A stretch of DNA of 64,000 nt from Plazaster borealis (taxonomy: Eukaryota > Echinodermata > Asteroidea > Forcipulatida > Labidiasteridae). The first letter of the stretch is position 1. The number at the start of each line of letters is the position of its first letter. The translations under genes and the position numbers were made by a program. Below are positions 1-64,000 of this stretch, piece by piece. Where the stretch lies: contig CM037464.1 of NCBI GenBank assembly GCA_021014325.1, positions 2,015,127 through 2,079,126 of the forward strand, read 5' to 3'. The notes below the pieces were generated by a model that was given only the letters and a program-made list of their open reading frames with translations, did no database searches and was not told where the DNA came from.

Positions 1-2228
1 CAGGGGGTTTACTCACGGCGCATCTCCGGCACTTTGAACACCACTCTTTCACGGTCTTATACATGTTACTCCAGTGAAACCGCGTCCACAACAGATGAAA
101 GGTACGTTTTGATCCAAAGTGACCCGACTCATTGTGAAACTTGAGGAGCACTTCCTCACGGAGGCTAGCTGGAAGTACCAACTGGAAGTGGGTCTGCTGG
201 GTGGAAGGCGACACTACCCTACGATACAAACAATGATCCCGCATCGAGAGACGATCCCAATCTTTTAGATATAGACAAACCTCCCGGGAGCAACCTAGTC
301 GTTCCTGTCTGTTTGGCTTTATACCCCTCTTTACAAATTCCACAACCTTATCAAGCACCTGGTCTTTTTGCTGAATTTCACGTAGCTGTGCTAAAGTGTA
401 ACCAGGTAAGCAAGCAATACCACCAATGCGGCATGCCTCTATGTGATGGCTGATGGCAAGTGGCACTGATGTTCCAGGTGTGTAGCCTGCCAAACATGCT
501 GTGATGCACTCGGACGTTACTATGCTTATCTCAGGTACATCCTCTTGGGTCAGTGTGTCATCGTTTGGAGTGGGGAGACGTGAAAGGGCATCAGGTGCTT
601 GATTGCATTTACCCGGTCGGTATTCAAGCTCGTAGTCATATGAGCTCAGTTGCTGGACCCATCGCATTTCAGTACATCCCAAGTTGGCTTTCTGCAGATA
701 CAGTAGTGGATGATGATCAGTGACGACACAACACTTTTGGCCCAAAAGGTAATCCTTAAATACTTCGGTCACTCCCCACTTTATGGCCAGCAACTCAAGC
801 TTGAAGGCACTGTAGCGGCCACTGCGTTCAGCTTGCTTCAGCGTGCGGGAAGCGTATGCTATGACTCGTGGTCTACCTTCATCGTCATCTTGAAAAAGTA
901 TGGCGCCTAGTCCAGTGCCACAGGCATCCGTCTCCACTCGGAATGGTTTGGCAAAGTCGGCATACGACAAAACCGGAGCATCTGTCAAACATTTGATGAG
1001 AGCTTTGAAGGCAGCCCTTGCAGGGTCTCCAATTGTGATCTCCCTATTTGTAAGGTGATGCTGCTTCTTCTTTGTGGTGCGGTCACCCTTCAAGTGCTGA
1101 AAGAGAGGTTCTGCAATGGAAGCGTATCCTTTGATGAAGCGCCGGAAAAATCCTGTAAAACCAAGAAAAGAGCGGACATCCTTCACAGTTTTGGGTTCTG
1201 GCCAGTTGTGTACAACTTGTACCTTGTCTGGATCTACTGCAACGCCATCGCTAGAGACCAAGTGTCCGAGGTAACGCACCTTTTGCTGTATGAGGTGACA
1301 TTTCGAGGGCTTAAGCTTCAGCCCCTGTTTTTGAAGTCTTGTGAATACCCGGTCGAGGTGTGCCAAGTGCGAGTTAAAATCAGCTGAATAGACAATAATA
1401 TCGTCCAAGTAGATAAGGACGTTGTCGTAACATTGGTCCCCCAGGCATCGCTGCATTAGACGCTGGAATGTTGCTGGTGCGTTCGATAGACCGAAGGGCA
1501 TCCTGTTATACTCAAACAGTCCAAATGGCACAGCAAATGCAGTTTTCTCCACATCCTCAGGGTGTACGGCTACCTGATAATACCCGCTGGTGAGATCCAA
1601 AACCGAGAAGTATTTGGCTCCCCCAAGTGCCTGCAGGGACTCTTCAATCCTCGGGAGTGGGAAGGAGTCTCTATGAGTGAGTTGGTTCAGCTGTCTATAG
1701 TCGACACAAAGCCGGATATTTCCATCTTTTTTCTTAACCACCACAACTGGCGAGGCCCATGGGCTTGTGCTCTCTTGTATCACTTGCTTCTCCAATAGGT
1801 CCCTTATGTGATCTCGGACTGCACCATATTGTGAAGGAGGAAGTGGTCTGTGACGTTGTCGTATTGGATGTGCTCCGCCAGTGTCGATGCGGTGCTTGAT
1901 CGTATCAGTATACCCAAAATCTCGATCGTTGCTGGAAAATGCTTCTTTGTGATCTCTCAGCAGTGAGAGTACTCGGGCTCTCTGCTCATCGTTGAGGAGT
2001 GTCTCATCGACATCTACAGCGAACACCGCGGGAGCAGCTGAGTCGTCTGCTGTCATGGTAGCCTGTTTAGCCTCAAATGGTACCTCTTTTGGCATGTCAC
2101 CTCTATCTCTAACGAGTGATCCCAACTGAAGATCGCCGAGCAGGGTTGACTTGGGTATTACAATATCAGCATCTGCTTCGTTGAACAGTGCGACCGGGAA
2201 CCTTCCCTTTTCTACTCGTACCACGCAT
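1..2228 (-). pseudogene. pol: gypsy pol: reverse transcriptase, RNase H and start of integrase
   Basis: A single minus-strand frame stays open from about 2228 to the left edge. The RT core is clear: a YLDD catalytic motif lies near 1397-1414, preceded by a conserved FGLSNAP-type segment. RNase H follows at roughly 600-950, with a TDACGTGLGA motif, a TDHHPLLYL motif and a DALSRLP ending. The H2C2 zinc-binding head of integrase (HN..GHFG ... CSKC..C) is at about 5-150. The rest of integrase is outside the window. This frame is separated from the protease frame by two one-base frame breaks, so the part is annotated as belonging to a broken pol. RT copies the element RNA and integrase inserts the product. 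Confidence 0.93.
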
Positions 2229-2972
2229 GGGGTATAACTACTCCTGAAGGAAGGCTGCCTTCATCTGCTGGTGTCAACACTGCCTGGTAACCCTCACCGT
2301 TTGGTCCACCATGACTCCTGGCTTCCACAACTACCCCTTGTCGAGCAGAGAGCACCAGGGGCTGTCCACACATATGTGCCTGTCCGACTAGTCCACTCTC
2401 TGTATCAAATACCAGTCTGCTTTCCACCTTCTTCATTGCTTTCTGCCAAACTGGCGCGGGAGTAGGCCAGGGATCTTCTTCAGGGGGGATCGTTCTCCTA
2501 CAAACATCAGCCTCTCCCAACACTCGCGGAGGATATTCATCCCTAAAATACCATGCACCTTCTCTTTCTCCCAAGCCCTCAGGGTAGAATATTGCTCACG
2601 AATTACGAGTACCACCCGAGAAGTGATGACTTGACCAGCAGCGCAAACATCCGTCTCAAAGCACCCGATGTAAGGAATGGTTGCCCCGTTGGCAGAGACG
2701 AGAGCAAAGGGTTCTGGGATGTCTTGAAGCTTGAATCCCAAAGGCTCCAACCGCTGACGGAAATACTGCTCACCAACTGTAGTAACCTGGGACCCGGTGT
2801 CTAGGAGACAAGTAATTGGTACACTTGAAAACATAACTTTGACCGAAAAACACTCTCCTACGGTTTTCGGTTGTAACTTAGCATCTGCTATTCCTGTTGA
2901 GTCTGATGTCTCTACCTCCACTGTACGACTCCCTACTGTGGAGGGTTGCTGTTTAACACCGGCATCTGCATG
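2229..2972 (-). pseudogene. pro: gypsy pol: aspartic protease and linker, frame-broken
   Basis: The protease frame opens at 2972, just inside the end of gag and in the -1 frame relative to it. A DTGS active-site motif lies near 2790-2801, followed by the usual retroviral-type protease pattern ending in a GILGMNIL-like segment. The frame is lost in a six-C run at 2483-2488. Homology continues one frame away to another C-run at 2229-2232, where it shifts again into the RT frame. Each step is equivalent to one base missing. Either the copy is decayed or the assembly has homopolymer errors. Confidence 0.85.
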
Positions 2973-4189
2973 TTAGCCGTCGTCTGTTGATCTCTGTGTG
3001 ACACTTCATAAGGGTCAGGGGGGCTGTTGGGGTAGGACATTTGAGGCTGTCTGACTCCCTCTCTTCCTCTAGTCGTACCTCTATACGGACAGTTTCTTGC
3101 AAAATGGCCGCTGTATCCGCATGAGTAGCATGGACCTAATCGACCTGTTCTTGGGAAACCGCCATTCTGGAAATCCGAGTGTGGATTCTGCCGAGGGCCA
3201 GGCATAGGAATAGAGCTAGCAGCCGGTCGGGCAAGTTCTCTAACTGCTTGCACCACCCTCTCGCTCATCTCCCTCACTGCTCCCAGGATATCATCAGAAT
3301 TATTTCTTGAAAGCTGAATAGCCGACTGCTGTACCCGGGTTGCATCCACGGCACGTCCACGAGCTTCCTCTTGCCCTTCTCGTCTTATCCCATACTCTCG
3401 AAGTTCCCGAAAGGAGGTTATGCTGCCCCGCTCGTACATGTCTCTGCAAGTGTTCCTCATATATGTGTCGTTTAGTCCTTCTATGAGCTGTTCCGTCAAG
3501 GCCGAATTAGGGCTAGCGTACAACTTGGCATCTTTACGGGTGAGACGGAGGAATCGTTTCTCCAGATCCACAGCAAAGTCTCGGACACCTTCCCCTGGGC
3601 GCTGCCTGCGTTCAAGGAAGAGACGTTGTAGTTCACCCACAGCTAACTTCTCCCCATACGAATCTCTCAGGAAATCCAGAGCTTCATCAGTAGTTTGGCC
3701 ATCAGCAAGTAAAGCCTTCACTTCTAACTTAGGAACCCCACGGAGGTAATCTTTTAAGAAGGATCCTCTTTGGCCTACTGGGATGCTGTAACGCTGAAAT
3801 GCATCTATGATGTTGGACAGGAAGTCTCTAACCTCCCCAGGCTTTCCATCAAAAGGAGTGATCTTCCTCTCGGGAGCCATAACCAATTGCGTGCGGGGCT
3901 TTGACAGTAGTTCTACAAGCTTGTCCTCCAGCTTCAGCTTTGAATCACCTGCTGATTGGGTCTCTGGCAACAGGGGGGTGTAAATGCACTCTGTCCAGCC
4001 TCCTGGAGGTGGACCGACCTCATCTCCGTGTGATGGTACCACCATCATGCTGTCATCATCCTCGTATAATAAACCCTTCGCTTCAGGATAACCCGACTGT
4101 AAAAGGCTTAGAAGCAGAGACCCATCTTCTTCCACTAGGGGAAATTTACGTACACCTCCATGGCCTTTAACTTTGATGTATTCAACCAT
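2933..4189 (-). CDS. gag: gypsy gag polyprotein (418 aa)
   Basis: This is an uninterrupted 418-residue frame from the ATG at 4187-4189, the first in-frame ATG giving MVEYIKVKG. It has a long hydrophilic capsid-like region. Near the C-terminus, after a basic, proline-rich stretch, there is a single CCHC zinc knuckle (CYSCGYSGHFARNC). Gag packages the element RNA in virus-like particles in the cytoplasm. The stop overlaps the -1 protease frame, which fits translation of pol by frameshifting. The coding frame is intact while pol is not. Confidence 0.9.
   Translation of the reverse strand: MVEYIKVKGHGGVRKFPLVEEDGSLLLSLLQSGYPEAKGLLYEDDDSMMVVPSHGDEVGPPPGGWTECIYTPLLPETQSAGDSKLKLEDKLVELLSKPRTQLVMAPERKITPFDGKPGEVRDFLSNIIDAFQRYSIPVGQRGSFLKDYLRGVPKLEVKALLADGQTTDEALDFLRDSYGEKLAVGELQRLFLERRQRPGEGVRDFAVDLEKRFLRLTRKDAKLYASPNSALTEQLIEGLNDTYMRNTCRDMYERGSITSFRELREYGIRREGQEEARGRAVDATRVQQSAIQLSRNNSDDILGAVREMSERVVQAVRELARPAASSIPMPGPRQNPHSDFQNGGFPRTGRLGPCYSCGYSGHFARNCPYRGTTRGREGVRQPQMSYPNSPPDPYEVSHRDQQTTANMQMPVLNSNPPQ
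2951..2957 (-). promoter_or_regulatory. candidate -1 ribosomal frameshift heptamer GTTAAAC
   Basis: On the minus strand the gag frame reads G TTA AAC here, five codons before the gag stop at 2933-2935. Slipping back one base enters the protease frame, which is open from 2972. The overlap is about 40 bases. GUUAAAC is an established slippery sequence in equine arteritis virus, so the position and phase suit gag-pol frameshifting. I did not identify a downstream pseudoknot. Confidence 0.55.
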
Positions 4190-4448
4190 AATTACTGCTA
4201 ACACCTGTGGTGGCTTGAACTTTTAATTTTAACGAACAGGACTTGATGTTGATAGATTTGCAGAGATATTATGCAAATAATATGTATTAAACTTTAAAAT
4301 AATGGATATATAATAAACACAACACAGACTAAAATTCTTTATCCTGCAACAATAATGATCTCACGGAAAAAAGAGAAGCCTACCAAACTCTACCAACTTT
4401 AGTACTACTCAGTAAAAATTTCTTCTTAGTCCAAAAACGGTGCAAGAT

Positions 4449-5067
4449 TTCTCCTTTAAAAATGTCTTTAAACACTAAGACTTGTAGCAGTAGTCCCAAA
4501 ATCTTTATGGCACTCTTAAAATAATACACCTCAGACTTCTCCTTTAAAAATGTCTTTAAACACTAAGACTTGTAGCAGTAGTCCCAAAATCTTTATGGCA
4601 CTCTTAAAATTAATACACCTATCAGACTTTTCCTTAAAAAATGTCTTTAAACACTAAGACTTGTAGCCGTAGTCCCAAAATCTGTATGGCACTCTTAAAA
4701 TAATACACCTCAGACTTCTCCTTTAAAAATGTCTTTAAACACTAAGACTTGTAGCAGTAGTCCCAAAATCTTTATGGCACTCTTAAAATTAATACACCTA
4801 TCAGACTTTTCCTTAAAAATGTCTTTAAACACTAAGACTTGTAGCCGTAGTCCCAAAATCTGTATGGCACTCTTAAAATAATACACCTCAGACTTCTCCT
4901 TTAAAAATGTCTTTAAACACTAAGACTTGTAGCAGTAGTCCCAAAATCTTTATGGCACTCTTAAAATTAATACACCTATCAGACTTTTCCTTAAAAATGT
5001 CTTTAAACACTAAGACTTGTAGCCGTAGTCCCAAAATCTGTATGGCACTCTTAAAATAATGCACCCA
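4449..5067. repeat. Tandem repeat, seven copies of an 88-90 bp unit in alternating A/B types
   Basis: Seven copies each carry the core AATGTCTTTAAACACTAAGA followed by CTTGTAGC(A/C)GTAGTCCC. After a first A-type copy, A units (CTCCTTT, CAGTAG, CTTTATGG) alternate with B units (TTCCTTA, CCGTAG, CTGTATGG), so the later repeat is a dimer of about 177 bp. The array lies upstream of gag, in the leader or LTR of the retroelement. Confidence 0.9.
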
Positions 5068-6372
5068 ATGAATGCACAACAATAATAATCACTTTCTTAC
5101 GACCTACAAATTTAAGGTAATTTACAAAGGAGCGAGATATAAAATCACACGAAACATAAAATGGAAGAATTAAATGACTGTTTAGCAAACAGAAAATAGG
5201 CAATCCTTGGCACTCGAATGCTTTTCACAAAAATTTAAACAAAACTTTAGTTGATATCCTTACGCCACATCATCATCAGTACTGATCACTATCATCCTGC
5301 CGACTACGCCTGTGAGAGGATGGTCCCTATGGGTGGAAGAGGGCCTGAGTCCACGCCGAATCAGAGCACACAGGTTCAGAATAGTTCTCTGCTCATGTCC
5401 GGGTGGTCCGGGTTTATTCAAGTCCTTTAATATCTGTGGACACCTGCACACACTGTGGAAGGTTGTGCAGGCGGTCATTAAAATACACATACACAATTAC
5501 AATTAATTATCTTATACAATGAAAGTATAATAATATTGTCAATAAAATGAAAGCCACTCCTAAGTACTCCGTCTCTATCAAATGATTATTATTCCAAATA
5601 AAGCAAATACATGAATACGTGAGGACCAGGGAATAGCATGACACTGGGCAAGAAGGCATAAGTCAACTAACACACGGCGCCCACTAATCATCATCATTAA
5701 CACAAGAAATTCACAAACCCATGCCTTCAAGTCCAATCCCACCAGCCAAACCGAAATCGAGACCCACTCACGCATTCCACTGAAAGCAATAATGCACACT
5801 ATTTATGATTTACTTCTTCATGGAACAGCCGTCCATGCGGTCGCACCAATATACACACACCAGTACTACGTGCACATAAAGTTACGACCCCATGGCGGTT
5901 ACCCATGACATTGACACATAATAATACATAATCTATGGCACCGTCACGTTAATCTTTGCCATACTTCTTCATTTTAAACATCGAAAATCTCTCTTAATAC
6001 TTAATCAATATTTCTCAAAATGACACCTAGAAATAACCCTGATATAATTGCGGTTACTTTGAGAACCTTTTAAATGCAATAAATAAATATGGAATAATCA
6101 AAATCGGAGATTTAAAAGAGAGATTAAAATGAGTGTGTTTACCTGTGGAAGGTTGTGCAGGCGGTGAGCCGTAAAGGTCACGATACCCCCTAAGCCCGCG
6201 AAACCAGTAACACAATGGAACGTGTAGCAGATGATTAATGAACACAAGCAGATTATTGAATTAAACTTTTAACATGAACTACATAAGCTAAACAAGTAAA
6301 CATACTTAATATATCTGGGTCGTCGCGCGAGGGCGCGCGGCACACAAATCCTCCGTCAGGGACCCCCTTACA
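5068..6372 (-). other. Candidate 5' LTR/leader of the retroelement
   Basis: There is no gene here. The minus strand starts TGTAAGGGGGTCCCTGACGG at 6372 and includes an AATAAA-containing segment near 5415-5425. A 23-bp sequence, CTGTGGAAGGTTGTGCAGGC plus GGT, occurs twice in direct orientation at 5453-5475 and 6143-6165. A GC-rich palindrome-like tract lies near 6325-6342. I found no convincing primer-binding site, so the LTR limits are not fixed. Confidence 0.3.
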
Positions 6373-6780
6373 TTTAGTTAGCCAGTCAGGTAATTCACCG
6401 TAGTCCATACATACAGGGATGCTTTTCAACACTGAACCACAGCCAGCCGAACCAGCCAGCCAGACCGTGACTGTGGTGTTTAACTAACAATTTGACAAGT
6501 GGATCACATTGGTATAATGATAACTGATTTTATTCTAAATAAAAATCAATAAAATGAAACACTACGTTGAAGCTGTCTACAATCAGTTCACAACTGCGTA
6601 AAATAACCACATGAACGCGCTTGAAATCGCTGAAAAACAAACAAATACCCCCAACCAACAAATAAACAAACAAACCAAACCAAACCCATAACAGGTGTTT
6701 GGTTTTTCTTTCTCGTAAAATCAGAATGAGAGTTAATTTACGCCTCCAGATCTGAGAAACCGATGATAATAACAATTTCT

Positions 6781-7154
6781 TTAAAGGCACTGAACACGTT
6801 TGGAAATTGTCAAAGACCAGTGTTCTCACTTGGTGTATCCCAACATATGCATCAAATAACAAGCCTGTGAAAATTTGGGCTCAATTGGTCATAGAAGTTG
6901 AAGAAAATGATAAAATAAAAAAACACCCTCGTTGTACAAATTGGTGTGCTTTCAGATAGGAATAAAAACTTCTTGCAAGAAGTTGTTATTATTTTAGTGA
7001 GAAATTACCTCTTTCTCAAAAACTACGTTACTTCAGAGGGAGTCGTTTCCTACAATGTTTTATACTATCAACAGCTCTCCGTTGCTTGTTACCAAGTAAG
7101 TTATTATGCTAATTTTTGTTTTGAGTCATTCCCAAACGTGTACGATACCTTTAA
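6781..7154 (+). mobile_element. MITE family M1, copy A (TTAA-flanked)
   Basis: The left end TTAAAGGCACTGAACACGTT is the inverse of the right end (cccaaacgtgtacgatacctttaa read in reverse complement), giving terminal inverted repeats of about 24 bp within TTAA. The centre holds the palindrome ACTTCTTGCAAGAAGT. The copy is about 374 bp with no transposase. TTAA targets with AGG termini suit Kolobok- or piggyBac-type mobilisation. Confidence 0.88.
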
Positions 7155-7237
7155 ATATTGCGTGTTCGATAATGTTGTGTTGGGAATAAATGTGTTGTGT
7201 TTCAATGCATTGCAAAGCTTGCTTTATTGAGTGAGCA

Positions 7238-7460
7238 GGGGAGTTCCCCACCGCATGCAATAAAATGACACATGTGTCATAAATAGACTGTGAAGAAAGT
7301 TCTAGACAGTGTCATCGTCATTGTAATAAAAGCCTTTGTTCGACACAGTGGCCTTGACCTGCTCGGGGGAATTTCTGAGCATGCGCAATCAGGATATGAT
7401 ATAAAATACCATTCACGAATTTTGGACGAGCATTTTTCACGAGGACAAGAGAAAACGGGG
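7238..7460 (+). promoter_or_regulatory. Predicted promoter and non-coding exon of exonuclease gene 1
   Basis: A kappaB-like motif GGGGAGTTCCCC is at 7238-7249 and a second, GGGGAATTTCT, at 7366-7376. A TATA box TATAAAATA follows at 7400-7408. A start near 7430 would give a short non-coding exon ending at the donor GGGG|GTATGT (7461). The matching acceptor CTGTAG is at 9015-9020, seven bases before the start codon. The same arrangement precedes gene 2 and, in altered form, gene 3. A GCATGCGC motif lies between the second kappaB site and the TATA box. Confidence 0.6.
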
Positions 7461-7734
7461 GTATGTACTGATTTAAGTATAGGGTGTTAGACATTATTTC
7501 TTACATTTATTTTATGAACGATGATTGCGTATACCTTAGGCCTTATGTCTGTAGAATGTTTCCCCTCCTAGCCACACAACACAAACAGTGCCAATCCACC
7601 GTTCGTGCTTGGATTGCCACTACGTTATTTGATCTACTCTTGGGTGGAAGTCGTTAAGTGAAAGAAGACATTTTCATTTAACCGTTTTGGTCTATATAAG
7701 AGTCTTACTTCCAGACCGCCTCCCAAACTATGCA

Positions 7735-8397
7735 TGGTTTTTAATTATGCCGCCACTGCCCACTCATACAACACCAGGGGTCGATTTCACAAAACTCTTC
7801 CTAACTTTAGGACTAGTCCTAGGCAATGCTAAGAGATAGGACTAGTCTTAAGTTAAGACCAGTTACTGGTCCTAACTTCAGATAAGACTAGTCTTATCTC
7901 TTTGTGAAATCGGCCCCAGATCGGTTTCACAAGGTAATCTAGTTCCCCACTGCCAAAATCCAATTCAAGTAAACGTAAATTTGCTGCTCGTGGGGTCAAC
8001 TTATTCAATGCACTTCCCCCCACACTTAAGAATCCCTTGCCCCCTACGGTAGCAAGTTTTAAGACACAGGATACACATTTGAGATTTAAACATGTGGGGC
8101 ATGTGGAGCTTTCCCTAGTTGGTCCAGATTTTTAACCTTTGTCTTTATTGTACATGTACTTGTTGTATTAACTCTGTTTTTATTTTTTATTTTTTATAGT
8201 TGTTGTATACTTTATATACTTGGAATTTACCTTTATTTGGCCGCTATTATCTTGTAATATCTTTTTAATGTTCTTAGTCATTTTCTTTTGTATAGGCCTA
8301 TTAATGTTTGTTTGTAGGTGCAGGGAACCTCAGTGTTTTGCTGAGAGGTCTCCCCAGGGTAAATAAGAAATATATAACAATAAATAAATACAATTTA
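7735..8397 (+). mobile_element. LINE 3' fragment in intron 1 of exonuclease gene 1
   Basis: Translation near 7975-8060 gives KFAARGVNLFNALPPTLKN, typical of the end of a non-LTR retrotransposon RT protein. It is followed by a 3' UTR and an ataaataaata tail. The reading frame is decayed. The same LINE tail sits in intron 1 of gene 3 and is absent from gene 2. Confidence 0.75.
7778..7915. mobile_element. Foldback MITE inside the LINE fragment, empty site known
   Basis: The ends GGGTCGATTTCACAAA and TTTGTGAAATCGGCC are inverted repeats, and the interior repeats GGACTAGTCC-like palindromes. CCAG flanks both sides (7774-7777 and 7916-7919). The matching position in gene 3, near 24510, reads straight through CACCAGATCGG without the insert. 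Confidence 0.8.
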
Positions 8398-8511
8398 TGG
8401 GGCTAGTTCACTCTGAGGAATGAGATTTTGGGTTTGGGTGCACAGAAATGACACACCCGTGATTCACAGAGGTAGGGGAAAGTAATACAAGTTTCCATAT
8501 GATTTGTGTTT

Positions 8512-8790
8512 GTATTGTATTGTATTGTATTGTAGTGTAGTGTAGTGTAGTGTAGTGTAGTGTAGTGTAGTGTAGTGTAGTGTAGTGTAGTGTAGTGTAG
8601 TGTAGTGTATTGTATTGTATTGTATTGTATTGTATTGTATTGTAGTTTAGTGTAGTGTAGTGTAGTGTAGTGTAGTGTAGTGTAGTGTAGTGTAGTGTAG
8701 TGTAGTGTAGTGTATTGTATTGTATTGTATTGTATTGTATTGTATTGTATTGTTTTATAGTGTAGTGTAGTGTATTGTAATGTATTGTAC
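8512..8790. repeat. Pentanucleotide microsatellite in alternating TGTAT and TGTAG blocks
   Basis: About 55 five-base units fall in blocks: TGTAT, a long TGTAG run, TGTAT, a second long TGTAG run, TGTAT again, then interrupted units. It lies in intron 1 of exonuclease gene 1. The equivalent place in gene 3, near 25105-25125, holds only two or three units. Confidence 0.95.
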
Positions 8791-9027
8791 CCATTTCAGC
8801 CTGTGCGCATCAAGCCGCTAGTCGGTTAAGCTGAAAATAGATATGAAGGCTCGCTGATTATGGTACATAACCTATAGGACTTGACCTTAGGCTATAGCTA
8901 GACCTGCATAACTGTATTTGTCATTAAAAGGAGGCACATTGCCTTACAATTCTCTCAAAATGTTGCTGTTTTGAAGTTTAATCTATAATCTATAATCAAG
9001 AAGGGTGATTGATTCTGTAGTTTAGTA

Positions 9028-12000
9028 ATGGACATCTCTGATCACCAACCAATTGAAGGGAGTGACGAGGCGGTTTCAGGCGGTGAGGAGACCAACAATG
9101 CACCGTAAGTTCCAATCCCCGCAAAAACATAAACCGTGCAAGTCTCGCGCGTATTTTATTTTATTTTTTAAATTGCTTTAGCGCGTGAAGGAAACAAACT
9201 CGCACGCTTTAACGGGTCACAAGGTTCGAATACGCACGAGACTTGCCCAGTCTATTGACTGCGATACAAGATAAAAGCAATATATTTAGATGCAAGAAGA
9301 CTCACAGAATTTGCGAGTTCAATTAAACGGAATGTGTTTTGGGGTGTTCCATTTCTTATTCATTCATTCAGTCAGTCAGTCATTAGTGGTTTATTAAACA
9401 ATTGTCATGTCTCCCTTTCACGCCGTATGTATGCTCTAGATCTTGACTCCAAACACATAACAATAATTGTAATAGATAACTAGACACACACATTTTTTAA
9501 CAGCCCCGTGGAGATCGATGGAGAACCCAAAGAGAAAGAGACTGCCGATTCGTCAGAGGAGAAATTGTCAGGTGGTGTCGCGGAGGCAGAGGGGGGTGAG
9601 AAGAGAAAATGTGGAGGTGCAGAAGCAGGACCTACATCGCCTTCTCTTGCTGCGAACCGTAGCTGTGAGTGGTTTTTTTTTTTCATAGACCGATCCTTAC
9701 AAAAAAGTCCTATAGGAATCATAGGAAAAATCCTATAGAATCCTATAGGATTTATCCTATAGAATCCTATAAGATTTATCCTATAGAATCCTATAGGATT
9801 TATCCTATAGAATCCTATAAGATTTATCCTATAGAATCCTATAGGATTTATCCTATAGAATCCTATAGGGTTTATCCTATAGGACTCCTATAGGATTCTT
9901 ATAGGTTTTTCGTCACTTCCTATAGGATTTATCTATAGAATTTCTATAGGATTCCTATAGGATTCCTATACGATTCTATAGGATTCCTATAAGATCCCTG
10001 TATGATTCTTATAGGATTCTTATATGATTTCCTATGGATTCTTATAGGATTTCCTATTGCTATAGAAATCCTATTGGAATCTTGTAGGATCCTATAGGAT
10101 TCCCATAGGAATTTTGTGTAAGGGGATACATTTTGTCTAACATTACCCGCCTATGAACGGCACACATGAGCCTCGCCATCGCCTGAGCATTTCCAACCAG
10201 GTTCCCTGTACATACCTAGCCAAAAGTATGTTATTGTTCCCCTACCCTACTACATGTGATAATCTCCCTACTAGCCTCTGTTTGAGCACACTGGATACAT
10301 CATTGAGAAAAACACAATGGCCGCACAATCGCAAACAAAACGCGTTAATATTGTTCTCGATCGAACGAGTGAACATTTGCGGCTGTGATCAATTATTATT
10401 AATCGGGGTTTGATTTATGTTGAAGGTCATCGATTTCATTTGAATATCCCAATTTTACAGGTGAAGAATTGGACGACGAGCGTTCGGCTACGAAGAAAAA
10501 CAAAACTGTCCCAACATCAGTGGAATTAAGGTATGAGCCCGAATTAATATTGCAAATAAAACCTTGTGAGGAGCATAATATATACAAATGTCGCATAAAA
10601 CAGACATGCACTTGAACTGTTACTCCCAGGTTAAAGGTGTTTTCCACTTACACCATTGAGCAACTTTTTAGTGTTTCATCTTCCACATACAGTGCTAAAC
10701 AGGCATTATGTATCTGTATCTGTACACGTGCAATCACCCATAGGGTTGTTGCCGTACTTTGTCAGGATCGGGTGTGCAGCAGTTAACTATTTGGATGGGC
10801 CTCTGAAGTTAGATTTGACATGTTAAGGGTGTCTAATTCGGCCTGCTGGGAATGTCTGGCATTGACGTGAGAGAAATGTAGTGTGTTATACGACAAGTTT
10901 CATTGGCCACCACATTGAGGACAGCTACGGTAATATTAAATCTTGGATTTTGGATTTGGAAGGATAGAGATTCATTTTAGTGTTCTGTTGTATTATACTT
11001 TCAGTTACGAGCTGGTGGAGGAAGATGTGCAAATACAGCCAGCCCTGAAGAAACTCCGTGCGCTTGGTAAAGGCTGCCCTCTCTTGGCCGTCGACTTAGA
11101 GGGGGACAGTCTCAACCGGAAGGGTAAGCTCTCCATCGTGTCAGTAGCAACGGAGAACGACACCTTCTTGTTCGACATTCAGAAGTTAGGAGCCGGGGTG
11201 TTCGACAAAGGCTTGCGGGATCTTCTTCAGGATCCAGGCCGTCAGAAGTTGATGTTTGACTGCCGTCAGGACTCTGACTGTCTCTGGCATCAGTACAACG
11301 TCAAACTGACCAATGTGCTGGATTTGCAATTAATGGAGGTAAACATAAAAGTGTGCGCAATTCCTGTATAACTTAACACGAGTTAGTGACTCTGATGTTG
11401 AGGGAACTGGGCGCGAACCAATCCTTATTGCAAAGCAAAGTGTGTTGTCACAGTACGAATCACTATTATTGACAACTCAAAGATGAATCTTGACCTCTTT
11501 GTGAAATCGGCCCCTAGTCTAATTCGTGTAGTACTCTTCTATGAACAGTCGTGATGTTAATATTTGATGCTTTTTAATTTGTTTAATTTTATACTTCAAC
11601 ACAAACCAATGCAGGTCATCTACCGAGGTGAGGCATCAACCCATCAACTGTTAAAACTTCATACAAATGATCAGATTTTAGATGTTCCCAGAATACTCGG
11701 CTTAAAGAAATGTCTGGAAAAGTACGTCAAAGATGACGATCTTATCAAGGCAAAGAAAGAAGTACAGCACTCGGCTGGCGTGTGGTTGACCCGACCGCTT
11801 GGCAGGTCATTTCTACGGTATGCTGCAGCCGATGTGATTGGTATGCTGCAGCTATATCGAGTATTATGGGATAAGTTCGAAAAAATGGGCGCCATGGAAC
11901 AACTGCGAGATGCTTCGAATAGATATGTCGATTTCTACCGGTTCAAAGGAGACCGTTCCTATGATATGTACGAAGGAAACCCATTTCTGCCTTGGCGTAT

Positions 12001-12304
12001 TTTCCAGAGCACTTATAACAAGGAAGTCCAGTGCAAGGGCTGCAAGCGCGATTTTCCAAGTGCGGACTTTTCAAATACTCAAAAGCGACAGAGGGTACAG
12101 AAATGCCCAGTCTGCAAGAAGGTTAAGAATGTGGAGGATGTAAGAGCAAATAGAGAGGATAACTGGAGTCGTAGAGACAACGACGATTCCGACAGTTACA
12201 GCGATTACGACACTTACGACGATTACGGCATTTACGACGAATACAACGATTACGGCGCCTACCATAGTAACGATGACGACTACAATGACTGTTGCATCAT
12301 GTGA
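9028..12304 (+). CDS. EXD1-like DEDDy 3'-5' exonuclease, gene 1 (443 aa, predicted CaaX-farnesylated)
   Basis: Coding exons are 9028-9104, 9504-9664, 10461-10530, 11005-11338 and 11615-12304, all with GT-AG borders. They total 1332 bases. Residues 1-102 form an acidic, low-complexity N-terminus. The exonuclease domain has Exo I D133/E135 (VDLEG), Exo II D192 (FDCRQDSDCL) and Exo III Y283/D287 (YAAAD). The full DEDDy set is therefore present, with an EXD1-type segment (HQYNVKLTNVLD) after Exo II. C354/C357 and C378/C381 make a zinc-knuckle-like pair. The tail (about 402-439) is Asp/Tyr-rich, and the protein ends CCIM, a CaaX box whose final Met favours farnesylation. Known family members bind or trim RNA, and mammalian EXD1 acts in the piRNA pathway, reportedly without catalysis. 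An RNase role at membranes is my inference. It is the first of three tandem paralogs. Confidence 0.9.
9705..10120. repeat. Palindrome-rich minisatellite based on CCTATAGG, intron 2 of gene 1
   Basis: Units of about 22 bp (ATCCTATAGAATCCTATAGG plus ATTT) repeat regularly from 9725 to 9880 and decay into scattered TATAGGATTC words up to 10120. Nearly every unit is self-complementary, so single strands could fold into many short hairpins. Introns 2 of genes 2 and 3 lack it. Confidence 0.92.
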
Positions 12305-14189
12305 ACTTGTCAATTAATGCGAGTACAGTAGTGTATAATAATAATAATAATAATTAGTATTATTATCAACATCAATAAGAACAGACAAAAACATCAGATG
12401 CAAGCTTGCAGAGAAACGAGACAATATCAAGACTTGGAGATGGAGACTGAGAAAATGTGGCATTTTAAGGTTTCTATACATCCGATTGTCATAGGTTAGA
12501 GGTCAACATGACTTAACCCTATAAGAGACCGTGCGACAGACTGTACACACTGGAGTCTATCTATATACGCACATCTTCTCCAGCAGGCTGTCATCCTGCA
12601 GACACGTCACATCACAAGACGTTTCCTTCGTGATGCAGAAACTTCTTTAAGATGGCTCACCAAATTCATATCTTGACAAATTAATAGCTATGAGAACTGT
12701 TTTTCATTGGACTGCATTTTCCCGGAATTACTTTTATTTCCTAACAAAGCTATATACACAGGGCGGCACTTTTTTGAACAGCAATGATCCTGCGAAAGAC
12801 TCTCTCTTATTAATCTTCCCAATCGTCAAATTAATTACTGAAATTTTAGGCTAAAATTAAAGTGTATAAAAGTAAACAGAAATTGTCGCAGAAACCAGTA
12901 GAAGAAGAAGAAGAAGAAGACACACAACATTTTACAATTAAGGCATAGGCCTACATCTTGTTTATGTTAAAATCAAACCAATGGAACCAAACCGAGGCTG
13001 GGATAAAATCTCTGTGGATTATATCAGATAGTCTGGTCTCTTCGCTATGTTGGAAATCAATATCCAACAACATTGGAGTTGCAACAAGGGAACTCGACTA
13101 ACAATATTGCAGCGTGTTTAAGGTTAAGGCAGCGTCTGAATTAGCGGCCGTGGCTTTGGCTTGATCTTCTGATCACGTGAACAAGTGTTGAAGCATATGT
13201 CCACATAGCAACACCCCTAGCAACAGTCGTAGCCGTAGCCGCCAATTCGGATACGGCCTAAAGGCAGAGTCTGAATTAGCGGCTGTGGTTTTGGCTTGAT
13301 CTTCAGGTTCGTGTTGAAGCATATAATATGCCCACATTTATAGCAATACCCTTAGAAACATCCATAGCCGTAACCGCACAGTGTGCTGGGGAGACGAAAG
13401 TGCGTCAAAATAGTGAACGGGGGTATTTGGCGGTTCCAATTTTAACAAATATTTTCTCGAATAATTACACCCATACGACCACTTTTTTGAAAATAATGGT
13501 CTTATATAGGCTTAGGTTAAATGACAACGAGATTTCATTGATAACCGATGCAAAACATGATTGCATAATCCTGTGAATGTTAATTACCACACACCAATCA
13601 CAGCTTAACACTATATGCTGCCGTCGTTGACCTTTAAAAACATCACCATTGAATCGAAATATATATTTTAGCGTACTTTTAGAACATTCTGGCCCACTGT
13701 GAACCGTAGCTGCCAATTTGGATACGACAGTATTCATAACTGCTTACCAGAAGTAAATAAAAATCCACGCCAACTTGCTAGCAATTTGATTTGCTAAGCG
13801 GATGAGCTATACACAATCGAAAACCGGTGTGAAAGGGCACACGTTGTTGTCAAATCTTCTTGTCTTATTGTGAGACACACATTTCTATGCATTTTTTTCT
13901 GCGTCATTTTGCCAGTACATTTTTTTTTAAATGAAAATGGGCTTCTGTCGATATTAGAAGTATGTCAAACGGCGAGAAAAGACTTATTTCGTTACAAACG
14001 ACACGACACTCGGTCGCAATGACACACTTGGCCGCTTCATTGTCTTGACCAACATTGTCTTGTCCCCTGTGTAGGCTGTGTGCTTCAGCAATAATGAGTA
14101 CTGATTCTCACTATACCAAACTATTTTTGTCCTTCCAGCCTCGGTTTGATCACATTGATTCAAATGAAAGGAATACAAGATGACTCCGC
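12305..14189. other. Gene 1 3' UTR and intergenic DNA
   Basis: No further coding sequence was recognised. A (TAA)n tract follows the stop near 12338-12355, and a (GAA)n tract lies at 12901-12920. The stretch 13540-13735 is homologous to the DNA downstream of gene 3 (about 33300-33335 and 34270-34510), so the duplicated block includes 3' flanking DNA. Confidence 0.6.
13126..13390. repeat. Two-copy tandem repeat of about 130 bp containing GTAGCCG words
   Basis: Units at 13126-13260 and 13261-13390 both begin AAGGCAG(C/A)GTCTGAATTA and both contain TTGGCTTGATCTTC, TGTTGAAGCATAT and a CATAGC/GTAGCCGTA segment. The same GTAGCCG words recur at 17753, 35309 and in the foldback at 63564. Confidence 0.7.
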
Positions 14190-14412
14190 TGTGATGAATG
14201 TCTTTAATGGGTATAAATGGGTACCTGCGAGGGTAGAGGTTATTGTGTGCTTGAAAAAGCCTTCGGAGCGCCACGGCAGCTCGGGGCTGTATACTCCCCA
14301 GGGAGCTGAGAAAGATTAAAGGAATGTTTTTGGCCCAATGACCAGGGCACTAATGTAAAGCGCATTGATGTGCTATTGTAAAATGCGCTATATAAGAACT
14401 AGTTATTAAAAT
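14190..14412 (+). mobile_element. tRNA-derived SINE family S1, 3' part
   Basis: The segment matches the body and tail of the full copy at 18537, including CGCCACGGCAGCTCGGGGCT and the tail TGCGCTATATAAGAACTAG. The tRNA head is missing. Confidence 0.8.
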
Positions 14413-15164
14413 AAAATGGTCGATCGTACAAGCTGAGCCCCCATAATCCTTAGCGACACTGTGGTGAATGAGTATTAACCTAGACGCGAATAATGCGTAT
14501 GATTTCGCAACCATCGGGGAAATCCCCAACACAAACATTGCAATACCCTGCCACACCCCGCGATGCATTTATTCATTTCGTTGTGCAGCATCATTTCGGC
14601 AGAACCTGGAAAAGTGCATACAAATATCTCATAAAATCCTGGGAAAATTTATCAAAAGGTATACGTATAAAACACTATTTTTGTATAGGCCTAAATTTGT
14701 TGTTTTGTTTAATTGCAAATCAGATTTGTGGAAACGGTGTACACATCTTTTCACATACCAAGATTAAAGATCTTTATGACACTTTGTATAAATTTCATAA
14801 AATTGGTTTACCACAATAATTTGAAGCGCCGGTAAATTATATGTATTGATAACATATCTTACCAAATGTATTTGTTTGGCAAAAGATAAACATGAATGTA
14901 CAACAAAAAAGTATCCAGTGTTTGATTATTTATTTAAATTCCTGCTTTGATAGCCATTTTAGATTTGAAGATAAAAAAAAAGAAAATTATTATACAAAAT
15001 TTAAGAATTTGCAAACACTTGACAATTAACAATTTAAAATATGTGTCATGGTAGCGTGTATAGGCCTATAGCATGAACATGAAATAATAAATAATTTTAT
15101 GCTTGTGCATAAAGGCAGAGAATACCTTTGGTTTTTGGAACCGTTTGGTTGTTTTAATCCTAAA

Positions 15165-15487
15165 TGATGTACAATAAAACTAACCTGTGAAAATATAATT
15201 TCAAAAGGTGGTAGCGTTTTTGAGATATTGCCGAAAATCTGGAGCGGTTATGTCCACGCAGGAAGAATAAACTGTAATTGGAATACACAATCTGAGAAAC
15301 ATTTCATGCAGAAACGTTTCTCAGATTAAAAAAGTTTTTTGAAAACCATTCTCTCTAAAACCATATTCCTTTGAAGGAAATCGTTTCTGAAAATGTTATA
15401 CATTATGAACAGCTGCAGAGCTTCTTACCAAGTAAGTTTTTTAGGGTAATCAATTTTTGGCGTAATTACCAAAGGTATACACTCCCT
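15165..15487 (+). mobile_element. Diverged relative of MITE M1 (subfamily M2)
   Basis: It shares TTTGAGATATTGCCGAAAAT and GGTTATGTCCACGC with the copy at 47035-47409. It ends with TACCAAGTAAG and a degenerate terminal repeat AATTACCAAAGGTATACACT. Confidence 0.65.
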
Positions 15488-15906
15488 TGTACATCTCAAT
15501 AAATGCAGTATCCTGCTTTCAGTATATCAAAAAACTATTGCTATTAATTTAAAAAAATGAGAAATAAATGTTATACCTATCCACGATATTTCGTTAAATG
15601 TTGGTGAAAATTAATCAACGTCTAAGCATATACCTTCCGCTGTCCCACATAAATAACGAGCTATTAATAGTCGCTCGTTTAGCCCTTTGACCGGATTACT
15701 CGTATGACTTTACAATGTCTGTCCTAACATGTACCAATTTACCCCTCGGTGAAGGAAGAAGTTATGGTTGTGTGTCTTGCTCAAGGACACAAGTTTCGTG
15801 ACCGGAATTTGAACTCACACCATGGTGACTTAGCCATCAGAATTAAATCTGATGCACTGAAGCTGGGCCATGGTACTTGGTTTTTGGCTAGATAGTGTTG
15901 AACCTA

Positions 15907-16420
15907 TGGTGGCCCTGAAGGGACATCAAACATATATTTTTACGTGAATATTTACGTAAATATTCACGGTTTTTGCCCTAAATCGCAAATATTCACGTAA
16001 ATATTTGCGATTTGTGCCCCAATCGCTTATATTTACGTAAATATTCACGGATTGTGCCCCAATTCGCAAATATTTACGTAAATATTTGCGATTGGGGCAC
16101 AAATCGTGAATATTCACGTAAATATTTACGTGAATATTTGCGAATTTGGGCACAATCCGTGAATATTTACGTAAACATTTGCGATTGGGTGCACAAATCG
16201 CAAATATTTCCGTAAATATTTCCTTAAATATTTGCGATTGTGCCCCAATTCGCAAATATTCACGTAAATATTCACGTGAATATGTGCGATTGGGGCACAA
16301 ATCGTGAACATTCACGTAAATATTTACGTGAATATTTGCGAATTGGGGCACAATCCGTGAATATTTACGTAAATATTCACGTAAAAATATATGTTTGATG
16401 TCCCTTCAGGGCCACCATAC
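15907..16420. mobile_element. Long-TIR foldback element packed with ACGTAAATATTCACG palindromes
   Basis: The ends are near-perfect inverted repeats of about 63 bp, starting TGGTGGCCCTGAAGGGACAT and running through ATATATTTTTACGTGAATA. The interior is an array of AATATTCACGTAAATATTTG-type palindromes separated by GATTGGGGCACAA spacers in both orientations. TA lies at both outer borders. There is no transposase. All reading frames across it are low-complexity by-products. Confidence 0.88.
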
Positions 16421-16992
16421 CATATGAACCTTAAGCACTTAAAAATAAAAAATAAACATTTTACTGGTACATGGGGGAAAAAAGAAAATCTTTTAGTTAA
16501 AGATAAAGAATAAATGCTCTGCCATTTGTTTCCACAGTGTCATTTTAGATTAACAAAAATATACATAATTTGTTTACGGAATAATTTATCCCAAGAAGAA
16601 GGGTAAAAAAGGCCTTTTCACTTGTGCATTTTTGCACGCACACGTGCCCGGAAGGGTAGCCATGATAATTTTGTTGTGCATCTCTATGGATACTGTGTGC
16701 ACAGGTCATGACCGCGTGAACGTAAAAGCTCTACAGCTATTCACCGCAACTGCTGCCGCGCGGTCTTGTAAAACCAACGCTGATTGGTCATTGATGAGGT
16801 CATTGATGTGGCAGTTAATGTGCCCATTACAAGAAAATTGACGAAAAGATCGATTTTGGATTTATGGTTCGTTGTTAACCATATCTTGCCTCTCAATTCA
16901 AGATAATAAAAATGCTCACGCTTCATATGCGTCACGAAACTGTAGACAAAGGTTGCCGTTGAACTTCGTTGGCTTTATTTATTTAGTGGGCA

Positions 16993-17185
16993 GGGGATTT
17001 CCCCCAACGTATGCAGTAAATGCGTTATTATAATAGACCGTGTCATGATCATATGCTGTAAGAACAGCATTTTTGTTGTTACCTGCCCGTGGGAATTTCC
17101 CGAACATGAGCAATCAGTAAATGGTATAAAATACCATTGGCGAATTTTGGACGAGCATTTTCTTCTGAGGACTGTGGAAACGAAG
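16993..17185 (+). promoter_or_regulatory. Predicted promoter and non-coding exon of exonuclease gene 2
   Basis: A palindromic kappaB-like motif GGGGATTTCCCC is at 16993-17004 and GGGAATTTCCC at 17091-17101. TATAAAATA follows at 17125-17133. The non-coding exon would end at CGAAG|GTATGT (17185/17186), with the acceptor CTCTAG ending at 18242. The second kappaB motif starts 34 bp before the TATA box, exactly as in gene 1. Confidence 0.65.
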
Positions 17186-17752
17186 GTATGTACTGATCGA
17201 GTTACCTTATTTATAACATTTATTTCAGTCTCCTGACGACGGACAGAGTCCACGGGTTCCTTTCGGAAACCACAATTACTCGAAAGAGAGATTTAACTAC
17301 AAGGTGTCACCGCAAATGTATTATGTTATTGTCTTTCCATCATGCAAACCGTCAAGTCTTAATAATTTAACATTTATTTTATCAACGATGATTGGTAAGC
17401 CTTGGCTTGTTGATTTTGTTCCCTCCTCCGAGGAATTGTGGGTTTGGGGTGCACAGAAATGACACACCCATGTTCTGAAGAAGTACATCTGGGTGTAATG
17501 TACTGTCCAGCTTGTGCACATTTTGAAGCTGAATAATAGCGTAGTTTTGTGAGATGATACTGCGAACGAAAAAACCCGGAAATTGTACACGTCGTGTCAA
17601 CAGTGAAAAGACGCGAGGTCACTGGTGCACAGCGGTGACAACAGTAAAAGGATACGAGGTCATTGGTAAACTCGGCATGGGTTCCGTCTCCGGCTTGGGC
17701 TCTGGAGCAGCGTGTATGTTGCACGCGGTGGTTCGAACATCAGACAGAGCCT

Positions 17753-17790
17753 GTAGCCGGAGCCGGAGCCGGAGCCGGAGCCGTAGCCGA
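17753..17790. repeat. Short GCCGGA/GCCGTA hexanucleotide array
   Basis: GTAGCCGGAGCCGGAGCCGG continues to GCCGTAGCCGA in intron 1 of exonuclease gene 2. It is related in sequence to the array at 35309-35344. Confidence 0.85.
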
Positions 17791-18249
17791 GGTTTGAGAA
17801 GGCCCCAGGGCAGAGTTTTTTAAGGGTTAATAATACAAACTATTATATGAACGTACGCTGATATTGGATACAGCAAAGGCGAACAAACGTCCGAAAATAC
17901 TCAAATGTTCTTTGGAATCAGAAAGAAACATCCCCCTAGTAACATACGGCCAGCAGGTTTTCCAGACTGTTTTATTTGCCAAGTTGAGTTTGATCTTGTT
18001 TGTTTAACCTTGGGCAGTAGACCTGTATAACTGCATTAACAGAACTATATGAAAATGTCATGATATGTAAAATTTAAATAACAGGCCGGCATGTAACGCT
18101 TGATAGTAGTGGAATTTTGCTGTTGCATATACGAAGATCCGACAACGTTTTCCAACATAATCTATCAAGAATTGTTTTTCCAATAACTTGAATAAATAAT
18201 GTTTAAAGATAATCTAACAATAATTGATGATCGATTCTCTAGTTTAGTA

Positions 18250-21200
18250 ATGGACCTCGTTGTCTTCGAAGTATATTTGAAAGAGGGTGACGAAGCGGTT
18301 TCAGGAGGTGAGGAGACTAACAACGCAACGTAAGTTCCAATCTCAAGTACGTTATTTGACTGCGATACAATATAAAAGCAGTACATCTAGATGCAAGAAG
18401 ACTCGAAGAATTTGCCTGTTCAATTAAACGGAATGTGTTTTGAGGTGGTCCATTTCTTATTCATTTATTCATTCATTAATGGTTTATAAAAAAAATACAT
18501 ATCGCGGCATCAGCCGAATATCAAGTAAATTAACAATAGGGTGTCGTGGCCGAGCGGTTTAGAGCATCGAATTCAAGTTCTGGTGGTTAAGTCATCAGGG
18601 TGTGGGTTCGAATCCCGATCATGACACTTGTGTCCTTGAGCAAGACACTTAACTATAATTGCTTCTCTTCACCCAGGGGTATAAATGGGTACCTGCGAGG
18701 GTAGAGGTTGATATTGTGTTTGAAAAAAGCCTCCGGAGCGCCACGGCAGCTCGGGGCTGTATACTCCCCAGCGAGCTGAGAAAGATTAAAAAGGAATGTT
18801 TTTTGGCCCAATGACCAGGGCACTAATGTAAAGCGTATTGAGACGTTATTATAAAATGCGCTATAAGACACGTTCTTATTATTATTAATAAAAGTACAAA
18901 ATTGAAGAAGTCACAATGAAATAACAACAAATAAATAATTAAAAACAACAATTTATCAAAAGTAAGAGTAACTTTATGCTTGGTGATGATACCAGTGTTT
19001 GACATCACAATGAAGAGCTAAGATTGATATTAACATCTAAGCAAAGTGTGATGTCACAATACAAATCACTAATAATGGTAATACTGACAGGAACTCATCT
19101 TAAGCTGAAGCTATAGTGCTTTGTGAAATCCATCCATAATTGGACGACAATGATGACGATTTATGGGGACACATCCCCAAACCAAACCATCTCCCATAAA
19201 GCTTCTTGTACTTATCCATGCACTTTGGAACTGATTTTTAGAAAGTCTCCACTGTGTGTTGGAGTATGGGGGGGGGGTGATAACGAAAGTGTTGGTGTTG
19301 GTGACGAGGCAGATATCATGTATTCTTTTTTTCAAGCCGTATGTATGCTCTCGATCTTGACTTCAAATAATAGTTTTAATAAATAATGAGACACATATTT
19401 TTATCAGCTCCGTGGAGATCGATGGAAAACCCAAAGAGAAAGAGACTGCCGAATTGTTAGGGGAGAAATTGTCAGATGGTGTCGCGGAGGCAGAGGGGGG
19501 TCAGAAGAGAAAAGATGGAGGTGCGGAGGCAGGACCTTCATCGCCTTCTCTTGCTGCGAACCGTAGCTGTGAGTGTTTCATTTTTGTTGACAAATCAGTC
19601 GTGATAGTGTTTCGTCTCCCCATGCCCCCCCGTCCATTGACCGATACATTTTGTTTAACAGTACCCGCCTATGAGGGGCACATGAGCCTCGCCATCGCCT
19701 GAGCATTTCCAACCAGGTTCTTTGTATACTTAGCCTAAAAGACTATCAGTCCCCTGCCAGCCTCTGTTTGAAAACGCGTAAAATCTTGTTCTCGATTGGG
19801 CTGTAATTGATCAACCCTATAGGGAGCCTTACTAGTTGTAGCGAACAGTATTTTTTTGCATTTTTGTTAATTACTCCCTTCATGCAAGATAAAAAAACAA
19901 ATCCTTCTATGATATCCTCAATTGTACCTTCAAGAAACATAGTGGACAATTTGACTGGCCATTCATTTTCCAGATGAAGAATGCTTGGACGACTTGAGTT
20001 CCGATACGGAGAAAAGAGAAACTGCCTCAACATCAGTGAAATTAAGGTATGAGTCCAAATTACATGCAAATAAAACCTTTGTGAGGAGCATATTATAAAT
20101 AATTATGAGATATAACAAATTCGCATAAAACAGACATGCATATGGACTGTTATACACCAGTCCTTCACCGATATTGAACTCTTGGTGGCAGCAGACACGC
20201 CTCAATTACTGCGGTGGTACCTGGGTGGTACTGCGCTGCCTAGCGATGGGCTTAAGGGCTGGGCTACACTAGTTAATGTATAAATGGTTATATGTAAGTA
20301 ATGGTTGTTTATAAATAATAGTTACATAAGTGGCAAGGTCGTACCACCGCAGTACCATCGCAGCGTGTCTGCTGCCACCAAGAGTTCAAGATCGGTGAAG
20401 GATTGGTGTATATATACCATACCCACAGCAACCGTGAGCAACACATGAGCTGGACAGGCATTCTGTATCTGTTTCTGTACACGTACAATCATCCATGGGA
20501 TTCTTGCCGTACGAGGTCAGGATCGAGTATGCAGCAGTTAAATATTTGACATGTTTAGAGTGTCTAAAAGGCCATCCACACTAGGGCAATTTACAGGCAA
20601 CCAGTTTCAGGCAATCTTTAAGAAGTAAAGGTCATTTACATTTCAATTTGCACATGGAAAAATAACTCCTGTGCTGCCAAAGTGTTCCTTTTACATGCAG
20701 CGCAGATGGCTGCCTCTAATATAAGTTGCCCCAAGAAACTTTCTAGTGGCCCTAAGGCCTGCTGGGAATGTCTTGGCATTGACGAGAGTTCAAAAGAGAA
20801 AGTGTGTTATAAGACAAGTTTCATTGGATACCACGTACCAGGAAAGCTACGTTATTAATAAATCTTTGGATTTTGGATTTGGAAGGATAGAGATTCATTT
20901 TAGTGTTCTGTTGTATTATATTTTCAGTTACGAGCTGGTGGAGGAAGAGGAGCAAATAGAGCCAGCCCTGAAGAAACTCCGTGACCTGGGTGAAGGGCTC
21001 CCTCTAATGGCCGTTGATTTAGAGGGGGAAAATCTCAGCCGGAAGGGTAAGCTCTCCATCGTGTCAGTAGCAACGGAGAACGACACCTTCTTGTTCGACA
21101 TTCAGAAGTTAGGAGCCGGGGTGTTCGACAAAGGCTTGCGGGATCTTCTTCAGGATCCGGACCGTCAGAAGTTGATGTTTGACTGTCGTCAGGACTCAGA

Positions 21201-22526
21201 TTGTCTCGCGTATCAGTACAAAGTCAAACTGACCAATGTGCTGGACTTACAATTGATGGAGGTAAAAAACAAATTGTGCGCGATTGTTTCCCGCAGAACT
21301 TAAAACAGTTAGTAACTCTGGTGTTGAGGAAACTGGTCCCATGCGTGATTTATTGCTTTTTTATGGACTCGTCAAACATTTGGTTCAACAAACAAAATGG
21401 CGGACCGTGTTAGTCCCTGAAATAAAAGGAAAACCACACAATTTCGGTGGATATTTGTGTGGATCATTGTGCTCTACTTTTAAAACATCTCTCCAACCAT
21501 ATTCATTTTTAGAAGATACTATAAATAAATTGTAAACTTGCGGGTAAACTTGCTCCCGAAGACGAGCACAGTATACTTTTCGAAAAGGTCGAGACACACC
21601 GGCTCTTTTTCAGAGCCAACACTCCCACAAAAGAGAGTTACACACGGTTGTACCGGCAAGTTCACTATTTATTTATAGTTTCTTCCTATTTATCCACACC
21701 ATGCAAAGCTTCAAACAATTACATATTCATTTTACACTAAACGCTTTTCTTTTGCACAATGCGCCCAATCCGAAGGCAATGTGTCCGTTTAATACTGCCA
21801 AGAAAGATGTTTCGATGATGATTGTTTTATATTCAACACAAATCATTGCAGGTCATCTACCGAGGTGAGGCATCAGCCCATCAACTGTTAAACCTTCGTA
21901 AGGATGACCAGGTTAAAGATGTTCCCAGAGTACCCAGCTTTCAGAATTGTCTGGAAAACTACGTCGAAGATACAGATCTCATCAAGGCAAAGAAAAAAGT
22001 ACAGCACTCGGCTGGCGTGTGGTTGACCCGACCGCTTGGCAGGTCATTTCTACAGTATGCTGCAGCCGATGTCATCGGCATGCTGCGGTTATATGGGGTA
22101 TTGAGGGAAAAGGTCGAAAAAATGAGCGCCATGGAACAACTGCGAGATGCTTCGAATAGATATCTCGATTTCTACCTGTTCAAAGGACGCCGTTCCTATA
22201 ATATGTACGAAGAAAACCCATTTCTGCCTTGGCGTATTTTCCAGGGCACTTATAGCAAGGAAGTCATGTGCGTGGGCTGCAAGCGCTTTTTTCCCAGTGC
22301 GGACTTTTCAAATACTCAAAAGCGAGAAGGGGTACAGAAATGCCCAGTCTGCAAGAAGGTTAAGAATGTGGAGGATGTAAGAGAAAATAGAGAGGATAAC
22401 TGGAGTCGTCGACGATACCGCAACGATTACGACGATTACAACTATTACGACCATTGCGACGACGATTACGAGTGCTATGGCATGTATGGTAGCGATGACG
22501 ATTACAATGACTGTTGCGTCATGTGA
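18250..22526 (+). CDS. EXD1-like DEDDy 3'-5' exonuclease, gene 2 (440 aa, predicted CaaX-farnesylated)
   Basis: Exons are 18250-18329, 19408-19568, 19974-20046, 20928-21261 and 21852-22526, totalling 1323 bases with the same intron phases as gene 1. The first exon differs from those of genes 1 and 3 (MDLVVFEVYLKEGDEAVSGG). Exo I (VDLEGE), Exo II (FDCRQDSDCL) and Exo III (YAAADVIGML) are intact, as is the CxxC...CxxC pair (CVGC ... CPVC). The tail is again Asp/Tyr-rich but has a different sequence (DYDDYNYYDHCDDDYE) and ends CCVM, a CaaX box also found on human PTP4A3. Intron 3 carries a MITE. The start of intron 4 is nearly identical to gene 3 and unlike gene 1. Confidence 0.9.
18537..18895 (+). 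mobile_element. tRNA-derived SINE family S1, full-length copy
   Basis: The head has tRNA-like promoter boxes: A box TGGCCGAGCGG and B box GGTTCGAATCC. The body includes ACTTGTGTCCTTGAGCAAGA and GCGCCACGGCAGCTCGGGGC. The tail is ATGCGCTATAAGACACG followed by TTATTATTATT. It lies in intron 1 of exonuclease gene 2. Confidence 0.9.
20151..20412. mobile_element. MITE with 44-bp inverted ends in intron 3 of exonuclease gene 2
   Basis: The left end TATACACCAGTCCTTCACCG continues through AACTCTTGGTGGCAGCAGAC. Its reverse complement closes the element at 20369-20412 with few mismatches. The terminal TATACACC/GGTGTATA suits a TA target. Genes 1 and 3 lack it at this position. Confidence 0.88.
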
Positions 22527-23553
22527 ACTAGTCAACAATGCGATTACAGTGTATAATAACAATGCTAAAAAATAATACTAAAAAAATACTACTTAATTAA
22601 GCCTCACGCATTGACACCTTACGACGTGCAGTGCATTTACACACAGTCTACCTCGTCCCCCATTTTGTGAGTCAAAATGTACACAAAGGAATTCACCAAA
22701 AATGGTGGACACGCATTGTGCGGAGGCGCTTTCTAAAAACAGACATACAGAAACAACAGTTTGGAAAACATTTCCAAAAAACAAGTTTTGCTAAAAAGGC
22801 CTAGAATAACCACACCCCCAAAAAACCCAACCCCAAAACAAAGTTTGGAAAACACATGGAAAACAAGGTTTGCTAAACACTGCTAAACATACTTGCGTGA
22901 AAGCAATTAATTATTGAATTTTATTGAATTTTATTGAATTTTGAATTGAAATGGTTTATTGATAACAAATGTCATCGCAGCCAGAGGCCGAATTATTACA
23001 TTATTACATATACAAATTTATTAAACAAAGTTATATTATGCATATACTCACACATATACACACACATCTGTCAGTGAAACTAATGGGGCTTTTGTAGCCT
23101 TAATCAAGTCTGATTTGTCTTATAAAATTTTTATAGCTCGTTATACAAGTTGTGTTTACTTCCGTTGTAGGATAATATATAGTGATTTTATTATTCTTTT
23201 TGCTATATCAACTTACAACTCGGTTTGTAGTATATATATAAAAAAAAAAATACGATCAAAGATCACGATATTTTTAGATTATGCACTCCAAATACTCCGG
23301 GGTTAGAGTTGACCAGGATTCCGGGTTTCCAGGGGGCCTGACCCAGTTCGGTTATATTTTGTATCTTTTGAAAATTAGATGATTGCAAATAAATAACTCT
23401 CTCCCTCACAAAAAAATAACCCGCACTTCCCCTAAAACATAACGTTGACGTAAAGGAGTCGCCGGTGTTTTTGAAAAATTATTTTTTTAATTTTGTTGTT
23501 ATCGTGTTCTCGTTTCCAGAACTACGGATGTCTTTTTAAGTGAATGAGTTAGT
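22527..23553. other. Gene 2 3' UTR and intergenic DNA
   Basis: The DNA is AT-rich with no recognisable coding sequence. Repeated TTTTATTGAA words at 22910-22945 lead into TTTGAATTGAAATGGTTTAT and an ATTACATTATTACATA stretch, resembling the tail of a retroposon. A run of As follows near 23240. Confidence 0.5.
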
Positions 23554-23920
23554 TTAAAGGAATCGTACACGTTTGGTAATGACTCAAAACAAATATTAGC
23601 ATAAAAACTTACTTGGTAACAAGCAACGGAGAGCTGTTGATATAGTATAAAACATTGTAGGAAACGACTCCCTCTGAAGTAACGTAGTTTTTGAGAAAGA
23701 GGTAATTTCTCACTAAAGTAAAAGACTTCTTGCAAGAAGTTTTTATTCCTATATCTGAAAGCACACAAATTAACAAGGGTGTTTTTTCTTTTATCATTTT
23801 CTTGCAACTTCGATGACCAATTGAGCCCAAATTTTCACTTGTTATTTTATGCATATGTTGGGATACACCAAGTGAGAACACTGGTCTTTGACAATTACCA
23901 AACGTGTTCAGTGCCTTTAA
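23554..23920 (-). mobile_element. MITE M1, copy B
   Basis: This is a full-length reverse copy with ends TTAAAGGAATCGTACACGTT and the inverse of TTAAAGGCACTGAACACGTT, and the central ACTTCTTGCAAGAAGT palindrome. It sits just before the gene 3 promoter segment, as copy A does for gene 1 but in the opposite orientation. Confidence 0.88.
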
Positions 23921-23975
23921 ATGCATGACAAAGCTTGCTGTTGAACTTTGCACGCTGTACATGTACTTAGTGAAA

Positions 23976-24191
23976 GGGAATTCCCCACCGTATGCAATAA
24001 AATAACGTGTTATAATAGACCGTGAAGAAAGTTCCAGACGGTGTCAATGTTATTGTAATAAAAGCCTTCGTTCGATCCAATGGCCTTTACCTGCCCGTGA
24101 GAATTTCCGAGCATGCGCAATCAGAATATATGGTAAAAAATACCATTCACGAATTTCGGACGAGCATTTTTTCTGAGGAAAGGAAACGAAG
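23976..24191 (+). promoter_or_regulatory. Predicted, altered promoter of exonuclease gene 3
   Basis: Homologous to the segments before genes 1 and 2. The first kappaB-like motif, GGGAATTCCCC, is kept at 23976-23986. The second, GAGAATTTCC at 24099-24108, departs by one base from the gene 2 form. The TATA equivalent is TAAAAAATA at 24134-24142, a weak TATA box. An eight-base insert changes the donor from GTATGT to GTATAA at 24192. Expression may be reduced or may use another start. Confidence 0.5.
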
Positions 24192-24469
24192 GTATAATAC
24201 AATGTACTGATTTAAGTAAGACATTATTTCCTATATTTATTTTATCTACAATGATTGGTAAGCCTTGGGCCTTAAGCCTGTTGTTTCCCCTACTACTAGC
24301 CACACAAACAGTGCCAATCCACCGTTCGTATGCTTGGATTGGCACTACATTATTTCATCTACTTTTGGTGGGTTGCAGTCGTTAAATGAAAGAATACATT
24401 TTCATTTCGTTTTAGTCTATAAGAGCCTTACTTCCAGCCTTATACCTCCCAACTGAGCAATGTTTTAAA

Positions 24470-25085
24470 CAAATTTTATGCTCCCACTGCCCACACTCAT
24501 ACAACACCAGATCGGTTTCACAAGGTAATCTACACTGCCAAAACCCAATTCAGGTAAACGTAAATTTGCTGCTCGTGGGGTCAACTTATTCAATGCACTT
24601 CCCCCTACACTTAAGAATCCCTTGCCCATACCATAGCAAGTTTTAAGACACATTAGTCAAAATAACACAAATTAGTCATATGAGACATGATTTTGATGTG
24701 AGTTAGTCAGAATCATGTCTCATATGACTAATTAGTGTTGTTTTGACTAATATATTTTTAGAGTATATATTTTTCAAATATATATTTGAGACTTTAATAC
24801 GTGGGGCATGTGGAGCTTTCCCTGGTTGGCCCAAATTGTTAACTTTTGTCTTTATTGTACATGTACTTGTGGTAATAATTTTGTGTGTTTTTAATTTTGT
24901 ATTTGTATACTTTATACGCTTAGCCTTAACGTTTATTTGGCTTTTATTATCTTTTAATATCTTGTTAATGTTCTTAGTCACTTTCATTTTATAGTAATGT
25001 TTGTTTGCAGCTGCTGGGCACCTCTAAAAATACAGTGTTCTGCTGAGAGGTCTCCCCAGGGTAAATAAAAAAATATATATAATAA
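24470..25085 (+). mobile_element. LINE 3' fragment in intron 1 of exonuclease gene 3
   Basis: Closely matches the fragment at 7735-8397 (same KFAARGVNLFNALPPTLKN segment, same 3' UTR ending GAGAGGTCTCCCCAGGGTAA) but lacks the foldback MITE there. It carries its own hairpin insertion. Confidence 0.75.
24653..24750. mobile_element. Hairpin insertion of about 98 bp within the LINE fragment
   Basis: The arms TTAGTCAAAATAACACAAAT and ATTAGTGTTGTTTTGACTAA are inverted, with CATATGAGACATGATT and AATCATGTCTCATATG nested inside. The copy in gene 1 has no such insert between AAGACACA and the downstream GTGGGGCATGTGG. Confidence 0.75.
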
Positions 25086-25243
25086 ATATTATACGTTTGT
25101 TGTATTTAATTGTATTGTATTGTACTGATTTCAGCCTGTGCACACGAAGCAGCTAGTCGGTTAAGATACCGCTATAGTCGGTTGCGATAAGTCTAATCGA
25201 TAATCTATAATCAAGAATTGGTGATTGATTCTGTAGTTTAGTA

Positions 25244-33165
<7,922 letters not shown>

Positions 33166-33338
33166 GGAGGAGAACTGGAGTCGTAGCGATGACAATGACA
33201 ATGACTGTTGCGTCATGTGAACATAGCCAATCAGTGCCAGTAAAGTAGTGTGAATTAGATGCGCCAAACCACTCTGCCATGACACACCACTTGTTAAAAT
33301 ATCAATAAGATATGATTGATAACCGATGCAAACCATGG

Positions 33339-34241
33339 CTGCGTTCCACTTGCGCAAACAGATCGCAACCGTTCGCGCAAACGTTTGTGATCGTTGGAAC
33401 GATTGGTTGCGCACTTCATGCAAACCATGGGTGCAATCCACTTGCGCAAACAGATCGCAACCGTTCGCGCAAACGTTTGTGATCGTTGGAACGATTGGTT
33501 GCGCACTTCGCGATGTCAATATGGCGGCGCCCTGTAATGAAAACGGCGACACCGTATGTGTTTTATTTTGTGTAACTTGGTTTTTGCTGTATTGTAAGTA
33601 TATTTTAGTCTTCGTTTGTACATCATGACATCGACTAATTAAATTGTTATTTCAACTCCACCTGACTGCGTTATTAATCACTGAAACACATTATAGGCCT
33701 AATTGTTTTCGTGACAAGAAAATAATATCGTCTGCTTTTAATACCTTTCGTTTATCTTGCTGTTGCTGCCATTTTAAAAACCACCCACCAACACCTCAGA
33801 TATACGTTCTCCTATAGACCTTTCTTTTGCAACGTCACAGCCGGAGTTTTTGCCAACCGAGGTTGGAAAACTATGGAAAGCCATAAATGCAAAGCATAAG
33901 CAGAAAGCCACAGTTTGTAATAATGTTACACAAATATTCAAAAATAGTGTTGAATTTGTTGGAAACAAAGCAACCAATCATGGTATGTATTTTTGGTTGA
34001 TTGAAAATTTACAGAAATGTTGAATTTTGACACAACTTTTGTTAACACGATTGAATGTTTTGCTAACATTCGGCCGTCCATGCCAACCAGCGCGGTTTGT
34101 TTATCAACAAAAGAAAGGTCTATATGGTTGCTAACGGTTGCTAATCGTTCGCCAACGTTGGCGGCGCACAACTCGTTCCACTCGAAACTGTTGGCAAACG
34201 TGCGCAAAAGTTGGCAACGTTTGCGTAAGTGGAACGCACCC
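33339..34241. mobile_element. DNA element with GGTGCGTTCCACTT-type inverted ends and an internal 90-bp duplication
   Basis: The left end GGCTGCGTTCCACTTGCGCA mirrors the right end TTTGCGTAAGTGGAACGCAC. CCAT or CCATG flanks both sides. A segment with TTGCGCAAACAGATCGCAAC and CGTTGGAACGATTGGTTGCG occurs twice in tandem (about 33342-33421 and 33432-33511). The paralogous flank of gene 1, near 13560, is uninterrupted. No transposase is apparent. Confidence 0.72.
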
Positions 34242-34589
34242 CATGTCTTCATTTGTCGGAAAATACCACACGGATACTGCGATGGAATTATTACTGCATT
34301 AGCTGTGAATATTAATTACATCACCACAGACCAATAGCAGCTTAAAACTATGATGACGTCATGGACCTTTAAAAACGTCACAATTGTATTATACAGGTCC
34401 AAAAACCATCAGAAGTTTTATTTCATCAAAATAAAACGGAAACATTTAGCGTGTTGGTCTCATTCTGGCCCAATGTGAACCGCAGCCGCCAACGGCCGCT
34501 GAATTTTTGGCAGTTGTACTTTGTCGAATAGATTAATAGTAGGGCTATATAAGGCCAAGTAACAAAAATAACGAGTTTCTCGTCCCCGC

Positions 34590-34855
34590 ACGCCTCCTTT
34601 TTGGAGGGGCTTGAGGAACTCTGGAACAATTTACCTAACCGAATTCGCCACTCTAACCCACTAGCAGCTTCCAAAAAATCTCTCAAAACTCACTTGTTTG
34701 CTTAATCACTCATGTGTTTTGCTCATTCTGTTTAATCCATTTTTGATTGTTGTTCAATTTTGTGTGAAGCGCTGTGTTACTCTCTCTGGCTGTTAGAGCG
34801 CTTTATAAATGCTTTGTATTATATTATTATATTAATATTATTATGAAAATAGCAA
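34590..34855 (+). mobile_element. LINE 3' fragment
   Basis: Translates EELWNNLPNRIRHSNPLAAS then KKSLKTHLFA and a stop. It ends in GCGCTTTATAAATGCTTTGT followed by an ATTATTAT tail, as in CR1/L2-like elements. Confidence 0.75.
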
Positions 34856-35308
34856 CAAATAGGTGATAAGATCGTCCAAACATGCAATTTTGCGAACTTC
34901 GCTTCCGTGTTTTTATTTTATTTTAAGCTCGGCCTAGTTGATTTATGGGAGTGAAGTTTTCTTTGAGGCCGTTGATGTTTCATAAATATTTCCTGTAAAA
35001 TTAAAAGATTGGTTTTTATTAAAAGTGCTTGAAAAGTGTGTTTATTTCTCTGTTTTTAGGCATAACGGAGGCTTGGTTTTTCACCCCAAAACGCCAAAAG
35101 CTCAGAGCTGTTAATGGGCTTCGCCCCCTGGACCCCCATCTGGGCTATGCCCCTGGACCCCACCAGAGGCCGACCCCTAGACCCTACCCGTTATAATTTT
35201 TGAGCCCCCCCTTTAAGACATAATCCTGGGTGCGCATTACAACGACTATTGCTAATGTTGCTAAATGACATCCTGTACTTCAACGCATGATGACGCGACG
35301 ATCTAGCT

Positions 35309-35344
35309 GTAGCCGTAGCCGTAGCCGTAGCCGTAGCCGTAGCC
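35309..35344. repeat. (TAGCCG)n array
   Basis: About six uninterrupted GTAGCC units followed by GCCAATTGGC. Related words occur at 13200-13250, 17753 and 63564-63732. Confidence 0.9.
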
Positions 35345-35680
35345 GCCAATTGGCACACAGCCTGGCTCTCACAGCGCCAACTTGTGACTATACACGGTGT
35401 GATATTTCCATCAATACAACATCTGGTCATCGTCGCCATATTGATTTGCACTCAGAATTATTTCTATATATTGTTCATTCAATTCCCATACCTCAAAACA
35501 AAAATCATGAATGAAATCAAAACCAAAATCAAAACAAAAAGGAAGTAACATAGTTAACTCTGAATAAAAATAAATAAAAATAAATTAGAAAATCTTCCCT
35601 TTTATCAACCAGCCGGTTTCTATAAAACGTAATTTTTTTTAAATGTACAATAAGCAGATGTAGGCGTGGGTTAAATTGTG

Positions 35681-35720
35681 TATAAATGCTACCTGCATAA
35701 TTATAACAAGGAAGGTCAGT
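35681..35720 (+). promoter_or_regulatory. Possible core promoter of the membrane-protein gene
   Basis: TATAAATG at 35681 is followed by an initiator-like TCAGT at 35716-35720. The spacing, about 37 bp, is slightly longer than usual. The start codon is at 35825. Confidence 0.3.
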
Positions 35721-35824
35721 CCTGTGTAGTTGTCGGATTATAAATTAATTGACGTTCAACATTAACCACAACACGACGCAGCTATAAGGTATAGACTAGA
35801 AACAATGTAGATTGACACACCAAG

Positions 35825-38479
35825 ATGGAGACTAACTCGTCCTCAATGACAACCGTACCATCCGACGAACAACTCGGTAGAGACGGTAGTGTTTGTGAGT
35901 ATATGCAAATCACATTGGTGATTTAAATTGTAATTACTATAGATACAATCTGACTACGTCAGTGACGAAGGAAACAACGGAAGGCTGAATGGTAATGCAT
36001 GGAATGTTCCTTTTTAGATATGGGATGAAAAATGTAATAATAGATCAGGGGAAACTAGCGGTAATTATTATAGGCCTACAGCGACTCAAAACCCAACATA
36101 ACTCCCGTTTAAGACTCAGTTCCGTGTCTCCAATTATTATACAAAAGCTCTTGAAACACACCCAATCAACAAAATGAATAATTAGATATAAATTGGTCGA
36201 CTCAATTTTGAATACTTAGGATTGCTTTGTAAATGAATAACCCAATAATGATTTATTGGGTGATAATAATAATTACACGTCAGCATGTAAGATTATTTAT
36301 GTCAGTCATATTATCTTGTGTTCATTTTTCACTCTATTGTACATCTCTTGAATGATTGTTATGATTTAACATTGCTTAAAGGGAGGTATATACCTTTGGT
36401 AATTACTCCACAAATTAATGACCATAAAAACGTACACGGTATAAGAGCACTGTGGAGAGCTGTTGATATTATAAACAATTGTTAGAGGTGACCCCCTTTG
36501 AAGTAATGTAGTTTTAGAGAAAGAGGTAATTTTTCACCCTCAAATTTGAGTCTTAGAACGGCATCAGGCATGAAGCCTTTAAAGGCATCGTACACGTTTG
36601 GAAATTGTCAAAGACCAGTGTTCTCACTTGGTGTATCCCAGCATATGCATAAAATAACAAGCCTGTGAAAATTTGGGCCCAATTGGTCATCGAAGTTGCA
36701 AGAAAATGATGAAAGAAAAAACACCCTTGTTGTACAAATTTGTGTGCTTTCAGATAGGAATAAAAACTTCTTGCAAGAAGTCTTTTGTTATTTGAGTGAG
36801 AAATTACCTCTTTCTCAAAAACTAAGTTACTTCAGAGGGAGTCGTTTCTCACAATGTTTTATACTATCAACAGCTCTCCGTTGCTCGTTACCGAGTAAGT
36901 TTTCATGCTAATATATATTTTGAGTAATTACCTTTAAAGTGTTCAACACTGTTGTAGCCAACTACAAAATATGTTATATCATGGGCAATGACGTCACACC
37001 CCATCAGAGTACGAGTGATTTATTACGACAGTACATTTCTAAACTACATTTCCACTTTTGCAATTTCGATTAAGGAAAAGGTACAGTTCCCAAATTGAAA
37101 CTAGGAAGTGATAACTCGTCAAAAACAGAAGATATGTCCGGCATATAATTTGAGGTTGAACAAAGAGAATTAATGACTAGAGCGCGACTTGGACCTGCGA
37201 CCTCCGGATTAACGAGCTCTACAAACGGAGCTACCTAGGCCTAATGTTTGCTTTCTCCATAATTGTTCAATATCTTTGTTGTCCAATGTAATAAATGTCC
37301 TCTGGAAGATATCCCAACATTTGCATAAAATGACAAGCCTGTGAAAATTTGGGCTCAATTGGTTGCACGAAAGTGATGAAAGAAAAAACACCCTAGTTGT
37401 ACAAATTTGTGTGCTTTCAGATAGGAATAAAAACTTCTTGCAAGAAGTTTTTATTATTTTAGTGAGAAATTACCTCTTTCTCAAAAACTACGTTACTTCA
37501 GAGGGAGTCGTTTCCTACAATGTGTTATACTATCAACAGCTCTCCGTTGCTTGTTACCAAGTAAGTTTTTGTGCTAATATTTGTTTTGAGTCATTACCAA
37601 AAGTGTACGATACCTTTAAAGTGCAGATATATTTCGTGGCTGTAATGTAAAAGCATTATCTATCCACTAGGATTAAAGTCCCTTGAAGGGTAGATTCCGA
37701 TATCGATCAATATTTTAGAGCTTATCCAGTACTCATCACAGAATAATACAATAAATTCGCTTCATTGTATATTTCTCTTACAGTTATGGTTGCGTTTATT
37801 TCTCTGTGTATCGGACTCATCAATTCTCTGGTAATCGTCCTCACGATCCTTTGGTTATACAGACATCATCAATTAAGGTAAGATGATCTTTCTACATGTG
37901 TCTGCCTATAGTAAGAACGGGGAAGGCGCACAGTAAGAACGGCTGGGTTAGTCTTGAAGACTGGTGGGCTATAGCCCCTGAAATGTCGACACATTTCGTG
38001 TTTCTTCCTGACAAGTGACAATGGATCAGTTTTGAATCGTTGCAACGAATTCATTCCATCATTGTTTTTGCTTATGATTGTAGACTAGATTCACCTGTCG
38101 CGAATCCCCGGTGAGTGGTAAAACAACCAACCGATTGTAGGGTAATCCAGTGAAAGAGTTTACCATGTACACCTTTTTGATAAATCTTTACTGTAGAAGT
38201 GAAAACGACCCATCGGTCACAAGGAAGGTCAAGACAGGCAAGCCGAGCAAAGTTCTGTCCATCGATTACAAGATGACGTCTCTGGATATGATGACAGCGG
38301 ATGAATACTGCCCTCAACGGTACACTTCATCCACAAGTGAACGCATGGCCACAGGGCAAGGAGGGCCCACGCCGGACCAACACACGCCGGAAATGGATAA
38401 TGTTGCGTTTACAGCGGACCCAGAAAGCGTGCAGTTTGAGCCAGAGTACGTCACTAGCTACCCATCGAGGGTGACGTAA
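35825..38479 (+). CDS. Predicted single-pass membrane protein, 157 aa, four exons, function unknown
   Basis: Exons 35825-35894, 37784-37877, 38084-38110 and 38197-38479 join in frame (474 bases). Exon 1 encodes a 23-residue Ser/Thr-rich N-terminus (METNSSSMTTVPSDEQLGRD) with an N-S-S sequon. Exon 2 encodes one strong membrane helix (VAFISLCIGLINSLVIVLTI) followed by a basic WLYRHHQ edge. This predicts an outside N-terminus and a cytoplasmic tail of about 105 residues. The tail has several Tyr motifs (SIDYKM, ADEYCPQRY, PEYVTSY) that could be phosphorylated. Exon 3 is only 27 bases, between TGATTGTAG and CCCCG|GTGAGT. I do not recognise a family. The long intron 1 holds three M1-type MITE copies and a SINE. 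Confidence 0.6.
36377..36552 (-). mobile_element. M1-related MITE fragment
   Basis: It begins TTAAAGGGAGGTATATACCT and contains GGAGAGCTGTTGATATTATA and GTTTTAGAGAAAGAGGTAAT, the M1 sequence in reverse. It stops at the middle of the element. Confidence 0.65.
36579..36937 (+). mobile_element. MITE M1, copy D (3' terminal repeat partly deleted)
   Basis: The left end TTAAAGGCATCGTACACGTT is intact. At the right, AATTACCAAACGTGTACAGTGCC-type sequence is shortened to AATTACCTTTAAAG. The downstream flank GTGTTCAACACTGTTGTAGC matches that of copy C. Confidence 0.85.
37140..37295 (-). mobile_element. tRNA-derived SINE family S3, degenerate copy
   Basis: It shares GGTTGAACAAAGA, CGACCTCCG(G/T)ATTAACG and CAATATCTTTGTT with the copy at 49455-49600. 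The tRNA-like boxes on the minus strand are decayed. Confidence 0.6.
37310..37619 (+). mobile_element. MITE M1, copy E (5' truncated)
   Basis: It starts within TATCCCAACATTTGCATAAA and ends with the normal AAGTGTACGATACCTTTAAA. The central ACTTCTTGCAAGAAGT palindrome is intact. Confidence 0.82.
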
Positions 38480-38808
38480 AATCTGAAGATGTTTTTAGTT
38501 CTACTTTTTTAACTTGTACAGTTGGCTTGCGATGAAGGGCTCAGGCATGTCAGGGCACACGTCTCAAGATTTCTTCCTGGTGTATACAACGTCCACTCTC
38601 TTTATGTGATGAATCTCACAAGATTTCATTCATAGAAGGCAATAATCAACGTGCATTTGTACATCATCATCTTCATAACTTAATGAAACGAATGATCAGG
38701 ACTTTGTGTATTTGGCTGCATGTGTATGGCTGGTTAGATTGCAATGTTGTATAAGTAGAAAAATGCCATCCACCCTGAGTGATACGGACACGCCTTTAAA
38801 TCACTGTG

Positions 38809-39208
38809 CTGCGGCCATCTTCGTTTGGTTCCATGTATGTCAATAGGATCAAAGCAACGTAATAATTGAAAAGGGACCAGCCTACTTCCATGATGGTTTG
38901 AGATTTTATACCATGCCCGATATGGGGGCAGTAGAGGGTGTTCCCCCCAATGTTCCCGTACTTTGAACACACTGATTTTCCTCTTGTACAAACAAAAATA
39001 CCTCCCCCTAAAATCCTCCAAATATTTCCTGAGATTCCAAGAACACAACAAAGACACAACAGGAGGGGGGGGGGGGTACACCATGCCCCATATCGAGCGG
39101 CAAATGCTGCAGCCAACTTTGTTGGGTTCCCTGTATGTCAATAGCATCAAAGCAACGCAATCATTGAAAAGGGCCCAGCCTACTTCCATGACGACTTGGG
39201 ATTTGACA
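38809..39208. repeat. Two direct repeats of about 100 bp, 300 bp apart
   Basis: Segments at 38809-38908 and 39108-39208 share TGTATGTCAATAG(G/C)ATCAAA, AATTGAAAAGGG/CATTGAAAAGGG and CAGCCTACTTCCATGA. The DNA between holds a run of 13 Gs near 39065. Confidence 0.85.
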
Positions 39209-41527
39209 ACTCGACAATTGAATTGAAATTCCGAACGCATTTAACAAAATATTATTATAAATTACTTTCTTCCATTTTTATTATTATCTTCGATAATCAT
39301 GCTTTCTTATCATTTTTGTTATCAATAATATTTATATACCCTGTAACAATAGTATTTCTATGGCATGCAAGTGCATTTTTTTTTCTAAAGCAAACATTCT
39401 TTGGCAGGGCTTTGAAACTTGGCAATTATAATACATGCACTAATTTAGCTTAATTAAATTATCACGAAACTACTAAGCACCTTCAGTAAAAAAAAGTTAA
39501 GGTAAAGATAAAACTATTAAGGCCTATTTAGAAAGTTTCCTTGGTTTTCTATGACTTAAATATTTAGCACAAAACAATTTAAAAACGGGTTTAAATAGTT
39601 TAAACTATCGTTTTTCCTTGACACTGTAAATCATGCCAGGAATGTGTATTTTTATTTTAAATATCTGTATATTTTGCACTGAATGCGACAGGTTACATTC
39701 TATTATTTGATTACCAGATAGCCTTTTCAAAAAACTCAAGACTGAGTAGTTGTAAAAACTTGGCCCGATTTGATGGCTCTGCTTACTGTATGTGGAATTC
39801 TGCGCATACGGTCGCCATTCTCGGAGCACAATGTCAGTGCCGAATATCTGTAACTCTAGTTTTGTAAGATTGGTATTTTTGAAGTAGTGTGTGCGCAAAA
39901 CAAAAACCTAGTGAATAATAAATACATTTTCTATACTTTTTTTCTTCTCTGCTACAGTAAAAGTAAGCAGAGCCAATAAATCGGCCCAGATGTTGGCTTC
40001 AAAACGTGCATTTTTTGGATGATATTTAAGGTCAAGAAAACCACTTTTTACAATTAATTTTAACTGAAATAAACCTTGCTGATATGTCAGGGAAAAAAAC
40101 CTCCCATGATGAGAAGTTTTTCTTCTTCTGTTTTTCTGGGAAGAAGACCTGATTTATTAATCGTAATCTCAACATCAAAAATTAACTAAATTTAAAAATT
40201 ACAATTTATTTTTACTACTCGTAGTTACGCTTTGTTCTAATCATTGCACATTGAACGTTAACACAAATCTATCTTTCTTTTCCTTTGCCAATCTACGCAA
40301 AGAAGAGTTCACAAGAAACCTCACCAGATTTAGGTCGAAATTATTGCAAATCTGATGCCAAAATGGACTGATATGTCTCTGAAGAAGTTACACATTTCCG
40401 GAGAAAGCCATTTATAGAAAAAATAAAATAAATATTGTTCCAACTGACAGTCAATTAAAGTTCCTACATCATAAAATATTTATTACGACACCTCACGAGA
40501 TGTGATAAACGCACGTGGGTATCACCCCGCCCCTCCCCTTGATCGATAGCTCTTGGCCTCTGAAATGACTTTGGCAATTTACAAAGACTGTCACTGTTTC
40601 AATTTTTCCTTTCTTTTTCTTATTAGTAAAACGACGGACAATGCAATACTAAACCAGGCTAAAGCAACTTTTTAAAACACATGTTTATCTCAAGCCAGTC
40701 TATTGCAATCAACGCTATACAACAAAACTTATTTGGTCCAAACAGAATGTATCAGAGTTGTATATTGAATGTTTGGGTGTGTTTATGTCTGATATAAGTT
40801 GATTTCTGCATCGAAAAACCTAAACAACTTTGGCACTAATGCAAAATAAATGAATGATAAAATTAAAAAAGTTTACGTTAACAATTATTATCAAATTTGT
40901 AAGAAGTATTTAAAGCCTTGCACGATGACATAATCAAAAAGATGAGTAAACTTCTGAAGTATAGTTTCTTACTTTCTCTCTGGTTCTTCTCAGAACCATC
41001 GCTTGTTCTATTGCATGCTCAAACTAAACAGCATCTTCCATTGGTTCTTGTACTTGGTTGACTGTGGTTCAGTATCAACACGGTATATCGAAAAAGGTTG
41101 ATTCACTGAAGATGTGGCAGGAGATTCTGTCACCCCCACCCCATCGGCGAATTGTAAGGAAACTTTTACTGATTACACCCTCTTTTAAACAACCCTCCTC
41201 CAGTCCATGTTAATTTACCGTATTGGGGACACATTATACCTGGGGCAAAATCCCCTAGGCCACCAGATCACACAAAATCAGTTTACAATGATCTGAAATG
41301 ATTCGAATGACACTAAGAAATAATTAGTTGTCATTCTTACCAATGAAAAGAAAGGAATAATGTGTTATTGAGGGACCATTAATTGATTCATTAAAACTTT
41401 GAGAAGGGGCCCCAAGTTGAGCCTCATGCCAACTATGTGACTGTCATACCCTGACAACTCCGAAACAATTGGAATGCTTTTTCACTATTTCAAGAAGTGA
41501 AAGTTTAATTTCATTTCCCTTTTATTC
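39209..41527. other. AT-rich intergenic DNA, no gene recognised
   Basis: Both strands were inspected. Only short open frames without family features were seen, and there are no clear repeats apart from A and T runs. Confidence 0.5.
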
Positions 41528-41795
41528 TGGTTGTAAAGCCAAGGACTCTCAGAAAAGCGAACTTAATCACTGTACTATAGCCAAGAACCCAATGGAGAGA
41601 AGACAAGGATGAAAGTTTCAGTTTTAGATGTGAGAGGAAAATCACATAGAATTATTCCAGGGAAAACCCACGCAGTCAGGTAGGAACTGAAAACCCAATC
41701 CACATAGTGCCCCGGCGTGATTTGAACCGGGGTCCTAGAGGTGGAAGGTGAGGAAAGATACCACTATACGCCAACCCGACCAGCCGAGTTAACAA
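41528..41795 (-). mobile_element. tRNA-derived SINE family S2, reverse copy
   Basis: The reverse complement of the copy at 50490-50765, including CCAATCCACATAGTGCCCC and a B-box inverse (TGATTTGAACCGGGGTCC). The tail side reads TTGTAAAGCCAAGGACTCTC. Confidence 0.85.
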
Positions 41796-42090
41796 CGAGA
41801 AAAGAAGGTACAGTTTTTCATCTAAAGAGTCTCCCCAAGTCACAAAGACCACATTTAATGTCGACTGAACGAAGACACAGTAATTTTTTGGAGGTTTATA
41901 ATAACAGTAAACATTGTACTTTGACATAGGCCTACCTTATGGGAATCACGAATGAATAAATCCCCTTTTCACATTTTCATCACACTTAAAATAAAGCATG
42001 CCATATTTTTTTCCACACGACTGTTTTTAGGCCTACCCGAACCGTTGCGTACCTGGTCAGCAGGTTATGACCACGGTTGCAGGTTAAAGG

Positions 42091-42631
42091 TTAAAGTTCA
42101 ACAACGGCGTCATCCTGCGTTATTTTGACATATGGGCTCGTATTCCAAGTTGGCCACACTGGCCTCACGCCGTCGTTAAATGAATTCTTTGAGGCCAGCC
42201 CGTCGGTTATAATAGAACCGCGGTCGGATTTATCATCACTTGGCGTTGTGACAGCACTAAAACTTGTTTCATAAACAGCGCCCTCTTCATCTTCGCTGTT
42301 GCTGTCCACAGCGCCATCAGCCGACAATAAAACGTCAGGTGGAATATTTCTAGTTGGGTATAATTCCGCGAGAACCTGGTAATTTCCACGACTGGTGCTC
42401 TTGTTGATGTTGTTCTTATTCTTGTTTCTGCTCTTCGATTTACCCGATCGATTCGCAGGGTTGTTCTTGTCTTTCGGAGTGAGCTCAAGGGTTATCGTCT
42501 TGCCGGCGTCTCGATCGTTTTCCTGGAAGACCCAAGCTGCTCCTGTCCCGGTGGATGATGAGACGTCCGTGTCCAGTTCCCCGCAGTATTCCTGAAGATG
42601 GAGGACCTTCTCGTAGTTTGGTCGGGAAGCC
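42091..42631 (-). CDS. Terminal exon of an unidentified gene (180 codons, cytoplasmic-tail-like)
   Basis: The minus strand has an acceptor ACATTTAG just before 42631, then an open frame to the stop at 42091-42093. The exon starts with a split codon (phase 2), so upstream exons lie to the right, but I could not identify them. The product is hydrophilic with a Lys/Asn-rich stretch (KSKSRNKNKNNINKSTSR), acidic runs (SNSEDEEGAVYETSF) and a C-terminus VVEL that fits a class II PDZ-binding pattern. It looks like the intracellular tail of a receptor or a scaffold ligand. That is inference. Confidence 0.5.
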
Positions 42632-42759
42632 CTAAATGTAACACACAAATCATTGTTAGAGTTTTTCAATCAATGAGTTTGATTAACATCTGTCATCATG
42701 CACAAGTTCCGAATCCCTCTTTTTGTAAATACATTTGTATCCAGAAATTACTGAGCCCT

Positions 42760-44460
42760 TTGTCCAACACGGTGCCTAATGGAGATCGAGAACAAACCAG
42801 AAAAGGGGAAACAAAAGGTCTCCATAGGGGAAATTCTAACGACCGGGGTGCTCCACAAGAAATGCTGTGTACAATGGGAAGATGTTAAGTACAGCGACAA
42901 ATGAAAGAACAAAGTCTCACAGGGATGCATTTTTGAAAATGTGTGGAGAGGGTGGGTATAGGTATCCACATTCAAACCTTGGACCTATAACAAAAGGGAT
43001 ACGGGGTCCACGGTTGCTATCACAGAGGAAAACATTGTGGTTCACGGTTGCTATCACAAAGAGTTGGAAGGAGGGTCCACGATTGCCGGTGTGGGTGTTT
43101 ACATGTGTGTGAGTGAAAACATTGTGGTCCACGGTTGCTATCACAAAGAGTTGAACAAAGGAGGGTCCACGATTGTATGTTTACACACAAGTGTGATCGT
43201 GTCTATCCATTCAAACCGAGGACTTTAACAAAATGGATCCGGGTGTTTGACAGAGCGAGGACGTCCTCGCTTCGTTTTCGTGTACAAACCCGATGGGGAC
43301 GTCGCTAAAAAAAAATGTCCAAACAATGGGAGAACAAAGAGAAGTCCTCGGTAAGCGGGATTTACAAACAAGGGTGTGTGCGTGTTTGTGTACACATCCA
43401 AACCGGGCACAATAAAGGGACAATAGGGTCCCCAGTTGGGTAAAGGTCCGTAGTTGGGTTGGGTTGGAGAGTGTGTACATAACCAATGGGAACGGTTGCC
43501 AAACAAATTGAAGTACAAACAAAGGGGAACAATATAGGAGGTCCCCGATTGCAGGTGTTTACACCAAGGATTTTAACCTCCGGGGATTTGGGTTGTGTGA
43601 CGGACCCAGGACGTCCTCGGTTCACTTCTCTGCAAACCCCCCCCCCCCAATAAGCCATTTTGAGATATGGATGACACAATACTATGACACTGGTAGATTT
43701 ATCTGTATACACCCAAACCAAACAGTGCTCCACCATATCACACAAAGGCTAATGGAGACGTTGCTTTACAAATAAATATGTAGAAACAATGAGAGGAAAT
43801 GGAGATTGTGTGTGTGTGTGGGTATGTCTACGCATCCAAACCGAGGACTTTAACAAAAGGGATCCGGGGAAAAGGTGTACCGAGGACGTCCTCGCTTTGA
43901 TTTCGTGTACAAATCTCCAATTAATGGGAGAACAAAGAGAAGTCCTCGGCTCACACATTACACATACATGTGTGGGCATACCCACCCATCCTTGTGGGGT
44001 CCAAAACACAACAGAACAATGGACCCCACAAGGAATTCTTTGTAAAACTTGTACCCCACAGGGGAATTCTTCAGAAAAGGGAATAAAGAAACAACAATAG
44101 CAGGACCCCACAAGTCACCAGCTGTGAGGGTGCCTTCCTATTCACTACCTTATGGAGACCGAGAACAAAACAGAAAAGGGAAAACAAAAGGTCTCCATAG
44201 GGGAATTCTAACTTGGTGCTCCACAAGGAATTTTGTGTACAAAGTCTATGGGAGGTTCTTAACTACAGGGACAAAGGAAAGAACAAAAGATGTCTCCACA
44301 GGGATGTAAAAAATAGAATGTGTGTGTGTGTGTGTGTGGGGGGGGGGGCATCCCCAAAACACATAATATCTTGTGAATGTTGACAATGAAAAAACTTTCC
44401 CTTGTTCTGGTGGTGCATGTACCGTTGTTTTGACTTGTGAGCAAACTGAGAATATGCTTC
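42760..44460. repeat. Degenerate GTCC/GAGAACAAA repeat field, 1.7 kb
   Basis: The field is built of imperfect repeats with words such as GTCCACGGTTGCTATCACAA, GGAGAACAAAGAGAAGTCCT, AAACCGAGGACTTTAACAAA and GGACCCCACAAG. A unit starting TGGAGACCGAGAACAAA(C/A)C at 42779 recurs at 44153 with about 150 bp of similarity. It ends near a (TG)n and G-run tract at 44318-44348. Frames on both strands are by-products of the repeats. Confidence 0.8.
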
Positions 44461-45637
44461 CCAATCTCGTACATTATAATTTATTTTGCTAAAGTACCTC
44501 TCCAATCAACATTCTGAAAAGCTTGTTTTATGTAACCTCCATTCTTTACATATTTTTATATGACAAAGTGCTGTCGATGTTTGTGAAGAAACACAAGATC
44601 TGAAGGGCAGAATCTAAGGTGTTTAATTACAGATGAAAGGGAGAGAGAACAAAACCTACACATCCTCCAAACCACTAACCAACATGCCGACCACAGAAGA
44701 AAATGAAAATATACATTTCAACGTACAAAGAGAAAACCCAATCATTTTCCATCAATGAGTTGAAGAGAGGCATCGCAAGACGCCTGTTATCCATTATCCA
44801 ACCAAACAGTAAAACTGCGATTCCCAAAAGACTAAAATACACTTATCATCCTCAAACAGCGCCCTCAGAGACTAGAGCCAATTATTGACCTCCACGACCC
44901 ATCTCTCCGAGTTGTTTTGACACTTAAAGGCCCGCGGGAAACAACCAGACAGACGATCATGTCATAACAAAAATTGTTTTCGAGAGGAGGATCTAGTTAG
45001 CGAGATAGAAGTGGGGGGGGGGGGGTGGTTAGACCAAGTCCTTTTTCTATGGTTAGACGTTGAGCGTGCGTCGTGCCCACACATCATCGTTTCTTTCTCG
45101 GGGGAAACCCAAGCTGCAAAACCGTCAAGCGGAGTCCAACCCGATGACCTATTTCGAGAATTAAGATCAGCCGCGTGGTCCGGTCCACATTATTGCTTAG
45201 GAAATCATGAATTAAGTGGCCTAAAAATATAAAAGTTATTTTGCTTATAATGGTTTTTTTTTCAGAGTAAAGACTAGACGACTATCGTTATGACCTTGAC
45301 CCCTTAGTTGGAGATATTCCTATCTCTGTACACCTGCTATATAGGCAGGTTTCGAGGTCAAATCATGTGGCACCTTCCACTTCAACGTGAATAGATGGTC
45401 TTTACAGGCATCATTGTCACTGCATTTTAGATTTACCCCAGTGTTTATAAAAATCTTTCACGTAGTATCTTTTTATACTGTGACCGAGTTTGGTACAATG
45501 CTCTGTATGGACTGTGCGCGAAACCGTGAAAACATAATAATGGAAGAAAACGTGCCGAGTGGCTTTGTCGTAGATCAACGAGCGATGTTATGATACGAAA
45601 GTGTATCTTCGTAGTTTAAAGGGATTGTGTATTTCAT
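44461..45637. other. Intergenic or intronic DNA, no gene recognised
   Basis: No family features or convincing splice-flanked frames were found. It may hold introns of the minus-strand gene whose last exon is at 42091-42631. Confidence 0.4.
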
Positions 45638-46009
45638 TTAAAGGCATCTTACACGTTTGGTAATTGTCAAAGACCAGTGTTCTCACTGTATCCCAACATA
45701 TGCATAAAATAATAAGCCTGTGAAAATTTGGGCTCAATTTATTGGTCATCGAAGTTGCAAGAAAAGGATGAAAGAAAAACACCCTCGTTGTACAAATTTG
45801 TGTGCTTTCAGATAGGAATAAAAACTTCTTGCAAGAAGTTTTTATTATTTTTATGAGAAATTACCTCTTTCTCAAAAACTACGTTACATCAGAGGGAGTC
45901 GTTTCTCACAAGTTTTATACTAACAACAGCTCTCTGTTGCGCGTTACCAAGTCAGTTTTTATGCTAATATATATTTTGAGTAATTACCAAACGTGTATAG
46001 TGCCTTTAA
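45638..46009 (+). mobile_element. MITE M1, copy F
   Basis: Full length, with ends TTAAAGGCATCTTACACGTT and ACGTGTATAGTGCCTTTAA. A lone M1-like end, TTTAAAGGGATTGTG, precedes it at 45616, and an 85-bp M2 fragment (GCGTGGACATAACCG) follows at 46011-46095. Confidence 0.87.
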
Positions 46010-46437
46010 GGATTCATCTTCCTGCGTGGACATAACCGTTCCAGATTTTCGGCGATATCTCAAAATCGCTTTACCACACTGCGAACAACTGGGGTGTTAA
46101 ACAAGCTGACAGACAAACTGGGCGAAATTTATTTTCAGATTTTATTTTGTTCTTTTTAATAATAATAACTTCTCTAAACCGATCTTACATTATTAGAGAG
46201 CTTATTAAAGAGCTTAAAACTAAGAATACTGAGTGTGAATGGTTGAAAACTAAAACATTATTATTATATATATATTTTTTTACTACCACCATCAATTAAA
46301 ACTAACGGCAATTATACAACGAAAGTACGGCTACACTTCATTTCAACTACAGGGAACGATCAGATCAGGTTGATGAAACAGTCGTCGATTTGTTACATCG
46401 TCGGCTCTTGTAAGAACCAACACAACTCATTCTGTCT

Positions 46438-46863
46438 CTAACCTCACGTGAAAATGGTGTAAATTGCCATTGAATGCGATACCCTCCCAGCGCAAAATTT
46501 GACAACATCCAAAATATCCGATGACATCATTCTGAGAAAGACGGTGCTCTATATTTTTGTACGGGGATGTTTTGGTTCATTCCTGACTTTCGATAACATT
46601 TCATCAAAACGGCCTTGAATTTGACCTTTTGACTGACGAACAATTCCTCCTTGAAATGTAAAGATCCAGTAGTTGTTGAAATTCAATGGCGTCAATGCTT
46701 CAAATTTTACTCTGAAAAAGTTATTTATGAACCAAATTTTCCCCGTATAAAAACGTAGAGACAAATATTTCTCAGAATGATGTCGATGTTTTAGATGATG
46801 ACAAATTTTGCACTCGGAGGGCATCGAATAAGGGCAATTTACACCTTTTTAACGTGAGGTTCG
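46438..46863. mobile_element. MITE with AACCTCACGT inverted ends, about 425 bp
   Basis: The left end AACCTCACGTGAAAATGGTG then TAAATTGCC mirrors the right end GGGCAATTTACACC and TTTTTAACGTGAGGTT. The inverted repeats extend to about 45 bp. The 91-codon minus-strand frame inside it has no family signature. Confidence 0.8.
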
Positions 46864-47034
46864 AGACTTGTAATTTCCCCCACTCACATGAGGACTCTAT
46901 CTATTGGAAAATGAGTACATCACAAAATTGAATTGGTAATTTCCCTTCCTCTTTAACATGGTATTCCTCTAGCCATAGCTTATATCATAGAGTAAGGCGA
47001 ATAAAAATGTTTGCAGTGAGAAAAAGCCGCGGGT

Positions 47035-47409
47035 AGGCCTTGTATACGTTTGGTAATGACTCTGAAAATTAATGGCAATACAAACTTACTTGGTAAGAAG
47101 TACAGCAGCTTTAGATATAATGCATTTTGAGAAGTTTTTTACTTCGAAGTACTGTGGTTATGGAAAAAAGATATGACTTTTTATCCCCAAAAATTTGAAT
47201 CTGAGAAGACGTTTCTCAGATTGTGTATTCCAATTGCAGATTATTCTTCTTGCGTGGACATAACCGCTCCAGATTTTCGGCAATATCTCAAAAACGCTAC
47301 CACCTTTTGAAATGAATTTTTCACAGGTTAGTTTTATGGTATAATCTTCAACTATATAGGATTGAAACATACAGTGGGTTCAAATTACCAAACGTGTACA
47401 ATCCCTTTA
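47035..47409 (-). mobile_element. MITE subfamily M2, full-length reverse copy
   Basis: The ends TATACGTTTGGTAATGACTC and AATTACCAAACGTGTACAAT (then CCCTTTAA) are inverted repeats. It shares GTGGACATAACCGCTCCAGA with the copies at 15165 and 46011. Confidence 0.8.
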
Positions 47410-47484
47410 AAGTCATAAAGTTTCGAACAAGCAGTTCTCTTTTACGGAATGTGAAGTTCAATGTGTAATTTTCGAGTCCAATGA

Positions 47485-47541
47485 ACAGTGTTCCAACTAC
47501 ATGAAGTCAGTGACGTCAGCCTTGGAGAGGATGCAGTGTTG
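47485..47541 (-). pseudogene. Relic of a lectin PAN domain
   Basis: The plus strand reads CATGAAGTCAGTGACGTCAG and GGATGCAGTGTTGAG. This matches the antisense of the last PAN codons of the lectins (CTTGAAATCAGTGACGTCAG, GGATGCGCTGTTAAG). No frame survives. Confidence 0.6.
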
Positions 47542-48021
47542 AGATGAAGATTAGAGCTAAGTGTTTATCGTGATGACACTTTAATAAAAGAGATACTTTG
47601 CGCATGCCTACATATCCCGGATCTCATACATCACATGTAGTAGTTTGAGTAGGGCGCCCTCGGCTAGAGGCCAAAAGAAGGGAGCTCATTGGTCCATCCT
47701 GTGCGCCGCGCGTACTAAGATGTGCGTTTTCCATCGTTGTATGATAGATTTACCTCTAAGATGGCGGCGTGATGACGTCAATGCATAAGGTATATTGCTG
47801 TTTATAAGAATGAACTAATAGTGCCGATGTTTACATTTACAACTGAAGTCATATACAGGTTGAAACGACACTTACATCAAAGGAATAGTAATAAAACAAT
47901 GTCAATGTTTGTCTTGATTTGTTAAAATGACAAAACATTATAATGTGCGAGCATAGTTGAAAAATATTCGAAATTTGATCTAAAAGCTACATTACTAGTC
48001 ACTTTTCTTGCTTTGATTAGT

Positions 48022-48765
48022 TTACAGTTCAAAGAAGGAGCAGCCCTCCATGTTCTTGAAATCAGTGACGTCAGCCTCCAGGCGGGATGCGCTGTTAAGC
48101 TGACATATCTTACCCGGCTTCCAGAGATTGAAGGAGAGGCATCGAGGCTCCGCCCAGCACGCCTGACCACACCCAATGACTCCCTTGGCTGTCAGGTTCT
48201 TGATATTATGGTTGAGCAGACACTGTGGAGTGAAGTGACCATCATCGTCAGCTGTCAGGCAGTACACGGGATGAGGGACGCGCATCTCACAAGCAGCGAA
48301 CTGGGTATTGGAACAACCGGTATCTGACCATTTACCGTTGTACTTTTGTCGCATTCTGACGCAGTCCTGGCCTTCGTCATCATAATGATGGTCCTTCCAA
48401 TAAGTGTAGTCGGAATCAACTTTCTTACCAGGACATGACAGTTGTCCAGGATTGGTCAGATCTTTCTTGCACCCAATCCAAAGTTCAAATGGATCGGGGT
48501 CCACGAGACCCTGTTGTATCTTCGGTGTAGTCATTTCTCGCCAAATAAATTCTTGTTCTTTTTGAGATTCAGGCATAGCCATGGCGCTTCCAGGACGATC
48601 ACAAACCCTGAACGCATCGAACAAATTCATCTTCTGAGGCAGTAAGATGTAGCAGGAGTCTTGCCAAGTCAACCAGTCGGGAGGACACATGGCTCGAAGC
48701 CCCACAAAGAAAACGGCGAAAAGTAAAAAGCACGATTTGTTTATGCAAGCTGTGAATACCAACAT
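48022..48765 (-). CDS. Secreted C-type lectin with PAN/apple domain, L1 (247 aa)
   Basis: A single exon. Residues 1-25 are a signal peptide ending VGLRA. The C-type lectin domain spans about 26-160 (C27, C38, C55, C99, C111, C135, C151, C159), with the WIGC hydrophobic core. A PAN/apple domain follows at 168-247 with seven cysteines (C169, C182, C199, C203, C209, C221, C242) and a sequon at N190. The usual EPN/QPD sugar motif is missing: that loop reads YWKDHHYDDEGQDC, and WND is WSD. Carbohydrate binding is thus uncertain and the ligand unknown. Such proteins commonly act in extracellular recognition. The start gives the signal peptide and matches the other copies. The ligand loop is the KDHHY type on flank type A. 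Confidence 0.95.
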   Translation of the reverse strand: MLVFTACINKSCFLLFAVFFVGLRAMCPPDWLTWQDSCYILLPQKMNLFDAFRVCDRPGSAMAMPESQKEQEFIWREMTTPKIQQGLVDPDPFELWIGCKKDLTNPGQLSCPGKKVDSDYTYWKDHHYDDEGQDCVRMRQKYNGKWSDTGCSNTQFAACEMRVPHPVYCLTADDDGHFTPQCLLNHNIKNLTAKGVIGCGQACWAEPRCLSFNLWKPGKICQLNSASRLEADVTDFKNMEGCSFFEL

Positions 48766-49454
48766 ACTGGTACCTTATTGTAGACACGTTTCTTTTGCAA
48801 AGAAAATGACAAATCAAAAGTCAGAAGCTCTCGTTTTTTCGGTCTTTGAATGAAGCCAAGTTCAGCCAGATACATTCACGATGTCAACACAAATTTGACG
48901 ATTGTGTGCCGTGTTGATCACTATTATGGCGTTTTCATTCGCCTACTGCATGCAGTCGCTGACAAACCGATGCTACGATGAACAATTTCTAACCTTCAAC
49001 TTGATGTTGATACAAATATATACGTGCAGCGGGAATTAATTTGGAATGACCACTATCCATTATCCAAGACGTTGCTTAGTGACATTACTTTGTTTCCAAA
49101 CGAAATTACGGAGTGCATTCGCTACTTAAGCTAATTGCTAAAAATAGAGATGGAAATTCAGACAATCTGCATACACAATACTCATTACGACTATTGCAAT
49201 GACAGTGACGTCAATCAGAAACATGGAATCGGTTTCTACAAAGGCTGGTGCTGTTGGAATTGAAATAAGCCCGATATGAACAGTGCACAAAAACAAAACA
49301 TAACTCGATTTATTGTCAGAAAAACTCACACGTGAACATTACCTTTGAAATCCGAGCTAATAAAAAAGTAGATATCCAAACAATATCTTGACATGATTTG
49401 ACAGTATGAATTATGTGCATCATAAACGGGTTGATACCAAGATATCTTGATTTG

Positions 49455-49600
49455 GTGTTGAACAAAGAAACATTATCAAGAGTGGAATTTGAACCAACGA
49501 CCTCCGTATTAACGTGCTGGTGCTCTACCAACTGAGCTATCTAGCCCTATGTTGGCGGTCTCCCTATTTTATCAATATCTTTGTTCGGGTGCCAGTCAGA
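49455..49600 (-). mobile_element. tRNA-derived SINE family S3
   Basis: The minus strand reads AGATAGCTCAGTTGGTAGAG (D arm and A box) and GTTGGTTCAAATTCC (B box). The acceptor stem does not pair and the anticodon stem is poor, so it is not a working tRNA gene. The equivalent flank of lectin L2, near 53750, lacks it. Confidence 0.75.
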
Positions 49601-51492
49601 AGCCATGCAATCGTTAGTTGCCGTGTAGCCAGGGACCACACCCAAGTTTACGATACAACCAGGGATAACAATGAATTTATTATCCGTCTTCATTTTTGAA
49701 TCAATAAAATAGCTATTTAGTGTATATTCTTATTAAAACACTAACAATAAAATAAAAGATGGAAACATTAAGACATTTGACCAATGGATGAAGTTTATGT
49801 TGAATGAAAGGTCAGTGCGTTATTACAATGGCTTAAGTTAACCTGTACGCCACTGGACCACCCAGCCGATACCATGTAGCACGCGATAGAAGAAAACGCT
49901 CACCAGCTTGTGTTTGGAGAAAAACAAAAAGGAACATCAACATAAAACTAGATAGTCATTGGTACACGCGTTGGTAAAGTCAATGGCAATCGTTTCTATA
50001 TAGATCATTTTTAATTTCACAGTTGACTTGTAAAATATGAACACTAATGATGATGAAATATTATTGCTCTTACCAAAACCACGCCCATTTGCAACCAAAT
50101 TATGACACTGTCAAAATATAATGCCCTAGCAATCAGTATTTGATGCCACGTGAGAAAGCCTTCAAAAACTATGTGCTCAATTAAACCTTAAAATAATCGC
50201 CATAAAAATTACCGGTAGCCATTAACGAGTTGCCCTTACTATCCCGGTGGACTTTTTTTATCAGTTTTGAACTTGAAATAATCTGTTATTAAATGACAAT
50301 ATTCACAAAAAGGACAATAACTGTACGTAAATAACAAGCCTTGGGTATCTTTTGAAATTTGATCCATGATTCTAGTTATTTACTGCAAGGGTCTTGATAA
50401 CTAACTCGAGCTGTGCAGGGACTAGAGGTTTAAACATAACGTGTATGCTAAATTTCTGAAACAATCAGCAACGATTGGGTCAAATACGCTTTCAGCTGTC
50501 AGGTTGTTGTAGTGGTATCTTTCCTCGCCTTCAACCTCTGGGACCCTGGTTCAAATCCCACCGGGGGCACTATGTGGATTGGGTTTTCAGTCCCTACCTG
50601 ACTGGGTGGGTTTTCCCTGGAAGAATTCTCCGCAATTTTCCTCCCATATCTAAAACTGAAATTTCCTTTATTGTCTTCTCTCCATTGGGTTCTTGGCTAG
50701 TAATAATATACCGGTAGTGATTAAGTTCGCTTTTCTAAGAGTCCCTGGTTTCACAACCAGACTTAATAAATGAAATACGTCTATGAACTTATTTGCTAAT
50801 TTATGGTAAGCATTATTTTCCTAGTCGTTGCTGAGTAATATTACATAAACAGGTTAACATTATTCGCTGCTACTCCAGCAGTCTTGATTGGTGACGCTGT
50901 TTTTGTTGTATAAGTCACCGGTTAGAGGGCGCAACATCAACTGTTCGGGATGCTGACTCGGAGGGACTGGGCAAGTCTATAATTTTGGATCGAGATGTTT
51001 CTATGATACAGATAGCTCTTCTCCAGTAATTCTTGTTGCGGACAGTAACAAAATGAACGTCGCCAATCAAGACTACTACTCCAGACAATCGTACTCAAAA
51101 ATAGCTGGAAATTCAGACCAATTGTATACACATTATTATGACTGATGCAGTGCTTGTGACGTCATGAGAATTAATGAAAGGTGCTGCAAAAAAACTGTTA
51201 AAAAATTATTACATTGGGCCTGGGATCAATGGCAATTTGTTAATAATAAAGTATTCGGGCAACTTACTCTTGAAAATCTAATTAAAATTGGTGCTCAATA
51301 TCTAATGACATATTACAGGATTGATAATAAATTATAGAAAACTGATTAGAAACTTCTTTTCATTGCAGCTTCAAAAAGCAACTTTACTTCTGTTCGAAAA
51401 CATTGTTGGCATAAAGAAACACAAGAGGTGTTTGAAGAATCGTTTGGTATGTTGCTCCAGCTTTATTAAGGTCCCAAAAGAACTGGCCAGGC
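49601..51492. other. Upstream flank of lectin L1, type A
   Basis: No gene. Homologous in order to 53760-54560 (upstream of L2) and 63230-64000 (beyond L6). Markers include GATGGAAACATTAA, CAATCAGCAACGATTGGGTC and TTTGCTAATTTAT. A SINE S2 copy interrupts it. Confidence 0.7.
50490..50765 (+). mobile_element. tRNA-derived SINE family S2
   Basis: The head has GGTTGTTGTAGTGGTATCTT (A box) and CCTGGTTCAAATCCCACC (B box). The body reads ATTGGGTTTTCAGTCCCTAC and the end TCCCTGGTTTCACAACCAGA. It sits after CAACGATTGGGTCAA, where the L2 flank at 54125 is uninterrupted. Confidence 0.88.
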
Positions 51493-51860
51493 TTAAAGGT
51501 ATCGTACAAATTTGGTAATTACTCAAAACAAATATTAGCATAAAACTTACTTGGCAACAAGCAACGGAGAGCTGTTGATAGTATAAAACATTAGGAACGA
51601 CTCCCTCTGAAGTAACGTAGTTTTTGAAAAAGAGGTAATTTCTCACTAAAATAATAAAAACTTCTTGCAAGAAGTTTTTATTCCTATCTGAAAGCACACA
51701 AATTTGTACAACAAAGGTGTTTTTTCTTTCATAATTTTCTTGCAACTTCGATGACCAATTGAGCCCAAATTTTCACAGGTTTGTTATTTTATGCATATGT
51801 GGGATACACCAAGTGAGAACACTGGTCTTTGAAAATTTCCAAACGTGTTCAGTGCATTAA
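51493..51860 (-). mobile_element. MITE M1, copy G
   Basis: A full reverse copy with ends TTAAAGGTATCGTACAAATT and the inverse of TTAATGCACTGAACACGTTT, and the central ACTTCTTGCAAGAAGT palindrome. Confidence 0.87.
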
Positions 51861-52328
51861 GGAACGTCGTCGATCAAACGGCTCCCATTATGGTATCGCT
51901 ATTATTAACATGTTAATTATTATTGATGTTAGGACTGTAAACAAAACCCGTTTCAAAGAAATTCCACTTGATTTTCGATATGATGTCATTGTTTCAATTT
52001 CAAATCACACTAACAAAATAAAAACTATAATGATAAATAAAATAAAAACATATACTAACACAATACAGGTTATGTGCTTTGTCGAAGCTACGGTTGTGAC
52101 AACAATATTATTTAAAAATTAATATTAAACGTTAGAATAAAGTCCAGATTGTAGTGACAAAACTTGTAAAATATTTGACACTGTAGAATTTAGTTTTTCC
52201 TTTGTATATGTGGTTAAAAATACTCATAATGTTAATGGTAATTGAAATTGTTGATGAGTACCTGGTCACATTCATGGACAATCAAATCGTAATCGTAAGC
52301 ATGTCCAATCGTACTTGATTTGTTCATT

Positions 52329-53072
52329 TCACAGTTCAAAGAAGTAGCAGCCCTCCACGTTCTTGAAATCAGTGACGTCAGCCTCCAGGCGGGATGCGTT
52401 GTTAAGCTGACATATCTTACCCGGCTGCCAGAGATTGAAGGAGTGGCATCGAGGCTCCGCCCAGCACGCCTGGCCACACCCAATGACTCCCTTAGCCGTC
52501 AGGTTCTTGATCTCATGGTTGAGCAGACACTGTGGAGTTAAGTGACCGTCGCCGTCAGCTGTCAGGCAGTACACGGGATGAGGGACGCGCATCTCACAAG
52601 TAGCGAACTTGGTAGCAGAACAAAAGCTATCTCCCCATTTACCGTTGTTTTCTGGTTTCATTCTGACGCAGTCCTGGCCTTCATCCTGATAATGGCTTCC
52701 CTCCCAATTAATGTAGTCAGAATCAGCTTTCTTACCAGGACATGACATTTGTCCAGGATTGACCAGATCTTTCTTGCACCCAATCCAAAGTTGAAATGAA
52801 TCGGCGTCCACAAGACCCTGTTGTATCCTCAATGTATTCATTTCTCGCCAAATAAAATCTTGTTCTTTTTGAGATTCAGGCATAGCCATGGCGCTTCCAG
52901 GACGATCACAAACCCTGAACGCATTGGTCCAATTCATCTTCTCAGGCAGTAAGATGTAGCAGGAGTCTTGCCAAGTCAACCAGCCGGGAGGACACATGGC
53001 TCGAAGCCCCACAAAGAAAACGGCGAAAAGTAAAAAGCACGATTTGTTTTTGCAAGCTGTGAATACCAACAT
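52329..53072 (-). CDS. Secreted C-type lectin with PAN/apple domain, L2 (247 aa)
   Basis: Same single-exon layout and cysteine pattern as L1. The 5' flank is nearly identical to that of L1 for over 600 bp, so the two share a recent duplication. The lectin loop differs: residues 79-95 read NTLRIQQGLVDADSFQL, and the distal loop reads YINWEGSHYQDEGQDC ... KWGDSFC. There is no EPN or QPD motif. The PAN domain has two sequons (N190, and N224 in LNNAS). It ends VEGCYFFEL. This WEGSHY loop type is shared with L6. Confidence 0.95.
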   Translation of the reverse strand: MLVFTACKNKSCFLLFAVFFVGLRAMCPPGWLTWQDSCYILLPEKMNWTNAFRVCDRPGSAMAMPESQKEQDFIWREMNTLRIQQGLVDADSFQLWIGCKKDLVNPGQMSCPGKKADSDYINWEGSHYQDEGQDCVRMKPENNGKWGDSFCSATKFATCEMRVPHPVYCLTADGDGHLTPQCLLNHEIKNLTAKGVIGCGQACWAEPRCHSFNLWQPGKICQLNNASRLEADVTDFKNVEGCYFFEL

Positions 53073-54860
53073 ACTGGTACCTTATTGTAGACACGTTTCT
53101 TTTGCAAAGAAAATGACAAATCAAAAGTCAGAAGCTCTCGTTTTTTGGTCTTTGGATGCAGCCAAGTTCAGCCAGATACATTCACGATATCCACACAAAT
53201 TTGACGATTGTGTGCCGTGTTGATCACTATTATGGCGTTTTCATTCGCCTACTGCATGCAGTCGCTGACAAACCGATGCTACGATGAACAATTTTTAACC
53301 TTACACTTGATGTTGATACAAAGATATACGTGCAGCGGGGATCAAATGGAATGACCACTATCCATTATCCAAGACGTTGCTTAGTGACATTACTTTGTTT
53401 CCAATGACCTTAAAAAACGAAATTACGGAGTGCATTCGCTACTTAAGCTAATTGCTAAAAAATAGAGATGGAAATTCAGACAATCGGCATACACTCATTA
53501 CGACTATTGCAATGACAGTGACGTCAATCAGAAACGTGGAAGTGGTGCTACAAAGGCTGGTGCTGTTGGAATCGAAATAAGCCCGGTATGAACAGTGCAC
53601 AAAAACAAAACGTAACTCGATTTATTGTCAGAAAAACTCACACGTGAACATTATACCTTTGAAATCCGAGTTAATCAAAAAGTAGATACCAAACAATATC
53701 TTGGCATGCCTTTGACAGAATGATTTCTGTGCATCATAAATGGACTAATACAAAGATATTTGGATAACAGTTAACTTATCATCAGTCTTCATGTTTATAT
53801 CAATAAAACAAATATAATTTAGTATCATCGATTCTTATTAAAACGCTTAAAGATGGAAACATTAAAGACCTTTCACAATGGATGAAGTTTATTTTGAATG
53901 AAAGATCAGTGCGATATTATAATGGCTTACAGATCACGTGTAATAATAGGCCCCTTGCATATGACGTCACGCTCTAAAACAGCGCCCTCACTGAAGCAAA
54001 AGAAGGCAGATCACTGGACGATAGCTGTTCTTGGTGCGTAAACACGTGCGCGTGACCTCAGCGTCCCTGTAGCGTTTCGAGTTATGCAAGGGGTCTATCT
54101 TAACAAAAAACCCTAAACAATCAGCAACGATTGGGTCAAGGACGCAATTGGACTAATTGGCTAATTTATTTATGGATCATTATAATAATGTGTATACAAT
54201 TTTGTCTGAATTTCCAAATAATCTTTTTAGCATGATTGGATGGAATAGCAGCGACTAATGTTAACCTGTCTACTTAGCAGCGACTGTAGTCGTTGATAAG
54301 TTGCTACTCCAACCAACCAATCATACTAAACATATTTGGAAATTCAGTCAAATTGTATACACATTATTATGACTGATGCAGTGCTTGTGGCGTCACGTGA
54401 GAACCATTGAAAGGTGCTAAACAAATCTGTAAGATATATTGGTAAAAGGCTAATCAAGTGTTCGGGCAACTAACTCACGAAAATCTAAGTAAAAATTGGT
54501 GCTCATTATTTATTGACAAAATTACAGGGTTAATAATAAATGAGAAAACTGATAAGAAATGTTGTTTTTGTCGTTGTCTTTAAACCTAAATAATGACTTT
54601 GCAAAAGTTGTTGGTTTCAAAAACAAAGGCAACGCGTTAAAAAAATAGAAAAAAGGGTCTATGTTATGATTAAATTTCCGAAAACCCCCCAAACAAACAA
54701 TTTAACATAAAATGTCCAATGTTTTTGACACAAGTATAAGTAAATGAGACCTCTAGTCCATTCTAATGTTTAAGTTGAGAGATAATTCCGATGACGTAGC
54801 TGTGTATTGGTTTCATCTAATGACAGTTACAGTTTAAGAGAGAGAGGAATAGTTAACAAA
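53073..54860. other. Upstream flank of lectin L2, type A
   Basis: No gene. Paralogous to 48766-51340. It contains TGACGTCA-like words near 53518, GCGTGACCTCAGCG near 54050 and AATGTGTATACAATT near 54190, which also ends the window. Confidence 0.7.
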
Positions 54861-54956
54861 GTTCTTCAAATCAATGATGACGCAGAATTCCCCGAATGCA
54901 AGACAAAGGAGGAGTGGTAAGTAGGCTCCGCCCATCACGCCTGACCACACCCAATG
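54861..54956 (-). pseudogene. Relic of a lectin PAN domain, R1
   Basis: Plus-strand GTTCTTCAAATCAATGATGA and GGCTCCGCCCATCACGCCTG (then ACCACACCCAATG) match antisense PAN codons. The 33-base block over CGQACWAE is almost unchanged. The rest is decayed. It heads a repeated block of about 300 bp that runs to L3. Confidence 0.7.
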
Positions 54957-55150
54957 TTTGCATCGGTCACTAGTAGGCCAGTAATCCGAATCAATTAATA
55001 GCGAGCAGTCACGATCATGTTTCTTACTTTCCTGTTTTCATTATGAAGTTAAAAGATCTGAGTTGAGAGTCACGGTTGTTATTAGCACAAATAAATGAGT
55101 AAATCTAGCGTAACACCGTAAAAGCTAAACCCACTTCACCAAAACAGACG

Positions 55151-55389
55151 CGGTGTAGTCATTTCTCGCCAAATAAAATCTTGTTCTTTTTGAGATTCAG
55201 GCATATGGCGCTTCCAGGACGATCACAAACCCTGAACGCATCGAACCAATTCATCTTCTGAGGCAGTAAGATGTAGCAGGAGTCTTGCCAAGTCAACCAG
55301 CCGGGAGGACACATGGCTCGAAGCCCCACGAAGAAAACGGCGAAAAGTAAAAAGAACGATTCCTTCATGCAAGCTGTAAATACCAACAT
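55151..55389 (-). pseudogene. Truncated lectin L3: signal peptide and first half of lectin domain only
   Basis: The first 80 or so codons match L1-L6 (MLVFTACMKESFFLLFAVFF). A four-base deletion near 55203 shifts the frame within SAMAMPES. At 55151-55154 the gene stops abruptly: CGGT is shared between the lost lectin sequence (TTCGGTGTAGTC) and the downstream block (GACGCGGTAGTGATG). This is consistent with a microhomology deletion of about 0.8 kb. The PAN domain and second half of the lectin domain are gone. Flank type B, as for L4. Confidence 0.9.
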
Positions 55390-56044
55390 ACTGGTTTTAT
55401 TATCCGTTGTCTCAATTCCTTTGTAAAGAAATGAACAAATCCAAAGTCAGAAGCTCTCGTTTCTTCGGTCTTTGAATAAAGTCAAGTTCAGCCTGATATT
55501 AGCTCAAGATGTCCAGTCACATTGAAGATTGTGTGCTGAGTGGATCGCTACCATTGGCTTCACTGTATATGAAACTGTTATGCTACAAGGTGCATTTTAT
55601 TACTACAATGGCTTGCTAGTCACGGCTATTATGCCATATAATTTTTGTATTGGTAATTTGCATTTTTGTTTTACGCATGATGAATACGACACTATTCCAC
55701 AACGGCCCATTTAACTTAGCTTGGGATTTAGCACGCTTTGTTTAGAACGTCGTTGCTAAGCAACATTTCATTTAATAGTTTGGTCTCTAGGAACATGTCC
55801 ACCGGAAGGGAGCAATACCAAGAGATCTGAATAAATTATAACCGATCGTCAAGGCTCTACTCTGTTGTTTCAATAATATATGTGAGTCTTCAAAAAACGG
55901 CCTTGGAATGGATCACGTATAACTGAATTTTAAAAAAGAAAAATCCGTTTATGTTAAAAAATGTTGGTAAGCAATTCCGGGTAAAATTCCATTACGAAAA
56001 AACATCAAAATTGTCTTAACTGTCATAACAAAAAACTTCCGTTC
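55390..56044. other. Upstream flank of L3, type B
   Basis: No gene. Matches the DNA upstream of L4 (58473-59100), with markers such as CAATTCCTTTGTAAAGAAAT, CACGCTTTGTTTA and CTTGGAATGGATCACGTATA. Confidence 0.7.
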
Positions 56045-56420
56045 TTAAAGGCACTGAACACGTTTGGAAATTGTCAAAGACCAGTGTTCTCACTTGGTGT
56101 ATCCCAACATATGCATAAAATAGCAAGCCTGTGAAAGTTTGGGCTCAATTGGTCATCGAAGTTGCAAGAAAATGATGAAAGAAAAAACACCCTTGTTGTA
56201 CAAATTTGTGTGCTTTCAGATAGGAATAAAAAAACTTCTCGCAAGAAGTTTTTATTATTTTAGTGAGAAATTACCTCTATCTCAAAAACTATGTTACTTT
56301 AGAGGGAGTCGTTTCCTACAATGTTTTATACTATAAACAGCTCTCCGTTGCTTGTTATCAAGTAAGTTTTTATGCTAATATTTGTTTTGAGTCATTACCA
56401 AACGTGTACGATACCTTTAA
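56045..56420 (+). mobile_element. MITE M1, copy H
   Basis: Full length, with ends TTAAAGGCACTGAACACGTT and ACGTGTACGATACCTTTAA. It is inserted in the L3 upstream flank. The L4 flank has no copy at the matching point near 59105. Confidence 0.88.
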
Positions 56421-56890
56421 GACGGAATCTCAAATTTCAAAAAATATTTTATTATAATGTGCATTTTTGAACATTGAAAAGCTTTTAAACCCCTAATGAT
56501 GACAGTGACTAATGGAACTCAGTCGCACTTTGGTGTGAAATATCTTTTGACAATACACGCCCAAACCTTAAAACAATAGAACAATCCTCATGCCTCAATC
56601 ATTTAATTTGTATTTCACTGTATGACAAAAATGACAATTCTGATTTCAACTTTGACACAAGGCGTTTCTCTTCATAAACAAAGGCAACGACAACGAGTAA
56701 AGAGTCTACGATTAAATGTTCGTTAAAATAAAATATTTAACGAAAAAGCCATCGTTTTTGATCCAAATAAAGCTTAATGCGCCCTCTATAGTCCATTCTG
56801 ATGTTAAGTTGAGAGATAATTCCGATGACGTAGTTGTGTATTGTTTCATCTAATTACAGTTACAGTTTAAGAGAGAGGAACATTTAACAC

Positions 56891-56980
56891 ATTTCTTCAA
56901 ATCAATGATGACTTCCCCGAATGCAAGACAAAGGAGGAGTGGAAAGAGGCTCCGCCCATCACGCCTGACCACACCCAATG
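56891..56980 (-). pseudogene. Relic of a lectin PAN domain, R2
   Basis: Same relic as at 54861, with GGCTCCGCCCATCACGCCTG intact and a small deletion beside it. It is followed by the repeated block to about 57438. Confidence 0.68.
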
Positions 56981-57049
56981 TTTGCATCGGTCACTAGTAT
57001 GCCGGTAATCCGAATCAATTAATAGCGAGCAGTCACGATTATGTTTCTT

Positions 57050-57313
57050 GAGAACTCACTCCGCGGCAGTGAAGCTAATAACGAGAAGTCCCCCCGATCC
57101 ACTAAGCGAAAGTAGTAGTCCGGACTGATTTCCTACCTTCCGCCCAGGTAGTAGTTAAGAAGCAGGACAGTTCTTTTCAGAATTTGGTAGTCTCCCGAAT
57201 TCCGAAAATCTACTCTGCGGCAGTAGAATATAGCAAGACAAGCTCTCAAAGAACACAAATCTACGCAGCTAAGTAGATATACACATGGTGTTACCGCAAG
57301 CTAAATATACATC
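57050..57313. mobile_element. 264-bp insertion in the R2 block with 9-bp near-duplication
   Basis: The R1 and R3 blocks read ATGTTTCTTACTTTCCTG without interruption. Here ATGTTTCTT (57041-57049) and ATGTTTCCT (57314-57322) flank foreign DNA containing CTCCGCGGCAGTGAA and CTCTGCGGCAGTAGAA repeats. The type of element is unknown. Confidence 0.7.
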
Positions 57314-57728
57314 ATGTTTCCTACTTTCCTGTTTTCATGATGAAGTTACAAGATCTGAGTTGAGAGTCACGGTTGTTATTAACACAAATAAATGAGTACA
57401 TCTAGCGTAACACCGTAAAAGCTTTACCCACTTCACCAAAACAGACGCGGTAGTGATGAGAAACATATAGGTGAGATAAGACTCGACGTTTTGTACAGAC
57501 TGACACTATTCACGGAATGTTTAAAAGGTGCAGAATGTCAATTTTGGACACAGATATTTACAATTGAACTGTATTTCGCCCCCACTCAGATAGAACACCC
57601 AAAATCACTGATTGTCTTGGTGTTACCGATGACCTAGCATTATCTTGAAAAACGCATCTTCCACAAAGAAATTCCTTTAAATCCGACTGAAAACTCAGGC
57701 ATGTCCATTCATACTTGCGTTGATAATT

Positions 57729-58472
57729 TTACAGTTCAAAGAAGGAGCAGCCCTCCACGTTCTTGAAATCAGTGACGTCAGCCTCCAGGCGGGATGCGCT
57801 GTTAAGCTGACATATCTTACCCGGCTGCCAGAGATTGAAGGAGAGGCATCGAGGCTCCGCCCAGCATGCCTGACCACACCCAATGACTCCCTTGGCTGTC
57901 AGGTTCTTGATCTCATGGTTGAACAGACACTGCGGTGTGAAGAGACCGTCATCGTCAGCTGTCAGGCAGTACACGGGATGAGGGACGCGCATCTCACAAG
58001 CAGCGAACTGAGTATTGGAACAACCGGTATCTGCCCATTTACCGTTGTACCTTTGTCGCATTCTGACGCAGTGCTGGCCTTCTTCATCATAATGGTGGTC
58101 CTTCCAATAAGTGTAGTCGGAATCGACTCTCTTACCAGGACATGACAGTTGTCCAGGATTGGTCAGATCTTTCTTGCACCCAATCCAAAGTTCAAATGGA
58201 TCGGGGTTCACGAGACCCTGTTGTATCTTCGGTGTAGTCATTTCTCGCCAAATAAAATCTTGTTCCTTTTGAGATTCAGGCATAGCCATGGCGCTTCCAG
58301 GACGATCACAAACCCTGAACGCATTGGTCCAATTCATCTTCTCAGGCAGTAAGATGTAGCAGGAGTCTTGCCAAGTCAACCAGCCGGGAGGACACATGGC
58401 TCGAAGCCCCACGAAGAAAACGAGGAAAAGTAACAAGAACGATTTCATCATGCAAGCTGTAAATACCAACAT
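57729..58472 (-). CDS. Secreted C-type lectin with PAN/apple domain, L4 (247 aa)
   Basis: A single exon, 247 aa, with signal peptide (MLVFTACMMKSFLLLFLVFF), lectin domain and PAN domain as in L1. The distal loop is the KDHHY type (YTYWKDHHYDEEGQHC) with WAD in place of WND. One Asp of the GQDC segment is His here (GQHC). The flanks are type B, unlike L1, although the loop type is the same. The PAN domain includes FNHEIKNLTAKG with the conserved sequon. The sugar motif EPN/QPD is absent. Confidence 0.95.
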   Translation of the reverse strand: MLVFTACMMKSFLLLFLVFFVGLRAMCPPGWLTWQDSCYILLPEKMNWTNAFRVCDRPGSAMAMPESQKEQDFIWREMTTPKIQQGLVNPDPFELWIGCKKDLTNPGQLSCPGKRVDSDYTYWKDHHYDEEGQHCVRMRQRYNGKWADTGCSNTQFAACEMRVPHPVYCLTADDDGLFTPQCLFNHEIKNLTAKGVIGCGQACWAEPRCLSFNLWQPGKICQLNSASRLEADVTDFKNVEGCSFFEL

Positions 58473-59933
58473 ACTGGTTCTATTAACCGTTGTCTCAATT
58501 CCTTTGTAAAGAAATGAACAAATCCTCAGTCAGAAGCTCTCGTTTTTTTCGGTATTGGAATAGAGCTAAGTTCAGCCTGATATTAGCTCAAGATGTCTAA
58601 TCACATTTGAAGATTGTGTGCCGTGCGGATCGCTATAGTGGCGTTTTCATTTATACAGTGACTTCACTGTATATGAAACTAAAATGCTACAATGTACAGT
58701 TTATAACTACAACGGTTTGATAGCCAAGGCTAATGTGCCCATAAAAAATTGTTTAATTGACAATTTGCATTTTTTTAAATTTCAATCATAATTACATTAA
58801 AGCAAAGGCTCATTTGACTTAGCTTAGGATTTGGCACGCTTTGTTTACTAAGTCGTTGCTAAGCAGCAATCGATTCAATTAATGTAATGGCTTGGTCTTT
58901 TGAAACATGTCAAATCTGCAAGCTGTGGTATGAATAATAATACTTTTGAGTCTATATAAACGGTCTTGGAATGGATCACGTATAAATGCATAAATCCGTT
59001 TATCTTTAATGTTGGTAAACAATTCCTGGTAAAAATTCATTACATAATAACATCACGAATTGTCATTGGCATTTTATAGATAACTGTTATAACAAAAACA
59101 TCCAATTTAGTGACGGATTCTCAAAATTCCAAAGCATACTATACATAATCTGCATTTTTGAAACATTATGAGACTCTCAAACCATTAATTCTTACAGCGA
59201 CTTACGGGAAAAGGACGCAAAGTATATACTGTAAGTTGTTGTGTCGTATTTGGTATGAAATATCTTTTGACAATCTATGCCCAAGCCTGAAACAATAAGA
59301 ATAATCCTCACGCCTCAATAATTTTACTTATTATGTCACTCTCTGACAAAATGACAAATTAACAACCATTCTCCTGGTCTTAAAAAAAGGAAAGAAAAAA
59401 AGGGTCTTTGAATAAATTTCTGAAAAAATAACTATTAAACAAAAACAAAAATCAGTGTTTTTTGATCCAATAAAATCTGCACCCTCTAGTTCTTCGGATT
59501 GGGCGCTTTGGGCTATAAAAAGCGTTTGTTATGAAATGAATATGGTTAAAAGTAGAATATAATGGTTTTTCCTTAAAAATGGGTGTTTATTGTGTAATAT
59601 GACAGAAAACGGTCCGCTATTTTGTAGAACCATATCATATTTGACTCTACAACATGACTGACCGTATGTTCTGTTGGTTGTATTTCTAGAGGCAAATTTA
59701 TCAGGAAAAACCCCAAAACACTAATCACTAATTATTACACATTGTATGTGTTTTAGTGCACGAAACACTCTTAAAAAGGGATAAGCATAAATGCAGTAAT
59801 TCCAAACCGGAACATTTTGAGAGATTTTAAGGCAGCGTGCCTCTTTAAGTTAAGAGATAATTCCGATGACGTAGTTGTGCATTGGTTTCATCTAATGACA
59901 GTTACAGTTTAAGAGAGAGGAACAGTTAACAAA
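58473..59933. other. Upstream flank of L4, type B
   Basis: No gene recognised. AT-rich, homologous to the L3 flank to about 59350, then leading into the R3 relic block. Confidence 0.6.
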
Positions 59934-60029
59934 GTTCTTCAAATCAATGATGACGCAGAGTTCCCCGAATGCAAGACAAAGGAGGAGCAGTAAGTAGGCT
60001 CCGCCCATCACGCCTGACCACACCCAATG
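59934..60029 (-). pseudogene. Relic of a lectin PAN domain, R3
   Basis: Nearly identical to R1 (GTTCTTCAAATCAATGATGA, GGCTCCGCCCATCACGCCTG). The block continues to 60228, then gives way to the direct 3' flank of L5. Confidence 0.7.
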
Positions 60030-60511
60030 TTTGCATCGGTCACTAGTAGGCCGGTAATCCGAATCAATTAATAGCGAGCAGTCACGATCATGTTTCTTAC
60101 TTTCCTGTTTTCATTATGAAGTTACAAGATCTGAGTTGAGAGTCACGGTTGTTGTTATCACAAATAAATGAGTACATCTAGCGTAACACCGTAAAAGCTA
60201 TACCCACTTCACCAAAACAGACGCGGTAGTGATGAGAAACATAGGGCCTATAGGTGAGATGAGACTCGATGTTTTGTACAGACTGAGAATATTCACGGAA
60301 TGTTTAAAAGGTGCAGAGTGTCAATTTTTGACACAGATATTTACAATTAAACTTTCTTTCGCCCCCACTCAGATGGAACACGCAACATCACTGATTGTCT
60401 TTGTGTTACTGATGACAAAGCATTATTTTGAAAAACGCATCTTCCACAAAGAAATTCCTTTAAATCCCACTGAAAACTCAGGCATGTCCATTCATACTTG
60501 CGTTGATCATT

Positions 60512-61027
60512 TTAGAGTTCAAAGAAGGAGCAGCCCTCCACGTACTTGAAATCAGTGACGTCAGCCTCCAGGTGGGATAAGCTGTTAAGCTGACATATCT
60601 TACCCGGCTGCCAGAGATTGAAGGAGTGGCATCGAGGCTCCGCCCAGCACGCCTGACCACACCCAATGACTCCCTTGGCTGTCAGGTTCTTGATCTCATG
60701 GTTGAACAGACACTGCGGTGTGAAGAGACCGTCATCTTCAGCTGTCAGGCAGTACACGGGATGAGGGACGCGCATCTCACAAGCAGCGAACTTGGTAGCA
60801 GAACAAGAGTTATCTCCCCATTTACCGTTGTTTTTTGATCGCATTCTGACGCAATCCTGGCCTTCATTCTGATAATGGCTACCCTCCCAATTAATGTAGT
60901 CAGAATCAACTTTATTACCAGGACATGACAGTTGTCTAGGATTGGTCAGATCTTTCTTGCACCCAATCCAAAGTTCAAATGGATCGGGATCCACAAGACC
61001 CTTTTGCATCCTCGGTGTAGTCATTTC
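60512..61027 (-). pseudogene. Truncated lectin L5: second half of lectin domain and PAN domain only
   Basis: Residues from about 78 (MTTPRMQKGLVDPDPFELW) to the end are open and intact, including all PAN cysteines. The signal peptide and first half are missing. The break is at 61025-61027, where lectin sequence meets GATATTTACAATTGAACTGT, the 3' flank normally found beyond a neighbouring lectin. The proximal loop is of the L1/L4 type and the distal loop (YINWEGSHYQNEGQDC) of the L2/L6 type, so the copy is a mosaic. Without a signal peptide it is probably non-functional. Confidence 0.88.
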
Positions 61028-61194
61028 CTAGATATTTACAATTGAACTGTCTTTCGCCCCCACTCAGATGGAACACGCAAAATCACTGAATGTCTTTGTG
61101 TTACTGATGACCTAGCATTATTTTCAAAAACGCACCATCCAAAAAGAAATTCCTTTAAATCCGACTAAAAACTCAGGCATGTCCATTCATACTT

Positions 61195-61938
61195 TTACAG
61201 TTCAAAGAAGGAGCAGCCCTCCACGTTCTTGAAATCAGTGACGTCAGCCTCCAGGCGGAATGCGCTGTTAAGCTGACATATCTTACCCGGCTGCCAGAGA
61301 TTGAAGGAGTGGCATCGAGGCTCCGCCCAGCACGCCTGGCCACACCCAATGACTCCCTGAGCCGTCAGGTTCTTGATCTCATGGTTGAGCAGACACTGTG
61401 GAGTTATGTAACCGTCGCCGTCAGCTGTCAGGCAGTACACGGGATGAGGGACGCGCATCTCACAAGCAGCTAACTTGGTAGCAGAACAAAAGCTATCTCC
61501 CCATTTACCGTTGTTTTCTGGTTTCATTCTGACGCAGTCCTGGCCTTCATCCTGATAATGGCTTCCCTCCCAATTAATGTAGTCAGAATCAGCTTTCTTA
61601 CCAGGACATGACATTTGTCCAGGATTGATCAGATCTTTCTTGCACCCAATCCAAAGTTGAAATGAATCGGCGTCCACAAGACCCTGTTGTATCCTCAATG
61701 TATTCATTTCTCGCCAAATAAAATCTTGTTCTTTTTGAGATTCAGGCATAGACATGGCGCTTCCAGGACGATCACAAACCCTGAACGCATTGGTCCAATT
61801 CATCTTCTCAGACAGTAAGATGTAGCAGGAGTCTTGCCAAATCAGCCAGTCGGGAGGACACATGGCTCGAAGCACCACAAAGAAAACGAGGAAAAGTAAA
61901 AAGAACGACTTCTTCATGCAAGCTGTAAATACCAACAT
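61195..61938 (-). CDS. Secreted C-type lectin with PAN/apple domain, L6 (247 aa)
   Basis: The start at 61936-61938 matches the other copies. An upstream in-frame ATG at 62067 would add 43 residues before the signal peptide and is less likely. Signal peptide MLVFTACMKKSFFLLFLVFF, lectin domain with the WEGSHY loop and WGD, and PAN domain with the N190 sequon. The protein is close to L2. Its 3' flank directly adjoins the broken end of L5. Confidence 0.95.
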   Translation of the reverse strand: MLVFTACMKKSFFLLFLVFFVVLRAMCPPDWLIWQDSCYILLSEKMNWTNAFRVCDRPGSAMSMPESQKEQDFIWREMNTLRIQQGLVDADSFQLWIGCKKDLINPGQMSCPGKKADSDYINWEGSHYQDEGQDCVRMKPENNGKWGDSFCSATKLAACEMRVPHPVYCLTADGDGYITPQCLLNHEIKNLTAQGVIGCGQACWAEPRCHSFNLWQPGKICQLNSAFRLEADVTDFKNVEGCSFFEL

Positions 61939-62589
61939 ACTGGTATTTAAATTGTAGACACATTTGTTGTGCAAATCAAACGGCAAATAAAAGGTCAGAG
62001 GCTCTTGTTTTTTCGGTGTTTGAATAAAGCAAAGTTCAGCCTGATACGCTCGTGATGTCCACAACAATTTGAAGATTGTCTGCCGTGTTGTTCGCTATAA
62101 ATGGCGACGTTTTTATTCGTGCAATGCATTGCTGTACGTAACGAACTATATATCAAAGACCCCTAATTTTCATTACCGATGCTACGGTGAACGATATCGA
62201 TACAAAGACATTGATTGAAGTTACCTTACTACTACCCATTGTTCACCAAGTGGTTGCTAGGTTTCCAGTTACCTTTATTTGAAATGGCGGTGTGCATTTA
62301 CATTACAGTTCCCAATTCGCGGCTAATATTGCTAAAAATAGAGCTAGAAATCCAGACAAATTGTAAGCGTAATTATTATTAAGCATGATGCAACGACTGC
62401 GACGTCAAGCCGAAACATGGATAGCCGATTCAACGATTTGTATTTTTTGATAAAGTAATAAGGCAACAACAACCTGCGACAACCTCATTAAAAATTGTGC
62501 TCATTGTTTGAAAATAATGAACAAGATTAAAATAATTGGGAAATAATTGGTTTCAATCTGAGGTCACTGCTTAGAAAGTTGAAATAAGC

Positions 62590-62995
62590 AGTTGGTTTAT
62601 CTTTCCCATCGTAGGTCTGTAGCCAGCCTCCGTCTTTTCTACAGATATTTCCATGGTAAATGTGCCACCAGTTTGTCTGACCTGGTTCCTCCTATCAGGA
62701 TGTTTGAGCATGAAACCAGGCTTTCTGCTTCTTCTCACCCATACACTCTTGCTTTGCTGAGATGTAGAACAAAGAGCCATTCCAACAGCTTTATTCCTCG
62801 TACTGCATCTCTTTGGAATTCCTTGCCTGGTGCATGTTTCCCTCCATCATACTGACTGTTTCGAAAGGATTATCAAGTGCTACCTTCAGCTCCCCTGAGT
62901 TATTTTCATCTTAAATGTTTTCTTCTTATAGCCCCTTACCAAGAGTGGCTTTTAGCCTTGTTTGGGGCGAACTTGCATTTGAAAATAACTAACTA
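62590..62995 (+). mobile_element. LINE 3' fragment
   Basis: The frame at 62598-62855 reads VASLRLFYRYFHGKCATSLS, then SFIPRTASLWNSLPGACFPP, the typical end of a non-LTR RT protein. It is followed by a 3' UTR and an ATAACTAACTAAAAATAAAA tail. Confidence 0.82.
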
Positions 62996-63563
62996 AAAAT
63001 AAAATAAAACTCATCAAGATTACATCTTTCTGAATAGTAATCAAAGTAAAGATAATAGCATTCGAAGATCAACACATTCCTGATGGTTATTTCGATTTCT
63101 GGAATTGAAATAAGTTCGGTATTAACATGCAAAACAAAACAACTCGTTTTATTGCATGTTTTAGTGAACATTATTATTAACTTATTATCAGTCTTCATGT
63201 TTACATCAATAAAATAGATATAATTTAGTAATATCGATTCTTATTAAAACACTTACAATACAATTAACGATGGAAACATTGAAGACCTTTCACAATGGAT
63301 GACGTTTATTTTGAATAAGAGATCAGTGCGATATTATAATAACTTAATTACAGATCACGTGTAATAATATAGGCCCCTTTCATATTACATCACTCCAGAG
63401 CCCCGTAGATTGTTTCGACATCTTGCGATTAGAAACCATATTTTGTCAAAACACGCATTGGCGAATACAGGCCGCCAGACTAGTCTGTCCATTGGGTTGT
63501 GCTGCATTTGGACCGAAAATGGCGTCCAGCAACCACGTGACCGTAAAAAATGGTCCCTCTATC

Positions 63564-63732
63564 TATGGCCCTTTTCTAAACGACCGGCTTCGGCTTCGGA
63601 TTCGGCTCAGGCTAGCTAGGCCCCTCAGTTGTTTTGACCATACGCGTGCTATGCGTTCATGGATTCAGACGAGAGAACAGAGCTGAAGCCGAATCCAAAG
63701 CCGAAGCCGGTCGTTTCGAAAAGGGCCTATGT
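63564..63732. mobile_element. Foldback element with TTCGGC-repeat arms
   Basis: The left arm GGCCCTTTTCTAAACGACCG and CTTCGGCTTCGGATTCGGCT is mirrored by AGCCGAATCCAAAGCCGAAG and GGTCGTTTCGAAAAGGGCC. The arms are about 50 bp. The hexanucleotide arms resemble the GTAGCCG/GCCGGA arrays elsewhere in the window. Confidence 0.82.
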
Positions 63733-64000
63733 CGCAACTCTTTCAATACACAGCTCTGCATCACTGTCTCAAACAGCGCCCTCCCTGAGGCAAAATGAGG
63801 CAGATCTTTGAACGATAGTTGTTCTTGGTGCGTAAAAACGTGCGCGTGACCTCAGCGTACCAGCGTTGCGCATTTTGGAAAGGCTCCATTGTTCAAATTC
63901 TGAAGAAAAAAACCCATCAATCAACAACGATTGGGTCAAAGACGCCTTTGGACTAATTTGCTAATTTATTTATGGATCATATAATAATGTGTATACAATT

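Follow-up and report, generated by a model that had tools for sequence, protein, structure and literature searches.

The window analyzed here, the whole stretch of 64,000 nucleotides, contains three genes in tandem that we read as recent duplicates of one another, most likely in a sea star, as judged from the relatives. Each would encode a DEDDy 3'-5' exonuclease of the EXD1/RNase D kind that carries a CxxC...CxxC module toward its C terminus. This description is part of a wider interpretation, developed below, in which we place slightly better than even confidence as a whole. Each of the three genes was modeled with five exons, as follows.

9028-12304, forward strand: gene 1, whole model, 443 amino acids
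9028-9104, forward strand: gene 1 exon 1, model, with ATG start and GT donor
9504-9664, forward strand: gene 1 exon 2, model, bounded by AG and GT
10461-10530, forward strand: gene 1 exon 3, model, bounded by AG and GT
11005-11338, forward strand: gene 1 exon 4, with Exo I (AVDLEG, D133/E135) and Exo II (D192) of the DEDDy domain
11615-12304, forward strand: gene 1 exon 5, with Exo III (YAAADV, Y283/D287), the CxxC...CxxC module, a D/Y-rich tail, CCIM, and the stop
18250-22526, forward strand: gene 2, whole model, 440 amino acids
18250-18329, forward strand: gene 2 exon 1, model
19408-19568, forward strand: gene 2 exon 2, model
19974-20046, forward strand: gene 2 exon 3, model
20928-21261, forward strand: gene 2 exon 4, exonuclease domain
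21852-22526, forward strand: gene 2 exon 5, with exonuclease domain, CxxC module, tail, CCVM, and the stop
25244-33165, forward strand: gene 3, whole model, 387 amino acids
25244-25317, forward strand: gene 3 exon 1, model
25543-25700, forward strand: gene 3 exon 2, model
26126-26204, forward strand: gene 3 exon 3, model
31985-32318, forward strand: gene 3 exon 4, exonuclease domain
32647-33165, forward strand: gene 3 exon 5, open to the TAG at 33163-33165, with no tail and no CaaX box

The models of genes 1 and 2 are intact open reading frames, and all of their introns start with GT and finish with AG. The protein encoded by gene 3 stops right past the CxxC module (CPVCRMIYKKK). BLAST segments covering the gene regions, introns included, are 77 to 91% identical, and the copies are therefore young. 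Strong tandem repeats lie at 4445-5065, 8511-8789, 9708-10110, 15946-16385, and 29884-30021; among them are a perfect (TAA)46 repeat and, within intron 2 of gene 1, a TATAGGAT-type array. Two tRNA-like, SINE-type copies on the forward strand are intronic, one (18543-18665) in gene 2 and the other (26410-26531) in gene 3; they are 84.6% identical and carry gtggccgagcggt...gggttcgaatcccg, and their assignment to SINEs was made by eye.

Genes 1 and 2 match the Pfam family PF01612 (E values of 7.6e-21 and 4.4e-19; 75.1 and 69.4 bits, against a curated cutoff of 23.6). Both carry the DEDDy residues, and in gene 1 an alignment with relatives shows these catalytic positions to be intact (AVDLEG at 131, FDCRQD at 187, and YAAADV at 283), with D192 of FDCRQD being chosen as the Exo II residue by reading of the alignment. 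The domain is followed by a C-x2-C...C-x2-C arrangement whose four cysteines are at least 90% invariant in a 42-member alignment of proteins from sea stars, bivalves, cnidarians, and other sources, and this module is probably zinc binding. At an E value of 0.001, PF01612 was the sole Pfam domain in genes 1 and 2, a setting at which a diverged Lsm fold could be missed, and NCBIfam gave only subthreshold matches to RNase D and polymerase.

The closest solved relatives by sequence are Egalitarian, Bombyx EXD1, and Trypanosoma RNase D. Egalitarian and EXD1 are about equal as the best PDB sequence matches, with the exonuclease-like domain of Egalitarian at the top (E value of 1e-15). For the fold comparison, the query was the AlphaFold2-predicted structure of P0003, a relative from Asterias rubens (mean pLDDT of 78.9), a model that covers the exonuclease domain and has no tail resembling those of genes 1 and 2; parts of its N terminus (residues 1-53 and 58-67) fall below a pLDDT of 50, and the sequence there is unlike that of gene 1. 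The best Foldseek match of this model is Trypanosoma brucei RNase D (7c42, E value of 9.4e-15, together with related entries), and matches to Exd1 reach E values down to 2.1e-13. By query length, the TM-scores are 0.47 for Trypanosoma RNase D and 0.43 for EXD1, with rmsd values of 9.4 and 11.7, and the match is therefore one of the domain only and not of the full chain.

Numerous relatives carry the database name EXD1-like, and the initial annotation had likewise described the array proteins as EXD1-like exonucleases. As a statement of sequence likeness, this appears fair in view of the PF01612 match and the DEDDy residues; it does not by itself place them in EXD1 proper, which is the piRNA factor. 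EXD1 proper has an N-terminal Lsm/Sm-like domain, and EXD1 has been described as catalytically dead. The solved EXD1 (5fiq and 5fis), which we take to be the Bombyx protein, has a DEDD-family exonuclease fold like the array proteins; however, it reads AVSGDG, with S and D replacing the Exo I D/E, where the array proteins keep AVDLEG. In addition, the match of the profile to this EXD1 spans only positions 11-171 and does not take in the CxxC module. Mouse EXD1 is a partner of TDRD12 in piRNA biogenesis, and a review table assigns "3'-5' exonuclease activity" to it (PMC4982230). RNA is the presumed substrate of the array nucleases.

Inspection of the letters confirmed what had first been noticed at the ends of these genes. 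Gene 1 terminates in CCIM (12290-12304, forward strand, TGT TGC ATC ATG TGA) and gene 2 in CCVM (22512-22526, forward strand, TGT TGC GTC ATG TGA), and the codons for CCVM are also present in gene 3, one frame off, in a stretch at 33206-33220 (forward strand) whose 15 bases are those of gene 2. The alignment of the copies reveals a net 14-base deletion in gene 3, which puts CCVM out of frame, and for this reason gene 3 has neither tail nor CaaX box in its own frame. Its TAG is separated by 52 bases from the out-of-frame TGA, and the frame that contains CCVM has just 23 open codons ahead of that TGA.

Given the intact five-exon frames and GT-AG introns of genes 1 and 2, their C-terminal ends are credibly coding. 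The true C terminus could nevertheless lie elsewhere if the last exon were spliced past the stop or ended differently, in which case CCxM would stay untranslated. A GTAAGA hexamer within exon 5, at 12140 in gene 1 and at 22377 in gene 2, speaks for such an arrangement. However, this hexamer encodes the V-R of a DVR.NRED stretch, and it is read as coding because the reading frame of relatives runs on through it, with DVQQNRKD in Asterias P0002 and DVQINRED in both the scallop protein P0011 and the coral protein P0084. As the frame is, moreover, unbroken as far as the stop in genes 1 and 2, we regard an alternative C terminus as very unlikely.

A strict CaaX end on a single gene is an uncommon match by chance. 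Across the six frames of the window, a strict motif (C-x-[VILMT]-[MSQAC]) precedes the stop in 8 of 5270 stop-ended frames, and a loose motif does so in 99. Three of the eight strict cases are the copies in genes 1 to 3; since the last exons of the three copies are 88 to 89% identical over aligned bases, these represent one event counted three times. The rarity of the motif argues against the main alternative considered here, namely, that young duplicates under weak constraint match CCxM by accident; they would encode soluble or hardly expressed nucleases, and the box would be invisible to selection even if it is sometimes prenylated.

That the frames of genes 1 and 2 are held open also speaks against such an accident. 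The two genes differ at 161 coding positions, with no stop in either, and the exonic gap columns between them number 3, 0, 3, 0, and 15 in exons 1 to 5, respectively. When 161 random substitutions were placed in gene 1, a mean of 6.7 stops arose and only 0.0003 of 3000 trials were stop free; with 80 substitutions, the mean was 3.5 stops and the stop-free fraction was 0.027. The amino acid constraint on the two genes is weak. The dN/dS ratio between genes 1 and 2 is 0.82 overall, with values of 0.63 for the exonuclease domain, 1.46 for the N-terminal part, 1.02 for the CxxC module, and 0.47 for the tail. Among the three copies, it ranges from 0.82 to 0.96 (0.92 to 0.96 for the pairs with gene 3), these being simple pairwise estimates that cannot tell relaxed selection from diversifying selection. 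With ratios this high, the copies may be near neutral and the CaaX box without consequence, as an accidental match would have it. Gene 3, with its frame open to the CxxC module and the ratios given above, may be a working soluble, tail-less paralogue or an early pseudogene. The end of gene 3 (31985-33165) directly after the CxxC module resembles that of the tail-less Patiria and Acanthaster proteins.

CCIM and CCVM conform to the farnesyltransferase motif, with a cysteine at -4, an aliphatic a2, an accepted X, and no acidic residue in the box. The 11-residue linkers in front of them, AYHSNDDDYND in gene 1 and GMYGSDDDYND in gene 2, were judged by eye to fit the requirement for small or flexible hydrophilic residues. 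A methionine at X favors farnesyltransferase. As described in PMC1175975, the motif needs a linker that is flexible, small or hydrophilic, and a negative charge within the box is incompatible; PMC10320760, which does not name CCIM or CCVM, gives a2 and X as the chief determinants. Because box and linker fit these enzyme rules, the products of genes 1 and 2 would probably be farnesylated on the first cysteine if they are expressed and translated. Double geranylgeranylation of the two adjacent cysteines, as in Rab proteins, was considered and rejected, as GGTase II acts on Rab with an escort protein (PMC1175975).

The likeness of CCVM to the CaaX box of human PTP4A3 (PRL-3), to which the initial annotation drew attention, holds: PMC2635958 reports that PRL-3 carries CCVM and that C170 is required for its membrane localization. 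The terminal tetrapeptide is identical to that of gene 2; PRL-3, however, is a tyrosine phosphatase, whereas the gene 1 and gene 2 products are of the exonuclease type with an acidic tail. PRL proteins have a basic stretch upstream of the CaaX box, and during CaaX processing the second cysteine leaves with the cleaved aaX. In the tail of gene 1, 15 of 40 residues are acidic and 2 are K/R; for gene 2, the counts are 12 of 35 and 4. No second membrane signal was found in these tails, that is, no polybasic stretch and no neighboring palmitoylation cysteine. Since the tail is acidic and a second signal is lacking, firm membrane tethering of the two products appears doubtful, and a single farnesyl on an acidic tail would fit a reversible association better than a firm anchor.

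This bears directly on the proposal of the initial annotation that CCxM is a functional anchor held by selection. In the form considered here, a farnesyl-tethered exonuclease would degrade RNA at membranes in the manner of OAS1 p46 and ZAP-L. The good box and linker argue for such an anchor, as does the combination of fast protein evolution with tandem duplication, which is usual in defense genes; the acidic tail without a second signal and the fact that gene 3 does without the box argue against it. OAS1 p46 and ZAP-L have folds other than that of a DEDDy exonuclease. They act on RNA and are localized via a prenylation motif, so that the array proteins resemble them in outline only, and they are human proteins whose targeting has been tested, whereas targeting of the array proteins is a prediction only. 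The precedent of prenyl-targeted RNA defense proteins favors an anchor; PMC7756014 describes prenylation directing OAS1 p46 to mitochondria and ZAPL to endolysosomes. In the open-license PMC literature, we found no paper on EXD1 and prenylation and none on a prenylated protein with an exonuclease domain and a CaaX motif. Nor did a broader search of the same literature bring up a paper that was evidently about a prenylated exonuclease of the EXD1-like family, and EXD1 in echinoderms gave no useful lead there.

The 132 relatives whose C termini were compared are the union of 27 of 27 matches of one search and 120 listed of the 132 matches in a wider search, which scored 7991 candidates. One sequence was taken per 90%-identity cluster, and this sampling hides other isoforms; the cluster of P0003, for example, has 4 members. 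Among the matches listed, one per cluster, none of the 132 relatives ends in a strict CaaX, which is in line with an accidental match. A cysteine at -4 is present in 14 of these 132 listed relatives, and a loose CaaX is present in 3 (P0062 with CDCC, P0079 with CSCH, and P0117 with CKVV), with the cysteine of CKVV being the last cysteine of the CxxC module of P0117. Likewise, the 11 named sea-star proteins among the matches listed all lack a strict or loose CaaX, a finding that weighs against a selected anchor. When the query was the last 96 residues of gene 2, the search yielded 10 candidates and a single match, P0002.

In the tree, genes 1 to 3, P0001, and two Asterias proteins form one clade with 100/100 support, the inner branching of which is open. 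The two Asterias proteins, the A. rubens piRNA biogenesis protein EXD1-like (P0003) and an uncharacterized Asterias amurensis protein (P0002), have the same architecture as the array proteins and are 74% and 67% identical to gene 1, respectively, over the matched part. Unlike genes 1 and 2, they end in short acidic-aromatic tails without a CaaX box (CDEYYEDPLF in P0003 and NRESDYDF in P0002; both records are isoform X2). Other relatives have an acidic-aromatic tail, almost none, or in some cases a cysteine-rich tail. The tails of the relatives thus differ and none has a strict CaaX, and the box therefore looks like a lineage-specific addition. By the reckoning of the initial annotation, related orthologues without a terminal CaaX would count against its proposal, and this is largely the situation among the sequences reached, the nearest Asterias proteins included. 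The remaining clade member, P0001, whose source has a longest contig of 3,724 bases, ends in HMYSSD where gene 2 reads GMYGSDDDYNDCCVM, just short of the position of the box. It would thus either lack a box or be a record that is incomplete at its end, and a box beyond the recorded end could make the CaaX older than proposed here.

The reason given in the initial annotation for selection had been that CCxM is conserved at the very end while the tail before it diverges. Sliding windows, a neutral simulation, and the tandem-repeat nature of the tail do not support it. In the three-way alignment of the last exon, 1 of the 15 columns of the CCxM block is variable. Of the 525 stretches of 15 columns without gaps, 224 are conserved equally well or better; with 12-column stretches, 281 of 541 have at most 1 variable column. 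The block is identical at 14 of 15 positions between genes 1 and 2, at 14 of 15 between genes 1 and 3, and at 15 of 15 between genes 2 and 3, even though the copy in gene 3 is untranslated, and the 15 columns just before it are identical at 14, 12, and 13 positions for the same pairs. In a neutral simulation of 20000 runs, in which the ancestor was assumed to end in CCVM, the fraction of runs in which the two copies each retained a strict CaaX with its stop was 0.34, 0.22, and 0.14 at divergences of 0.113, 0.157, and 0.20. The simulation, the many equally conserved stretches, and the equal conservation of the out-of-frame copy are all points in favor of an accidental match, and the lack of any excess conservation over the rest of the exon is a point against a selected anchor. 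Conservation of CCxM between the copies is mostly uninformative on selection, the likeness of young paralogues being weak evidence of it in general.

As to the tail itself, it is indeed variable, but it consists in part of tandem repeats:

12180-12254, forward strand: tandem-repeat stretch with periods of 9 and 18, acidic D/Y-rich tail of gene 1
22423-22462, forward strand: tandem-repeat stretch with a period of 9, part of the tail of gene 2

Slippage in these repeats would suffice to explain the changes in the tails of genes 1 and 2. Just past the block, 11 of 13, 10 of 14, and 11 of 13 of the compared positions in 15 columns are identical for genes 1 and 2, 1 and 3, and 2 and 3, respectively, and over 45 columns past the stop the corresponding values are 34 of 40, 27 of 44, and 26 of 40. 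The 15 columns directly flanking the block on each side thus come nearer to it in conservation. The post-stop sequence is less conserved than the block, most clearly in the comparisons with gene 3. This is the sole result that leans toward selection, telling against an accidental match and for a selected anchor, and room therefore remains for past selection on the end.

Taken together, we find it somewhat more probable than its negation that CCxM is a CaaX box of recent origin, restricted to one lineage and borne by fast-evolving duplicates, and that this box is probably farnesylated if the genes are expressed and confers a weak, reversible association. The common ancestor of the three copies would have ended in an acidic stretch followed by DCCVM (or DCCIM), and genes 1 and 2 would retain this ancestral box. 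Gene 3 would have lost tail and box from its frame through the net 14-base deletion and would now end like its tail-less sea-star relatives. Where genes 1 and 2 are expressed, farnesyltransferase would modify the first cysteine of the box, and the single farnesyl would mediate weak, reversible association with membranes or with prenyl-binding partners. An accidental match, on the evidence given above, is a serious possibility that falls well short of an even chance, and a selected functional anchor is fairly unlikely.

If a young CaaX box of this kind were confirmed, the array would offer a DEDDy exonuclease that is prenylated as well as a clear example of a lipidation signal that arose and disappeared again among tandem copies. 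A bolder form of this idea is that in one sea-star lineage a fast-evolving exonuclease of the EXD1/RNase D type with a zinc-type module became farnesylated and membrane associated and that a sister gene of the array turned soluble on losing the signal. We consider this quite improbable; if true, gene duplication would have produced a pair of anchored and free defense nucleases, a division that in OAS1 falls to isoforms differing in whether they carry a CaaX box.

Two other features of the window are of note. At 2936-4222 on the reverse strand lies a retroelement gag-like open reading frame of 429 amino acids, with a CCHC zinc knuckle just over the cutoff and a subthreshold PNMA match. Its N-terminal part matches the TDP-43 N-terminal domain (PF18694; E value of 1.5e-9, 38 bits against a cutoff of 27.1), and a search of the open-license PMC literature turned up no paper that evidently dealt with such a pairing of a TDP-43 N-terminal domain with a Gag protein or retrotransposon. 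At 47900-62100 on the reverse strand is an array of six C-type lectin open reading frames, of which five end in GCSFFEL or GCYFFEL and the sixth is partial; the two that were tested contain Lectin_C together with PAN_1.
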